Origin: Streptomyces griseus subsp. griseus
GTDB taxonomy: Bacteria; Actinomycetota; Actinomycetes; Streptomycetales; Streptomycetaceae
Assembly (NCBI RefSeq): GCF_003610995.1
Contig: NZ_CP032543.1
Location: forward strand, 868,001 to 932,000
Reading direction: 5' to 3'
DNA: 64,000 nt
Shown here one piece after another: positions 1 through 64,000 of this stretch. Under the pieces are notes generated by a model, which was not told where the DNA came from, did not search any database, and saw only the letters and a list, made by a program, of their open reading frames with translations. Each line of letters begins with the position of its first letter. The stretch's first letter is position 1. The position numbers were made by a program, and so were the translations under genes.

Positions 1-1912
1 CGTCCTCGATGATCCGGCCCAGCTCGTCCACGAGGGAGAGCCGCTCACCGACCGGGTCGAACCGGACGCCGAAGGCTGCCCGTGCCGAGGACACGATCTC
101 CCCGAGCCGTACGAGGCCGGCCCGACGCGTCTCGGCGGACTCGGTGGGCCGCGACTCGTCGAGTCCCGGGTTGATGGTCAGAGCGTCCACCCCGAGCCGT
201 CCAAGAAGGCTCGGCAGAACTAGCCCGGCGGACCCGTTGGAGGCATCCACGACCACCTTGAGCCCGGAGTCGGCGATGCCCGCGATGTCCACGTTGCGGA
301 GCAGGGAGCCGGTGTACGAGTCGAAGACGCTGGACGGGAAGTGCAGGTCCCCGATCTCCCCGGGGAAGGCCCTGCGGTACTCCTGGCGGGCGTAGACCCG
401 GTCCAGCTTGCGCTGCTGCCCCTGCGAGAGGTCGGCACCCCGCTCGTCGATGAACATGATGTCCACCGAGTCGGGCACCCCAGGTGACGTACGGATCATG
501 ATGCCGCCGGCACTGCCTCGCGCCGTCTGCTGCCGGGCCACGGGCAGCGGCACGTTCTCCAGGTCGCGTACGTCGATGGCGCTGGCCTGGAGCGCCGAGA
601 TGACGGCTCGCTTGAGAGCGCGGGCCCCTCGGGAGTGGTCACGGGCGGTCGTGACCGTCGACCCCTTCTTCAGGGTCGTGGCATAGGCGCCGGCCAGCCG
701 GACCGCCAGTTCAGGGGTGATCTCGACGTTCAGGATTCCGGAGACACCGCGCGCCCCGAAGAGATGCGCCTGCCCACGGGATTCCCAGATCACCGAGGTG
801 TTGACGAACGCACCGGCCTCGATGGTCTTGAACGGATACACCCGCACATTGCCCTGGATGATCGACTCCTCGCCGACCAGGCATTCGTCACCGATGACAG
901 CACCGTCCTCGATCCGGGCCGCCCGCATGATGTCGGTGTTCTTGCCGACCACGCAGCCCCGGAGGTTGCTGTGCTGTCCGATGTAGACGTTGTCGTGGAC
1001 CACGGCCTTGTGGAGGAAAGCTCCGGTCTTGACGACGACGTTGGAGCCCACGACGGTGTGCTCACGGATCTCGACGTCCGCCTCGACCTTGGCGTAGTCC
1101 CCGATGTACAGCGGCCCACGGAGGACGGCGTCCGGGTGGACCTCCGCGCCTTCGGCCACCCACACACCGGGCGAGATCTCGAAGCCGTCGAGTTCCACGT
1201 CGACCTTGCGCTCCAGGACGTCCGCCTGGGCCTTCACATAGCTCTCGTGCGTACCGACGTCCTCCCAGTAGCCCTCGGCGATATAGCCGTAGATCGGCTT
1301 GCCTTCCTTCATCAGCTGGGGGAAGACATCACCCGACCAGTCGACGGAGGTGTCGGCCTGGACGTAGTCGAAGACCTCGGGCTCCATCACGTAGATGCCC
1401 GTGTTCACCGTGTCCGAGAAGACCTGGCCCCAGGTCGGCTTCTCCAGGAAGCGTTCGACCTGGCCGTTCTCGTCGACGATGGTGATGCCGAATTCCAGCG
1501 GATTGGGGACCCGGGTCAGACAGACCGTGACGAGTCCGCCCTTCTCCTTGTGGAAGGCGATGAGGTCGGTGAGGTCGAAGTCGGTGAGCGCGTCACCGGA
1601 AATGACGAGGAAGGTGTCGTCCTTCAACGCCTCCTCGGCGTTCTTCACGCTCCCCGCGGTGCCGAGTGGCTTCTCCTCGTTGGCATAGGTGAGCTCCATC
1701 CCGAGCTCCTCGCCGTCCCCGAAATAATTCTTGACGAGGGAGGCCAGGAACTGGACGGTCACTACAGTTTCATTGAGCCCATGCCGCTTGAGAAGCCGCA
1801 GTACATGCTCCATGATCGGCCGATTGGCCACGGGCAGGAGCGGCTTGGGCATGCTCGAGGTCATGGGGCGCAGGCGCGTGCCTTCGCCACCAGCCATCAC
1901 GACGGCCTTCAT
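1..1912 (-). CDS. Mannose-1-phosphate guanylyltransferase / phosphomannomutase-like fusion (partial, 3' end outside window)
   Basis: About 637 residues are visible; the family is usually about 830 aa, so the C-terminus lies before base 1. The protein starts [19 protein letters not shown], the nucleotidyltransferase signature. A sugar-nucleotide transferase domain (about 1-235) is followed by left-handed beta-helix hexapeptide repeats (about 260-370) and a phosphohexomutase-like domain (from about 380). Expected reaction: mannose-1-P + GTP to GDP-mannose, feeding cell-envelope mannosylation, which fits ppm1 at 48.4 kb. In the mutase domain the usual catalytic TASHNP serine loop reads [11 protein letters not shown], so mutase activity is doubtful. 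The start at 1912 is supported by AGGAGG at 1924-1929. It follows the phosphatidyltransferase gene in the same direction after about 115 bp. Confidence 0.9.
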
Positions 1913-2027
1913 GTCGGAAACGTCCTCCTAGAAGAGACGACGGTCAGCCGAGTTCGCCCGTCGGGGCGTCACATTCAAGACATCACACCGCGGGCCGGCC
2001 ACACTGCACGGCACCGCGTCAACGAGC

Positions 2028-2636
2028 TCAATCGGCTACTGCATCCGCCTTGACGAGCCGGCGGACCTGGACCACGTAAAGGATCCCTGCCCACCAATAC
2101 AGGGTTGTACCCCATCCTGCGAACGCCCATCCGAAAATGGCGGCCACGGTAGCCAGCCAACCACTCCCATCGCTGAGCAGCAACAAGGGGAACGCGTACA
2201 TCAGGTTGAAAGTTGCAGCTTTCCCGAGGAAGTTGACCTGCGGCGGCGGATAACCGTGGCGCCGCAGGATGGCCACCATCACGAGCAGCATCAGCTCCCG
2301 GGCCAGCAGAGCGGCGGTGAGCCAGAGCGGCAGGATCTCGCGCCAGGTGAGGCCGAGGAGCGTCGAGAGGATGTAGAGCCGGTCGGCAGCCGGGTCCAGG
2401 AGTCGGCCGAGACTGCTGATCTGGTTCCACCGACGGGCGAGCTTGCCGTCGAGGTAGTCGCTGATGCCACTGAGCATCAGCACCAGCAGCGCCCAGCCGT
2501 CGCTGTTGGGGCCGCCGAACACGGGGCGGAGAATCAGCCACAGGAAGAGCGGTACCCCGACAAGGCGAGCCATGCTGAGGATGTTGGGGATGGTGAGGAC
2601 CCGGTCCGTCTGGACCCGAGTCTCCTGGACCTCCAC
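2028..2636 (-). CDS. CDP-alcohol phosphatidyltransferase, probable eukaryote-like cardiolipin synthase
   Basis: 202 aa integral membrane protein. The complete CDP-alcohol phosphotransferase signature is present at about 59-83: D-x2-DG-x2-AR-x8-G-x3-D-x3-D, seen as SDYLDGKLAR, then SLGRLLDPAAD. About five hydrophobic segments surround it. It transfers a phosphatidyl group from CDP-diacylglycerol to an alcohol acceptor. Its position next to the mannose guanylyltransferase and crr-ptsI matches what I recall of SCO1389, shown to be a cardiolipin synthase; a phosphatidylglycerophosphate synthase (PgsA) is the alternative. The start is GTG at 2636 with AGGAGG at 2644-2649. It lies just downstream of the rRNA terminator, in the same direction. 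Confidence 0.85.
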   Translation of the reverse strand: MEVQETRVQTDRVLTIPNILSMARLVGVPLFLWLILRPVFGGPNSDGWALLVLMLSGISDYLDGKLARRWNQISSLGRLLDPAADRLYILSTLLGLTWREILPLWLTAALLARELMLLVMVAILRRHGYPPPQVNFLGKAATFNLMYAFPLLLLSDGSGWLATVAAIFGWAFAGWGTTLYWWAGILYVVQVRRLVKADAVAD

Positions 2637-2750
2637 CCGGGAGCCTCCTGTGAGGAACGTGCGAATGATGCCCCCCGACCTTACCCTCAGCCTCGGCCGA
2701 CACCTGCACAGGGGTGGGCGGAGACGGGACCGCCGCGGGTCCGGAACGCA

Positions 2751-2785
2751 GGAAAGCCCCGCACCACAAGGGTGCGGGGCTTTCC
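2751..2785 (-). terminator. rRNA operon terminator
   Basis: Perfect 15-bp inverted repeat (2751-2765 and 2771-2785) with a 5-nt loop, about 10 nt beyond the 5S 3' end. The stem is GC-rich with an AAAG/CTTT end. It separates the rRNA operon from the phosphatidyltransferase gene. Confidence 0.85.
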
Positions 2786-2795
2786 CGGAAAAATT

Positions 2796-2914
2796 GTTCG
2801 GCGGCGTCCTACTCTCCCACAGGGTCCCCCCTGCAGTACCATCGGCGCTGAAAGGCTTAGCTTCCGGGTTCGGAATGTAACCGGGCGTTTCCCTAACGCA
2901 ATGACCACCGAAAC
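2796..2914 (-). rRNA. rrf: 5S ribosomal RNA
   Basis: About 119 nt. Read on the minus strand it begins GTTTCGGTGGTCATTGCG and ends GGACGCCGCCGAAC. The two ends pair to form helix I, as in actinobacterial 5S rRNA. It is the last gene of the rRNA operon; ends are estimated to within a few bases. Confidence 0.95.
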
Positions 2915-2970
2915 ACTATGAAATTAGAACACCGGACAAAAACACGGCCGTTCGTTATTTCAGAACTAAC

Positions 2971-2986
2971 ACAGTGGACGCGAGCA
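2971..2986. repeat. 23S processing stem, 3' arm
   Basis: ACAGTGGACGCGAGCA is exactly complementary to 6120-6135 upstream of 23S. The pair would form a 16-bp RNase III-type precursor stem that loops out 23S rRNA. Confidence 0.8.
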
Positions 2987-2988
2987 AC

Positions 2989-6110
<3,122 letters not shown>

Positions 6111-6119
6111 GGCCACAGA

Positions 6120-6135
6120 TGCTCGCGTCCACTGT
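6120..6135. repeat. 23S processing stem, 5' arm
   Basis: TGCTCGCGTCCACTGT, the exact reverse complement of 2971-2986, in the 16S-23S spacer. The spacer (6111-6418, about 308 nt) holds no tRNA gene, as usual in Streptomyces. Confidence 0.8.
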
Positions 6136-6237
6136 GCAGTTCTCAAACAACGACCAGCCACCCATCACCCCGTCCTTGCGGACGAGTTCACCGGGGCCGG
6201 AAAGAAGGCAGCCATCACGGCCATACCTTCAGACACC

Positions 6238-6249
6238 CAACAGCGTGCC
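6238..6249. repeat. 16S processing stem, 3' arm
   Basis: CAACAGCGTGCC is the exact reverse complement of 8131-8142 in the 16S leader. The two arms bracket 16S and would form the precursor stem. Confidence 0.7.
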
Positions 6250-6414
6250 CAGTACCCGGAATTCACTCGGTCCGCTTTCCACGCCCCGAAGGGCAGTACT
6301 CACGACCCGGATGAACCACCCGGTACTGAATAGTCAACGTTCCACCCATGAGCTGACCACCGTCGAACATTTGCCGACGTAGTGGCTCTGGATCCCCGAA
6401 GGGATCTAGATGCT

Positions 6415-7945
<1,531 letters not shown>

Positions 7946-8130
7946 ATGTTTACCCGTAATCGGGTGCACACACACGAGAGCGGAACAACCAGTCGGAATA
8001 AGACCCGTTGTTCACAGCGTCCTCGCTGTGTAATTGCCTACCGTCACCGAAGTGAGCCAGTAGGACTTTCAAAGGAACCACCAACCTGCCGAAGCAGGCC
8101 GGGGTATCAACATATCTGGCGTTGACTTTT

Positions 8131-8142
8131 GGCACGCTGTTG
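8131..8142. repeat. 16S processing stem, 5' arm, within the conserved rRNA leader box
   Basis: GGCACGCTGTTG pairs with 6238-6249. It adjoins GAGTTCTCAAGG (8142-8153), part of the leader box conserved ahead of actinobacterial rRNA genes and thought to serve antitermination or processing. Confidence 0.7.
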
Positions 8143-8229
8143 AGTTCTCAAGGAACGGACGCTTCCTTCGGTCCCGTATCACCGGGGCCCTCCGGGCGCT
8201 TCCCTTCGTGTTTCTTTGTCTTGCTGTCC

Positions 8230-8390
8230 TGCGTTTCTGACTCTATCAGACTCTTTCGTGTCCGATTCCCGGTCGAAGCGGGTCAAGCGGTTTTGCTTAT
8301 TTCTGCTTCCAGGTAATTCGCTTTCGCGTCTTTCCCTTTCGGCGAGTCCGACTCTATCAGGCCTTTTCTGCTTCCTTGACCACGTCCCGC
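8230..8390 (-). promoter_or_regulatory. rRNA operon promoter region
   Basis: This AT-richer stretch lies 285-445 bp upstream of 16S. On the minus strand it contains two copies of TGATAGAGTC whose TAGAGT (8240-8245 and 8351-8356) fits the -10 of HrdB-type promoters. TTGACC occurs at 8281-8286 but not at ideal spacing, so start points cannot be assigned. Tandem rRNA promoters are normal in Streptomyces. The rest of 7946-8520 is leader sequence with no gene. Confidence 0.55.
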
Positions 8391-8526
8391 GGGCATGCCG
8401 AAGGAGGGCTAAGGGTTAGGATCTGGGCTTAAAGGTCGCCGCCGACCCCCGACTCAAAGTCGCGTTGGGGTCAGGCAGGAGTACGACAGTACAGGCCGCC
8501 GGGGATCGAGGCAAATCGCTTGCGGT

Positions 8527-8542
8527 GTACCCCTAGACCTGT
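8527..8542. promoter_or_regulatory. DasR-type operator (dre-like) upstream of crr
   Basis: GTACCCCTAGACCTGT keeps the right half of the dre consensus ACTGGTCTAGACCAGT (CTAGACC then GT) but not the left half. It lies 120 bp before crr. DasR control of crr-ptsI by GlcN-6-P/GlcNAc-6-P is established in S. coelicolor; this particular site is inferred. Confidence 0.45.
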
Positions 8543-8661
8543 CAACCGGGCGGTCTCGGGCGGAACCGGGACTTCATATGACTTACTCTGCTGAGCAGTA
8601 CGCCGTCCCCACATCAGCCGCGGCGGCGACACCTGAATCTCCACCCCCTGGGAGGCTCCCC

Positions 8662-9111
8662 ATGACCAACGTGACGTCCCCTCTCGCTGGACGCGCCATC
8701 GGACTCACCGCGGTTCCCGACCCGGTCTTCTCCGGCGCGATGGTCGGTCCCGGCACCGCCATCGACCCCGTACGCGAGCCCTCCGAGGCCGTATCGCCTG
8801 TCGACGGCATCGTCGTCTCCCTGCACCCCCACGCGTTCGTCGTCGTCGACGCCGACGGGCACGGGGTTCTGACGCACCTCGGTATCGACACCGTCCAGCT
8901 GAACGGCGAGGGCTTCGAGCTGCTCGTCAACAAGGGGGACACGGTGACCCGGGGCCAGAGCATCGTGCGCTGGGACCCGGTCGGCGTCGAGGCGGCCGGC
9001 AAGTCACCCATCTGCCCGATCGTTGCCCTGGAGGCCACCGCCGAGTCGCTCTCCGAGGTCCGTGAGGACGGGGACGTGAAGGTCGGCGACACGCTGTTCG
9101 GCTGGCAGTGA
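8662..9111 (+). CDS. crr: PTS system glucose-type EIIA component
   Basis: 149 aa cytoplasmic phosphocarrier that takes phosphate from HPr and passes it to sugar-specific EIIB domains. The phosphorylated histidine is H72 in LTHLGIDTVQL (E. coli H90); H57 in LHPHAF corresponds to the second active-site His. The start ATG at 8662 has GGGAGG at 8650-8655 and gives the length I recall for SCO1390. An in-frame upstream ATG at 8578 has no comparable ribosome site and would add an unusual Ala/Pro-rich leader. It is followed by ptsI after 76 bp. Confidence 0.95.
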   Translation: MTNVTSPLAGRAIGLTAVPDPVFSGAMVGPGTAIDPVREPSEAVSPVDGIVVSLHPHAFVVVDADGHGVLTHLGIDTVQLNGEGFELLVNKGDTVTRGQSIVRWDPVGVEAAGKSPICPIVALEATAESLSEVREDGDVKVGDTLFGWQ

Positions 9112-9187
9112 CACCTCGGACGCAGTGACAGGCCAGTTGCACAACCACCGCGGCGACACGGTCGCCGCACAACCGGAGACGGGTGAA

Positions 9188-10858
9188 ATGGAGACAACGC
9201 TGCGAGGCGTCGGCGTGAGCCACGGTGTGGCCATCGGCGAGGTTCGGCACATGGGTACGGCGGTGCTGGAGCCGCCCGCCAAATCGATTCCCACCGAGGA
9301 GGCGGGGCGCGAACAGGGGCGTGCCCGGCAGGCGGTGGAGGCCGTGGCCGCCGATCTCGTCGCGCGCGGCAACCTGGCGGGCGGCGAGGCACAGCACGTG
9401 CTCGAGGCGCAGGCCATGATGGCGCAGGACCCCGAGCTGATGTCCGATGTCGAGCGGCGGATCGCCGTGGGCAGCACCGCCGAGCGCGCGGTGTACGACG
9501 CGTTCGCCGCGTACCGGGCGCTGCTGGCCAACGCCGGTGAGTACCTGGCGGGGCGGGTCGCCGACCTGGACGACGTACGGAACCGGATCGTGGCGCGGCT
9601 GCTCGGTGTACCGATGCCCGGGGTGCCGGACAGCGACGAGCCGTACGTCCTGATCGCGCGCGACCTGGCGCCGGCCGACACGGCGCTTCTCGACCCGACC
9701 CTGGTGCTCGGTTTCGTCACCGAGGAGGGCGGGCCGACCAGCCACAGCGCCATCCTGGCCCGGGCGCTCGGCGTTCCGGCCGTGGTGGCTCTGCCCGGCG
9801 CCGGTGAGCTGGCCGAGGGCACGGTCGTGGCGGTGGACGGCAGCACCGGCGAGATCTTCGTCGACCCGAGCGCGGAGAAGCGCGCGGAGATGGAGGCCGC
9901 CGCGGCTGCTCGTAAGGCCGCACTGTCCTCCTCCACCGGTCCGGGTGCCACTTCGGACGGGCACAAGGTGCCGCTGCTGGCCAATGTCGGCGGTCCGGGC
10001 GATGTGCCCGCGGCGGTCGAGGCGGGGGCCGAGGGTGTCGGGCTGTTCCGCACCGAGTTCCTCTTCCTGGACGACAGCAAGCAGGCTCCTTCCGAGGAGA
10101 AGCAGGTCGAGGCCTACCGAGCGGTGCTGGAGGCGTTCCCCGAGGGGCGTGTCGTCGTACGCGTACTGGACGCCGGTGCCGACAAGCCGCTGGACTTCCT
10201 GACGCCGGCCGACGAGCCGAACCCGGCGCTCGGTGTGCGGGGGCTGCGCAGCCTGCTGGACCACCCCGAGGTGCTGCGTACCCAGCTGACCGCGCTGGCG
10301 AAGGCCGCCGAGGGTCTGCCGGTGTACCTGGAGGTCATGGCGCCCATGGTGGCCGACCGCATCGACGCCAAGGCGTTCGCGGACGCGTGCCGTGAGGCGG
10401 GGCTGCAGGCGAAGTTCGGCGCGATGGTGGAGATTCCGTCCGCCGCTCTGCGGGCGCGGTCGATCCTCCAGGAGGTGGAGTTCCTGTCGCTGGGCACCAA
10501 CGACCTGGCGCAGTACACCTTCGCGGCCGACCGTCAGGTGGGCGCGGTGTCGCGGCTCCAGGACCCGTGGCAGCCGGCGCTGCTCGATCTGGTCGCGCTG
10601 TCCGCCGAGGCGGCCCGTGCCGAGGGCAAGAGCTGTGGTGTCTGTGGTGAGGCCGCCGCGGATCCGCTGCTGGCCTGTGTGCTGACCGGTCTGGGCGTCA
10701 CCTCGCTCTCCATGGGTGCCGCGTCCATCCCCTATGTGCGCGCCACGCTGGCCAAGTACACGCTGGCCCAGTGCGAGCGTGCGGCCAACGCCGCCCGTTC
10801 GGCCGACTCCGCCGACGAGGCGCGCAGCGCGGCTCAGGCGGTGCTGTCCGGCGAGTAG
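9188..10858 (+). CDS. ptsI: Phosphoenolpyruvate-protein phosphotransferase (PTS enzyme I)
   Basis: 556 aa. It autophosphorylates from PEP and phosphorylates HPr, the first step of the sugar PTS. The active-site histidine is H186 in GGPTSHSAILARALG. The PEP-binding barrel shows FLFLDD, LGTNDLAQYTF and the catalytic cysteine motif SCGVCGEAAAD near 480. The start at 9188 (METTLRGVGVSHG) matches the usual length; a longer reading from 9125 adds 21 non-conserved residues. It forms an operon with crr and ends at a strong hairpin. Confidence 0.96.
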   Translation: METTLRGVGVSHGVAIGEVRHMGTAVLEPPAKSIPTEEAGREQGRARQAVEAVAADLVARGNLAGGEAQHVLEAQAMMAQDPELMSDVERRIAVGSTAERAVYDAFAAYRALLANAGEYLAGRVADLDDVRNRIVARLLGVPMPGVPDSDEPYVLIARDLAPADTALLDPTLVLGFVTEEGGPTSHSAILARALGVPAVVALPGAGELAEGTVVAVDGSTGEIFVDPSAEKRAEMEAAAAARKAALSSSTGPGATSDGHKVPLLANVGGPGDVPAAVEAGAEGVGLFRTEFLFLDDSKQAPSEEKQVEAYRAVLEAFPEGRVVVRVLDAGADKPLDFLTPADEPNPALGVRGLRSLLDHPEVLRTQLTALAKAAEGLPVYLEVMAPMVADRIDAKAFADACREAGLQAKFGAMVEIPSAALRARSILQEVEFLSLGTNDLAQYTFAADRQVGAVSRLQDPWQPALLDLVALSAEAARAEGKSCGVCGEAAADPLLACVLTGLGVTSLSMGAASIPYVRATLAKYTLAQCERAANAARSADSADEARSAAQAVLSGE

Positions 10859-10877
10859 TCGCGGCGAGCCGGCTGTC

Positions 10878-10913
10878 GGAGGGGCTTCCCGCCTGGTGGC
10901 GGGGAGCCCCTCC
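10878..10913 (+). terminator. crr-ptsI terminator
   Basis: 16-bp inverted repeat (10878-10893 and 10898-10913, one G:U pair) with a 4-nt loop, 20 bp after the ptsI stop. It may act in both directions because the next gene is convergent. Confidence 0.8.
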
Positions 10914-10927
10914 TGCTGTGTGTCCGG

Positions 10928-11872
10928 TCAGCGGTGGGGTTCCGCCGGGTCGGCTCCGATGTCGAACCCCGCGCAATACTCCACGCCGGATTCCGGGGAG
11001 ACGGGCTCCCCGGTGTCGGCGTCGGTGCAGTAGGCGTTGAAGACCTCGCCGGCGGTGAGCGGGGCGAGGGCTCCGTGGGTCAGCCGCCAGCCGTGGACGC
11101 GGTCGGGGCTGTCGGGGGTGCTGGTGCGGAGCACCACTCCCCCGGGTGTCTCCAGGGCGATCGCCACCGCGAGCACGGTGGCGAACTCCGCTCCTTCCGA
11201 GGCGTCGAGGCGAACCGGGCCCGTGGCGTCGCGGTGGGTGTGGAGCACTGCCAGGAGCTGGTCGTTATCCGTCGGGGTGGAGCAGACCAGGTGGTGGGTG
11301 CCCGGTCCGGCCGTCTCCAGCAGGCGCGTCAGAAGGTGGGAAGCCCGGTCGAAGGCCGCTCGTCCGATGTCCTGGCCGCAGTCCGCGCAGGCTCCGAGGT
11401 CGGCGAGGAGAAGGGTGGCGTACTCCCAGGTGGCCTGGCGGACCGCGCGGGAGACCAGGAGCGGGATGAGGTCGGTGAGGCGTTGGCCGGTGTAGGCGAT
11501 CGTGGCTCCGGCGGCGGCGATCTCGGCGGTGAAGCGGCTGCGGCTGGCGCCGGTGTCCGCGTCGAGTCCGGACTCCGCGCAGAACTCGGCGTAGTCCTCG
11601 GGGTCGAAGAGCGCCACCGTGGTGTGCATGCCCTGGGCGGTCATGGACTTGAGCAGGCCTTCGACCTGGTGCAGATAGGCGGCGTGGTCGTCGAAGGGGA
11701 AGGTGCGGTAGCGCCGCATGGCCGCGAAGTCCTGCTCGTCGACCAGGAGGCCGACGGTGCTGGGGGCTTCGCGGCGCAGTGTGCGACGCAGGGTTGTGCT
11801 CGCGGTGCCGTGTTTCGGGCTGCGTTTGGTGTTCGGCTTGATGGTGCGCTTGGTGTTTTCCTGCTGCGCCAT
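10928..11872 (-). CDS. Hypothetical protein, roughly 314 aa
   Basis: I do not recognise a family. The N-terminus is basic and Lys/Thr-rich (MAQQENTKRTIKPNTKRSPK), followed by a soluble alpha/beta-looking body with GLLVDEQDF near 40 and a CADCGQDIG cysteine pair near 165. There is no signal peptide or membrane helix. ATG at 11872 is preceded by an AGGGGGA ribosome site; an upstream ATG at 11905 is possible. It lies 63 bp downstream of the acetoacetyl-CoA synthetase on the same strand and may be cotranscribed. Confidence 0.8.
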   Translation of the reverse strand: MAQQENTKRTIKPNTKRSPKHGTASTTLRRTLRREAPSTVGLLVDEQDFAAMRRYRTFPFDDHAAYLHQVEGLLKSMTAQGMHTTVALFDPEDYAEFCAESGLDADTGASRSRFTAEIAAAGATIAYTGQRLTDLIPLLVSRAVRQATWEYATLLLADLGACADCGQDIGRAAFDRASHLLTRLLETAGPGTHHLVCSTPTDNDQLLAVLHTHRDATGPVRLDASEGAEFATVLAVAIALETPGGVVLRTSTPDSPDRVHGWRLTHGALAPLTAGEVFNAYCTDADTGEPVSPESGVEYCAGFDIGADPAEPHR

Positions 11873-11935
11873 GTGTCCCCCTGTGCGCGGTGAAATCTTG
11901 CTCACTCAGCGTAACCAGGGGGACTGACAGGCGGC

Positions 11936-13915
11936 CTAGCGGCGGCGGCTCGCGGCCAGTTCGGCGTAGAAGTGGAGCAGGTCCAGGTTGTCGACGGAGC
12001 CCGGGTTGACCGCCTTGGCCAGCTCGGTGCCCTGGAGCAGGCGCTTGACCGGGACCTCGATGCGCTTGCCGGTGAGGGTGTGCGGGATGGCGGGGACCTC
12101 GATGACCTCGTCCGGTACGTGGCGCGGGGAGAGGTTCTCGCGGATGGTCGCCTTGATCGCGGCGCGCAGGTCGTCGTCGAGGGTGGCGCCTTCGGCGAGG
12201 TGGACGAAGAGCGGCATCCAGTAGCCGCCGTCGGGCTCCTCGAGGCCGATGACGAGGGACTCGCGGATCTCGGGGAGCCGTTCGACGGCCTCGTAGATGT
12301 CGGCGGAGCCCATGCGGACGCCCTGGCGGTTCAGGGTGGAGTCGGAGCGGCCGTGGATGATCACCGAGCCGTGGTCGGTGATGGTGATCCAGTCGCCGTG
12401 GCGCCAGACACCGGGGTACATGTCGAAGTAGCTGTCGTGGTAGCGGCTGCCGTCGGGGTCGTTCCAGAAGCGGATCGGCATGGACGGGAGCGGGTTGGTG
12501 ACGACCAGTTCACCGACCTCGTCGATGAGGGGCTTGCCCGCCGGGTCCCAGGACTGGAGGTCGGTCCCGAGGCACGGGGCCTGGAGTTCGCCGATGTGCA
12601 CGGGGAGCGTGGGGACGGCTCCGGCGAAGCAGGAACAGACGTCGGTGCCGCCGCTGACCGAGGCGATCCAGAGGTCGTCGGCCACCTCGTCGTGGAGCCA
12701 GCGGAAGCCGTCGGGCGGGAGCGGGGAGCCGGTGGTGGCGACGCACTGGATGCGGGAGAGGTCGAAGTCGCGGCCCGGGTGGATGTCGGCCTTGCGACAG
12801 GCCATGACGTACGCGGCGGAGGTGCCGTAGAGGGTGGCGCCGGTCTGTTCGGCGACCCGCCACTGGGCGCTGACGTCGGGGTGGCCGGGGCTGCCGTCGT
12901 ACAGGACGACGGTGGTGCCGGTGAGGAGGCCGGAGACGAGGAAGTTCCACATCATCCAGCCGGTGGAGGTGTACCAGAAGAAGCGGTCCTCGGGGCCGAG
13001 GTCGCAGTGGAGGCCGAGCTGCTTGAAGTGTTCGAGCAGGATGCCGCCCTGGGACTGGACGATGGCCTTGGGCAGGCCGGTGGTGCCGGAGGAGTAGAGG
13101 ACCCAGAGCGGGTGATCGAAGGGGACCTGTTCGAAGACCGGCTCGGTGTCGGCGGAGGTGAGGGCGGCCCAGGCGAGGGCGCCTTCGGGGGCGTCGGTGC
13201 CCAGCAGCGGGATGTGGACGACGGCGCGGAGCGTGGGCAGTTCGCGGCGGAGTTCGGCGACGGTCTCCGTACGGTCGTGCTCCTTGCCGCCGTAGCGGTA
13301 GCCGTCGACGGTGAAGAGGACGACGGGCTCGATCTGCTGGAATCGGTCGAGGACGCTGCGGGCGCCGAAGTCGGGGGCGCAGGAGGTCCAGACGCCGCCG
13401 ACGGCCGCGGTGGCGAGGAAGGCGACGACGGCCTGCGGGATGTTGGGCAGGTAGCCGCTGACGCGGTCGCCGGGGGTGACGCCGATGGCACGGAGTTCGG
13501 CGGCGAGCGCGCCGACCTGGCGGCGGAGGTCGGCCCAGCTGATGGGGACCTGGGTGTGCGTCTCGTCGACGTGCAGGAGGGCGGGGCTGTCGGCGCGGGC
13601 CGGGTCCTCGGCGGTGCGCAGGGCGTGTTCGGCGTAGTTGAGGGTGGCGCCGGGGAACCAGGTGGCGCCGGGCATGGTGCGGTTGCCGAGGACGCTGTCG
13701 TACGGGGTGGAGAAGCGGATGTCGAACCACTCGGCGACGGCCTGCCAGAAGGTGTCCAGCTCGTCGGTGGACCAGCGGTGCAGGGCCTCGTACCCGCCGT
13801 CGGCCGGGGCGCCGAAGCGGCTCGCGGCCCACGTCTGGAAGCGGGTCACGGCCGCGGCTTCGACGCGCTCGGGGCTGGGCTGCCAGAGGGGGGCGTCGGG
13901 CGTGGCTGAGGTCAT
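11936..13915 (-). CDS. Acetoacetyl-CoA synthetase (acetoacetate-CoA ligase)
   Basis: 659 aa ANL-family enzyme that activates acetoacetate with ATP and CoA. The P-loop is LYSSGTTGLPKAIVQSQGG, and further core motifs include WYTSTGWMMWNF and GRSDSTLNRQGVRMG. The catalytic C-terminal lysine falls at K617 in HTLTGKRIEVPVK, the exact position known to be acetylated in the S. lividans AacS, so reversible lysine acetylation is a likely control. The start at 13915 (MTSATPDAPLWQPSPERV) has GGAG upstream. Function is firm at family level; close short-chain acyl substrates cannot be excluded. Confidence 0.93.
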   Translation of the reverse strand: MTSATPDAPLWQPSPERVEAAAVTRFQTWAASRFGAPADGGYEALHRWSTDELDTFWQAVAEWFDIRFSTPYDSVLGNRTMPGATWFPGATLNYAEHALRTAEDPARADSPALLHVDETHTQVPISWADLRRQVGALAAELRAIGVTPGDRVSGYLPNIPQAVVAFLATAAVGGVWTSCAPDFGARSVLDRFQQIEPVVLFTVDGYRYGGKEHDRTETVAELRRELPTLRAVVHIPLLGTDAPEGALAWAALTSADTEPVFEQVPFDHPLWVLYSSGTTGLPKAIVQSQGGILLEHFKQLGLHCDLGPEDRFFWYTSTGWMMWNFLVSGLLTGTTVVLYDGSPGHPDVSAQWRVAEQTGATLYGTSAAYVMACRKADIHPGRDFDLSRIQCVATTGSPLPPDGFRWLHDEVADDLWIASVSGGTDVCSCFAGAVPTLPVHIGELQAPCLGTDLQSWDPAGKPLIDEVGELVVTNPLPSMPIRFWNDPDGSRYHDSYFDMYPGVWRHGDWITITDHGSVIIHGRSDSTLNRQGVRMGSADIYEAVERLPEIRESLVIGLEEPDGGYWMPLFVHLAEGATLDDDLRAAIKATIRENLSPRHVPDEVIEVPAIPHTLTGKRIEVPVKRLLQGTELAKAVNPGSVDNLDLLHFYAELAASRRR

Positions 13916-14129
13916 GGGGCGGCTCCCTGGCTGGACGGGTACGCGGGTGGCGTGTCGGCGCGCACGGGCTGGGGTGTGCGCGTGAGCGGCTGACACGGAC
14001 GATGCCATGTGATCGTCTTCGGCACCAGAGTGGGCCGGCGTGAGGGGGGCTTCGATTCTTCGGCCGGAGCGGGTGAACGGGAGTTGAACGGGGGGTTCTG
14101 CGGTCCGGGCGGGTGGCAGGGTGTGCGCC

Positions 14130-16492
14130 ATGGACGGTCGTGACCTGGTACGTCGGGTGAGGTTGGTCGGTTCGGTACGGGGGCTGCGCACGGTGCGCGC
14201 GGCGTGGCGGCGGCGGTCGGCGGATGCGCGTGCGCTGCCCCGCGCGGTGCGGAGCGGGCCCGGGTGCCCGGTGCGCTGGTGGGGGCGGAGCCGGGCCCGG
14301 GCGGGGGTGTGGTGCGGTTCGCCCGTTCGGAGCTGCGGATCCGGGTGGCGGTGGGCGGTGCGGTGTTCTGGGCGTGGGACGGGGCGGATCCGCTGCCGTC
14401 GTACGCGTTGGCGGGTGAGGTGCCCGGGGCGGATCCGCGGGCGGTGCTGGAGCCGGACAAGGACGGCGGCTGGCAGGTGGTCTCCGAGCGGCTGACGGTG
14501 GTGGTGTCGCGGACCGGTGCGGTGGAGCTGCGGACGCCGGGCGGGGTGCTGCTGCGGCGTGAGCTGCCGCCGCGCTGGTGGGAACCGGTGGGCGGGGGTG
14601 CGGTGCGGTGGGTGCAGCGGTCGGAGGTGCCGGCGGACGCGCGGTTCTTCGGGCTCGGCGGGCGGGCGTCGGGGCCCCGGCTGCGGGACGGGGCGTACGG
14701 GCTGTGGAACACGGACCCGGGCGGGCGGTTCGGTCCGGGGGACGATCCGCTGTATCTGACGATGCCGGTGCAGGTGGTGGTGTCGGACGCGGGCACCCAT
14801 CTGGCGTTCCACGACAACACCTGGGCGGGCCGGGTCGTGGTGCGCGAGGGCGAGGAGGGCGCGGGCTCCGGGCACGACCGGCCGGGGACGTGCGAGGTGC
14901 GGATGGAGGGCGGGCCGCTGCGGTGCTGGGTGGTGGCGGGGACGCCGGCGCGGGTGCTGCGGGGGTGGACGGCGCTGACGGGTGCGCCGGCGGTGCCGCC
15001 GTCGTGGGCGTTGGGGCCGCAGCACGCCCGGTGGGGTTTCGGGAGTGAGCGGGAGGTGCGGCGGGTGGTGGCCGGGTACCGGGAGCGGGGGCTTCCGCTG
15101 TCGGTGCTGCACCTCGACATCGACCACTACGACGCGCACCGGGTGTTCACGGTGGACCGGGAGCGGTTCCCCGCCCTGCCCGAGCTGGCGAAGGAGCTGC
15201 GGGACGAGGGCGTACGGCTGGTGTCGATCGTGGATCCGGCGGTGAAGGCGGCGCCCGGGGACGCGGTGTTCGACGCGGGTGTGGAACTCGGGGAGCGTGG
15301 GGCGTACGTCCGGGACGCGCGGGGGCGGGTGGTGGTGGGCGAGGTGTGGCCCGGGGCCTGTGTCTATCCGGATTTCACCGATCCGGTTGTGCGGGAATGG
15401 TGGGGATCTCTGTACGGGGAGCGGCTTGCGCAGGGCTTCTCCGGGGTCTGGCACGACATGAACGAGCCGGTGTCGTTCGCCGCGTTCGGGGATACGTCGT
15501 TGCCGCGTTCGGCCCGGCACGTCCTGGAGGGCGCGGGCGGCGACCACCGTGAGGCGCACAACGTGTACGGGCTGGCGATGGCGCGTGCCGGGTGCGAGGG
15601 GCTGCTCCGGCTGCGTCCTGAGGAGCGGCCGTTCCTGTTCTCGCGGTCGGGGTGGGCGGGGATGCAGCGGTACGGGGGCACCTGGTCCGGTGATGTGTCG
15701 ACCGGGTGGCCGGGGCTGCGGGCCTCGTTGTCGCTGGTGCTGGGTCTCGGGCTGTGCGGGGTGCCGTACTCGGGTCCGGATGTGGGCGGGTTCGACGGGT
15801 TCCCGTCGCCGGAGCTGTATCTGCGGTGGTTCCAGCTGGGCGCGTATCTGCCGCTGTTCCGGACCCATGCGGCGATCGACGCGGGGCGCCGCGAGCCGTG
15901 GGAGTTCGGGCCCGAGGTGCTGGAGCACGCGCGGGCGGCGCTGCTGGAGCGGGAGCGGCTGCACCCGTACTTCGTGACGCTCTCGCATGTGGCGCGGCTC
16001 TCGGGGGCGCCCTACGTGCGGCCGGTGTGGTGGGCGGCGCCGGGCGACCGGGCGTTGCGGGGGTGCGAGGACGCGTTTCTGCTGGGCGATGCGCTGCTGG
16101 TGGCGCCGGTGCTGGAGAGCGGGGCGGACCGGAGGGTGGTGCGGCTGCCCCGGGGGCGCTGGTACGACACGGCGACCGGGCGGGCGTACGAGGGGCCGGG
16201 GCCGGTGGTGGTCGACGCGCCGCTCTCCCGCATTCCGGTGCTGGCGCGGGCGGGGGCGGTGATTCCGGTGCGGGACGCGGACGGTGACCTGGAGCTGGAG
16301 GTGTGGGCTCCGGCGCCGGGGCGCACCGGGGGCGGTCTTGTGGTCCGGGACCCGGGTGACGGGTGGGCCGAGGCCGAGGTGGAGCGTTATGCGTCGCGGT
16401 GGGAGGGCGAGGAAGTCGTGGTGGCGCGGGACGGCGGCGAGGGGGCGGGGGCGGTGGGGCTTCCGGTGCGGGTTCGGGGGGTGGAGGGGTAG
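14130..16492 (+). CDS. Glycoside hydrolase family 31 (alpha-glucosidase type), N-terminal frameshift
   Basis: The GH31 catalytic core is clear: nucleophile Asp in GVWHDMNEPVSF and acid/base Asp in WSGDVSTGW, with LHLDIDHYD upstream. It should cleave alpha-linked glucosides or related sugars; no signal peptide is seen, so it is probably cytoplasmic. The main reading frame is intact from about 14240 to 16492. The N-terminus that looks genuine (MDGRDLVRRVRLVGSVRGL, ATG 14130) lies in another frame. Adding one C to the CCCC at 14238-14241 joins the two as ALPPRGAERARVPG. If the shift is real, translation would have to start internally. Divergent from the acetoacetyl-CoA synthetase. Confidence 0.85.
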
Positions 16493-16537
16493 CGGGGCGC
16501 TTCGGGGAGGCGCGATCGGCGGATCTTTTGGCGCGGG

Positions 16538-16601
16538 GCCTCTGGATCCTCTGGGGCGGAGCCTCTGATCCATTGGGGCGGGACCTCTGGGGCGGAGCCC
16601 C
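16538..16601. repeat. Imperfect CTCTGGGGCGGAGCC repeats between convergent genes
   Basis: Three to four degenerate copies of a CCTCTGG-GGCGG unit, the last with a short hairpin (16589-16593 / 16597-16601). It lies between the GH31 and Nudix stops and may work as a weak bidirectional terminator. Confidence 0.4.
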
Positions 16602-16608
16602 GTACGCC

Positions 16609-17175
16609 TCAGCCGTAGCGGCCCGCGAACCAGGCGTTCACCGCTTCCGTGTGCAGCGGGAAGGCCAGCGGGCGCGGCGCGTGGAGGATCTCGTACCCCG
16701 ACGTCTCATGGGTGGGGACGGAGGGCGGCAGGCTCGCGAGGGGCCGGTGCGGGAGGAGGCCGAAGAGCAGGAGGTGGCCGGCGGCGGAGCTGAGGGCGTC
16801 GGCGAGGCGGACGCTGTGTTCGTCGGCCTCGATCCCGGTCTCCTCGCGCAGTTCGCGGACGACCGCGTGGCGCCAGTCCTCGGCGTGGTCGATGAAGCCC
16901 CCTGGGAGCGCCGTGCCGCCCTTCTGCGGCTGGATGGTGCGCGTGATGACGACGAGTCCGGCCGGGTCCGGGCCGGTCACGGGGAGCAGGGCCACGGCGA
17001 CCGGGAGCGGATTGCGGTAGGCGGTGGTACCGCAGCGCGGGCAGGTGCGGGGCCAAGTGCCGGGGGCAGCCGGGGCGGGGTACGGGGCTCCGCAGGTGGA
17101 GCAGTGGGAGTCCCTGAAGTACGGGGTCGGCTGCCGACCGGTCGTCGGGGCGGGGCTGTCGGTGGGCTCGGACAC
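16609..17175 (-). CDS. Nudix hydrolase with N-terminal zinc ribbon
   Basis: 188 aa. The Nudix box G-x5-E-x7-RE-x2-EE-x-G is complete (GGFIDHAEDW then RELREETGIEA at about 93-116), giving hydrolysis of a nucleoside diphosphate linked to another moiety. Two CxxC pairs (CSTCG near 25, CPRCG near 45) form a zinc ribbon like that of NADH pyrophosphatases. The substrate is unknown. The start is GTG at 17175 (MSEPTDSPAPTTG). Divergent from the dipeptidase gene with only 60 bp between starts. Confidence 0.88.
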   Translation of the reverse strand: MSEPTDSPAPTTGRQPTPYFRDSHCSTCGAPYPAPAAPGTWPRTCPRCGTTAYRNPLPVAVALLPVTGPDPAGLVVITRTIQPQKGGTALPGGFIDHAEDWRHAVVRELREETGIEADEHSVRLADALSSAAGHLLLFGLLPHRPLASLPPSVPTHETSGYEILHAPRPLAFPLHTEAVNAWFAGRYG

Positions 17176-17235
17176 GGGCGGACTGTATCCGATCGTCCTT
17201 CCGCGGGGGCGGCGAAGCTGATAGACGGTGTGCCC

Positions 17236-18078
17236 ATGACAGGAATGCGTACCGCTCTCCGCGCCCTGGCCACCGTTGCCGCCGCCACCGCTCTGCTCGC
17301 CACCGCGGGCGTCTCCCCCGCGCCGGCTCAGGCCCGGCCCGGATCGGCTGCGGCAGACGCCCGCTCCGAACCGAAGGCGCCTGACGGGTTCGTGGCGCTG
17401 CGTTCGGTGGATCCGACGATCATCCAGGAGATGCGCTACACCACGGCGCACACCTTCCTCGGTGAGCGCGTCGACGGCTACCGGCAGCCGGTCTGCATCC
17501 TGACCCGGCCCGCCGCCCGTGCGCTGCGTCTGGCGCAGCAGCGGCTGCTGCGCCAGGGGTACTCGCTGAAGGTGTACGACTGTTACCGGCCGCAGCGGGC
17601 GGTGGACCACTTCGTGCGCTGGGCGAAGGATCTCGGCGACCGGTCCATGAAGGGGGAGTTCTATCCGCTGGTCGACAAGGGCCGGTTGTTCGAGGACGGT
17701 TACATCGCGGAGAAGTCAGGGCACAGCAGGGGCAGCACGGTGGACCTGACGCTGGTCCGGCTGCCGGCCGCGCCGACCAGGCCGTACCGTCCGGGCGAGC
17801 GGCTGACGCCCTGCTTCGCGCCGAAGGGTGAGCGGTTCCCCGACAACTCGGTCGACATGGGCACCGGTTACGACTGCTTCGACACCCTGTCGCACACCGA
17901 CGATCCCCGGATCCAGGGCGTGCAGCGCGCCAACCGGCAGTTCCTGAAACGGACTCTGACCGAGGTGGGGTTCGGGAACCTGCCCGAGGAGTGGTGGCAC
18001 TTCACCCACGGGCCCGAGCTGTTCCCGGACACCTACTTCGACTTCCCGGTGGACCGCCGGTCGGTCGGCAGGCTCTGA
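17236..18078 (+). CDS. Secreted D-alanyl-D-alanine dipeptidase (VanX/DdpX family)
   Basis: 280 aa. The signal peptide has basic MRTALRAL, a hydrophobic core and an AQA cleavage region near 33. The zinc site of the M15D family is complete: SGHSRGSTVDLTL (His and Asp ligands) and EEWWHFT (catalytic Glu and His ligand). The YRPQRAV motif is also typical. Being exported and single, it more likely trims envelope dipeptides than confers vancomycin resistance; no vanH or vanA is nearby. Confidence 0.88.
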   Translation: MTGMRTALRALATVAAATALLATAGVSPAPAQARPGSAAADARSEPKAPDGFVALRSVDPTIIQEMRYTTAHTFLGERVDGYRQPVCILTRPAARALRLAQQRLLRQGYSLKVYDCYRPQRAVDHFVRWAKDLGDRSMKGEFYPLVDKGRLFEDGYIAEKSGHSRGSTVDLTLVRLPAAPTRPYRPGERLTPCFAPKGERFPDNSVDMGTGYDCFDTLSHTDDPRIQGVQRANRQFLKRTLTEVGFGNLPEEWWHFTHGPELFPDTYFDFPVDRRSVGRL

Positions 18079-18080
18079 GG

Positions 18081-18125
18081 GAACGGGCGACCGGGACCAC
18101 CCCCGTGGGCTCCGGCCGCCCGTTC
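18081..18125 (+). terminator. Terminator after the dipeptidase gene
   Basis: GAACGGGCG (18081-18089) pairs with CGCCCGTTC (18117-18125); the loop has further GC pairing, and TTC follows. Confidence 0.6.
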
Positions 18126-18184
18126 TTCATTTCGGACGCGGAAGGGGCGTGTTCGGTTGCCGATCGGGCGACTACGGTGCCCGT

Positions 18185-18532
18185 ATGTCACAGCAGAGGT
18201 TCGATACGTACGAGGAATTCTGGCCCTACTACGTCGCGATGCACTCCCGTGCCGCCACCCGCTGGGTGCATCTGACCGGCACGCTCACCGGCCTGGCGAT
18301 CACCGCCTACGGGCTGGCGCGGGGGCGGAAGCGGTATCTGGCGGCGCTGCCGCTGATCGGGTACGGCACGGCCTGGCCCGCGCACTTCCTGATCGAGAAG
18401 AACAACCCGGCGACGTTCGGGCATCCGGCGTGGTCGCTGCGCGGGGACGCGCAGATGATCGGGATGATGCTCGCGGGCCGGGACGCCGAGCTGGCGGAGA
18501 CCGCGGCGAAGTGGCTGGCCGAGAACGGCTGA
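18185..18532 (+). CDS. DUF962 / Mpo1-like membrane protein
   Basis: 115 aa. Family features are present: WPYYVAMHSRAATRWVHLTG near the N-terminus, two hydrophobic segments, AHFLIEKNNPATFGHP and WSLRGDAQMI. The yeast relative Mpo1 is an iron-dependent dioxygenase of 2-hydroxy fatty acid alpha-oxidation, and the conserved His residues (M-H-S, W-V-H, A-H-F, G-H-P) are present here. Bacterial substrate unknown. ATG at 18185 follows closely on a promoter-like AT-richer segment. Confidence 0.85.
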   Translation: MSQQRFDTYEEFWPYYVAMHSRAATRWVHLTGTLTGLAITAYGLARGRKRYLAALPLIGYGTAWPAHFLIEKNNPATFGHPAWSLRGDAQMIGMMLAGRDAELAETAAKWLAENG

Positions 18533-18632
18533 GCCGGGTGCGGAGCGGCTGCCGTGGCCGCTCCTCTCGCCCCGGACCGCCGCCCGTGGCACACTTCTGA
18601 CGTTCCATCAGATCCAGTGCCTGGGAGGGGCT

Positions 18633-19100
18633 TTGCCGCGTACGCGCATACCCGTGGTGGCCGGTTGGTTCACCGAGGACACCGCGGAGGAGGATTTCCG
18701 GCTGCTGGGCACCCGCTGTTCCGGCTGCCGGTCGGTCCACTTCCCCCGCGAGGACGGCCACTGCCGCAATCCTCGCTGCACGGGCGGGGAGTTGGAGGAG
18801 GTGCCGCTGTCGAAGCGGGGCACCGTCTGGTCCTGCACCGACGGACGCCACCGGCCCCCTCCCCCGTACGTCAGCGATCCCGCGGTGCCCTGGACGCCGT
18901 ACACCCTGGTCGCCGTGGAGCTGGCGGCCGAGCGCGTGGTGGTGCTGGGGCAGGCGGCGCCCGGGGTGGGCGTGGAGGATCTGCCGGTGGGCTCGGTGGT
19001 GGAGGTGGTGCCGGGTGTCCTGGACGAGGACCCGGCGGCCGACGCCGTACACACGACGTGGAACTGGCGGCCCGTCGCGGTGCAGGGCTCCCTGTCGTGA
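18633..19100 (+). CDS. Zn-ribbon OB-fold protein (DUF35 family)
   Basis: 155 aa. A zinc ribbon (CSGCRSVHFP, then CRNPRC) precedes an OB-fold domain. DUF35 proteins partner with thiolase-fold or acyl-CoA hydratase-fold enzymes, as with ChsH2/Ltp2 in steroid side-chain removal. It starts with TTG at 18633 behind GGGAGGGGC and overlaps the next gene by four bases (GTGA), so translation is coupled and the two proteins probably form a complex. Confidence 0.85.
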   Translation: MPRTRIPVVAGWFTEDTAEEDFRLLGTRCSGCRSVHFPREDGHCRNPRCTGGELEEVPLSKRGTVWSCTDGRHRPPPPYVSDPAVPWTPYTLVAVELAAERVVVLGQAAPGVGVEDLPVGSVVEVVPGVLDEDPAADAVHTTWNWRPVAVQGSLS

Positions 19101-20287
19101 CCGGGGACGTGGCCGTCCTCGGGGCCGGGATGCATCCGTGGGGCAAGTGGGGGCGCGGCTTCGTCACGTACGGGCGGGTCGCCGCGCGCGCCGCTCTCGC
19201 CGACGCGGGCATCGGGTGGCCCGAGGTCGGGTCGGTGGTCGGCGCGCAGACCGTCCGGGGCGGCTATCCGGGGTACGTGGCCGGGGCGACGTTCGCCCGG
19301 GCGCTGGGGTGGCAGGGGGCGCGGGTCACCTCCGTGTACGCCGCGTGTGCGTCGGGGGCGCAGGCGATCGACACCGCGCGCGCCCAGATCCTGGCGGGGA
19401 TGGCGGACGTGGTCCTGGTGGTGGGGGCCGACGCGGCGCCCAAAGGGTTCTTCGCCCCGGCGGGCGGGGAGCGGCCGGACGACCCGGACTGGCTGCGCTT
19501 CCGGGTGCTCGGGGCGACGAACCCGGCCTACTTCGGGCTGTACGCCCGCCGCCGGATGGCGCTGTACGGGGATACGCCGGAGGACTTCGCGCTGGTCAAG
19601 GTGAAGAACGCGGCGGCGGGGGCGCTCAACGAGTACGCCCGCTACCGGACTCCGGTGACCGCTCAGGACGTCGCCGCCTCGGCGGTCGTCGCCGATCCGC
19701 TGCGGCTGCTGGACATCTGCGCCACCTCCGACGGGGGCGCCGCGCTGGTGCTGTGCAGCATGGAGTTCGCGCGGCGGCGGGGGGTGACCGATCCGGTGCG
19801 GATCCGGGCCGTCTCCACCGTGACGCCGACGTTCCCGAGGACCGTTCTCGATCTGCCGGACATCGGCACCGACTCGGCGGTGGCCGTGGAGCCGTCGCCG
19901 GAGACCTTCCGGTCCTCGATCGCCCGGGCGGCGTACGAGGAGGCGGGGACCGGGCCGGAGGATCTGTCGCTGGCGGAGGTCTACGACCTGTCCACCGCGC
20001 TGGAGTTGGAGTGGTATGAGGACATCGGGCTCTGCGGTCCCGGTGAGGGCGCGCAGCTGGTGCGGGAGGGGGTCACCGCGCTGGGCGGCCGGATCCCGGT
20101 CAATGCGAGCGGGGGGCTCGCCTCGTTCGGCGAGGCCGTTCCCGCCCAGGCGATCGCCCAGGTGTGCGAGCTGACCTGGCAGTTGCGCGGTCTGGCCGGG
20201 GACCGGCAGATACCGGGGGCGCGGGTGGGCATCACGGCCAACCAGGGGCTGTTCGGGCACGGTTCGGCGGTGATCGCGGCCCGGTGA
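19097..20287 (+). CDS. Thiolase-family / SCP-x-like lipid-transfer protein
   Basis: 396 aa. Thiolase fold: active-site cysteine in VYAACASGAQAIDTA near 85, LDICATSDGGAAL near 213, NASGGLASFGEAVPAQ near 335 and GHGSAVI at the C-terminus. It has the GHG/NxSGG pattern of SCP2-type thiolases and Ltp aldolases rather than of biosynthetic thiolases. With the DUF35 partner it should act on an acyl-CoA thioester, by retro-aldol or thiolytic cleavage. No other steroid or fatty-acid genes adjoin it, so the substrate is open. The GTG start at 19097 overlaps the stop of the DUF35 gene. Confidence 0.85.
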   Translation: MTGDVAVLGAGMHPWGKWGRGFVTYGRVAARAALADAGIGWPEVGSVVGAQTVRGGYPGYVAGATFARALGWQGARVTSVYAACASGAQAIDTARAQILAGMADVVLVVGADAAPKGFFAPAGGERPDDPDWLRFRVLGATNPAYFGLYARRRMALYGDTPEDFALVKVKNAAAGALNEYARYRTPVTAQDVAASAVVADPLRLLDICATSDGGAALVLCSMEFARRRGVTDPVRIRAVSTVTPTFPRTVLDLPDIGTDSAVAVEPSPETFRSSIARAAYEEAGTGPEDLSLAEVYDLSTALELEWYEDIGLCGPGEGAQLVREGVTALGGRIPVNASGGLASFGEAVPAQAIAQVCELTWQLRGLAGDRQIPGARVGITANQGLFGHGSAVIAAR

Positions 20288-20366
20288 GAACACCTTTGCC
20301 CGCACTTGACTTGACGGTTCGTCACAGCGGCAGAACACTCACAGCCCGGGCCCGCCGGACGCCATG

Positions 20367-20400
20367 CGGCCCGTACCCCTGTCGGCGGGGGTACGGGCCG
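20367..20400. terminator. Bidirectional terminator between thiolase and cvnD
   Basis: Perfect 13-bp inverted repeat (20367-20379 and 20388-20400), 8-nt loop, between convergent genes. Confidence 0.8.
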
Positions 20401-20421
20401 TGTGCGTAGAGCTGTCGGCCG

Positions 20422-21030
20422 TCAGGTGGCGACGGGCTGGCGGTCCCGCGCCGCACGCTCCAGGGCGTGTTCGACCACCGCGACCAGGACGTCACGTACC
20501 GAGGACCGGTCCCGTGCGTCGCACAGCAGCACCGCGACCTCGGGGTCGAGATCGAGCGCGGCCCGCACCGTCTCGGCGGGGAACTTCCCCGCGTCCTCGA
20601 AGCAGTTGACGGCCACCGCGAACGGGATCCGGCGGCGTTCGAAGTAGTCGACCGCGGCGAAGCAGTCCTCCAGACGCCGGGTGTCGGCGAGGACGACCGC
20701 GCCCAGGGCGCCCTGCGCCAGCTCGTCCCAGAGGAACCAGAAGCGGTCCTGGCCCGGTGTGCCGAAGAGGTAGAGGACCAGGTCCTCGCGGAGCGTGATC
20801 CGGCCGAAGTCCATGGCGACCGTGGTGGTGGTCTTGGACTCGACCCCCTCCAGATCGTCCACCGGGCGGCCCGCCTCGCTCAGGCGCTCCTCGGTACGCA
20901 GCGGTCTGATCTCGCTGACCGCGCCGACCGCGGTCGTCTTGCCGACGCCGAACCCTCCCGCCACCAGGATCTTCAGGGTGACGGGCTCGACGGGCCGCTG
21001 CTTGGCGCGGCTAGAGCGCCCGAAGGCCAT
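20422..21030 (-). CDS. cvnD: Conservon GTPase-like protein CvnD
   Basis: 202 aa small G-protein-like ATP/GTP-binding protein. The P-loop is VAGGFGVGKTT (about 27-37), switch region TTTTVAMDFG, and DxxG-like motif FGTPGQDRFWFL; the NKxD position reads VNCFE, as in this family. It is the last gene of a cvnA-B-C-D conservon and overlaps cvnC by 20 bp. Conservon products assemble into membrane complexes affecting development and antibiotic production in S. coelicolor. The conservon number cannot be assigned from sequence alone. Confidence 0.92.
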   Translation of the reverse strand: MAFGRSSRAKQRPVEPVTLKILVAGGFGVGKTTAVGAVSEIRPLRTEERLSEAGRPVDDLEGVESKTTTTVAMDFGRITLREDLVLYLFGTPGQDRFWFLWDELAQGALGAVVLADTRRLEDCFAAVDYFERRRIPFAVAVNCFEDAGKFPAETVRAALDLDPEVAVLLCDARDRSSVRDVLVAVVEHALERAARDRQPVAT

Positions 21031-21493
21031 TGATTACCTCGCGAAGAATGTTCACGTCCGGCAGCTCGGCCGGCGGAACGGGACGGGTGACGTGCACCAG
21101 CTCGTCCTCGACGAGATCGCCGACCAGGACCCGTACCACCCCTACCGGGAGATCGAGTTCGGCGGCGAGCTCGGCGATCGACTGGGGCATGTCGCTGCAG
21201 AGTTCGACGATCGTGACGTGTTCGGGCGCGAGCGTCTGGTCCCGGCCGGGGTCCTCGGCGGCCGGTTCGGGCACGACGAGGGCGATCAGGTCCAGCCGGT
21301 GCCGGGAGGCGCTGCTGGTGCGCCCCCGGGTCATGGCGTACGGGCGGACCACCGGCCCGGCCTCCGCGTCGTACCACCGCGAGGACTGGGGGTCTGCGGT
21401 CGCGTCCGGGGATCCGGGGCCGGTGACCCCGGGTCCTGCGGATCCGGGGTCCGTGGGTCCGGGGTTCGTGCCCCGGGGGGAGTCAGCGCTCAT
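21011..21493 (-). CDS. cvnC: Conservon DUF742 protein CvnC
   Basis: 160 aa. A Pro/Gly-rich N-terminal tail (about 1-40) leads into the DUF742 core: VVRPYAMTRGRT, a winged-helix-like LDLPVGVVRVLVGDLVEDEL and terminal PDVNILREVINGLRAL. Cytoplasmic component of the conservon, 9 bp downstream of cvnB and overlapping cvnD. Confidence 0.92.
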   Translation of the reverse strand: MSADSPRGTNPGPTDPGSAGPGVTGPGSPDATADPQSSRWYDAEAGPVVRPYAMTRGRTSSASRHRLDLIALVVPEPAAEDPGRDQTLAPEHVTIVELCSDMPQSIAELAAELDLPVGVVRVLVGDLVEDELVHVTRPVPPAELPDVNILREVINGLRAL

Positions 21494-21502
21494 GCCCGGC
21501 CC

Positions 21503-21946
21503 TCACCCTCCGGCGGGCAGACCGGTCGTCCGTGGGGCGTTGGCCAGGTGGGCCCCCACGCGCTTGACCATCAGCGTCATCTCGTACGCCACCTGGCCCA
21601 CGTCGGAGTCCGCGTCGGCCAGGACGGCGAGACAGCTGCCGTCCCCGGCCGCCGTCACGAAGAGGAACGCCTCATCCAGCTCGACGACGGTCTGGCGCAC
21701 CCGGCCGGCGTCGAAGTGGCGTCCCACGCCCTTGGCGAGGCTGTGGAACCCGGAGGCGACGGCGGCCAGATGCTCGCTGTCCTCCCGGGTCAGGTCCTGT
21801 GAGGTGCCGGTGGCGAGCCCGTCGCTGGAGAGCACCAGCGCCTTGCGGATGCTGGCGACGCGCTGGACGAGTTCGTCAAGCAGCCAGTTGAGCTCGCCCG
21901 AGCCGTGGCGTGCGGGGTTGGGTGCTGCGGCGTTCGGTGCGGTCAT
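21503..21946 (-). CDS. cvnB: Conservon roadblock/LC7 protein CvnB
   Basis: 147 aa roadblock/LC7 fold, with ELNWLLDELVQRV at the N-terminus and ALVLSSDGLATG. These proteins bind and regulate the small GTPase partner (CvnD), in the manner of the MglB-MglA pair. It overlaps cvnA by four bases (ATGA), implying coupled translation. Confidence 0.93.
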   Translation of the reverse strand: MTAPNAAAPNPARHGSGELNWLLDELVQRVASIRKALVLSSDGLATGTSQDLTREDSEHLAAVASGFHSLAKGVGRHFDAGRVRQTVVELDEAFLFVTAAGDGSCLAVLADADSDVGQVAYEMTLMVKRVGAHLANAPRTTGLPAGG

Positions 21947-24906
21947 CGACCGTCCCCTCCCGGAGTGGTTCCTGGTGCTGTTCCCTCGGGGCCGGCAGCG
22001 TCGTGTGCGTCCTCGGCGTTCTGCCGACGACCGCGCTGCCAGCCGCGCTGGAGTGAGGCCATGCGGTTGCGTACTTCGTCCGCGTCCCGGTCGTAGTCGT
22101 CGACCTTGTCGGCGGGCGCCCGGTGCGGAGCCCGGTCGGCGGACTCCTCGCGGAGCTGGTGGGCGAGGCTGGCCTGCCGGACCCGCCGGGGCAGACCGCC
22201 CACGGTGTCGGGGGCGGCCGGCGCCTGAGGGCTCTCGGGGCGCGCCTCGGTGGTGCGGGGTGGTTCAGGGGTGCGGGGTGGTTCGGTGGTGCTGAGCGGG
22301 GCGGGCCTGCGGTGTGCGGCGCGGGCGGCCCAGGGGGTGGTGTGCGCGACCGGGCCGGTCGGGGTGCGGGGTGCGGTCGTGGGCGGCTCGGCGGCGGTGG
22401 CGGCCTCCGGGTCCCGGTCGTCCACGCGGCGGCCCCGGTCGGTGACCAGGGTCGGCGGTGTACGGCGCGGCAGCGGTGCCGGGCGCATCGGGCGGACGTC
22501 GGCGGTGAGGCCCTCGCCGTGGTCGCGGGCCTGCTGGTGCTGTTCACGGTCGGTGGCCCGGTGGGCGTCACCGGCGTCGCCCCGGCGCGCCTTGCCGTCG
22601 TCCGCCCGGCGCCGGTCCCGGCCGTCGTCACCGCGCGGGTCCCGGCCGTCGTCGCGGCGCAGGTCGCGGGCGCGGAAGATGCCGCCGCGCTCGCTCTCGG
22701 TGTCTTCCAGGTCGGATACGCCGTCGAGTACGGGACCCAGGGCCGGATCGAGGGCCGGGTCCGAGGCGCGGTCCAGCGGGTCGCCGGCCAGGTCCAGGGG
22801 GCCGACCGGGCCCTCCAGCTCGACCGGGCCGTCGAGGACCGCCGGTCCGGTGAGCCCGGTGGGGACCGGGGAGAGGACGGCGGAGCGGCCGTTGACCCGG
22901 CGGTCGCCTCCGGGGGTGTTGCCCGCGGGCGGGGCGTCGCCGTCGGTGCGGCCGCTGCCGATCGCCCGCTCGGCGCGGCGGTCGAGGCGGAAGCCGGTGC
23001 CGTGGGTGTCCGGGGCGTCGGTGAGGAGGGCGGCCGGGATGAACACGACCGCCGTGGTGCCTCCGTACGGCGATTTCTGCAGGGAGACCCGGACGTTCTG
23101 GCGCTGGGCGAGCCGGCTGACCACGAAGAGGCCGAGGCGGTCGGTGTCGGAGAGCTCGAAGTCGGGGGTCTCGGCGAGCCTCAGGTTGGCGTCGAGGAGG
23201 ACCTCGGGGGGCATGCCGAGGCCGCGGTCGTGGATTTCGAGGGTGAAGCCGTTGGAGACGCGTTCGCCGTGCACCTGGACCGCGGTGTGCGGGGGTGAGA
23301 AGACGGTGGCGTTCTCCAGGAGTTCGGCGATGAGGTGGGTGAGGTCGGCGACGGCGGGGCCGCCCACGCCGATCCGGGGCAGCCGCCGGACCTCGATGCG
23401 TTCGTAGTCCTCGACCTCGGCGACGGCGGCCCGCACCACGTCCATGAGCTGGATGGGCTTGCGCCACTGGCGGGAAGGGGCGGCACCGGAGAGGATCACG
23501 AGCCCTTCGGCATGGCGCCGCATCCGGGTGGTGAGGTGGTCCAGGCGGAACAGGTCGGCCAGCTCGTCGCTGTTCTCGGTGCGGCGCTCCATGGTGTCCA
23601 GGAGCGTCAGCTGGCGGTGGAGGAGGACCTGGTTGCGGCGGGCGAGGTTGACGAAGACCTCGGAGACGCCGCGCCGCATGTCCGCCTGCTTGACCGCGGC
23701 CTCGACGGCGGCGCGCTGGAGGGTGTTGAGCGCCTGGCCGACCTGGCCGATCTCGTCGCGCTCGTAGGTGAGGTGCGGGGCCTCGGTCTCGACGTCGACC
23801 TGTTCGCCCGCGGCCAGCCTGCGCATGACGCTCGGGAGGCGTACCCCGGAGACCTCGTGGGCGTCCTTGCGGAGCCGGGAGAGGTCGCGGACGAGCTCGC
23901 GGCCGATGCGTACGGAGACGAAGATCGAGACGATCAGGGCCAGGAAGCCGAGGACCCCGGCTATACCGGCCTGGGCGAGGACCCGGTGGCCGACCGGTTC
24001 CGCGCGGTCCTGGAAGCGGTCGCCCATCTCCGTGGAGTCGTCGGCCAGCCGGTCGAGGACGGGCGGGGCCGCCTGCTGCCAGCGCTCGGTGTCGACGGCG
24101 CCGGGGCGCTTGGTGGGCCCGGCGGCGATCAGGGTGTCCTCGGCGGTGCGCAGCGGTTCGGCGTCCGGGCTGCTCCAGAACTGCTCCACGCGGCGGCGTT
24201 CGGTGGCGGGGAGGTTTTCGAGACTGATGTCGTAGAGGAGCCGGCGCTGGGCCACCAGTCCGGATATCTGGCGGAGTTCGGCGGTGGTGAAGCGGCCCGC
24301 GATGAGGCCCGATGCGACCAGCGCGTCCTCGCGCGACAGCATCTCGCGGGCCCGGGATATCCCGACCAGCGCCCGCATCTGCTTGTCCATCGACCCGTTC
24401 TCCGTGGTGTGGAGACCGTTGAGGAAGCGGTACGCGGGGTCGACGAGGCCGTTGTAGAAGTCCAGCGCCTTCGCCCGGCCGATGGTGCGCTTCTCGACCG
24501 ATTCGCGCAGGGAGCCCAGGCCGTCGACGGCGCTCAGGATCGCGTCGAGACGGGTGCGGGCCTCGGTGTCGAGTGCCTCGCGGACGTCGTTCTGCCGGGC
24601 GCTGTCCCTGACCTGCGCCACGATCCGGTCGGTGTCGGCGCGTTGGCTCAGCAGGAGCGGCAGGGCGTCGGAGGCGCGGGGGTCGGCCAGGAAGACCAGG
24701 GTCTGGCGTCGTTCGGCCTGGACGACCCGGACCGCTTCCTCCAGGGGGCCGGCGACCTTGTCGACGGTGGTGCTGACGCTCATCAGCTCGCTCGCCTGGC
24801 GGCCGGTGACGTAGGTGGCGAGGACCCAGAGGCCCGTGAGGGAGACGAGCGGCACCAGCAGCAACGCCACGATCTTCCTGCGGATGGACTTCCCGCGAAA
24901 GCGCAT
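21943..24906 (-). CDS. cvnA: Conservon sensor histidine kinase-like protein CvnA
   Basis: 987 aa membrane sensor. In order: TM1 (VALLLVPLVSLTGLWVLATY), a nitrate/nitrite-sensing-like extracytoplasmic domain (about 45-320), TM2 (VLAQAGIAGVLGFLALIV), HAMP, a degenerate dimerisation region (FRLDHLTTRMRRHAEGLVIL), and an HATPase_c domain with N-box ELLENATVFSPP, G1 DRGLGM and G2 GLFVVSRLA. The last 300 residues are disordered and rich in Pro, Arg and Asp. No response regulator is adjacent, as usual for conservons. ATG at 24906 has GGGGGAGG upstream; a longer reading from 25065 is unlikely. Confidence 0.92.
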   Translation of the reverse strand: MRFRGKSIRRKIVALLLVPLVSLTGLWVLATYVTGRQASELMSVSTTVDKVAGPLEEAVRVVQAERRQTLVFLADPRASDALPLLLSQRADTDRIVAQVRDSARQNDVREALDTEARTRLDAILSAVDGLGSLRESVEKRTIGRAKALDFYNGLVDPAYRFLNGLHTTENGSMDKQMRALVGISRAREMLSREDALVASGLIAGRFTTAELRQISGLVAQRRLLYDISLENLPATERRRVEQFWSSPDAEPLRTAEDTLIAAGPTKRPGAVDTERWQQAAPPVLDRLADDSTEMGDRFQDRAEPVGHRVLAQAGIAGVLGFLALIVSIFVSVRIGRELVRDLSRLRKDAHEVSGVRLPSVMRRLAAGEQVDVETEAPHLTYERDEIGQVGQALNTLQRAAVEAAVKQADMRRGVSEVFVNLARRNQVLLHRQLTLLDTMERRTENSDELADLFRLDHLTTRMRRHAEGLVILSGAAPSRQWRKPIQLMDVVRAAVAEVEDYERIEVRRLPRIGVGGPAVADLTHLIAELLENATVFSPPHTAVQVHGERVSNGFTLEIHDRGLGMPPEVLLDANLRLAETPDFELSDTDRLGLFVVSRLAQRQNVRVSLQKSPYGGTTAVVFIPAALLTDAPDTHGTGFRLDRRAERAIGSGRTDGDAPPAGNTPGGDRRVNGRSAVLSPVPTGLTGPAVLDGPVELEGPVGPLDLAGDPLDRASDPALDPALGPVLDGVSDLEDTESERGGIFRARDLRRDDGRDPRGDDGRDRRRADDGKARRGDAGDAHRATDREQHQQARDHGEGLTADVRPMRPAPLPRRTPPTLVTDRGRRVDDRDPEAATAAEPPTTAPRTPTGPVAHTTPWAARAAHRRPAPLSTTEPPRTPEPPRTTEARPESPQAPAAPDTVGGLPRRVRQASLAHQLREESADRAPHRAPADKVDDYDRDADEVRNRMASLQRGWQRGRRQNAEDAHDAAGPEGTAPGTTPGGDGR

Positions 24907-25414
24907 GGCCTCCCCCAGATCGGCCCCGCACCGCGGGGGTGGTCTTCTCCCGGTCGTCCCTCGGCCCTGCCCCGACGTTCGCCGTCCGTACACCGGCGCG
25001 CATCGGACCATCGGGGGCGAGGGTCCGTCCTGCGTCAATAAACGGCGCGAGCCTACTACTGACACCGAGACAACTCGAAGGCACGTCCGGATGATTTTCG
25101 GCCGTCCGGCCAGGCTTTGATCATGAGTTGTCCCGGTATTCCCGGAGATGAAATTCGCGAAAGCGACAGAGGATCCCCACCGATCCCTTGAGTTCGAGCC
25201 CGGATCAGTTGGCTGGAATTATTCGATCCATAGCGTTCTGGGGCCGAGAGGCCGCTTTCAGCGGGAATCTTCGGAGCGGGTGGTTCGTCCATATGTACGG
25301 GGTAGACGCAGGGCGGGGGCGTGCGCGGCGGTACGGAGTCCATCCGCCAGCGTAGAACCGGCGCGAGCCGGGCAGCCACCCTGGAGTCGGACAGTGGTGG
25401 GGAGTTGAAGGACC
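24907..25414. other. Intergenic region between cvnA and a divergent small membrane-protein gene
   Basis: About 500 bp with no convincing gene. The middle part (25050-25260) is AT-richer and should hold promoters for the divergent transcription units. I could not place a clear -35/-10 pair. Confidence 0.5.
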
Positions 25415-25888
25415 TTGAGCACGCAGGAGCGCGGGAGCGCCGGAGCACCGGTCGGCACCGCGAGAGCGGGCGCCGCGGACGGGGCGCGGGTTCCGCGGCA
25501 GTTGTGGGTGGAGGAGCCGGCCAGGAAGCGGCGGATGCCCGACGCGGTGCGGACGGCCGCGGTGCGGGCCGTTCTCGTCATGTCGCTGACGATCATCCAG
25601 GCGATGGTCGCCTTCCTGAGCACGTTGACCGGCTCCTGGCTGGCCTTCCCGATGGTGCTCAGCAGTGTGGCGAGCACGGTGGTCGCCACCTGGGCGGTGC
25701 TGGACGTCTGGGTCACCCGGCAGGTGTGGAACCAGCGGTACGGCGTGGTGTCCGAGCCGAGCAGCACCGCCCGGCAGATGCGCCGGGAGCGGCGGCGGGC
25801 CCAGCGGGCGGCGCGGGCGGCCGAGCGGGACGAGGCGGGCGGCAGGATACGCGGCCGCCGGAGCGCCGGCGATCTCTCCCGGGCGTGA
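25415..25888 (+). CDS. Small membrane protein of unknown function
   Basis: 157 aa, start TTG at 25415 behind GGGGAG. Two hydrophobic helices (about 52-70 and 76-98: AVLVMSLTIIQAMVAFLSTL and SWLAFPMVLSSVASTVVATW) are followed by a very basic C-terminal tail (RQMRRERRRAQRAARAAER). The fold suggests a helical hairpin anchor with a tail that may bind nucleic acid or acidic lipid. It lies between the conservon (divergent) and the condensin-like operon (convergent); no family recognised. Confidence 0.7.
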   Translation: MSTQERGSAGAPVGTARAGAADGARVPRQLWVEEPARKRRMPDAVRTAAVRAVLVMSLTIIQAMVAFLSTLTGSWLAFPMVLSSVASTVVATWAVLDVWVTRQVWNQRYGVVSEPSSTARQMRRERRRAQRAARAAERDEAGGRIRGRRSAGDLSRA

Positions 25889-25940
25889 GGGCGCGGCCTG
25901 CGGGCCCCTCTCTCTCGTACCTCTCCCGGCGTGAGGCCTG

Positions 25941-25974
25941 CCTGCGGGCCTGAATGTCTCATCGGGCCCGCAGG
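25941..25974. terminator. Bidirectional terminator
   Basis: CCTGCGGGCC (25941-25950) pairs perfectly with GGCCCGCAGG (25965-25974), 14-nt loop. It lies between the convergent small membrane-protein gene and the SMC-like gene. Confidence 0.7.
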
Positions 25975-25983
25975 AGCCGGGGG

Positions 25984-28900
25984 TCAAGCCTCCGGCTGCG
26001 GCTCCGCGGTCTGCTGGGTGCTCCGCTTGAACATGCGGGTCGCCGTGATCTCGCCGTGGACCGTCTCGCCCTCCGGGTCCTGCTGCGGCAGCCCGGGGCG
26101 CAGGTGCTCCTCCACGCTGATGTATTTCAGCCCGGCCCTCAGGTCCGCGTCGTTGCGCAGCCGGATGACGAGGGGGAATTCGGCGAGCGCGGTCGTGTCG
26201 AAGAGGCCGGTCGTGTAGAGCAGCTGCACGCCGAGCGCGTCGGAGACCGCGCGCTGGAGCTCCAGCAGATACGTGGCGTTGGCCCGCCCGATCGGGTTGT
26301 CCAGGAACAGGGTGCCCGCGTGCCGGTGGCGGTCGCGGCCCCGGTCGTTGCTGCGCAGCGCCGCCATCGTGCAGTAGAGGGCGATGGCGGCGGTGAGGAG
26401 CTGGCCGCCGGAGAAGACGTCGCCCATCTGTCCGACCGGGACCCGCTCGGCGCGGAGCACGGCGTCCGGTTTGAGGATCTCCACCGCGATGCCCTTGGGT
26501 CGCAGCGCCGCCTCGACACCCCGCAGCAGCAGGGACATGCCGTCCCGGCGCAGGTCGGAGTTCTTCTTGAGGGCGGCGTGCGTCGCCTCGTCGATGACCT
26601 CGCCGAGACGTTCGGTGAGAGTCGCCTGGTCGGGCTCCTCGAAGCGGATCCGGAGGAACTCCTGCCCCGACCACTCCCCCAGCCCCTCGGGGAGCTGGGA
26701 GAGCCGCTGCGCCGAGCGGAGCGTGGCGAGCGCCGACTCGACCAGGCCGCGCAGCCGGTCGACGATGGAGTCGCGGTTGCGCTCCAGCTGGACCAGCTCG
26801 TCGGTCAGGACGCGCAGCCGGGGCGCGAAGGCGTCGGCCCACTTCTGGGCGTGCTCGGGCAGCGCGGACGCGGGCAGTTCGCGGATCTGCTGGCGGGCGG
26901 GGGTGCGGACCTGCTCGTAGCGGGTGGAGTTGGCGTGCCGTACGAGGATGTCGCTCGCCTCCCGCACGGCGCTCTCGGCGGCCGAGAGGTCGGTGGAGCA
27001 GCCGCGCAGGGAGCGGCGGGCCTCGGCGGCGGACCGGCGGGCCTCCTCCAAGGTGCCGGGGTACGGATCGGGGCCTTCGGTGCCGTCCTCCGTACCGTGG
27101 TCGCGGAGCAGGTCGCGCAGGAGGGCCGCTGTCTCGTCGAAGCCGCCCGCCGAGTCCTCGGCGGTGCGGTGGGCGTGGAGAAGCTCGCTGTGGGCGGCGC
27201 GGGCGGTGTCCAACGCGGCGGTGGCGGCGGCCAGTTCACCGGTGGCCGTGCGCAGGAACGCCTGGGCCTGCTCGGCGTCGGCCGGGACCAGCTCCTCGGG
27301 CAGCTCGGTGTGGTGCGGTCGCTCGTCGTCGGGGGCGAGCCGCTCGGCCTCGCCACGGAACCGGCCCAGCTGCTCGCTGGCGGTGGAGGCCCGGGTCTCC
27401 AGCAGCTGTACGTGGGATTCGGCGCGGGCCGCCGCTGCCTGGCGGGAGGGTCCGTCGGCTCCGTCGGTGCCTTCGAGGAGCTGGGCGGCGCGGGTGCGGA
27501 CCTTGTTGGTGAGGCGGTCCAGCTCGGCGAGGGCAGCGCTCTCATCGCTCTCGGCGCGGGCCTGTTCGGCGCGCAGGTCGGCGCCGACGCCGACCTTCTC
27601 GTACAGCTGGGAGGCGGCCCGGTAGGCCTCGCGCAGGGTGGGCAGCGCGGTGCGGGGCTTGGTCCCGTCGGGCTCCGGGAGGACCTCCGGGGCTCCGGCG
27701 ATCTCCGCGCGCTCGGCGCGCAGGGCGCGGGCGGTGCGGCGGGCGTCGTCCCCGGCGCGCTGGGCGGCCCGGCGGTCCTCGTCGGCGGAGCGGGCCAGGT
27801 CGAGGCAGACGGCGGCGCGGGCCTCGGACTCGGCGGCCTCGTCGACCAGTTCGCGCAGCCGGACCTGCCAGCGGGCCCGCTCCCGCAGCCGGTGGGCGAG
27901 CCCGGCCAGCGCGTCGGCGACCCGGCGGGCGCGCTGGGCGGCTTCCTGGCTCTCCTCGCGGACCCGGGCGGTCTCGGCGGCGGCCTCGTCGGCCTCGGCG
28001 AGGGCGGTGCGGGCCTCGGCGAGGGCGGCTTCGGCGCTCTCGGCGACCGTACGGGCGGTGGCGGCGGCCTCGGCCAGCTCGGCGAGCATGCCGGGCGGGC
28101 AGTCGGCGCGCCAGGAGGCGATGCGGGAGGCGAGGGCACGGTCGCCCGAGAGGCGGGCGGCGAGCGCGCGGATGTCCTCGTCCCGGGCGGCGGCGCGGGA
28201 GCGCAGGGCGTGGCGCTCCTCGTCGGCGGCGTGCTCGTCGTGCATGGCCGGGTTCGGCGGGACCAGGAAGACACCGTCGTGCTGGGCGTCGGAGCCGGTG
28301 GCCGGGTCCGGGACGGGGGCAAGGAGGGCGGCCGCGGTACCGACGGCGACGGCCGAGCGGGGCAGCAGGGCCGCGCTGCCGAGGACTTCGCGGGCGCGGG
28401 TGTGGGCGTCGGGGTCGGTGATGACAACGCCGTCGACCAGCTCCGGGCGGGCGGCGAGGACGGCGGCGTGGTCGGCCGGGTCGACGGCCTGGGCGAGATA
28501 GCGCCAGCCGGGCAGGGCGGGGATGCCGTGCTCGCCCAGATACTCCACGGTCGCCAGGACGTCGGGGCCGGGCGGCAGCAGCCCGCCCTCGCCGAGGGCG
28601 CCGAGGATGCGGGAGTCGTCGGCCGCCGCGGTGCGCAGGTCGAAGAGGCGGCGCTCGGCGGCGGTGACGGACTGGTCGAGGAGGTCGCGCAGCTCGTCGG
28701 CGCTGCGGTCGAACTCCTTGGCGGTGAGCGGCTGATGGGCCGAGCCGGGCTGGTCGGCGAGGGCGACCGCCCCCTCCGGGGCGGTCTCGGTGGCGGTGCC
28801 GTCGCCCTGGGGGCCGGTGCGGGCAGTGTCCCGCTGTGCCCCGCCCGCCGTCTCCCCGGCCGCCCCCCGGCGGGGGTGCGGGACGCCGGTGCCGGAGGGC

Positions 28901-30738
28901 AGGCCGAGCAGGTCGGCGAGGCGCGGGTCGGCCGCGATGGACTCGGCGGCCCTCAGCTCGTCCTCGTGACCCTGCTCCGCCGCCTTGGCTCCATCGGCGG
29001 CACGCGCGGCGGCCAGCTCGGCGCGGCTCTCGGCGGCCGCCGCCTCACGGGCGTGGTCGGCGGCGGTGCGGGCGGCCTCGCGGGCGGTGTCCCAGGCGGC
29101 GACGGCGGACTGTTCGGCGTCGCTGGCGGCCAGAGCGGCGCGGGCCGGGTCGGCGTCGGGCTCGGTGTTGTCCAGCCAGCCGGCCTGGACCGCCTCGGTG
29201 GTCTCCTGCTCCACCTCGGCGAGGCGCTGGCGCAGATGGCCGGCCTCGCTGCGGGCGCGCTGGGCCTCGGTGGCGGCGACGGTGGCGTCGCGGTGGGCGC
29301 GCTCGCCGGTGTCCTGGAGGGTGTCGGAGCGCTCCTCCTGCTCGTTGGCGACGCGCTCGCCGTCCTCGGCCGCCGTGTGCAGCGCCCGTACGAGGTCGGC
29401 GGCGGCGGTGGCGCGGGCGGCGAGGGCGGGGGCGGCGTCGCGCTCGGCCTCGCGGATGGCGACGGCGACCCGGGCGGAGCGGTCGGCGGCGGCGCGGTGG
29501 CGCAGGACGGCTTCGGCGGCCTGCCAGGCGGCGTGCAGGGTGCGGGCCTCGGCCAGCTCCTTGCGTCCGGCGGCGGCGCTCTTCTCGGCTCCGGCCAAGG
29601 CCAGGGAGGCGTGGCGGTAGGCGAGTTCGGCGGCGATGAGGGAGCGGTGACCTCGAGTGGACTCGGCCTCGGTGACGGTGTGGGCGGCGGCGGTGACCCG
29701 CTCGGCCAGCTCGGCGGTGCGGCCGCGCTCCTCGGCGGCGCGGGCGCTCAGCCGGCGGGCCAGGGTGCGGGTGCGGCGCTCGGCGGCGGCGTGGATGTCG
29801 CGGGTGCGGGCGCGGATCCCGGTGGCCTCGACGATCCGGTTGAGCAGCTCCACCGAGCCCGCGGTGAAGTCGCGTTCGGCGGTCAGCTCGGCGCGGCGGC
29901 CCAGCTTGTTGCCGAAGCCGCTGACCAGGTCGGCCAGTCCGTCGGTGTCGCGGGTGTCGGTGACGGCGCGGAGCAGCAGGTCGGTGAAGTCGGAGTCCTT
30001 CTTGACCGCGAAGAGCCCGGCGGCCTCACCCTCGTCGGCGTTCATCTCGCGCTGGTAGCGGAAGAGTTCGGGGTCGAGTCCGAGGTCGCCGAGGTGTTCG
30101 TTCCAGCGGTCGTGGATCTCTTCCCAGTGGACGTCGAGGTGCTGGTAGAACTTGCCCGCGTCCACCAGGGCGTCGCGGAACCCCTTCATGGTGCGGCGCC
30201 TGCCACGGGCTCCGGAGACCCCATCGGCCGGGCGGCCGACGGCGGTGGCCTCCGCGACGGGCAGGCTGTCCAGGCTGAGCCCGGGCCCGGGCCGGAACGA
30301 GTACCACGCCTCCGCGAACTTCCGCGGGTCGTTGGAGACCTGCCGCCCCCGCCACTCGCTGACCTTGCCCACCACGACGCACTCACCGGTCAGCGTGTGC
30401 TGCCACTCCAGGGCGACATGGCCGCAGTCGTCGGCGAGCAGGAACTTGCGGAGCACGCCGGAGCTGGCGCCGCCGAGGGTGTTGCGGTGGCCCGGGAGCA
30501 TCACCGAGAAGATCAGCTTGAGCAGGACGGACTTGCCGCCGCCGTTCTCCAGGAAGAGCACGCCCGCCGGGGCGGGGCGGCGCGGCGGTCCGACCGGCTC
30601 TTCCTCGAAGAACTCCGCCTGGGCGGGCGCCGGGTCGGGGACGGGCTCACCGACGCCGCGCAGGTCGAGGACGGTGTCGGCGTAGCGCGCACCGGCAGGC
30701 CCGATGGAGTAGAGGCGGACCCGGGACAACTCGTACAT
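25984..30738 (-). CDS. SMC-like (MukB/MksB/JetC-type) coiled-coil ATPase
   Basis: 1,584 aa. The head halves lie at the two ends of the chain: Walker A LFLENGGGKSVLLK at 61-74, ABC signature FSGGQ at 1442-1446 and Walker B TLFLDNPIGRAN at 1476-1487. Two long Ala/Glu/Arg-rich coiled-coil arms (about 330-640 and 850-1400) flank a globular hinge-like middle (about 640-830, including LPGWRYLAQAVDP and VDGVVITDPDAH). This is the architecture of condensin ATPases. The position after the Walker B Asp is Asn instead of the catalytic Glu. It is the last gene of a trio with a wHTH protein and a kleisin-like protein upstream (58-bp gap). Start MYELSRVRLYSIG. Probable role in DNA loop or plasmid control; a specific function is not established. 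Confidence 0.85.
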   Translation of the reverse strand: MYELSRVRLYSIGPAGARYADTVLDLRGVGEPVPDPAPAQAEFFEEEPVGPPRRPAPAGVLFLENGGGKSVLLKLIFSVMLPGHRNTLGGASSGVLRKFLLADDCGHVALEWQHTLTGECVVVGKVSEWRGRQVSNDPRKFAEAWYSFRPGPGLSLDSLPVAEATAVGRPADGVSGARGRRRTMKGFRDALVDAGKFYQHLDVHWEEIHDRWNEHLGDLGLDPELFRYQREMNADEGEAAGLFAVKKDSDFTDLLLRAVTDTRDTDGLADLVSGFGNKLGRRAELTAERDFTAGSVELLNRIVEATGIRARTRDIHAAAERRTRTLARRLSARAAEERGRTAELAERVTAAAHTVTEAESTRGHRSLIAAELAYRHASLALAGAEKSAAAGRKELAEARTLHAAWQAAEAVLRHRAAADRSARVAVAIREAERDAAPALAARATAAADLVRALHTAAEDGERVANEQEERSDTLQDTGERAHRDATVAATEAQRARSEAGHLRQRLAEVEQETTEAVQAGWLDNTEPDADPARAALAASDAEQSAVAAWDTAREAARTAADHAREAAAAESRAELAAARAADGAKAAEQGHEDELRAAESIAADPRLADLLGLPSGTGVPHPRRGAAGETAGGAQRDTARTGPQGDGTATETAPEGAVALADQPGSAHQPLTAKEFDRSADELRDLLDQSVTAAERRLFDLRTAAADDSRILGALGEGGLLPPGPDVLATVEYLGEHGIPALPGWRYLAQAVDPADHAAVLAARPELVDGVVITDPDAHTRAREVLGSAALLPRSAVAVGTAAALLAPVPDPATGSDAQHDGVFLVPPNPAMHDEHAADEERHALRSRAAARDEDIRALAARLSGDRALASRIASWRADCPPGMLAELAEAAATARTVAESAEAALAEARTALAEADEAAAETARVREESQEAAQRARRVADALAGLAHRLRERARWQVRLRELVDEAAESEARAAVCLDLARSADEDRRAAQRAGDDARRTARALRAERAEIAGAPEVLPEPDGTKPRTALPTLREAYRAASQLYEKVGVGADLRAEQARAESDESAALAELDRLTNKVRTRAAQLLEGTDGADGPSRQAAAARAESHVQLLETRASTASEQLGRFRGEAERLAPDDERPHHTELPEELVPADAEQAQAFLRTATGELAAATAALDTARAAHSELLHAHRTAEDSAGGFDETAALLRDLLRDHGTEDGTEGPDPYPGTLEEARRSAAEARRSLRGCSTDLSAAESAVREASDILVRHANSTRYEQVRTPARQQIRELPASALPEHAQKWADAFAPRLRVLTDELVQLERNRDSIVDRLRGLVESALATLRSAQRLSQLPEGLGEWSGQEFLRIRFEEPDQATLTERLGEVIDEATHAALKKNSDLRRDGMSLLLRGVEAALRPKGIAVEILKPDAVLRAERVPVGQMGDVFSGGQLLTAAIALYCTMAALRSNDRGRDRHRHAGTLFLDNPIGRANATYLLELQRAVSDALGVQLLYTTGLFDTTALAEFPLVIRLRNDADLRAGLKYISVEEHLRPGLPQQDPEGETVHGEITATRMFKRSTQQTAEPQPEA

Positions 30739-30796
30739 GGCGGCGGACTCTCGTCGTTCGGAGAAGCGGTGGTGGTGCTGGGCGGTGCGGGCGGGG

Positions 30797-31765
30797 TCAG
30801 GAGGAGTGGAAGGGCAGGCCCGCGTCGGCGGCCAGCTCCAGGTCGTCGGGGTCGGACGGCGGCAGCAGGGTGGCGGAGCCGTCGGTGACGGGGACGACCC
30901 CCAGCTCCAGCAGCTCGGCCATGGCGGCGCTGCCCGCCATGTCGCGGACCTGGAGCTGGTAGCGGGCGGTGGTGCGGTAGGCGCCGCCCGCGTCGTCGCC
31001 GGTGCGCTGGAGGAAGCCGGATTCGGTGAGGAAGGCGACGGCCTTGCCGATGATGCCGGTGGTGGATCCGGCGAGGCGGCGGGCGTCCTTGGTGGCCCCG
31101 GTGGAGCTGCGCCGGGCGTAGACGCGCCAGCCGGATTCGAGGCCGGGGGCGTCGGTGGCGGGGTCGGTGTTGTCGCCCTGCTCCTCGGCGCGCTCCTCGA
31201 GACGCCGGCAGGCCTGGCGCACGAAGGCGTCGACACCGTTGACCGTGATGCGGCCGATGTAGGCGTCGTCGGCGAGGTCCTCGGGGCGGGGGAAGGCGAG
31301 GGCGGCGACGGCCAGATGGGCGAGGCCGTGGAGGAAGCGGTCGGCGGCGTCGGAGGAGGCGCGGCGGGCGTAGTCGCCCATGCGGACGGCGAAGACGGAG
31401 TCCTCGCCCGCCGTGACGGCCATCCCGGCGCGCGGGGAGACCTCCAGGACGATGAGGCCGAGCCCGGTGGCGACGGCGTCGGCGAGCCGGGCGAAGGCGC
31501 TCTCCTCCCGGTAGCGGCGGAGCAGGTCGGCGTATTCGGCGTCACGGGCGGGCAGCAGCTTGGGCTGGAGCCCGAAGGAGACCAGCCGGGCGGCGTCGGC
31601 GGCGTCGGCCGGGGTGACGGAGCCCTGGCCGGTGGGCTCGGCGGTGTGCGGCTGCGTGGCGTCGCCCGCGTACGCCGTGGAGGAGCCCGCGTACGTCGTC
31701 GAGGAGGCGGCGTACGCGGAGGGCTCGGTCCACGCGTCGGGGTGCTCGGCGTCGTGGTCGCTCAC
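30797..31765 (-). CDS. MukE/MksE/JetB-like winged-helix partner of the SMC-like ATPase
   Basis: 322 aa, GTG start at 31765 with AGGAG at 31774-31778. The N-terminal 50 residues are low-complexity with Tyr-Ala-Gly repeats (TYAGSSTAYAGD). The body is alpha-helical with winged-helix-like segments: GKAVAFLTESGFLQRTGDD and YRTTARYQLQVRDMAGSAAM. Position between the kleisin-like and SMC-like genes and size match the E/JetB subunit of MukBEF/Wadjet-type complexes. Assignment is by context and architecture, not by a diagnostic motif. Confidence 0.65.
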   Translation of the reverse strand: MSDHDAEHPDAWTEPSAYAASSTTYAGSSTAYAGDATQPHTAEPTGQGSVTPADAADAARLVSFGLQPKLLPARDAEYADLLRRYREESAFARLADAVATGLGLIVLEVSPRAGMAVTAGEDSVFAVRMGDYARRASSDAADRFLHGLAHLAVAALAFPRPEDLADDAYIGRITVNGVDAFVRQACRRLEERAEEQGDNTDPATDAPGLESGWRVYARRSSTGATKDARRLAGSTTGIIGKAVAFLTESGFLQRTGDDAGGAYRTTARYQLQVRDMAGSAAMAELLELGVVPVTDGSATLLPPSDPDDLELAADAGLPFHSS

Positions 31766-31820
31766 GGCTGGGACTCCTCGGTACGGGACAGGTGGGGGTG
31801 CGCGGGACGGACGGGGCCGG

Positions 31821-33346
31821 TCATGAGGCCTCCTTGCGGTCCGCGGCCATTCCGGCGGCGTCCAGCAGGGCGGTGCCCACGATGAGGTCGGCGCCGCCGA
31901 ACTCGGGGTCGTCCAGCTCGGTGCCGTCGTCCACCGCGAACAGCAGGCGGCGCTCGCCCTGGCGGTAGGCGGTGCCGACCGGCGGGCTGGCCGCGTGGAC
32001 GGCGAGCAGGGCGACCAGGTAGGGCAGCTCGGAGTCGCTGCGGCGGGCCTCGGCGAGCAGCCCGGAGAGTCTGCGCGGGGCGTCGTGCTCCAGGTCGAGA
32101 AGGGCCATGGCGCTGCTCAGCTGGGCGTCGCTGAAGCGGCTGTCGTCCGGCGTGGCGATCAGCTCCGGCTCGGGCATCTCCATACCGAGGTGCTCCCGCT
32201 CCAGCGGCGGGGTCAGCAGCATGTCGACGAGGTCGCCGACGCGGACCGAGGTGGGGGTGCGCAGGCCGGTGCCGTGGGTGAAGAAGGCGTCGGTGGCGCG
32301 GGTGGACTGTTCGACGGGGAGCGGGAGGAGCGGGGCGAGGAGCTGCCCGTACAGATCGAGGCCCGCGTGGGCGGTCGGGGTGGCGAACGCCTGCCGGTCC
32401 TGCTCGGCGCGGAAGAGCGGCCCGGCCTCCAGCAGCCGGGACTGGAGCTGGGTGTGGCGGCGGATGCAGTCCTTGACGATGTCGACCAGCTCGGCGGCCC
32501 GGCGCTTGCGCTCGGGGTCCTCGGCCTCGTCGCGCGCCTTGCGGATGTTGGTGAGGATCGCGTTCTCGTGGCGGTAGCGGTCGGCCACATGGTCCAGGGC
32601 TTCGGCGATCATGTCCGGGACGGTGGTGAGCCAGTCGACCGCGCGGACGTTGCGCCGGGTGGCCTCCAGGGTGCGGCGCAGCGTCTCGGCGTACTGCACG
32701 GTCCGGTAGCGGGCCTGTTCGGCGGCGAGCTGGGCGTCGGCGAGACGGCCCCGGCTGATCAGGACCTCCAGCTTGACCTCGGCGGCGATCTGGGCGCTGG
32801 TGACATCGGTGTCCAGGGCGCCGACGAGGACGTTGACCGCTTCGTCGGTGGCGCGGAGGTAGACCGTGCCGCCGTAGCCGGGGACCTCCTCGATCAGCTT
32901 GAAGTCGTAGTCCCGGCGGACGTAGACGCCGTCGGGGCCGAAGGTGCCGTAGACCGCGCGGAAGCCGCGGTCTACGCTGCCGACGTTGATCAGGTTCTCC
33001 AGGACCCAGCGGGCGACCCGTTCGTGCTCGGCGACCGGGCGGTCGGGGGCCTGGGCGCCGACGCGGGGCAGCAGCCTGGCCACTATCTGGTCGTGGTCGG
33101 CACCGGTGTCGAAGTCCATGTTGAGCGTGACGTGGTCGATCGCCGCGAGAGCCACCTCCGCCATGGCGTAGACCGTGTACTCACCGGCCAGATTCGCCTT
33201 GCGCACATCGAGGTCGTGCAGCGGGGCCGTGCACGCCAGCGCGCGCAGCCGCCGCGAGAGCCCCTCGTCGGCGGCCGGGCCCGGGCAGGCCTCGGCCCCG
33301 CGCTGAGCTGCGGCGCAGCGTTTTCCGTGTCGGCAGGCGAAGTCAC
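31821..33346 (-). CDS. Kleisin-like (MukF/MksF/JetA-type) subunit, apparent N-terminal frameshift
   Basis: The open frame from GTG 33206 gives 461 aa, but readable sequence (SRRLRALACTAPLHDLDVRK) continues upstream in frame with no start codon. A GTG at 33346 in the neighbouring frame (VTSPADTENAAPQLSAG) lies 7 nt after a -10-like TAATCT and would be leaderless. Adding one base to the G4 run (plus-strand CCCC 33296-33299) fuses the two. The protein is helical with YAMAEVALAAIDHVTLNMDF near the start, a long helical middle with AEDPERKRRAAELVDIVKDC and an acidic C-terminal part. First gene of the condensin-like trio; kleisin role is inferred from gene order and architecture. Confidence 0.65.
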
Positions 33347-33353
33347 GAGGGAC

Positions 33354-33359
33354 AGATTA
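33354..33359 (-). promoter_or_regulatory. -10 element of the condensin-like operon, probably leaderless
   Basis: TAATCT on the minus strand, 7 nt before GTG 33346, places the likely transcription start at the start codon. A weak -35-like TCGACC lies 18 bp further upstream. Confidence 0.45.
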
Positions 33360-33451
33360 GGTCCTCGCACTGACAACGGTCGAAACGGCGTTTATGCGAC
33401 CGGTGCGGGGCGGCTGTGTCACGGCTTCCGAGCGGCGCCGCGCGCCCCCGG

Positions 33452-37047
<3,596 letters not shown>

Positions 37048-37280
37048 GACGCCATTCTCTTCCGGCGGGAGCGGACCCGCAGGGAGAGACGACGGCCCCG
37101 AGGGGTGTCCGGCGGATCAGGACCGGACAGGCCACGGGGGCCGGTGCGGTGCGTCGCAGGGCGCTGGAACCTCCTCGTCGCGGAGTGGTTCGGGCGTTGC
37201 GGCAATGCTGCGAGGGATGGGGCCTGCCCTGCTCCGGCGAAGCCGAGAGCTCCGGGAAGTGCCAGGCGTCGCGGATCCGG

Positions 37281-37874
37281 TCAGGATCCGCCGGACACCC
37301 CCTGGTCCTGGAAAAGTGCCGCCAGCCGGGGCAGGTGGAGGCGCGCGGCGTCGGCGTCCTCCGCGTCCCAGTTCTCCCCGCCCGGCTCCCCGGTGCCTGC
37401 TCGGCCCCGGTCGGCCGCCTCCACGGCCGCGTGGAATCCGTCGGCCGCGCCCCCGGCCCGGGCGTAGGCCTCCTTGACCTGCCCGGCCAGCGACTCGTAG
37501 CCGATCCAGCCGCTCTCCCCTCGGCTCATCCGGACCACCACGGGCAGCCCCGCCAGCGAGTCCGGGTCGGCCACCGCACGGGTGAAGACCTCCCGCCCGA
37601 GCAGGACGAGCCCGTCGCGGAAGTCCGTGAAGCCGTCGTCACCGCAGCCGCCCTCGATGAGGTACGCCGCGTTCCACAGGGGCCACCGATAGGCCGACGC
37701 GGTCACCTCGTACGCCGTCACGGCGAAGTCGACGATCCTCACGGGCTCCAGGGCCGCGAGCACACCGGTCAGCGCGCCCGGCAGCGGATCGTCGGGCGGG
37801 TCCCGGTCGTCCGCCCGGTCCCCCGCGGCCTCTCGGGCCTGTCCGACGAGCCCCCACCACTCGTTGATGTCCAT
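37281..37874 (-). CDS. DUF4240 domain protein
   Basis: 197 aa soluble protein starting MDINEWWGLVGQAREAAGD, the DUF4240 N-terminus, with YRWPLWNAAYLIEGGCGDDGF and TDFRDGLVLLGREVF typical of the family. Function unknown. Acidic; a Gly/Asp-rich linker near 160. The start at 37874 is preferred to 37904 because the family begins at MDINEWW. Confidence 0.82.
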   Translation of the reverse strand: MDINEWWGLVGQAREAAGDRADDRDPPDDPLPGALTGVLAALEPVRIVDFAVTAYEVTASAYRWPLWNAAYLIEGGCGDDGFTDFRDGLVLLGREVFTRAVADPDSLAGLPVVVRMSRGESGWIGYESLAGQVKEAYARAGGAADGFHAAVEAADRGRAGTGEPGGENWDAEDADAARLHLPRLAALFQDQGVSGGS

Positions 37875-37930
37875 GGTGGGAAGCGTAGGTGGGGGGTCTG
37901 ACAACGCCCTCTCCTACGCGAGTCTCACGG

Positions 37931-39349
37931 TCAGAGCGCCGATGCGTCCGGTCCGATCCGGCTCCGCACCGCCGTCTGCACCTCGGCCTCCTCGGCCGGG
38001 TCGGCGGCGAGGCGGCGCAGCCGTTCGGCGACGCGGATGTCCCCGGTCTCGGCGTGCAGGGCGGCCACCTCGCGGGTGGTCTCCTCGCAGTCCCACAGGC
38101 ACTCCACCGCGAAGCCGGTCGCGAAGGACGGATCGGTGGCGGCGAGGGCCCGGGCGGCCCGGCCCCGCAGGTGCGAGGAGGACGTCTCGCGGTAGACGTG
38201 GCGCAGTACGGGGGCGGCGCAGGCGATGCCGAGGCGGCCGGTGCCGTCCACGAGGGTCCAGAGCCGGGGGGCGTCGGGGCCGTCGCCGCGTACGGCCTCC
38301 CGCAGCGCGCCGAGGACTTGGGGAGCGTCCTGGGCGGTGCCGCGGCAGGCGAGGATTCCGGCGGCCGAGGCGCCGAGGGCGTCGGGGCGCCTGGCCCAGC
38401 GCCGGGCGCGTTCCACGGCCTCGTCCCCGCACATCCGCTCGAAGGCGGCGACGGCCGCGTCGGCGACGGTGCGGGAGGGGCTGAGGGCGGCGGACTCGAT
38501 GAGGTCGAGGACGGCGGGGTCGGCCGCCTCGGCGAGGTAGTGCAGGGCGGCGCAGCGGGCGCCGTCGGAGCCGTCGCGGGCGGCCTCGATAATCTGGAAA
38601 CGGTCGTCGGGTCCGGCGACGGCGGAGAGGCAACGGGCTGCGGGGACGTGCAGTTCGCTGCCGCGTTCCAGGGCTTGCTGGGCCCAGTCGAAGACGGCCT
38701 GGACGCTCCAGCCGGGGCGCGGGCCGCCGGGGCGCAGCTGCCGCTGCCATCGGTCGAACGAGCCCTGTTCGGTGGCGGCCCGCACCCGGGCGCCGACCGC
38801 TTCGCGCGGGTCGTCGGCCCAGAGCCGCCAGGGGCGCGGCTCGAAGGAGTCGCGTACGGCGGCGGCGAGTTCGGCGGCGCCTTCCTCGGTGGCCGGAAAA
38901 CGCCCCAGGACGGGCAGGGCGAGGGAGCGCAGGCCCGCGTCGTCGTCGCGCAGGGCCAGCTCGTCCAGGGCCCAGGCCCAGTTGGCTCCGGTGGCCGCGT
39001 AGCGGCGGAGCAGCGCCAGGGCGTCGTCGCGCCCGTAGGAGGCGAGGTGGCCGAGGACGGAGAGCGCGAGGCCGGTACGGGAGTCGTCGGTGTCCGTGTG
39101 GTCGTCGGGGTCGCCGAGGTGGCGCTCGATCTCTTCGATGCCGCCGTCGAGATCCAGATACAGGCGTGCGTAGTAGAGGGAGCGATTCTCCACCTGCCAG
39201 TCGTGACGGGGGTCGCTCACGACGCAGTGGTTGAGGGCCGCGAGGGCCTCGGGGCGCGGTGCGGCGAGCGCGTGGAGCGTGCCGTCGCCACGGCCCCTCT
39301 GCAGCAGGCCGAGCAGGGTCCCGCTCGGCGCTATGAACGGATCGAACAT
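37931..39349 (-). CDS. HEAT-repeat-like protein
   Basis: 472 aa made of repeated helical pairs with the HEAT/PBS-lyase look, for example RCAALHYLAEAADPAVLDLI, TVADAAVAAFERM and LRGRAARALAATDPSF. No catalytic motif, signal or membrane segment is visible. Start ATG 39349 (MFDPFIAPSGTLLG) has GTGAGG nine bases upstream. Likely a scaffold for protein interactions; not in an obvious operon. Confidence 0.8.
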   Translation of the reverse strand: MFDPFIAPSGTLLGLLQRGRGDGTLHALAAPRPEALAALNHCVVSDPRHDWQVENRSLYYARLYLDLDGGIEEIERHLGDPDDHTDTDDSRTGLALSVLGHLASYGRDDALALLRRYAATGANWAWALDELALRDDDAGLRSLALPVLGRFPATEEGAAELAAAVRDSFEPRPWRLWADDPREAVGARVRAATEQGSFDRWQRQLRPGGPRPGWSVQAVFDWAQQALERGSELHVPAARCLSAVAGPDDRFQIIEAARDGSDGARCAALHYLAEAADPAVLDLIESAALSPSRTVADAAVAAFERMCGDEAVERARRWARRPDALGASAAGILACRGTAQDAPQVLGALREAVRGDGPDAPRLWTLVDGTGRLGIACAAPVLRHVYRETSSSHLRGRAARALAATDPSFATGFAVECLWDCEETTREVAALHAETGDIRVAERLRRLAADPAEEAEVQTAVRSRIGPDASAL

Positions 39350-39638
39350 GGGAGAAAGCCTCACATCAAGCTGTCGACGCAACCGGGACTGTGCAGTGCC
39401 CCGTGCCCCGGGGGCACGAGGGGGTGTCCGGGGACACTCCTACGCCGCGCAGCGACATGATCGGCCGACCGCCGTCTTGTGCCTGGTGTAGACCATCTTC
39501 CTCTGCCTCTCGTCGGTGGCCCGAAACGGACCCGCGACGTCATGATGACCCAGCCATTTCGCCACCGCGACCACATTTACGACGGACCGGTCAGCGGACC
39601 CCTCGGCGGACATGCCCGCAGGCGCGCCCGCCCGCGTC

Positions 39639-40031
39639 TCAACGGGCACCGAAGCGTTCCAGCAGGTCGGCCTTGCCGAACATCTGGGCCGTGTCCCGCG
39701 CGGACGGCGTTCCGGCGGCGGGGTCGGCGCCTGCGGCGAGCAGGGCGTCGATGACGGCGTCCTCGCCCTTGAAGACGGCTCCGGCCAGCGGGGTCTGGCC
39801 ACGGTCGTTGGCGCGGTCCGGGTCGGCGCCGCGGGCGACGAGGGCGGCGACCGCTCCGGCGTGCCCGTGGTAGGCGGCGAGCATGACCAGCGAGTCGCCC
39901 CGGTCGTTGGTGAGGTCGGCGGGGACGCCCGCGTCGACGTACGCGGCGAGCGCCTCGGTCTCGCCGGTGCGGGCCAGGCCGAAGACCTTGGTCGCCAGCT
40001 CGACCACCTCGGGATCGGGGGTTTCGCTCAT
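39639..40031 (-). CDS. Ankyrin-repeat protein
   Basis: 130 aa, MSETPDPEVVELATKVFGLA then about three ankyrin repeats (NDRGDSLVMLAAYHGHAGAV, NDRGQTPLAGAVFKGEDAV, AGADPAAG). Cytoplasmic, no signal. Bacterial ankyrin proteins of this size often partner with catalases or kinases, but no partner is adjacent here. A longer upstream reading is Arg-rich and not credible. Confidence 0.85.
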   Translation of the reverse strand: MSETPDPEVVELATKVFGLARTGETEALAAYVDAGVPADLTNDRGDSLVMLAAYHGHAGAVAALVARGADPDRANDRGQTPLAGAVFKGEDAVIDALLAAGADPAAGTPSARDTAQMFGKADLLERFGAR

Positions 40032-40354
40032 CGCGCGGGCCGCCTTCCTCTGCCGTGCGCCGGCTCTCGCCGCCGCCGTTGACCGGGGGGTGTACGGCAC
40101 GGGGCCGTACGAGTGAACCGACAGGGTACTGCTCCGGGTCGGACATGACCGGGCCCGGTGACGGCAAAAGATCACCGCGGGGGGGTTCCTGCCCGGCACG
40201 GACCGCGACATACCGCGCGCGGACCACAGGTTCCCGTCGGCCAATCAAGTGAAAATGATACTTATTCACTCCATTGCACCTTTTATCGCATAGATACTTC
40301 GCGTGATCCTGGAAGGACTCATGGTGACTGTCCCCTCAACCAGGAGATCCGCTC
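40032..40354. other. Divergent intergenic region with an AT-rich palindrome
   Basis: About 320 bp. The left two-thirds is ordinary GC-rich sequence. From 40240 to 40310 it becomes AT-rich and includes the palindrome listed separately, presumably the promoter of the small membrane/FtsK-like pair. Confidence 0.6.
40248..40270. promoter_or_regulatory. Palindromic operator candidate AGTGAA...TTCACT
   Basis: AGTGAAAAT (40248-40256), GATAC, TTATTCACT (40262-40270): the arms match at 7 of 9 positions with a perfect 6-bp outer part. It resembles Fur/Zur-type boxes (TGAAAATgAT), but no metal gene is adjacent. It lies 85 bp before the small membrane-protein gene. Confidence 0.45.
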
Positions 40355-40549
40355 ATGATCCTTTCCATCTCGGGCGTGGTACTGCTCGCCATCGTCGTCT
40401 TCCTGTTCTTCAAGAAGGACGGGCTCAAGGCGTCCCACGCCATCGTCTGCGCGCTGTTCGGCTTCTACCTGGCCGGCACCGCGATCGCGCCGAGCATCAC
40501 GGCAGGCGGGGCGAGCCTCGCCGGTCTGCTGGGCGGGATCAAGTTCTGA
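40355..40549 (+). CDS. Small two-helix membrane protein
   Basis: 64 aa: TM1 SISGVVLLAIVVFLFFKKDG, a short basic turn, and TM2 ASHAIVCALFGFYLAGTAIA, then a Gly/Ala-rich end. Start ATG 40355 with AGGAGA at 40342-40347. It lies 37 bp ahead of the FtsK/TraB-like gene; small membrane proteins of this kind accompany TraB-type DNA translocases on Streptomyces plasmids (Spd proteins), so a shared membrane complex is plausible. Confidence 0.8.
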   Translation: MILSISGVVLLAIVVFLFFKKDGLKASHAIVCALFGFYLAGTAIAPSITAGGASLAGLLGGIKF

Positions 40550-40586
40550 CGCTCCGCAACCGCTCCCACCCCTTCAGGAGACAGCT

Positions 40587-42236
40587 GTGGCCCGGCGACC
40601 ACTCCCCCGCATTCTGAGCAGCGGCAGCGCTTCGATCACTCGCAGCAGAGAGATCGCGCGCACGGCCGCCGACAGCGCCACCGATGTGCTCCATCCGCTG
40701 ATCACGATCCTGCGTGGTCTGCGGCTGCTGGCCGTGTCCGGCCGGCAGAAGTGGGCCGCGACACCCAAGGAACGGCGTGGTCCCAAGCTGTTCCTCGCCG
40801 CGGCCTGCGTACTCGCCGTGGCGCTCGTGCCGTACGGGCCGATCCTGGCCCTGATCACGGTGATGGGCGCCGCCGCGTGGAAGGGGCGGGAGCGGACCCC
40901 CGTGAAGACCGGCCCGGACGAGGCGGAGTCCACCCGCCTGCGCGCCCTGTACGAGGCGCTCGTGCCGTACTTCTCGGTGCCCGACGACCCCGACCCGCTC
41001 TTCGCCCACGGCGGCGACTGGGAGAAGGCCTTCGACGGGTACGCCTTCGACGGCGACGGGCGCCTCACCCGTCTCCGGGTCTCCTACCCGGCGTACTTCC
41101 CGGACGGCGAGGCCGCCGCGCGGTCCCGGATCGAACAGCTGCTGCACACGAAGTCGGGGCGCGGCCGCGAGTACCACTTCGCCTGGGACGAGGAGGCCAA
41201 CCGCCTCGTCATGACCGTCCCGGCCCCCCTGTCGACCTCGATCGCCGCCCAGCGCTTCGTCACCGCCCCCGGGGAGACGGTCCTCGGGTTCACCGACCCC
41301 GACGCGGTCCGGCGCACCGTCCCGGTCCGCGACGGCGACACGACCGTGGACGCCTCCCCCGTCATCTGGCGGACCGGCAACCGCTCCACCGAGCCCCACC
41401 TGCTGGCCGTCGGACAGCCCGGCAGCGGCACCACCACCCTGGTCCGCTCCATCGCCCTCCAGGCCCTCCAGCAGGGCGACGTCCTCGTCATCGACGGCAG
41501 CGGGACCGGCGAGTACGGCGCCCTCACCGGGCTCACCGGGGTCCTCGCCGTCGAATCCGGCCTGGGCGGCGCGCTGGCCACCCTGGAGTGGGCGGCGCAC
41601 GAGACGGAGCGGCGCCTGATCTTCACCAACCGGGCGCGGCAGGGCGGACACCCCGTCCCCGAGGACGTCAAGCGCCCGCTCTGGATCCTGCTGGACCGTC
41701 CCGGCGTCCTCGGTCACCTCGCGGCGGCCGACGGCCGGACCGACCCGCTGGAGCTGCTCCAGGTGCCCCTGCGGCACGGCCGGGCGGCCGGGGTGACGGT
41801 GGTCCTGGCCGACCAGCTCGACGCCCTGGAGGGCCTCACGGAGACCGTACGGACACACACCCGGGCCCGCGTCGTCCTCGGCCCCGCGTCCCGCGAGCAG
41901 ATCACCGCCGTGCTGGGCGCCGAGCCGAACACCACCCCGCCGCCGGAGGTCCCGGCCGGCCGGGGGTACGCGCGGCTGGGCACCGGGCCGGTCCTGCGCC
42001 TCCAGGTCCCGGCGACCCCGGACCCGTACGACGACGCCACGAGCGAGGCCCACCGGCAGGCGGTGCTGGACGTGCTGCCGGAGCGGCCGGGCGCCGCCGC
42101 GCGGCCGGCTCCCGAGCCTGAGGCACCGGCCGACGGTGCCCGCGACGGCGAGGACACCGCTCAGGTTCCGGTGGCCGTGGAGGCCTTGCCGACCGGGCAG
42201 CTCGCCAAGGCTCAGGCGGCGATCGCGGAGGGATGA
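40587..42236 (+). CDS. FtsK/TraB-like membrane ATPase homologue with degenerate P-loop
   Basis: 549 aa, GTG start behind AGGAGA at 40576-40581. N-terminal cytoplasmic piece, hydrophobic segment LFLAAACVLAVALVPYGPIL (about 72-95), then an FtsK/SpoIIIE-like RecA fold. The expected Walker A lysine is missing: AVGQPGSGTTTLVRS at about 271-285 has Thr where GKT/GKS is needed. Walker B-like strands VLVIDGSG and PLWILLDRPG are present. Probably a structural or regulatory relative of DNA translocases that cannot bind ATP normally. Confidence 0.78.
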   Translation: MARRPLPRILSSGSASITRSREIARTAADSATDVLHPLITILRGLRLLAVSGRQKWAATPKERRGPKLFLAAACVLAVALVPYGPILALITVMGAAAWKGRERTPVKTGPDEAESTRLRALYEALVPYFSVPDDPDPLFAHGGDWEKAFDGYAFDGDGRLTRLRVSYPAYFPDGEAAARSRIEQLLHTKSGRGREYHFAWDEEANRLVMTVPAPLSTSIAAQRFVTAPGETVLGFTDPDAVRRTVPVRDGDTTVDASPVIWRTGNRSTEPHLLAVGQPGSGTTTLVRSIALQALQQGDVLVIDGSGTGEYGALTGLTGVLAVESGLGGALATLEWAAHETERRLIFTNRARQGGHPVPEDVKRPLWILLDRPGVLGHLAAADGRTDPLELLQVPLRHGRAAGVTVVLADQLDALEGLTETVRTHTRARVVLGPASREQITAVLGAEPNTTPPPEVPAGRGYARLGTGPVLRLQVPATPDPYDDATSEAHRQAVLDVLPERPGAAARPAPEPEAPADGARDGEDTAQVPVAVEALPTGQLAKAQAAIAEG

Positions 42237-42260
42237 GCCCCGGGCCGCAGGGAGGGCGCA

Positions 42261-42301
42261 GCGGGCGGGGAGACGGGCCGGACAGCCCGCTCCCCGCCCG
42301 C
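42261..42301. terminator. Bidirectional terminator
   Basis: 12-bp perfect outer stem (42261-42272 and 42290-42301) plus an inner CGGGC/GCCCG stem, between the convergent FtsK-like and MocR genes. Confidence 0.75.
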
Positions 42302-42319
42302 AAGCGTTCCCGTACCCGC

Positions 42320-42351
42320 AGGCCCCTCAGGCCCCTCAGGCCCCTCAGGCC
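42320..42351. repeat. Short tandem repeat, AGGCCCCTC x 3.5
   Basis: Three full 9-bp units plus part of a fourth, overlapping the stop codon of the MocR-type gene (42345-42347). Copy-number change would leave the protein intact except for its last residues. Confidence 0.8.
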
Positions 42352-43844
42352 ACGAAGCTCCGTGGTGCGTCCGCCCCGGCACCCGCGCCCGAACGCACCA
42401 GCTCCACCGCGGCGGCGAGCCGCACCGCCGCCTCCTCCGCGACCGGGCCGCCCACCGTGAACGGCAGCCGCACATAGCCCTCGAACGCCCCGTCCACCCC
42501 GAACCGCGGTCCCGAAGGCACCCGTACGCCGACGCGCTCGCCCGCCACCGCCAGCCGGGAGCCGGAGAGGCCGCCCGTACGCACCCAGAGGGTGAGCCCG
42601 CCGCGCGGCACCGCGAACTCCCACTCCGGCAGCTCCCGGCGCACCGCCGCGACCAGCTCGTCGCGGTTCTGGCGCGCCTGGTCCCGGCGGATCTCGACCG
42701 CCTGCTCCCAGCCCCCCGTACCCATCAGCCAGTTGATGGCGAGCTGCTCCAGGACCGGGGTGCCCATGTCGGCGTAGGCGCGGGCGGAGACCAGGGAGCG
42801 GATGACGTCCGGGGCCGCCCGGACCCAGCCGATCCGCATCCCGGCCCAGAACGCCTTGCTGGCCGAGCCGACGGTGAGGACCGTGCTGCCGGCCGGGTCG
42901 AAGGCGCAGACCCGGCGCGGCATGGCGGTGTCGGGGTCCAGACGGAGTTCGGTCATCGTCTCGTCGACGACCAGGACGGTGCCGGCGGAGCGGGTGGCGT
43001 CGACGAGGTCCCGGCGCTGCTGCTCGTCGGCGAGCGCACCGGTCGGGTTGTGGAAGTCGGCCACCACATAGGCGAGCCGGGGCGCGGAGTCCCGCAGCAC
43101 CTGGCGCCAGCGGTTCATGTCCCAGCCGCCGATGCCCTCCTCCATGGCGACCGGGACGAGGCGCGCGCCCGTCTCGCGCATCAGCTGGAGGATGTTGGCG
43201 TACGAAGGGGACTCGACCGCGATCCGTTCACCGCGGCCCGCGAAGAGGTGGCAGATGGCGTCGATGGCGCCCATCGCCCCGGTGGTGACCATGATCTGTT
43301 CGGGCATGGTCGGGATGCCGAGCGCGGTGTAGCGGTCGGCGATCATCCGGCGGAGCGCGGGCAGCCCGGCCGGGTAGTCGCCGTGCGTGTGGGCGTACGG
43401 AGGCAGCTCCTCCACCGCGCCCTGGAACGCCCGGGTCAGCCAGGGCTCCGGGGCGGGCAGGGAGGCGCAGCCCAGGTCGATCATGGAGCCGAGCGACTCC
43501 GGGGGCAGTGGTTCCAGACCCCGGGCGGGCAGCGGGTTCCCGGCCGGGACGGCGGTCCAGCTGCCCGCGCCGCGCCGTGACTCCAGGAACCCCTCCGCGC
43601 GCAGCGCCTCGTAGGCGGCGGCGACGGTGGTGCGGCTGACGGAGAGGGCGAGGGCCAGCTCGCGTTCGGCGGGCAGCCGGGCGGCGACCGGGACCCGGCC
43701 CTCCAGGACGAGGAGGCGTACGCCGTCGGCGAGCGCACGGTAGGCGGGCGGCTTCCGTCCTGCGGGGCCGGTGGGCCGGGGCTGCTGGGCCTGGAGCTGC
43801 CGGGCGAGCTGAGCCGCTCCCACGGTCGAAGTCCACTGCACCAT
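42345..43844 (-). CDS. MocR-type (GntR/aminotransferase) transcription regulator, YczR-like
   Basis: 499 aa. N-terminal GntR winged helix (about 35-100: YRALADGVRLLVLEGRVPVA, LPAERELALALSVSRTTVAA) joined to a class I aminotransferase domain; the PLP lysine is in VGSASKAFWAGMRIGW and the substrate-site motif is VADFHNPTGAL. MocR regulators usually sense PLP or an amine. It is divergent from a YczE-type membrane gene across 102 bp, the classical YczR-yczE arrangement, so that gene is the probable target. Start MVQWTSTVGAAQLARQLQ. Confidence 0.9.
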   Translation of the reverse strand: MVQWTSTVGAAQLARQLQAQQPRPTGPAGRKPPAYRALADGVRLLVLEGRVPVAARLPAERELALALSVSRTTVAAAYEALRAEGFLESRRGAGSWTAVPAGNPLPARGLEPLPPESLGSMIDLGCASLPAPEPWLTRAFQGAVEELPPYAHTHGDYPAGLPALRRMIADRYTALGIPTMPEQIMVTTGAMGAIDAICHLFAGRGERIAVESPSYANILQLMRETGARLVPVAMEEGIGGWDMNRWRQVLRDSAPRLAYVVADFHNPTGALADEQQRRDLVDATRSAGTVLVVDETMTELRLDPDTAMPRRVCAFDPAGSTVLTVGSASKAFWAGMRIGWVRAAPDVIRSLVSARAYADMGTPVLEQLAINWLMGTGGWEQAVEIRRDQARQNRDELVAAVRRELPEWEFAVPRGGLTLWVRTGGLSGSRLAVAGERVGVRVPSGPRFGVDGAFEGYVRLPFTVGGPVAEEAAVRLAAAVELVRSGAGAGADAPRSFVA

Positions 43845-43867
43845 CGAAATCAGTCCACCTTCCTCGA

Positions 43868-43890
43868 ATTGGCCATACCTGGTGGCCGAT
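43868..43890. promoter_or_regulatory. Candidate operator of the MocR/YczE divergent pair
   Basis: ATTGGCCA (43868-43875), TACCTGG, TGGCCGAT (43883-43890): near-palindrome in the middle of the 102-bp divergent spacer. Likely the MocR binding site, by position and symmetry only. Confidence 0.5.
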
Positions 43891-43946
43891 CCCCTGCCAC
43901 AGAGTGACACGCAGCAGTCCACCACCACCACACCAGGAGGCAATAC

Positions 43947-44642
43947 GTGTCCAGCACCTCCGCCCGTGGCACCACCCACCTCCCCCGGCGGCTGGTCCAG
44001 CTGTACGCGGGTCTGACGCTGTACGGGGCGAGTTCGGCGCTCCTCGTCCGCGCGGAACTCGGTCTGGAGCCGTGGGGCGTCCTGCACCAGGGCCTCACCG
44101 AGCTGACCGGCATCTCGATCGGCGTCGTCTCGATCATCGTCGGCGCGATCGTGCTGCTGCTGTGGATACCGCTGCGGCAGCGCCCCGGGCTCGGCACCGT
44201 CTCCAACGTCTTCGTGGTCGGCCTGGCCATGGACGGCACGCTCGCCCTCGTCGGCGACATCGACGGCTACGGGCTCCGCATCCCGGTGATGGTCCTGGGC
44301 ATCGCGCTGAACGGGGTGGCGACCGGGCTCTACATCGCGGCCCGCTTCGGCCCCGGTCCGCGCGACGGGCTGATGACCGGGCTCCACCGGGTCACGGGCC
44401 GCTCCATCCGGCTGGTCCGTACGGCGATCGAGGTGGCCGTCGTCGTCACCGGCTTCCTGCTGGGCGGCTCACTGGGGGCCGGTACGGTCCTGTACGCCCT
44501 GGCGATCGGGCCGCTGGCCCAGCTCTTCCTGCGGGTCTTCGGACTTCCCGCACCCGCCACGCCGCCGGTCACCCCCGCGACTCCCGCCGGACCGGGCCCC
44601 GTTGCCACCCCTCCATCCGGGCAGGCCATACTGCCGCAGTGA
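43947..44642 (+). CDS. YczE/YitT-type integral membrane protein
   Basis: 231 aa with about five membrane helices (LVQLYAGLTLYGASSALLVR, IGVVSIIVGAIVLLLWIPL, FVVGLAMDGTLALVGD, GLRIPVMVLGIALNGVATGL, VAVVVTGFLLGG). The family motif FGPGPRDGLMTGL is present. The C-terminal 35 residues are Pro/Ala-rich. GTG start with AGGAGG at 43935-43940. Transport function is presumed, substrate unknown; regulated by the divergent MocR protein by analogy. Overlaps the next gene by four bases. Confidence 0.88.
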   Translation: MSSTSARGTTHLPRRLVQLYAGLTLYGASSALLVRAELGLEPWGVLHQGLTELTGISIGVVSIIVGAIVLLLWIPLRQRPGLGTVSNVFVVGLAMDGTLALVGDIDGYGLRIPVMVLGIALNGVATGLYIAARFGPGPRDGLMTGLHRVTGRSIRLVRTAIEVAVVVTGFLLGGSLGAGTVLYALAIGPLAQLFLRVFGLPAPATPPVTPATPAGPGPVATPPSGQAILPQ

Positions 44643-45403
44643 AACCGAGCCGCCACCCCTATCTGGATCACGCGACACCCATTGCCTTCGCCCATCGCGG
44701 CGGTGCGGCGGACGGGGTGGAGAACACCGCGGCCGCCTTCCGCCGGGCGGCCGCAGCGGGCTACCGCTACTTCGAGACCGACGTCCACACCACGGCGGAC
44801 GGCCGTCTCGTCGCCTTCCACGACTCCACGCTGGACCGGGTCACCGACGCCACGGGCCGGATCTCGGCGCTGCCCTGGAGCGAGGTGCGCCGCGCCAGGG
44901 TCGGGGGAACCGAGCCCCTCCCCCTCTTCGAGGAACTGCTGGAGGAGTTCCTCGAGGCCCGCTGGAACGTGGACGTCAAGGCGGAACCGGCCCTGGCACC
45001 CCTCCTGGAGCTGATCCGCAGGACGGACGCCTGGGACCGGGTCTGCGTCGGTTCGTTCTCCGAGGCCCGGGTGGCCCGCGCGCACCGTCTGGCGGGCCCG
45101 CGCCTGGCCACCTCGTACGGCGTGCGCGGCGTCCTGGGGCTACGGCTGCGCTCGTACGGGATCCCGGCCCCGCTGCGGGCGGGCGCGGTCTGCGCGCAGG
45201 TCCCCGAGCGGCAGAGCGGCATCCCGGTGGTCGACGCCCGCTTCCTCCGTACGGCGCACGCGCTCGGGCTCCAGGTGCACGTCTGGACGGTCAACGAGCC
45301 CGAACGGATGGCGGCACTCCTGGACCTCGGGGTGGATGGCATCATGACCGATCACATCGAGACGCTGCGTACGGTGCTGAGCGAGCGAGGGGCCTGGGCC
45401 TGA
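44639..45403 (+). CDS. Glycerophosphodiester phosphodiesterase
   Basis: 254 aa GDPD-family TIM barrel. Catalytic elements: AFAHRGGAADGVENTAAAF (His/Arg, Glu-Asn-Thr), FETDVHTTADGRLVAFHDST (metal Glu/Asp, second His) and WNVDVKAE (metal). It hydrolyses glycerophosphodiesters to glycerol-3-P and an alcohol. No signal peptide, so cytoplasmic. GTG start at 44639 overlaps the stop of the YczE gene (GTGA), indicating coupling. Confidence 0.92.
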   Translation: MKPSRHPYLDHATPIAFAHRGGAADGVENTAAAFRRAAAAGYRYFETDVHTTADGRLVAFHDSTLDRVTDATGRISALPWSEVRRARVGGTEPLPLFEELLEEFLEARWNVDVKAEPALAPLLELIRRTDAWDRVCVGSFSEARVARAHRLAGPRLATSYGVRGVLGLRLRSYGIPAPLRAGAVCAQVPERQSGIPVVDARFLRTAHALGLQVHVWTVNEPERMAALLDLGVDGIMTDHIETLRTVLSERGAWA

Positions 45404-45449
45404 CGCCGGGCCCGTCCGCGTCCGCACGCGAGAACCGAGGGGGCGCGGG

Positions 45450-46823
45450 TTGAGCACCGGAACCGCAGGAACGACAGATCCGGCCGGAAATCCGCCGGGC
45501 GACGGGCCGGCGGCGGCCCGCAAGCGCGAGCAGCGCGGCTGGTACTTCTACGACTTCGCCTGCTCCGTCTACTCCACCAGCGTGCTGACCGTCTTCCTCG
45601 GCCCGTATCTGACGTCGATCGCCAAGGCCGCGGCCGGCCCCGACGGCTTCGTCCACCCGCTGGGCATACCGGTGCGCGCGGGCTCGCTGTTCGCGTACTC
45701 CGTCTCGGCCTCCATCGTGGTGGCCGTCGTCCTGATGCCGATCGTGGGCGCGGCGGCGGACCGTACGGGCCGTAAGAAGCCGCTGCTCGCGGCGGCCGCC
45801 TATACGGGTGCCGCGGCGACAGCGGGGATGTTCTTCCTGGACGGCCACCGCTACCTGCTGGGCGCGTTCCTGCTGATCGTGGCGAACGCGTCGATCTCCG
45901 TGTCGATGGTCCTGTACAACGCCTATCTGCCGCAGATCGCCGAGCCGGAGGAGCGCGACGCGGTCTCCTCGCGCGGCTGGGCCTTCGGCTACACCTCGGG
46001 CGCGCTGGTGCTCGTTCTCAACCTGATCCTGTACACCGGCCACGAGTCCTTCGGTCTCGCGGAGTCCGACGCGGTACGGATCTGCCTGGCGTCGGCGGGT
46101 GTGTGGTGGGGCGCGTTCACCCTCGTACCGCTGCGCAGGCTGCGCGACCGCCGGGTGGCACCGGACGGCGAGGGGGCGGTGGGTTCGGGCTGGAAACAGC
46201 TGAGAGCGACCCTGAAGGACATGCGGCGCCACCCGCTGACGCTCTCGTTCCTGCTCGCCTACCTGGTCTACAACGACGGCATCCAGACGGTGATCTCCCA
46301 GGCCTCGCTGTACGGCTCCGAGGAGCTGGGCCTCGACCAGACGACCCTGATCGTCGCCGTGCTGCTGGTGCAGATCCTGGCGGTGGCGGGGGCGCTCGGC
46401 ATGGGCCGGCTCGCCCGGGTGTACGGCGCCAAGCGCACGATCCTGGGCTCGCTGGTCGTCTGGACCGCGATCCTGGTCTCCGCCTATGTGCTGCCGGCCG
46501 ACGCGCCCGTCTTCTTCTTCGTTCTCGCGGCGGCCATCGGGCTGGTGCTGGGCGGCAGCCAGGCGCTGTCCCGCTCGCTCTTCTCCCATCTGGTGCCGCG
46601 CGGCAAGGAGGCCGAATACTTCTCGGCGTACGAGATGAGCGACCGCGGTCTGAGCTGGCTGGGGCCCCTGGTGTTCGGTCTGGCGTACCAGCTGACCGGC
46701 AGCTACCGGGAGGCGATCATCTCGCTGATCGTGTTCTTCGCCCTCGGCGCGGTGCTGCTCGCGCGGGTGCCCGTACGGCGTGCGATCACGGCCGCGGGCA
46801 ATCCCGTGCCGGAGCGGATTTAG
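45450..46823 (+). CDS. MFS transporter, UMF1/Atg22-like family
   Basis: 457 aa with about 12 membrane helices. The family N-terminus WYFYDFACSVYSTSVLTVFL is present, and the MFS loop 2-3 motif reads GAAADRTGRKKPLL. The relatives of yeast Atg22 export amino acids from the vacuole; bacterial substrates are not known. TTG start at 45450, 46 bp after the GDPD gene, so probably the last gene of the yczE-GDPD-MFS operon. Confidence 0.88.
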   Translation: MSTGTAGTTDPAGNPPGDGPAAARKREQRGWYFYDFACSVYSTSVLTVFLGPYLTSIAKAAAGPDGFVHPLGIPVRAGSLFAYSVSASIVVAVVLMPIVGAAADRTGRKKPLLAAAAYTGAAATAGMFFLDGHRYLLGAFLLIVANASISVSMVLYNAYLPQIAEPEERDAVSSRGWAFGYTSGALVLVLNLILYTGHESFGLAESDAVRICLASAGVWWGAFTLVPLRRLRDRRVAPDGEGAVGSGWKQLRATLKDMRRHPLTLSFLLAYLVYNDGIQTVISQASLYGSEELGLDQTTLIVAVLLVQILAVAGALGMGRLARVYGAKRTILGSLVVWTAILVSAYVLPADAPVFFFVLAAAIGLVLGGSQALSRSLFSHLVPRGKEAEYFSAYEMSDRGLSWLGPLVFGLAYQLTGSYREAIISLIVFFALGAVLLARVPVRRAITAAGNPVPERI

Positions 46824-47001
46824 ACGTTGAAGTGAAAGGGCGGTAGTATACGTCTTTGGCCTGCCCGGAGGACCGTCACTGCGAGTGTGAGCAGCTCAAC
46901 CGTTGGGTGACAACGCTCGACAGAGGTGACAAACCGGGCAAGGGTGGGTACTCGACCCAAGACAAAGCAGCGGCACGAACGGGCGACGCATGACCGGCGA
47001 C

Positions 47002-47028
47002 GGGAATCTTTGCCAGCGACCGGACGTT
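47002..47028 (+). promoter_or_regulatory. SigR-type promoter of rbpA
   Basis: GGGAAT (47002-47007), exactly 18 bp, GTT (47026-47028): the SigR consensus GGAAT-N18/19-GTT. It is 63 bp before the rbpA start. SigR control of rbpA under thiol stress is established in S. coelicolor. Confidence 0.85.
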
Positions 47029-47090
47029 GACCGGATGACGACGACAGCGACATTTTGTCCTGTGGGCGACAAGCCCGGGAGGCACGATTC

Positions 47091-47465
47091 ATGAGTGAGC
47101 GAGCTCTTCGCGGCACGCGACTTGTGGTTACCAGCTACGAGACGGACCGCGGCATCGATCTGGCCCCGCGCCAGGCGGTGGAGTACGCATGCCAGAACGG
47201 ACATCGATTTGAGATGCCGTTCTCGGTGGAGGCGGAGATTCCGCCGGAGTGGGAGTGCAAGGCGTGCGGCGCCCAGGCACTCCTGGTGGACGGGGATGGC
47301 CCCGAGGAGAAGAAGGGCAAGCCTGCGCGTACGCACTGGGACATGCTCATGGAGCGGCGCACGCGTGAGGAGCTCGAGGAGGTGCTGGCCGAGAGGCTGG
47401 CGGTTCTGCGCTCCGGAGCCATGAACATCGCCGTGCACCCGCGGGACAGCAGGAAGTCTGCCTGA
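47091..47465 (+). CDS. rbpA: RNA polymerase-binding protein RbpA
   Basis: 124 aa. The zinc ligands C34, H38, C56 and C59 (EYACQNGHRF, WECKACGAQ) are all present, as is the C-terminal sigma-interaction domain (THWDMLMERRTREELEEVL). RbpA binds RNA polymerase and HrdB-type sigma factors, stabilises the open complex and affects rifampicin tolerance. ATG 47091 with GGGAGG just upstream. A strong SigR promoter precedes it and a 22-bp hairpin follows. Confidence 0.96.
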   Translation: MSERALRGTRLVVTSYETDRGIDLAPRQAVEYACQNGHRFEMPFSVEAEIPPEWECKACGAQALLVDGDGPEEKKGKPARTHWDMLMERRTREELEEVLAERLAVLRSGAMNIAVHPRDSRKSA

Positions 47466-47504
47466 CCGCATAGCGCCACCGCACTGAGCGCGACAACAGC
47501 ACAG

Positions 47505-47555
47505 CACAAGAGCCGCGGGCCGTGACACAGGACATGTGTCACGGCCCGCGGCTCT
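47505..47555. terminator. Very strong bidirectional terminator (22-bp stem)
   Basis: Perfect 22-bp inverted repeat (47505-47526 and 47534-47555), 7-nt loop, 39 bp after the rbpA stop. Confidence 0.9.
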
Positions 47556-47682
47556 TGGCGTGGCCGGAGAAAGCGTCCCGGTTCCGCGCGGACGCCCTCG
47601 CGCCCCTGGACCTCCGCCGTGTCGAGCGTGCGCCGTTCAACCTCATCGAACTCTTCGTCGGCGACCCCCGGGGTAGCGGACG

Positions 47683-48294
47683 TCAGGGAGTGAGCGGCGG
47701 GCGCGGTCCCTGGAAGTCGTCGTCGGAGCCGGAGGGGCGGGAGGGGGGCTGGTTGCCGTCCTCGCGGATGACCTCGCCCTGGACGACCTTTCCGTCCGGC
47801 CGGTGCATCCGGGCCTGCTGGAAGGCGTCCGAGAGGCCCCCCGGGGACGCGGCCCGCATCCGGCGCTCCAGGGACTGCTCGGCCCGGCGGCTGATCACCG
47901 TACGGACGGGCGGGACCAGCAGAAGGAGACCGGCCGCGTCCGAGATCAGGCCGGGGATCAGGAGGAGCAGGCCACCGAGCATCAGCAGCCCGTTGCCCTT
48001 GGACGCCTTTCCGCCGGTGACCTGCGGGGCCTCGGTGGCGCCGGGCTGACCGGGCATCTGCTGAAGGGTCTCGGTGAGGTTCTTGAAGGCGCGGCGCCCG
48101 GCGCGCTTGATCACCACGGTGCCGAGCACCGCTCCGGCGACCAGGAGCAGCAGGACGGTGAGGCCGCCGGCGGCCGAGGCGACCACGGTCAGGAGCCAGA
48201 TCTCCAGGACCAGCCAGGCGGCCAGGGCCAGCGGCAGGAATCTACGGACGCGCGAGCGCCGGGGACGGATCGGGGGCGGGGTGCCGGTCGTCAT
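47683..48294 (-). CDS. fxsA: FxsA-family membrane protein
   Basis: 203 aa. FxsA core with three or four hydrophobic segments: FLPLALAAWLVLEIWLLTVV, GGLTVLLLLVAGAVLGTVVI and LMLGGLLLLIPGLISDAAGL, followed by LLLVPPVRTVI. The C-terminal tail is hydrophilic and Pro/Asp-rich. In E. coli FxsA overproduction relieves phage T7 exclusion by the F plasmid; its normal role is unclear. Same direction as ppm1, 73 bp downstream. Confidence 0.88.
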   Translation of the reverse strand: MTTGTPPPIRPRRSRVRRFLPLALAAWLVLEIWLLTVVASAAGGLTVLLLLVAGAVLGTVVIKRAGRRAFKNLTETLQQMPGQPGATEAPQVTGGKASKGNGLLMLGGLLLLIPGLISDAAGLLLLVPPVRTVISRRAEQSLERRMRAASPGGLSDAFQQARMHRPDGKVVQGEVIREDGNQPPSRPSGSDDDFQGPRPPLTP

Positions 48295-48367
48295 GCCACC
48301 AGTGTGCCCGTAAGGAGGTGGAAGCGGCGTAAGGGGGTGATCATGGACCGCCCCGTACGCCGCCGGG

Positions 48368-49135
48368 TCAGGGTTTCTTGCGGCCCAGGACCTTGTTGGC
48401 GCGGGAGGTGACGCCCCAGCCGGTGACCCGCCAGAGCGCCTCGACGAGGATGTCCCGGCTCATCTTGGAGTCGCCGACCTCGCGGTCCACGAAGGTGATG
48501 GGGACCTCGACCACGTGGTAGCCGGCCTCGACGGAGCGGCGGGCCAGGTCGACCTGGAAGCAGTACCCCTGGGAGGCGACCTCGTCGAGCCCCAGGCCCT
48601 GGAGGGTCTCGGTCCGGAAGGCGCGGTAGCCGCCGGTGACGTCGCGGACGGAGAGGCCGAGGGCGAGGCGGGAGTAGAGGCTGCCGCCCCGGGAGATGAC
48701 CTCGCGGCTCTTGGGCCAGTTGACGACCCGGCCGCCGGGCACCCAGCGGGAGCCGAGGACGAGGTCGGCGCCCTTGAGGGCGGTGAGCAGCCGGGGCAGC
48801 TCCTCGGGCTGGTGGGAGCCGTCGGCGTCCATCTCGACGAGGACGCCGTAGCCGTGCTCGGCACCCCAGGCGAAGCCCGCGAGGTAGGCGGCGCCGAGCC
48901 CTTCCTTGCCCTTGCGGTGCAGGACGTGGACCTGGCCGTCGGCGGCCGCGATCTCGTCGGCCGCCTTTCCGGTGCCATCGGGGCTGTTGTCGTCGGCCAC
49001 CAGGATGTCGGCATCCGGCACGGCCGTGCGCACCCGGTCGACGATCGGCCTGATGTTCTCGACCTCGTTGTAGGTCGGAATGATCACCAGGACCTTGCCG
49101 AGCGGGCCGAACTGCCTCTGACCGCCGTCGTTCAC
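48368..49135 (-). CDS. ppm1: Polyprenol-phosphate mannosyltransferase
   Basis: 255 aa GT2 enzyme: VLVIIPTYNEVENIRPIVDR, ADDNSPDGTGKAADEI, VEMDADGSHQPEELP (the DxD-like metal site) and a terminal RKKP. It makes polyprenyl-phosphate-mannose from GDP-mannose at the membrane; there is no fused acyltransferase domain, as in Streptomyces. This is the donor for protein O-mannosylation by Pmt, and its substrate comes from the guanylyltransferase pathway represented at the left edge. S. coelicolor Ppm1 (SCO1423 as I recall) is needed for phage phiC31 receptor glycosylation. Confidence 0.92.
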   Translation of the reverse strand: MNDGGQRQFGPLGKVLVIIPTYNEVENIRPIVDRVRTAVPDADILVADDNSPDGTGKAADEIAAADGQVHVLHRKGKEGLGAAYLAGFAWGAEHGYGVLVEMDADGSHQPEELPRLLTALKGADLVLGSRWVPGGRVVNWPKSREVISRGGSLYSRLALGLSVRDVTGGYRAFRTETLQGLGLDEVASQGYCFQVDLARRSVEAGYHVVEVPITFVDREVGDSKMSRDILVEALWRVTGWGVTSRANKVLGRKKP

Positions 49136-49674
49136 TACTGCCCCTTAGAGTCCGTACACAGGGGGACACCATATCCAGCGCGAGGCCACCGGAGTTCTCC
49201 CCGGTCGCGCGGGCGTGTGGCACAGGCCGGGCAGATGGCCGGAACTGGGGACAGAACCGCGGACGGAACTGCGGATCGGGGCCCGGCGCCCTTCGGGCCG
49301 ACCTGGGACCCGCTGGCTGCGGGTCGACCGAGAGCCGTTGTCTACTGAACGTCCGGGCCCCACCCGGGTCGCACCCTCCGTCCGGCTGAAACCTTCCCTC
49401 GCCCCCGAGGCGCGGGCGCTGAACCTGGCTGTCAGTGGTGGTGCGCCGGTGCGGCACACCACCCCATGACCCAGCGGCGTTCGACGACTGCGTGGAGGTT
49501 TAACCGGTCGGACGTCCTGTGGTGGACCCGGCCGAACCTACCGGCCCGTGGGCGCGTTCTGTCAACACCCGCGCGACCTGCGGCTTTTGCCCAAAATGCC
49601 TGGTCAGTGCCGGAGATCCGCAGGTCGTGAACGCGTGACCGAGCCATCGATCGGCGGTACGGAATCGCCCGACG
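49136..49674. other. Intergenic region between ppm1 and the amidohydrolase
   Basis: About 540 bp on the upstream side of ppm1. No gene with credible start and codon pattern. CGACCTGCGG (49574-49583) and CCGCAGGTCG (49618-49627) form a long-loop hairpin 47 bp after the amidohydrolase stop and may terminate it. The ppm1 promoter should lie near 49150-49200. Confidence 0.5.
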
Positions 49675-51321
49675 TCACTCGTTCGGTCGTACGTAGACCG
49701 TATGTCCGGAGACCACCGTCCGCAGGCAGACGGGCAGTTCGGCGCCGGGCGTGAGATCCGGCAGGCCGGGCGTGCCGGAGCGGGGGTCGGTGGACCACCG
49801 GGCGACCCGGTCGTCGGGCGCCTGGACCAGGAGTTCGGTGGTCCGCCAGACGGCGTAGTCGGCCGGTGCGCCCGGCACGAGGAGCCCCGCGTCGTCGCGG
49901 CCGATGGCCCGCCAGCCGCCCCGGGTGTGGGCGGTGAACCCGGCCCGGACGGAGATGCGGTGCTCAGGGGTGCGGTGGTGGGCGGCGGCCCGCACGGTCC
50001 CCCAGGGATCGAGGGGGGTGACCGGGCTGTCGGAGCCGAAGGCGAGCGGCACTCCGGCCCGCAGGAGGGCGGCGTACGGGTTCAGGGTCGCCGCCCGCTC
50101 CGCGCCGAGCCGCTGGGCGTACATCCCCTCCGGGCCGCCCCAGGCGGCGTCGAAGGCGGGCTGGACGGAGGCGGTGAGGCCCAGCTCGGCGAAGGCGGCG
50201 ATCGTCTCGGGGGTGAGCATCTCGGCGTGCTCCACCCGGTGGCGGGCCGCGCGGACCCGGGCGAGGCCGAGCGTCTCGGCGGCGGCCCGGACGCCCTCCA
50301 CGACGGCGGAGACGGCCGCGTCGCCGATGGCGTGGAACCCCGCCTGGAGGCCGGCCTCGGTGCAGGCCGTGACATGGGCGGCGATCCGGGCGGCGTCCAG
50401 GTGGGCGGTGCCGGTCTGCGGGTCGTCGGCGTACGGCTGGTGCAGGCAGGCGGTGTGCGAGCCGAGGGACCCGTCCACGAAGAGGTCGCCGGCCGCTCCG
50501 ATGGCGCCGAGCTCCCGGATGCGGCGGGCGCCCTTCTCGTCGGCGATCTCCTCCGCCCAGAGGCCGAAGACCCGGGGGCCCGGCCGTTCGGCGGCGAGGG
50601 CCAGGAGCGCGGTGAAGTCGTCCTCGTCGGAGATCTCGGGCCCGCCGCACTCGTGGAGGGTGCCGATGCCGAGGGAGGCGGCGTGGTCGAGTGCGGCGCG
50701 CTGGGCGGCACCCCGCTGGGCGGGGGTGAGCGCACCGTGTGCGGCGGCCCGTACGGCGTGGTGGGCGTCGCCGGTCAGCGGCGCGTCGGGGTGGTAGCCG
50801 GCCATCGCGGTGACGCCGGGGACGAGGTCCAGCAGGGCGGTGGTGACGACGGCGGAGTGCACGTCGATGCGCGGCAGGTACAGGGCCCGGCCGCCGGCCG
50901 CCTCGTCGAGTTCGGCGCGCGAGGGGTGCCGCTGTTCGGGCCACCGCGCGGCGTCCCAGCCGTGGCCGAGCAGGACGTCGGTGGCGGCGTGCCGGTTCGC
51001 GAACGCACGGACGAGGCCGAGGGCTTCGGGGAGCGTACGGGCGTCCGAGAGGTCCAGGCCGGTGAGGGCCAGGCCGGTGGCGGTGGTGTGGACGTGGGCG
51101 TCGGTGAACGCCGGGGTGACCAGGGCGCCCTCCAGGTCGACCACCTCGTCGACGCCGCTCGCGAAGGCGTCGGCGGCCCCTTCGGAGCCCACCCAGGCGA
51201 CATGCCCGCGCTCCACGACCATCGCGGTGGCGAACGGGTCGGCCGGGCTGTGGACGTCTCCCCCGCGCAGCAGCAGGGTGCGGTGGTCGGGGGGGCTCTG
51301 GGGGGCGGTGCTCTCGGTCAT
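49675..51321 (-). CDS. Amidohydrolase (YtcJ-like)
   Basis: 548 aa metal-dependent amidohydrolase of the YtcJ type. Metal ligands: TDAHVHTTATGLALTGLDLS (HxH), VDGSLGSHTA, HAIGDAAVSAV, HRVEHAEMLTP and AFGSDSPVTPLDPW (Asp). It probably hydrolyses an N-acyl or amide substrate, not identifiable here. No signal peptide. Next to an Lrp/AsnC regulator 47 bp upstream on the same strand. Confidence 0.88.
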   Translation of the reverse strand: MTESTAPQSPPDHRTLLLRGGDVHSPADPFATAMVVERGHVAWVGSEGAADAFASGVDEVVDLEGALVTPAFTDAHVHTTATGLALTGLDLSDARTLPEALGLVRAFANRHAATDVLLGHGWDAARWPEQRHPSRAELDEAAGGRALYLPRIDVHSAVVTTALLDLVPGVTAMAGYHPDAPLTGDAHHAVRAAAHGALTPAQRGAAQRAALDHAASLGIGTLHECGGPEISDEDDFTALLALAAERPGPRVFGLWAEEIADEKGARRIRELGAIGAAGDLFVDGSLGSHTACLHQPYADDPQTGTAHLDAARIAAHVTACTEAGLQAGFHAIGDAAVSAVVEGVRAAAETLGLARVRAARHRVEHAEMLTPETIAAFAELGLTASVQPAFDAAWGGPEGMYAQRLGAERAATLNPYAALLRAGVPLAFGSDSPVTPLDPWGTVRAAAHHRTPEHRISVRAGFTAHTRGGWRAIGRDDAGLLVPGAPADYAVWRTTELLVQAPDDRVARWSTDPRSGTPGLPDLTPGAELPVCLRTVVSGHTVYVRPNE

Positions 51322-51368
51322 GGGACCAGTCTCGCGCCTGCCGGGTCCCGGCAGGCGCGTGGCCCCCC

Positions 51369-51809
51369 TCAGACGCGCGGGGGCCGCGCCTCGTACGGGG
51401 TGGACAGGACGACGGTCGTACGCGTCGAGACGCCGGCCAGCGAGCGGATCCGGGTGAGCAGGTGCTCCAGCTCCAGCGGGGTCGCCACGCGCACCTTGAG
51501 GATGTAGTTCTCGTCCCCGGCCACGCTGTGGCAGGCCTCCAGCTCGGGCACCCCGGCGAGCCGCTCCGCGATGTCGTCGGGCGCGCTGGGGTCGAACGGC
51601 TTCACCGAGATGAACGCGGTGAGGGGCAGCCCGACGGCCTCGGGGTCGACCACCGCGGCATAGCCGCGGATCACCCCGCGCTGCTCCAGCCGGCGAACGC
51701 GCTGATGAACGGCCGAGGTGGACAGGCCGGTGGCCTTGCCCAGGTCGGTGTAGCTCATCCGCCCGTCCTTGACGAGCAACTCCACAATCTGACGGTCCAG
51801 CTCCTCCAT
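51369..51809 (-). CDS. Lrp/AsnC-family transcription regulator
   Basis: 146 aa. N-terminal helix-turn-helix (LDRQIVELLVKDGRMSYTDL, TGLSTSAVHQRVRRLEQRG) and a C-terminal RAM ligand domain (SVAGDENYILKVRVAT). It likely senses an amino acid and may regulate the amidohydrolase just downstream. MEELDRQIVELL (51809) is the family start; a 12-residue upstream extension has no support. Confidence 0.9.
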   Translation of the reverse strand: MEELDRQIVELLVKDGRMSYTDLGKATGLSTSAVHQRVRRLEQRGVIRGYAAVVDPEAVGLPLTAFISVKPFDPSAPDDIAERLAGVPELEACHSVAGDENYILKVRVATPLELEHLLTRIRSLAGVSTRTTVVLSTPYEARPPRV

Positions 51810-52013
51810 GCGGATCAACCTATGGCCCCAGGTGCCTGTCGGCACAGTCGCGCGGGGTCTCGGAACGGCACCTGCGGGGGGCGTGTGACGAAGACCACAG
51901 ACCTACGGGTCGGTAGCAGGCCCCCTCGCGGTTATCGGCCGCACACGGAGGGAAGTGCTTGCTGTGGTCGAGGCCGTGGCGCTGTGCCGGCCCACCCGAG
52001 GGGGGAAGATCCC

Positions 52014-52412
52014 ATGCAGAGCATCAAGCTCACCGGACGTACCGAACCGGAGCCTGTCGATCCCGACCAGGACGAAGGCGCCGACGTGTACGACATGTTC
52101 GAGATGTTCCGGGTGGTCTGCCCGGACTGCGCCCAGCCGATCGCGCTGCTGGCCGACGAGGACGTGCTGCCGGAGCACGCCCGGTGCCCCACCCCGTGGA
52201 ACCCGTTCGTGCTCACCGTCTGCTCCGGTACCGGCCGCGTCGCGGCGGACGCCCGGCCCGCCGACGAGACGCTGGACCCCCAGGAGCAGGAGGCCGCGCT
52301 GCTGCTGACGCTCCCCCAGGGACTCGACTGGCGGATGCAGCCCTTCTCCCACGCCGGTGGTCCGGGCTCCCGCCCGCTGCGGGTGGACCGGCTGCGGCGA
52401 GAGGCCGCCTGA
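52014..52412 (+). CDS. Hypothetical protein with a Cys pair
   Basis: 132 aa, ATG 52014 behind GGGGGAA. Acidic, with FRVVCPDCAQPIALLADEDV (CxxC) and a later CPTPWNPFVLTVC, suggesting a small metal-binding domain (about 34-70). Then DPQEQEAALLLTLPQGLDW. No family recognised. Confidence 0.75.
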   Translation: MQSIKLTGRTEPEPVDPDQDEGADVYDMFEMFRVVCPDCAQPIALLADEDVLPEHARCPTPWNPFVLTVCSGTGRVAADARPADETLDPQEQEAALLLTLPQGLDWRMQPFSHAGGPGSRPLRVDRLRREAA

Positions 52413-52528
52413 GCCGCTGCCGCCGGCCCTGGAGGACGCCCCGGGCGGGTGGCTCCAGGGCACCCGCCGAACTGGCACTCGGTTCGCGACGGCAGTGACC
52501 CGCGCCCGCCCCGGCGCGTTCACCCCGT

Positions 52529-52816
52529 ATGACGACGCTGCACTCACCAGTCGGCTCGGGGCGCCGCCGGCTCGCTCCCCCGGCCCCCGAAGAATCGGTT
52601 CCGCAGCCGCTGCCCCGGCCGGCCGGGAACTCCCCGATGGCCTCGCCCGCCGATCCGCCCATCTACAGCGCGCTGCTGCGGCACTGGCAGAGCAGCGGCC
52701 GGACCGTGCCGGGCCGCCGCGACCCGGAGTGGAACCGGGCCGCGGCCCTGCCCGTCTGGTCGGACACCCCCCTGCGGGTCAGCGGGTCTCCGGACCCGCG
52801 AGGTGGCGCGCGATGA
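52529..52816 (+). CDS. Short Pro-rich hypothetical protein
   Basis: 95 aa. Disordered Pro/Arg-rich N-terminus followed by a more ordered segment PPIYSALLRHWQSSGRTVPG and DPEWNRAAALPVW. The 3' end overlaps the convergent acyl-CoA dehydrogenase by 38 bp. Codon pattern favours coding, but ribosome-site support is weak. Confidence 0.5.
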   Translation: MTTLHSPVGSGRRRLAPPAPEESVPQPLPRPAGNSPMASPADPPIYSALLRHWQSSGRTVPGRRDPEWNRAAALPVWSDTPLRVSGSPDPRGGAR

Positions 52817-53951
52817 CCATGCGCTGGATCTGATTGGTGCCTTCCACGATCTGGAGCACCTTGGCCTCGCGCATGAGTCGCTCGACGGGGAAGTCCAGCG
52901 TGTAGCCGTAGCCGCCGAGCACCTGGACGGCGTCGGTGGTCACCCGCATGGCCGCGTCCGTGCAGAACAGCTTGGCCATGGCCGCCTGCCGGGAGAAGGG
53001 CTCCCCCGCGTCGCGCAGCCGCGCCGCCTCCAGGTAGAGCGCCCGGCCGGCCTCGATCTGGGTGGCCATGTCGGCGAGCATGAACCGCAGCCCCTGGAAG
53101 TCCGCGATGGGTCGGCCGAACTGTCGCCGGTCGGTGGCGTACCGCACGGCCTCGTCCAGGGCCGCCTGGGCGACCCCGACGGCGCAGGCGGCGATGCCCA
53201 GGCGCCCGGAGTCCAGCGCGGACAGGGCGATGGCGAAGCCCTGGCCCTCCTCGCCGACGCGGCGGTCGTCGCCGACCCGTACGCCGTCGAAGTTGAGCTG
53301 GGCCGTGGGCGAGCCCTTCATCCCCATCTTCTTCTCGGGGAGCGCGGCGTTCAGGCCCTCGGCGTCACCGGGGACGAGGAAGGCCGTGATGCCCCGGGGG
53401 CCGTCCACACCGGTGCGGGCGAGCACGGTGTAGAAGTCGGCGACGCCGCCGTGGGTGATCCACGCCTTGGTGCCGGTGATGACCCAGTCGTCGCCGTCGC
53501 GTACGGCCTTGGTGCGCAGGGACGCGGCGTCGGAGCCGGAGGCCGGCTCGGAGAGGCAGTAGGCGCCCAGCAGACCGCCGGAGAGCATCGCGGGGAGGTG
53601 CGCGGCCTGCTGCTCGGCGGTGCCGTATCCGGCGAGGGCGTGGCAGGCCAGGGAGTGGACGCTGACGCCGAGGCCGACGGTGAGGCGGGCCGCGGCCAGC
53701 TCCTCCAGGACCTGGAGGTAGACCTCGTAGGGCTGGTCGCCGCCGCCGTGGGCGGAGTCGTAGGGAAGTCCGAGGAGGCCGGATTCCGAGAGGAGGGTGA
53801 AGACCTCACGTGGGAAGTGGCCCGCGTCCTCCTCATCGGCCGCCCGGGGAGCGATCTCCTTGGACGCGATGTCGCGGACGAGCGCGACGAGCTGCCGGGA
53901 CTCCTCGGTGGGCAGACGGCGTTCCACCGGCTGCGGGGCACGGTCGGACAT
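52779..53951 (-). CDS. Acyl-CoA dehydrogenase
   Basis: 390 aa flavoprotein for alpha,beta-dehydrogenation of acyl-CoA. FAD/substrate motifs: AYCLSEPASGSDAASLRTKA, ITGTKAWITHGG, RRQFGRPIADFQGLRFMLAD and VLGGYGYTLDFPVERLMRE. The catalytic base is E370 in IVEGTNQIQRMVIARHL. ATG 53951 has GGAGGAGAG upstream. Chain-length preference cannot be told. Divergent from the chitinase gene. Confidence 0.94.
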   Translation of the reverse strand: MSDRAPQPVERRLPTEESRQLVALVRDIASKEIAPRAADEEDAGHFPREVFTLLSESGLLGLPYDSAHGGGDQPYEVYLQVLEELAAARLTVGLGVSVHSLACHALAGYGTAEQQAAHLPAMLSGGLLGAYCLSEPASGSDAASLRTKAVRDGDDWVITGTKAWITHGGVADFYTVLARTGVDGPRGITAFLVPGDAEGLNAALPEKKMGMKGSPTAQLNFDGVRVGDDRRVGEEGQGFAIALSALDSGRLGIAACAVGVAQAALDEAVRYATDRRQFGRPIADFQGLRFMLADMATQIEAGRALYLEAARLRDAGEPFSRQAAMAKLFCTDAAMRVTTDAVQVLGGYGYTLDFPVERLMREAKVLQIVEGTNQIQRMVIARHLAGPETR

Positions 53952-54195
53952 GACGGCGCTCTCCTCCCTGTCGGGCGTTGCGGCGGTCACGCGCTCGGGG
54001 TGTGAGAGGCGCCGCCGGGTGATCTCCCGGAGTCGGGCCGGGAAAGACAGACTGCCCAGCCGATCCTGCCCTCCCGGGTCTCGGGGGGCGCGGGGCACCG
54101 GCTGTGGCGGGTTGAGTATGCCCGATCGGATGCCCTACGTCACGGGGTGACGGGCTGGTCAGAGGGGTCGGGGGCGTTTCCGATGATCAGCGGAT

Positions 54196-54237
54196 TGGTC
54201 CGAACCATTGACCCGACTGGTCTAGTCCTTCTACGGT
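54196..54237 (+). promoter_or_regulatory. Chitinase promoter with embedded DasR operator (dre)
   Basis: TTGACC (54208-54213), 18 bp, TACGGT (54232-54237). The spacer holds ACTGGTCTAGTCCTTC (54216-54231), a good match to dre ACTGGTCTAGACCAGT. TGGTCCGAACCA at 54196-54207 gives a second, direct-repeat-like copy of the TGGTC motif typical of Streptomyces chi promoters. DasR should block polymerase here until GlcN-6-P releases it. Confidence 0.8.
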
Positions 54238-54339
54238 TCCAGGCGAACGCCTCACCGCGTTCATGCCAAACCGGGCGCGTACGGCCCGGAGTTCGGCCAG
54301 CACCCCCCACGCACCAGCCCTCCCCCACGAGGAGCCACG

Positions 54340-55608
<1,269 letters not shown>

Positions 55609-55632
55609 CCGCTCGCGGGACACGCGGAGCAG

Positions 55633-55663
55633 GGGGTGGGGTGCCGAGCGGGCACCCCACCCC
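55633..55663 (+). terminator. Chitinase terminator
   Basis: Perfect 13-bp inverted repeat (55633-55645 and 55651-55663) with 5-nt loop, 25 bp after the stop, followed by TTC. Confidence 0.85.
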
Positions 55664-56077
55664 TTCGACGTAGCCGCCGAACTTCCGCACATGAAGGTGG
55701 CGTTGCCAGGGCCGGGAAGTGATTGACCAGCTTCCGGCGGCCTCCGCACGGCACGGCCGGACCGGCCCCTGGTGTGCGGAGCCATGAGCCGCAGGCGGCG
55801 GAGTGGGGTCTGGCGGCCCGGCGAGGCTGCCGCCGGGGGCTTCGATGAACCCGGCTGTCCCGCCGCCGCACCGCCGTCCGAGCCAAGGGCGGCCGCATCA
55901 GCTCGGGGTCCACGCGGTCTCCGTACGGCGGCAGCGTTCGCCGGTACGTCCGGGAGAACTTCTGCCCGAAGGTATGGGAACTTTTTCGGCCACCTGGCCG
56001 ACTACTGCCCCATGGGAAGAGACCGTGACGGAGAACCCCGGGCCGGAGCACGCGAAGAGGCTGGCTGCCTTGTCTCC
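55664..56077. other. Intergenic region upstream of the His-rich membrane protein
   Basis: About 400 bp. No gene that I can defend. GGGAAGAG followed by GTG at 56025 opens a 45-codon frame that may be the true N-terminus of the next gene if one base is missing near 56087-56090. Confidence 0.4.
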
Positions 56078-56680
56078 ATGCGTGCACGGGGCGGCCGGCC
56101 GACGCGAGCGGCCAGGGGCCTGCTCTGCGGCTCCGCCTGCCTGTCTCTCGGTGCCGTGAGCCATGTCGCGGCGGGCGGGCACCTGCCCGGCCCGGGAGTG
56201 CTCGCACTTCTGTTCCTCGCGCTCAGCGTGCAAGGGGCTCTGCTCCTCGGCGGCCCGCGTCGCCGCTTCGACGTCGTGACGCTGGTGCTGGGCGGGACAC
56301 AGCTCGCCCTGCACGGCGCCTTCCACTTCCTCCCGTCGGCGTCCGGCGGCGCCCAGCACTCCGTGATGGCGGCCGGACGCGAGCACTCCATGGCCGGGCA
56401 CTCCGGCGGCCACGGCGGCGGACACGGCATGGACGCCGGGATGACCCTGGCCCATGCGGCGGCCACCCTCGGAACGGCCCTCTGCGTGATCCACGGGGAG
56501 CGGGTGCTGCGGCGCCTCGCGGCCCTGGTCGTCCCCCGTATCGCCCTCCGGTCCGCCCCTTCGCTCCCCTGCCTCCCCCGGTCGCGCCCGGCGCCGCCGG
56601 TGGTCGTGCGGATCAGGTTCGGGGCGCTCCTCGCCCGGTCCTGCCACCGCCGTGGGCCGCCCTCGGCGGCTGTGGCCTGA
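56078..56680 (+). CDS. Membrane protein with His/Met-rich loop, probably metal related
   Basis: About 200 aa from ATG 56078; the start is uncertain (see the region before). Helices: LLCGSACLSLGAVSHVAAGG, GVLALLFLALSVQGALLLGG, VTLVLGGTQLALHGAFHFL and LAHAAATLGTALCVIHGERV. Between them lies a loop with HSVMAAGREHSMAGHSGGHG followed by GGHGMDAGM, rich in His and Met as in copper-handling proteins. It precedes a PepSY protein by 172 bp on the same strand. Metal role is inferred. Confidence 0.7.
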   Translation: MRARGGRPTRAARGLLCGSACLSLGAVSHVAAGGHLPGPGVLALLFLALSVQGALLLGGPRRRFDVVTLVLGGTQLALHGAFHFLPSASGGAQHSVMAAGREHSMAGHSGGHGGGHGMDAGMTLAHAAATLGTALCVIHGERVLRRLAALVVPRIALRSAPSLPCLPRSRPAPPVVVRIRFGALLARSCHRRGPPSAAVA

Positions 56681-56852
56681 CGGTCTCCCCACCCAGCAGC
56701 CGCGAGCGCCGGAAGTGACCCGGCGCCATCAGGCGTGCGAGCGGGAGCCATCGGGTCGCGGCGGCAAGCGCCTCCCACCGCCCGGGCAGGACCCGGTCCC
56801 CCACCGGCAGGTCCACGGAGTCTCCTTGCGGCCTGCCCTCCGAGGAGCATCC

Positions 56853-58403
56853 ATGTCTCACAGAACCGAAGAAATACCGCAGAACGACCACGATCCGGCC
56901 GGCGTCGCCGCGCCGGGCGAGCCGGATGCCGACAGACCGGACGGCGTCACGAAACCCGGTTCCGACGGGCCGGACGGCTCCGCGGGACCGGACACGCTCA
57001 CGCCACCCGGCACCGACCCGCCCCGTCCGGCCCCATCCTGGGAGGCCGTACGCCACCTCCTGGTCCGGCTCCACTTCTACGCCGGTGTGCTCGTCGCCCC
57101 CTTCCTGCTGGTGGCCGCGCTGACCGGGCTGGCGTACACCTTCACGCCCCAACTCGACCAGCTCATGTACGGCGATCAACTGCGGGTCGGGACGGTCGGG
57201 GAGGCGCCCCGTCCGCTGGCCGAGCAGATCGCCGCCGCGCGGGCGGCACATCCCGGGGGCACCGTGGCGTCGGTGGTCACCCCGCCGGGCCCCGAGGACA
57301 CCACCCGGGTGGTGCTCGCGGTGCCGGAGCTGGGCGAGAAGCAGCGGACGGTGTTCGTCGACCCGTACACCGCCGAGGTACGGGGGGAGCTGACGACCTG
57401 GTTCGGGTCTACGCCGCTCACGACCTGGCTGGACGACCTCCACCGCAACCTCAACCTCGGCGAGACGGGCCGCCTGTACTCCGAGGTCGCCGCGAGCTGG
57501 CTGGGGGTGACAGTCCTGGGCGGCCTCGTCCTGTGGCTCGGGCGCAGCCGGGGACAGCGTGCGAAGTCGGCCCGGGGTGTCCTGCTGCCGGACCGCAAGG
57601 CCCGAGGGGTGCGCCGGACGCGCGGCCGGCACGCGGCGACCGGGGTGTGGCTGGCGCTGGGGCTGCTGTTCCTCAGCGCCACCGGGCTCACCTGGTCGAA
57701 CCACGCGGGTGAGCGGTTCGGGCGGCTCCTGGACGCGGCGAACGGCAACGCCCCGGCCCTCGACACGGCGCTCCCGGGCAAGGAGGCTCCGGCCGGGGAC
57801 CACGCGGAACACGCGGAGCACGGCGGCTCCGGCGGAGCGACGGCCGACCCCGATCCGGCCGGCTTCGACGCGGCCCTCACGGCGGCACGGGAAGCGGGCC
57901 TCGGCGGCACGGTGGTGGTCACGCCCGCGGCGGACGCGGCGAGCGCCTGGACCGTGGCGCAGAACGACAACGTCTGGCCGGTGCACTACGACCGGGTGGC
58001 CGTGGACACGACCAGCGGCGAGATCACCGCGCGCACCTACTGGGCCGACCACCCCGCCCTGTCCAAACTGAGCAAGCTCGGCGTGCAGGGGCACATGGGC
58101 GTGCTGTTCGGGGTCGTCAACCAGATCGTGCTGGCGCTCCTCGCCCTCGGCCTGACGGCGGTGATCGTCTGGGGCTACCGCATGTGGTGGCAGCGGCGCC
58201 CCACCCGCGACGACCGCCAGGCCCTCGCCGGCAGGGCCCCGGAGCGCGGGGCGTGGCGGCGGCTCCCGCTGCCGGTCCTGGTCCTGGGCATCCCGGCGGT
58301 CATCGCCCTGGGCTGGGCGCTGCCGGTCCTGGGGGTGACGCTGGCCGGGTTCCTGGTGGTCGACGCGGTGATGGGGGCGGCCCGCCGACGGCGTGCCGCC
58401 TGA
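56853..58403 (+). CDS. PepSY-associated TM helix protein
   Basis: 516 aa. The N-terminal 65 residues are disordered, then the family layout: TM1 LHFYAGVLVAPFLLVAALTG, TM2 WLGVTVLGGLVLWLGRS, TM3 HAATGVWLALGLLFLSATGL, a PepSY-containing outer loop with the His-rich HAEHAEHGGSGG, TM4 QIVLALLALGLTAVIVWGYR, and a C-terminal hydrophobic pair. HxN/HxG membrane motifs (DLHRNLNLG, LGVQGHMGVLFG) are family hallmarks. Such proteins accompany siderophore or copper uptake. ATG 56853 with GAGGAG at 56842-56847. Confidence 0.88.
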   Translation: MSHRTEEIPQNDHDPAGVAAPGEPDADRPDGVTKPGSDGPDGSAGPDTLTPPGTDPPRPAPSWEAVRHLLVRLHFYAGVLVAPFLLVAALTGLAYTFTPQLDQLMYGDQLRVGTVGEAPRPLAEQIAAARAAHPGGTVASVVTPPGPEDTTRVVLAVPELGEKQRTVFVDPYTAEVRGELTTWFGSTPLTTWLDDLHRNLNLGETGRLYSEVAASWLGVTVLGGLVLWLGRSRGQRAKSARGVLLPDRKARGVRRTRGRHAATGVWLALGLLFLSATGLTWSNHAGERFGRLLDAANGNAPALDTALPGKEAPAGDHAEHAEHGGSGGATADPDPAGFDAALTAAREAGLGGTVVVTPAADAASAWTVAQNDNVWPVHYDRVAVDTTSGEITARTYWADHPALSKLSKLGVQGHMGVLFGVVNQIVLALLALGLTAVIVWGYRMWWQRRPTRDDRQALAGRAPERGAWRRLPLPVLVLGIPAVIALGWALPVLGVTLAGFLVVDAVMGAARRRRAA

Positions 58404-58414
58404 GTGTCCGGTAC

Positions 58415-58451
58415 GAGGCGCCCGGGCCGGGACCACCCGGCCGGGCGCCTC
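58415..58451. terminator. Bidirectional terminator
   Basis: GAGGCGCCCGG (58415-58425) pairs with CCGGGCGCCTC (58441-58451), with an inner CCGG/CCGG extension after a one-base bulge. Confidence 0.75.
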
Positions 58452-58600
58452 ACCGTGGCCTCGCTTACGGCTGCGGCCGGGGTCCCGCCGGGTGCGCGAC
58501 CACGTGGGACAGGACCAGGTGGCTGCTCAGGGCGCGGGTGGTGTCCATGGGCCGCCGGACGATCGCGTACGACTCCTCGTCGTCCTCGTTCCTGACGGAG

Positions 58601-59964
58601 TCACAGCAGGCCGAGCGAGCGCAGCACACGGCGCTGACCGGGTGTCGGCCCCGACGGCCAGTAGACGTAACAGACCCCGCCCGTGCCGCTCCTGACCCGG
58701 CCGCTCGCGTCGTACCGCTTCGTGCGCAGCCAGATGTTCTCCCAGTCGCGCCGCCGGTAGACGCGGCGTACCGCCTCGTTGTCCGGGGACGCGGGGTCGT
58801 TGGCGATCACATCGCCCTCACGGGTGAAGCCGACCACCGCCATCAGGTGGCCCGCCGTCCCGTAGCCCGCCCCGGGCAGCTCCTCCTGGAGGAAGGACTG
58901 CGAGGTGATGACGGGGATTCCGGCGTGGACCAGCCGCTCCAGGTCGGTGAGCGAGCCGAGGCGGGTGACGACCGCGTTCAGGTCGCGGTAGGTGGCGGCG
59001 TAGGCGGCGTTGAAGGGCCAGTTGCCGCAGCCGCCGTACTGGTAGTCGTACGTGTACCGGGCGGCGTGGCAGACCTGGGGGTCGGGCAGGCCCGGCCGGA
59101 CCCAGGCGAGCTCCTCGGCGGTGGGCTTGCGGCCCCAGTACTCGATGATCATCTGCGAGGAGGTCGGGCTGCACCAGGCCTCGCCGCCGTTGTCGTACTC
59201 GGGGTACTGGCCGATGTGGACGTTCTGCGAGTAGCGCGGGACGCGCAGTTCGCGGGCGTGGGCCGGGGTGGTCGCCGGGACGGTGAAGCGGTCGGGGATG
59301 TCGGAGGCCATCGCGCCGACGCGCCAGACCGTGGGGTGAGGCGGCTGCCGGGGGTTCGGTACAGGGTGAGGCGGAGGCGGTACGAGACGAACCGTACGCC
59401 GCCGGCCGCGTCGTCCACCGAGAGGGTGTCGGTCCAGACCGAGCTGTACGGGTCCCCCTGGTCGTCCACCGACGTGCGGCGGATGTCGCCGTCGCCCGAG
59501 GCCCAGCGGCCCATCACGAACCAGGGGGTCGCCGTGCCGTCGGTGTAGGCGGCGCTCAGTTCGACCGCGATCCAGGTGCCCGCGGGGGTACGGGCGTTCC
59601 AGGAGGTGATCAGCTCGGTGGCGGGGACGGCGGAGCGGTGGAGCGGGGAGGTCCAGGCGGCGTACTCCCAGGCGGCCGTTCTCCCCGTGTGGGGGTCGGT
59701 GTAGTCGGTGCGGCCGGCGGGGGTGGCGATGGCCAGGCCGGGGCGGGTGCCCGCGAGGACCCGGGTGCCGTCACCGGAGCCCCAGCGCCAGTCGGTGTAC
59801 GTGTGCCAGAAGTGGTTGTCCACGAGGGATGCGGCTGCCTGGGGTGCGGAGGGCGACGGTGCGGATGCGGCCGCCGCGGGTCCGGCCGATCCGGCGGTGC
59901 CGGCGGCTGCCGCTGTGGCGAGTGCGGCGGTCAGGACGGTCCTGCGTGAGGTCGGACTGGTCAT
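58601..59964 (-). CDS. Secreted C39-like peptidase family protein, interrupted by a frameshift
   Basis: About 454 aa when joined. Tat-type signal TSPTSRRTVLTAALATA, then a beta-rich N-terminal domain (about 45-210), then a papain-like C39 domain: catalytic Cys in GEAWCSPTSSQMIIEYWG, His in GTAGHLMAVVGF, Asp/Asn in IANDPASPDN. The start frame holds to RLRLTLYRTPGS and the second frame continues PHPTVWRVGAMASDIPDRF. One added base in the G5 run at 59350-59354 (or the G4 at 59333-59336) restores the protein. Confidence 0.85.
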
Positions 59965-60149
59965 GGGCGAGACCCCCGGTCATGGGTGGGAGTGGGGCTG
60001 CGGATGCCGATCGGTGGGCCCAACTATCCCGTCCCGCGGCTCGGTCGGGCCAGTGATTCGGCCTGCGCCGCGCCACCAATATGGGTCTGGACCACTGGCG
60101 TGACCTGCGGCGGGCCGGGCTCATCGGCCCCCGGCCGTACTCTGGGGCC

Positions 60150-60778
60150 ATGAACGACCTGGCCCGCCACGCCGACGCCCTGCGCTCGCTGCCCCCTCCT
60201 GCGGGCCGGTCCGGCTCGTCGCGGTGGACGGGCACGCGGGGTCGGGCAAGAGCACCTTCGCCGCCCGGCTGGCGGAGGCGCTGGGCGGTGCGCCGGTGCT
60301 CCATCTGGACGATCTCGCCACCCACGAGGAGCTGTTCGGCTGGGTGGGGCGGCTGCGGGACCAGGTGCTCCTGCCGCTGTCGCGCGGCGAGGCCGCCCGG
60401 TTCGCGCCGTACGACTGGACCGAGCGGCGCTTCGGCCCGGCGCGGACGCTGGAGCCTGCCCCGGTGGTGGTGGTCGAGGGCGTCGGGGCGGGCCGCCGGG
60501 AGGTGCGGCCGTGGCTGGCGGCGCTCTGCTGGATGGAGCTGGAGCGGGAGACCTCCTGGGGGCGCGGGAGAGCGCGGGACGGCGCGGGGCTCACGGAGTT
60601 CTGGGACGGGTGGACCGCCGCCGAGAAGGCGCACTTCGCCGAGGACCCTTCACGCCCGTACGCCGGTGTGCTGGTAGGCCAGTTGCCCGAGGGATACGCG
60701 TGGCTGGAGGGGTCCGGGGTGACAGCGGGAGCGAACCGTTTCGTCACGGACGGTAGGCAGCGCACCCCTCCGTACTGA
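60150..60778 (+). CDS. Uridine-kinase-like P-loop protein, frameshifted near the N-terminus
   Basis: About 209 aa when joined. MNDLARHADALRSLPP (frame from ATG 60150) connects to CGPVRLVAVDGHAGSGKST if one C is added to the CCCCC at 60192-60196. The P-loop GHAGSGKST, LHLDDLATHEELFG and PAPVVVVEGVGAGRRE are typical of the uridine kinase/AAA_33-like group. The phosphate acceptor is unknown. With the sequence as given, translation could only restart at 60224 with a truncated first strand. Confidence 0.85.
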
Positions 60779-60814
60779 GCGGTCGGAATTAGCTCAGAAG
60801 TGCCTCAACTCGGC

Positions 60815-60916
60815 TTGACCGAGGGGCCGTACTGGTCTTACGTTCTCAATGTGCGGCTTTTCGGAGCCCCCGCAGACGCGAAGCCCCCGGTTGTTCCCCC
60901 GTGATCGGGGGCTTCG
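60815..60916 (+). ncRNA. Candidate small RNA or attenuator: promoter directly followed by a terminator hairpin
   Basis: TTGACC (60815-60820), 18 bp, TACGTT (60839-60844) forms a good promoter. About 30 bases past the expected start comes a hairpin: CGAAGCCCCCG (60879-60889) with CGGGGGCTTCG (60906-60916). A second AGCCCCCG copy near 60865 could compete for the same arm. The implied transcript is about 65-70 nt. It could equally be an attenuated leader of the AAA+ gene at 61138. Confidence 0.4.
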
Positions 60917-61137
60917 TCCTGTGCGCGCACCGCCGTCCGGCGACCACGCAGAGCGATCCTTTCACCCTCGGTCACCGCCCGCATGATCCGCCGTTGACCG
61001 GCCCCCTCCCCTGTGCGCAGGTACGATGCACCCCGGTGCGGTCAATTCCCCTCCTCCGCGCAGTGATTCGGCACGCTCAGGTGGGCATGCTGTGCGGGCG
61101 GGACATCCTGGGGGAACGGTTTTGTGTGGGGGACCTG
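60917..61137. other. Upstream region of the TPR/AAA+ gene
   Basis: No gene seen between the 60906-60916 hairpin arm and the AAA+ start. An in-frame open stretch from 60901 precedes the start, but its codon pattern and residues are not convincing. Confidence 0.5.
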
Positions 61138-63057
61138 ATGGACATCGGCACACAGGGCGCACAGGCCCCCGCCGACCTCGCCTGGCTGCGTGGCATGGAC
61201 GCCTACACCATGGGCGCCTATCCGCAGGCCGAGGAGGAGTTCAGAGCTGCGGTACGGATCGATCCCGGCATGGCGGACGGCTGGCTCGGCCTCCATGCGC
61301 TGCGCATCGACACCGCCACCGCGCTCTTACGTATGTACCGGCACCGTGACCGCTTCGGCGAACAGCGGGCCCGGCACCGTCGGCCCCTGAACTCCTGGTA
61401 CTGGCTGGGCTGGTGGGTGCAGCCGCTGCTGGAGAGCCCGCGCGATCTGCTGCTCGCCCACGCCTCGCACTGGCTGGACGGGCGCCATGTGCCGGAGCTG
61501 GACCGGGCGTTGGCGGGACTGCCGCCCGTGGACGCCGACCCGCAGGTGCGGTTCCTGCACGCCTGCCGCTCGTACCTGGTCAAGGACTGGGAGCAGCTGG
61601 TGCGGTACACCGAGCAGCTCGTCGACGATCCGATGCTGGGCATAGAGGCAGGGCTCTTCGGGGGCATGGCCCGGGTCCGGCTGGAGATGTACGGGCAGGC
61701 CGAACCGCTCCTCGCGGCCGCCCTGATGCGCTGTCGCAGCGAGCAGCCGCAGCGCAAGGAGCTGCGTTACTGGCTGGCGCGGGCCCATGAGGGCACCGGG
61801 CGCAGTGCCGCGGCGCTGCCGCTGTACCGGGCGGTGCACCGGGTCGACCCGGCGTTCATGGACACCTCGGCCCGCCTCGCGGCGCTCGTGGAGGGCGACG
61901 GGTACGACGAGTCCGCCGACCTGGCCGCCGTGATGCTGACCGGCTTCGGTGCGGGGGGCGCGGGAGGTGCGGGGGCGGAGGCCCTCGCGGACGGCGACGC
62001 GGCGCTGGGCACGGATCTGGTGGATGGCCGTGAACCGTGGTCCATCGGTGACGCAGGGCTGCTCGGCGACGGCGAGGACCCGGTGCTCTCCCCGGCCGCG
62101 CCGGTCGTGGGTGCCCGCCGTACGAAGACCCGCAAGCCGCCGCCCTTCCCGGCCGGACCGAGCGACCCGGTCCTGCTGGCCGAGGCGCTGGCCCAGCTGG
62201 AGCGCATGGTCGGCCTGGAACCGGTGAAGCGGCAGGTGAAGGCGCTCTCCGCGCAGCTCAACATGGCCAGGCTGCGGGCCGATCAGGGGCTCCCGGTCCA
62301 GCCGCCGAAGCGCCACTTCGTCTTCTCCGGCCCCTCCGGCACCGGCAAGACCACGGTCGCCCGCATCCTCGGCCGGATCTTCTACGCGCTGGGGCTGCTG
62401 GGCGGCGACCATCTGATCGAGGCCCAACGGGCCGATCTGGTGGGCGAGTTCCTGGGGCAGACCGCGGTGAAGGCCAATGAGCTGATCGACTCGGCGCTCG
62501 GCGGGGTGCTCTTCGTCGACGAGGCGTACAGCCTGGCCAACTCCGGTTACAGCAAGGGCGATGCGTACGGCGACGAAGCCCTCCAGGTCCTCCTGAAGCG
62601 GGCCGAGGACAACCGGGACCACCTCGTCGTCATCCTCGCGGGGTACCCGGAAGGCATGGACCGCCTCCTCGCCACCAACCCGGGGCTCTCCTCCCGCTTC
62701 ACCAGCCGGGTCGACTTCCCCAGCTACCGCCCGCTCGAACTCACCGCGATCGGCGCCGTGCTGGCCGCCGAGAACGACGACGTGTGGGACGAGGAGGCGG
62801 TCGACGAGCTGCGCTCCATCAGCGGCCATGTGGTGGATCAGGGCTGGATCGACGAGCTGGGCAACGGCCGCTTCCTGCGCACGCTGTACGAGAAGAGCTG
62901 CGCCTACCGCGATCTGCGGCTCTCCGGATACACCGGGACGCTGAGCCGGGAGGACCTGTCGACGCTACGGCTGCCGGATCTGATGCAGGCGTACGGCGAA
63001 GTCCTGTCCGGGCGCGGTCCGGTGGGCCGGGGGAAGCAGGAGCCGGGCGGGGTGTGA
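61138..63057 (+). CDS. TPR + AAA+ ATPase, EccA/CbbX-like
   Basis: 639 aa. N-terminal half is helical and TPR-like (MGAYPQAEEEFRAAVRIDPG, YWLARAHEGTGRSAAALPLY); a Gly/Ala/Asp-rich linker follows (about 275-345). C-terminal AAA+ module: Walker A FSGPSGTGKTTVARILGR (about 397-414), Walker B GVLFVDEAYSLA, sensor/arginine region NPGLSSRFTSRVDFPSY. This matches EccA-type ATPases of type VII secretion and CbbX-type remodellers; no other esx/ecc gene is in the window. Codon 64 is TTA (61327-61329), so translation should depend on the bldA tRNA. ATG 61138 follows GTGGGGGACC. Confidence 0.9.
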   Translation: MDIGTQGAQAPADLAWLRGMDAYTMGAYPQAEEEFRAAVRIDPGMADGWLGLHALRIDTATALLRMYRHRDRFGEQRARHRRPLNSWYWLGWWVQPLLESPRDLLLAHASHWLDGRHVPELDRALAGLPPVDADPQVRFLHACRSYLVKDWEQLVRYTEQLVDDPMLGIEAGLFGGMARVRLEMYGQAEPLLAAALMRCRSEQPQRKELRYWLARAHEGTGRSAAALPLYRAVHRVDPAFMDTSARLAALVEGDGYDESADLAAVMLTGFGAGGAGGAGAEALADGDAALGTDLVDGREPWSIGDAGLLGDGEDPVLSPAAPVVGARRTKTRKPPPFPAGPSDPVLLAEALAQLERMVGLEPVKRQVKALSAQLNMARLRADQGLPVQPPKRHFVFSGPSGTGKTTVARILGRIFYALGLLGGDHLIEAQRADLVGEFLGQTAVKANELIDSALGGVLFVDEAYSLANSGYSKGDAYGDEALQVLLKRAEDNRDHLVVILAGYPEGMDRLLATNPGLSSRFTSRVDFPSYRPLELTAIGAVLAAENDDVWDEEAVDELRSISGHVVDQGWIDELGNGRFLRTLYEKSCAYRDLRLSGYTGTLSREDLSTLRLPDLMQAYGEVLSGRGPVGRGKQEPGGV

Positions 63058-63074
63058 GACCTCAGGACCGGGCG

Positions 63075-63123
63075 GTACGGGGTCGGGCCGGCCGGAGATT
63101 CCCGGGCACGTCCGACCCCGTAC
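63075..63123. terminator. Bidirectional terminator
   Basis: GTACGGGGTCGG (63075-63086) pairs perfectly with CCGACCCCGTAC (63112-63123), 25-nt loop, between convergent genes. Confidence 0.7.
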
Positions 63124-63156
63124 GCCTCGCATCCGCCCCGCCCGGCCCCGTACCCC

Positions 63157-64000
63157 TCACGAGGCCAGGGCCCGGTCCTCCGCCCCCGCCGCGTCCACCG
63201 TGCGCAGGGGCACCGGCACCACCCGGTGCGCCGGGTCGCGGACCTCACCCACCAGCGTCTCCAGGACGTCCTCCATCGCCACCAGGCCGAGGACGCGGCC
63301 CGAGCCGTCCGCGACCTGGGCCAGGTGGGTGGCGGCGCGGCGCATCACCGTCAGGGCGTCGTCGAGGGGGAGTTCGGCCCGCACGGTCGTCATCGGGCGC
63401 CAGAGCTGCTGCGGGACCGCGCGGTCGGCGTCCTCCAGCTCCAGGACGTCCTTGACGTGCAGGTAGCCCATGAACGGGCCTCCCCCGCCCTCCGCGCAGA
63501 CCGGGAAGCGGGAGAAGCCGGTCCGTACCGTCAGCTCCTCCACCAGGCGCGGGGTCACCGACGGGTCCACGGTCACCAGGCCGCCCCGCTCCAGCAGGAC
63601 ATCGGTGACCGGACGGCTGCCCAGGACCAGGGCGTCCTCCAGGCGCTCCTGGGCGTCCGGGCCGAGCAGCCCGGCCTGGCCCGAGTCCCCGACCAGGCGG
63701 TTGAGCTGCTCGCTGGTGAAGACGGCCTCCACCTCGTCCTTCGGTTCGACGCCGAAGAGCCGCAGCACCAGGCCGGCGCAGGCGCCCAGCGCGGTGGTGA
63801 CCGGCCGGCAGAGCCGGGCGAAGGCGACCAGGCCGGGGCTGAGCCGGAGCGCGGTGCGCTCGGGGGCGGCCATCGCGAGGTTCTTCGGGACCATCTCGCC
63901 GATGACCAGGTGCAGGACGACGACGAGCGCGAGCGCCAGTGCGAAGCCGAGCGGGTGGATGAGCCCTTCGGGCAGGTGCGCGGCGTGGAAGACCGGCTCC
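63157..64000 (-). CDS. CorC/HlyC-family membrane protein with CBS domains (partial, 5' end outside window)
   Basis: About 281 residues to the C-terminus. The DUF21 membrane domain ends with LVIGEMVPKNLAMAAPERTA and VAFARLCRPVTTALGACAGL; then two CBS domains (LGSRPVTDVLLERGGLVTVD; LWRPMTTVRAELPLDDALTV). The C-terminal CorC/HlyC transporter-associated domain is missing, as in the shorter members. Family members act in magnesium/cobalt efflux or membrane homeostasis. The beginning of the gene lies beyond base 64000. Confidence 0.9.
   Translation of the reverse strand, partial: EPVFHAAHLPEGLIHPLGFALALALVVVLHLVIGEMVPKNLAMAAPERTALRLSPGLVAFARLCRPVTTALGACAGLVLRLFGVEPKDEVEAVFTSEQLNRLVGDSGQAGLLGPDAQERLEDALVLGSRPVTDVLLERGGLVTVDPSVTPRLVEELTVRTGFSRFPVCAEGGGGPFMGYLHVKDVLELEDADRAVPQQLWRPMTTVRAELPLDDALTVMRRAATHLAQVADGSGRVLGLVAMEDVLETLVGEVRDPAHRVVPVPLRTVDAAGAEDRALAS

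Follow-up and report, generated by a model that had tools for sequence, protein, structure and literature searches.

Organization of the locus

The window analysed here is a 64,000-nucleotide stretch of Streptomyces griseus subsp. griseus DNA. Positions 25984-33346 of the window hold a three-gene operon on the minus strand, and the kleisin-, KITE- and SMC-like products of this operon are homologues of JetA, JetB and JetC (Table 1). The genes are separated by gaps of 55 and 58 bp, and their jetA-jetB-jetC order upholds the F/E/B-like order proposed in an earlier note made from the sequence alone. The flanks given there, a convergent small hydrophobic ORF and an oxoprolinase gene, were also recovered. 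The oxoprolinase gene is split into two ORFs in this assembly, with a one-base gap at 36262 compared to L077, in which it is a single ORF of 1199 aa.

Table 1. Features of the locus (window positions).
Feature	Position	Strand	Basis
jetA-like gene (kleisin / MukF-like)	31821..33346	-	PADLOC JetA3 profile, MukF-like predicted fold; start GTG 33346 judged from relatives
jetB-like gene (KITE / MukE-like), 322 aa, GTG start	30797..31765	-	Homology to JetB
jetC-like gene (SMC-like ATPase), 1584 aa, ATG start	25984..30738	-	PADLOC JetC3 profile, ATPase motifs
Convergent 157-aa ORF with hydrophobic stretches, flank outside the system	25415..25888	+	ORF reading
Hydantoinase/oxoprolinase, upstream flank outside the system	33452..37047	-	Pfam PF05378, PF01968, PF02538

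The large SMC-like ATPase and the 322-aa protein ahead of it, both described in the earlier note, are the JetC and JetB homologues. JetC again showed a head in two parts, a pair of helical arms and a centre resembling a hinge (the hinge judged by eye from composition), and the ATPase motifs were located: Walker A lies within residues 57-76, the signature FSGGQ starts at 1442 and the Walker B sequence LFLDN at 1477. None of the three motifs varied among the 15 core loci compared, and the DN at Walker B was also present in all 19 JetD-bearing proteins compared. A placement with Rad50/SbcC, named earlier as evidence against a condensin-like reading, was rejected: no zinc-hook CxxC occurs anywhere in the 1584 residues of JetC, and its operon partners are kleisin-like and KITE-like, not of the Mre11/SbcD kind.

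The GTG start of jetA at 33346 is common to L002, L004, L048 and L050, the four relatives in register on which the comparison of the 5' end rests. In the window this start is out of frame with the gene body because the sequence is one base shorter than that of the relatives in a C-run near 33285, where the alignment places the frame break. Counted from the earliest start codon that can be used, the continuous in-frame body spans 33206..31821 (461 aa). Thus, the helical protein of about 500 aa proposed earlier was confirmed as a kleisin-like JetA homologue but is not encoded by one uninterrupted ORF in this assembly. Nearly all listed relatives read through this region with no inner stop, and the gene is therefore normally intact; this strain may be without full-length JetA unless the frame break is an error of the assembly.

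Family assignment and absence of JetD

The jetC product matched the PADLOC JetC3 profile (PDLC00588) with 1398 bits (E 0), the jetA product matched the JetA3 profile (PDLC00567) with 627 bits, and the JetB subunit of Wadjet type III is present by homology. MukB, MukE and MukF were absent from the Pfam and NCBIfam matches at E ≤ 1, and both databases hold Muk models. Membership in MukBEF or another annotated family was rejected, as there was no weighty Pfam, NCBIfam or PHROG match. When solved structures were searched by sequence, with a single protein or profile for each of JetC, JetA and JetB, no meaningful match was obtained. In the Foldseek search, the JetA model had two matches with E < 0.001, both MukBEF-structure chains of MukF length, and in the VIA-align rows MukEF and MukBEF chains led, followed by JetABC chains; the JetB model had no Foldseek match under E 0.001. 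The models themselves were of moderate confidence (pLDDT 69 and 65), and with that confidence the predicted folds of JetA and JetB are kleisin-like and KITE-like, respectively, in agreement with what had been proposed for the two small proteins. By its profile matches, the trio is a member of the Wadjet type III group (JetA3/JetC3) and not of MukBEF. The term 'MksBEF-like complex' used in the earlier note therefore holds for the SMC-kleisin-KITE composition without a nuclease, but the profiles are those of Wadjet type III, and MksBEF is an analogy of composition.

The earlier note also held that no JetD/MksG nuclease is present, and none was recognisable in the window (JetD HMM) or in the rest of the genome, where PF09983 (JetD_C) and PDLC00594 had no matches. 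With a clean JetD HMM, no JetD was found in any of the 62 core loci that carry full-length jetC; 61 of these had at least 3 kb behind jetC and one (L089) 1.8 kb. Some core loci and some Amycolatopsis loci gave apparent JetD matches of 39-55%, which were rejected, as they came from over-long query ORFs overlapping jetC in another frame and the clean HMM found none; a JetC-JetD fusion in L256 was likewise rejected, as the JetC end reads in another frame there. The search for a distant jetD across Streptomyces, as proposed earlier, found type III JetD (JetD3) strongly in 19 of 242 genus genomes and a JetD_C match in 29 of 242, so that most trio carriers are without a recognisable JetD of either kind. 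Furthermore, none of the 19 fetched JetD3 loci had JetD3 beside the core copy; the fetched JetD loci were of the JetD3 type.

Distribution, selection and ancestry

Distribution across genomes was counted by JetA and JetB homologues. A JetA homologue was present in 240 of 246 genus genomes (238 at E < 1e-200; 237 of the 239 good ones), 218 of the 240 having it at a single place, and a JetB homologue in 232 of 242, which bears out the presence across Streptomyces that the earlier note had wished to see examined. The genomes without a JetA match (6/246) or a JetB match (10/242) were mostly, not all, fragmented or incomplete. In the family, 198 of 200 genomes carried a JetA homologue (196 at E < 1e-200), covering 17 of 17 genera, one of them by a weak match only. 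Among order mates outside the family, 2 of 15 matched, at 44 and 33% identity. The phage collection gave no match and the plasmid matches were limited to four records, all below 60% identity. In the nearest relatives the locus has a subterminal position and in some other single-contig genomes it lies far inside; its neighbours are often ordinary metabolic genes. The family of the convergent hydrophobic ORF was found near jetC in 19 of 35 loci of the Streptomyces type and in 0 of 20 of the Amycolatopsis type.

These data bear on defence without cleavage, in which the complex would compact or silence DNA that is incoming or forms small circles (plasmids, ICEs or circularised phage DNA) after loading on it, much as viral episomes are said to be handled by human Smc5/6. 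An ancestor that was an anti-plasmid system and intact ATPase motifs are consistent with such a role. However, defence systems are usually patchy in distribution, whereas the trio occurs in nearly all family genomes sampled, and the scarcity of phage and plasmid matches and the metabolic neighbours also argue against it, as does the fact that no description of silencing by a JetD-less Wadjet was found in the literature searched, as far as its accessible text goes; we consider this alternative unlikely, though worth keeping in view.

Across 21 core gene comparisons, omega ranged from 0.06 to 0.37; the jetC values for L079 and L080, taken without the stretch upstream of jetC, were 0.16 and 0.32. 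Of the 58 named core loci, 47 had full-length jetC; eight of the other 11 were cut by a contig end and three (L205, L221 and L226) ended soon after jetA. Judged from these substitution patterns, the trio is under purifying selection. That it is a decaying, functionless Wadjet remnant, as the missing JetD and the broken jetA frame in this assembly might suggest, is thus highly improbable, since omega was well below 1 in all 21 comparisons, presence is near-universal, the ATPase motifs are invariant and jetC is mostly full-length.

In trees drawn with a midpoint or outgroup, the core trio was placed among JetD-bearing relatives. The nearest of these were from other Streptomyces (L137-L140), the Amycolatopsis group (L256, L266, L267 and L269) and a Rhodococcus linear plasmid (L149). 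A second related group, mostly JetD-less, occurs in Amycolatopsis and its kin. One single JetD-less clade was rejected (AU p 1e-12), and the nuclease has therefore probably been lost two or more times, in one case probably before the common ancestor of Streptomycetaceae. That JetD was lost, and not gained later, is only what we infer here, because the tree root is not proven and some branches are long. In our estimate it is an even call whether JetD loss turned a plasmid-killing SMC system into a chromosomal condensin on at least two occasions in Actinobacteria: one at the base of Streptomycetaceae, where it would now be all but universal, and one or more in the Amycolatopsis group.

The two JetD-less groups also inform on whether the system could still be a cutting defence in which the part of JetD is taken in trans by a nuclease that is unlinked and unrecognised. 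By our own criterion, 1 site in JetA and 2 in JetB differ from positions conserved in JetD-bearing relatives, compared to 17 in JetC, so the small subunits keep nearly all such positions; no shared loss of residues that contact JetD was seen in JetA (1 site). However, the genome itself is without JetD_C or JetD3, most genus carriers have neither, and among the 25 largest neighbour families the two groups share no fourth family, only JetA, JetB and JetC (the simple gene caller undercounts JetB, at 23/35 and 6/20). A nuclease acting in trans is therefore quite improbable.

Proposed function and comparison with known systems

We think it fairly probable that the trio is a condensin which derives from Wadjet III, has no JetD and most likely works on the chromosome alongside SMC-ScpAB. 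The operon would encode a JetABC complex with JetC as the ATPase motor, JetA as the kleisin and JetB as the KITE subunit, and its ancestor would be a Wadjet type III plasmid-defence system from which the JetD nuclease was then lost. By analogy with other Wadjet motors, JetABC would bind DNA and extrude loops by ATP hydrolysis; without JetD, extrusion would end with no cut, and JetABC would thus now serve as a second chromosomal condensin. The ordinary complex expected alongside it is represented by its kleisin ScpA, found at C1:1294501. JetABC may compact or disentangle chromosomes, perhaps in multi-genome hyphae and during sporulation. Near-universal retention without a nuclease fits the chromosomal role that the earlier note put first and suggests a defence weapon turned into a household chromosome organiser. 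However, a condensin shape is no proof of chromosomal work, because the nuclease-bearing MksBEFG of C. glutamicum had no role in chromosome folding, according to the portion of the study available (PMC7083940).

In the available text of one paper, Actinobacteria are reported as enriched in Wadjet, with an enrichment also towards the ends of Streptomyces chromosomes (PMC10482375; its detection may or may not have demanded JetD), and in that of another the evolutionary relation of Wadjet to other SMC complexes is called not resolved (PMC10586767). A term search of the main text of a 2026 article on Streptomyces SMC (PMC13121528) returned no passage on a second condensin, and the literature searched, within its accessible portions, did not describe a JetABC without JetD as a core complex of Streptomyces. 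A second condensin in nearly all Streptomyces would change the reading of chromosome-folding and deletion phenotypes in the genus. Additionally, JetD-bearing and JetD-less sister lineages in related, tractable bacteria would make the shift of a motor from defence to housekeeping directly testable, and defence surveys that use JetA3/JetC3 profiles alone could miscount the core complex as defence.

Among known systems, MksBEFG/EptABCD of Corynebacterium and Mycobacterium are actinobacterial relatives of Wadjet that carry a nuclease, as stated in the available parts of PMC10586767 and PMC10123090. A JetD_C match was found in C. glutamicum, compared to none in the genome studied here. The trio resembles MukBEF in its predicted kleisin (MukF-like) and KITE (MukE-like) folds and in gene order, which is F-E-B in MukBEF, but it has no Muk family match in Pfam or NCBIfam and coexists with ScpA. 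With MksBEF of Pseudomonas aeruginosa it shares a condensin trio without a nuclease, a likeness of composition and folds, whereas the Streptomyces trio matches the JetA3/JetC3 profiles. With Wadjet type III (JetABCD; JetA3/JetC3/JetD3) it has in common the JetA3 and JetC3 profile matches, a JetB homologue, the A-B-C order and the Walker B DN; in contrast to that system, the trio is without JetD at its locus, the genome has no recognisable one, and the trio is near-universal in its family, whereas Wadjet type III is occasional.

The operon and the absence of a nuclease

On the minus strand, the genes follow one another in the order kleisin-like, KITE-like, SMC-like, and the JetA3 and JetC3 profiles together with JetB similarity bear out the condensin-like trio described in an earlier note. 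The JetB-like protein matched no profile in Pfam, NCBIfam or PADLOC, and JetB of two complete JetABCD loci (L071 and L074) likewise had no PADLOC match; in best local alignments, it aligned at 48-58% with JetB of four JetD-bearing loci (L137-L140). Among the 120 matches listed, homologues carried source names such as 'hypothetical protein', 'membrane protein' and 'DUF3375'.

Features of the operon and its surroundings
Feature	Position	Strand	Evidence or remark
Conservon-like cluster (NIT-domain histidine kinase, small protein, DUF742, GTPase-like)	20422-25065		beyond membrane ORF
jetC-like, SMC-like, 1584 aa	30738..25984	-	PADLOC JetC3, 1398 bits, Wadjet type III
jetB-like, KITE-like, 322 aa	31765..30797	-	similarity to JetB of JetD-bearing loci
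jetA-like, kleisin-like	end at 31821	-	PADLOC JetA3, 627 bits, Wadjet type III
Hydantoinase/oxoprolinase gene, split into two ORFs	33452-37047		one-base gap vs L077 at 36262

Compared with L077, a locus whose JetA matches at 98%, the window was one base short in a C-run of jetA near 33285 and showed a further one-base gap in the oxoprolinase gene, while the single length difference in jetC was an in-frame gap of 6 bases. Starting jetA at 33206 would remove the first conserved residues. Together, the split oxoprolinase gene and the jetA break suggest that the assembly contains indel errors, most likely arising in GC-rich homopolymers, although a genuine mutation is possible. The earlier observation of a trio without a nuclease was upheld, with a correction to jetA.

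Neither JetD_C (PF09983) nor JetD3 (PDLC00594) had a match in the strain's own genome. A JetD HMM built from 17 JetD proteins found nothing in 73 loci, comprising the window, 14 family loci and 58 named core loci from Streptomyces or Kitasatospora. A full-length jetC was present in 62 of these (47 of the named loci, all 14 family loci and the window), followed by at least 3 kb of sequence in 61 and by 1.8 kb in L089; in JetD-bearing loci, jetD lies directly after jetC. The HMM matched 35 other fetched loci, 17 of which had supplied its sequences, and gave no match in six (L072, L073, L151, L155, L157 and L162) that were cut at a contig end or looked degraded. Among these, L157, which comes from Streptomyces and is of the JetD-bearing type, has jetA and jetB with neither jetC nor jetD found in the next 9 kb, and is a Wadjet remnant. 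In L089, jetB is separated from the full-length jetC by a stretch of about 5 kb (6546-11801) in which four ORFs were called, possibly an insertion that left the operon alive.

Nuclease genes do occur elsewhere in the genus: JetD_C was found in 29 of 242 genomes and JetD3 in 34, exceeding 170 bits in 19. All 19 strong JetD3 loci were fetched, and 16 have a complete JetABC beside JetD; the others hold only the jetC end (L135), jetC in two ORFs (L136) or no jetA, at a contig end (L138). A second JetA place was found in 17 of these 19 genomes. In none of the 19 loci was the core copy the partner of JetD, which makes nuclease-bearing Wadjet III a separate, occasional system in Streptomyces. That an unlinked nuclease acts with the trio is quite improbable. 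In four genomes (G150, G089, G128 and G048), JetD matches formed mirror pairs near both contig ends, and terminal inverted repeats of linear chromosomes may hold nuclease-bearing Wadjet-like systems.

Distribution and chromosomal place

A JetA homologue was detected in 240 of 246 genus genomes (E < 1e-200 in 238; weaker in G080 and G120) and in 237 of the 239 more complete ones, at a single place in 218 of the 240; JetB homologues were found in 232 of 242. The family gave 198/200 genomes (196 at < 1e-200), 193/194 good ones and all 17 genera, one through a weak match only. The order sample gave 106/119, with 104/104 in the genus and 2/15 outside the family (44 and 33%), and the phylum sample 17/396, of which 12 belong to the genus and the remaining five, at 27-41%, do not. 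No relative was found in the phage collection. Four plasmid records had one, all below 60% identity; the best was JetABCD on a linear Rhodococcus plasmid (L149; JetA 54% identical to core Streptomyces JetA), a plasmid that itself bears an anti-plasmid system.

Omega was 0.06-0.37 in 21 core comparisons, similar to JetD-bearing pairs. The locus lay 8-20% from a contig end in 18 of 19 contigs above 6 Mb (loci L001-L040, mostly nearest relatives) and 2.7% in one. It was far inside five other genomes listed, all single-contig (G109, 4.95/9.9 Mb; G006, 3.4/10.0; G117, 2.7/8.4; G136, 3.2/8.2; G243, 5.2/8.1), presumably through rotated assemblies or rearrangements. In the Streptomyces group, the trio frequently has oxoprolinase-type genes nearby, together with a conservon of histidine kinase, DUF742 and GTPase (conservon kinase family in 19/35 loci); in the Amycolatopsis group, gap and pgk are frequent neighbours. 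The names gap, pgk and pxpA-like were assigned by eye. Flanks also varied among genera within the Streptomyces-type group.

Changes of JetD state and JetC substitutions

The JetD HMM had no match in five named loci of a second JetD-less group, four from Amycolatopsis (L169, L213, L216 and L222) and one from Actinophytocola (L215); JetA of four of them aligned at 59-62%. JetD3 occurred elsewhere in the A. azurea genome, beside a second JetA; two of the five genomes gave marginal matches and two none. In A. azurea's family, 49 of 150 genomes matched, 43 at 54-64%. Among 20 loci fetched there, L271 is a different JetD-bearing lineage and 19 are Amycolatopsis-type, 15 without JetD and four with it (L256, L266, L267 and L269), so that with the named loci 20 of 24 lack JetD. 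An apparent JetC-JetD fusion in L256 (3848-9334) was rejected: it is one long ORF because the jetC end reads in another frame, an assembly error or broken gene.

In a first JetA+B+C tree (15 core and 19 JetD-bearing loci), the core stood apart with 100% ultrafast bootstrap. With the Amycolatopsis type added, FastTree placed a Streptomyces-type clade beside a mixed clade of JetD-bearing and JetD-less Amycolatopsis-type loci plus JetD-bearing L137, L139 and L140; an unfinished IQ-TREE run gave the same picture. On a 35-row JetA+JetB tree, JetD state had to change at least three times, and a single group of all JetD-less rows was rejected in quick trees (p 1e-12; 1.4e-4 without L268). The root is unproven and long branches are present; two or more JetD losses are the simplest reading of these trees, though JetD may also have been regained.

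Walker A (ENGGGKS), FSGGQ and LFLDN were identical in JetC of 15/15 core loci. In 19/19 JetD-bearing comparison loci, Walker B is likewise followed by DN, and CxxC was absent from the whole window JetC. Seventeen JetC positions conserved in JetD-bearing proteins were changed in the nine Streptomyces-type proteins compared (residues 22, 59, 84, 123, 252, 1304 and others of the window JetC), and 14 lie ahead of residue 260 or past residue 1300; JetA had one such site and JetB two. Sixteen of the 17 were mostly retained in Amycolatopsis-type JetD-less proteins.

Possible function and known systems

The trio is a Wadjet III-derived complex, core in Streptomyces, that by its lack of JetD falls outside Wadjet proper. 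PMC12647877 and PMC10586767 describe JetABC as the extruder of circular DNA, with JetD making its cut once extrusion is complete; without JetD, a loop-extruding motor would remain. The interpretation offered earlier, a chromosomal complex or silencing without cleavage, held in part. Given its near-universal occurrence, its chromosomal location and the purifying selection on its genes, we consider a chromosomal role for the trio probable; that it silences foreign DNA without cleaving it appears unlikely. A possible counterpart is P. aeruginosa MksBEF, which PMC10586767 credits with a part in chromosome organisation and with a likely origin through JetD loss. According to PMC7083940, C. glutamicum MksBEFG, which does bear the nuclease, is without a role in chromosome folding, and this counts against an easy analogy.
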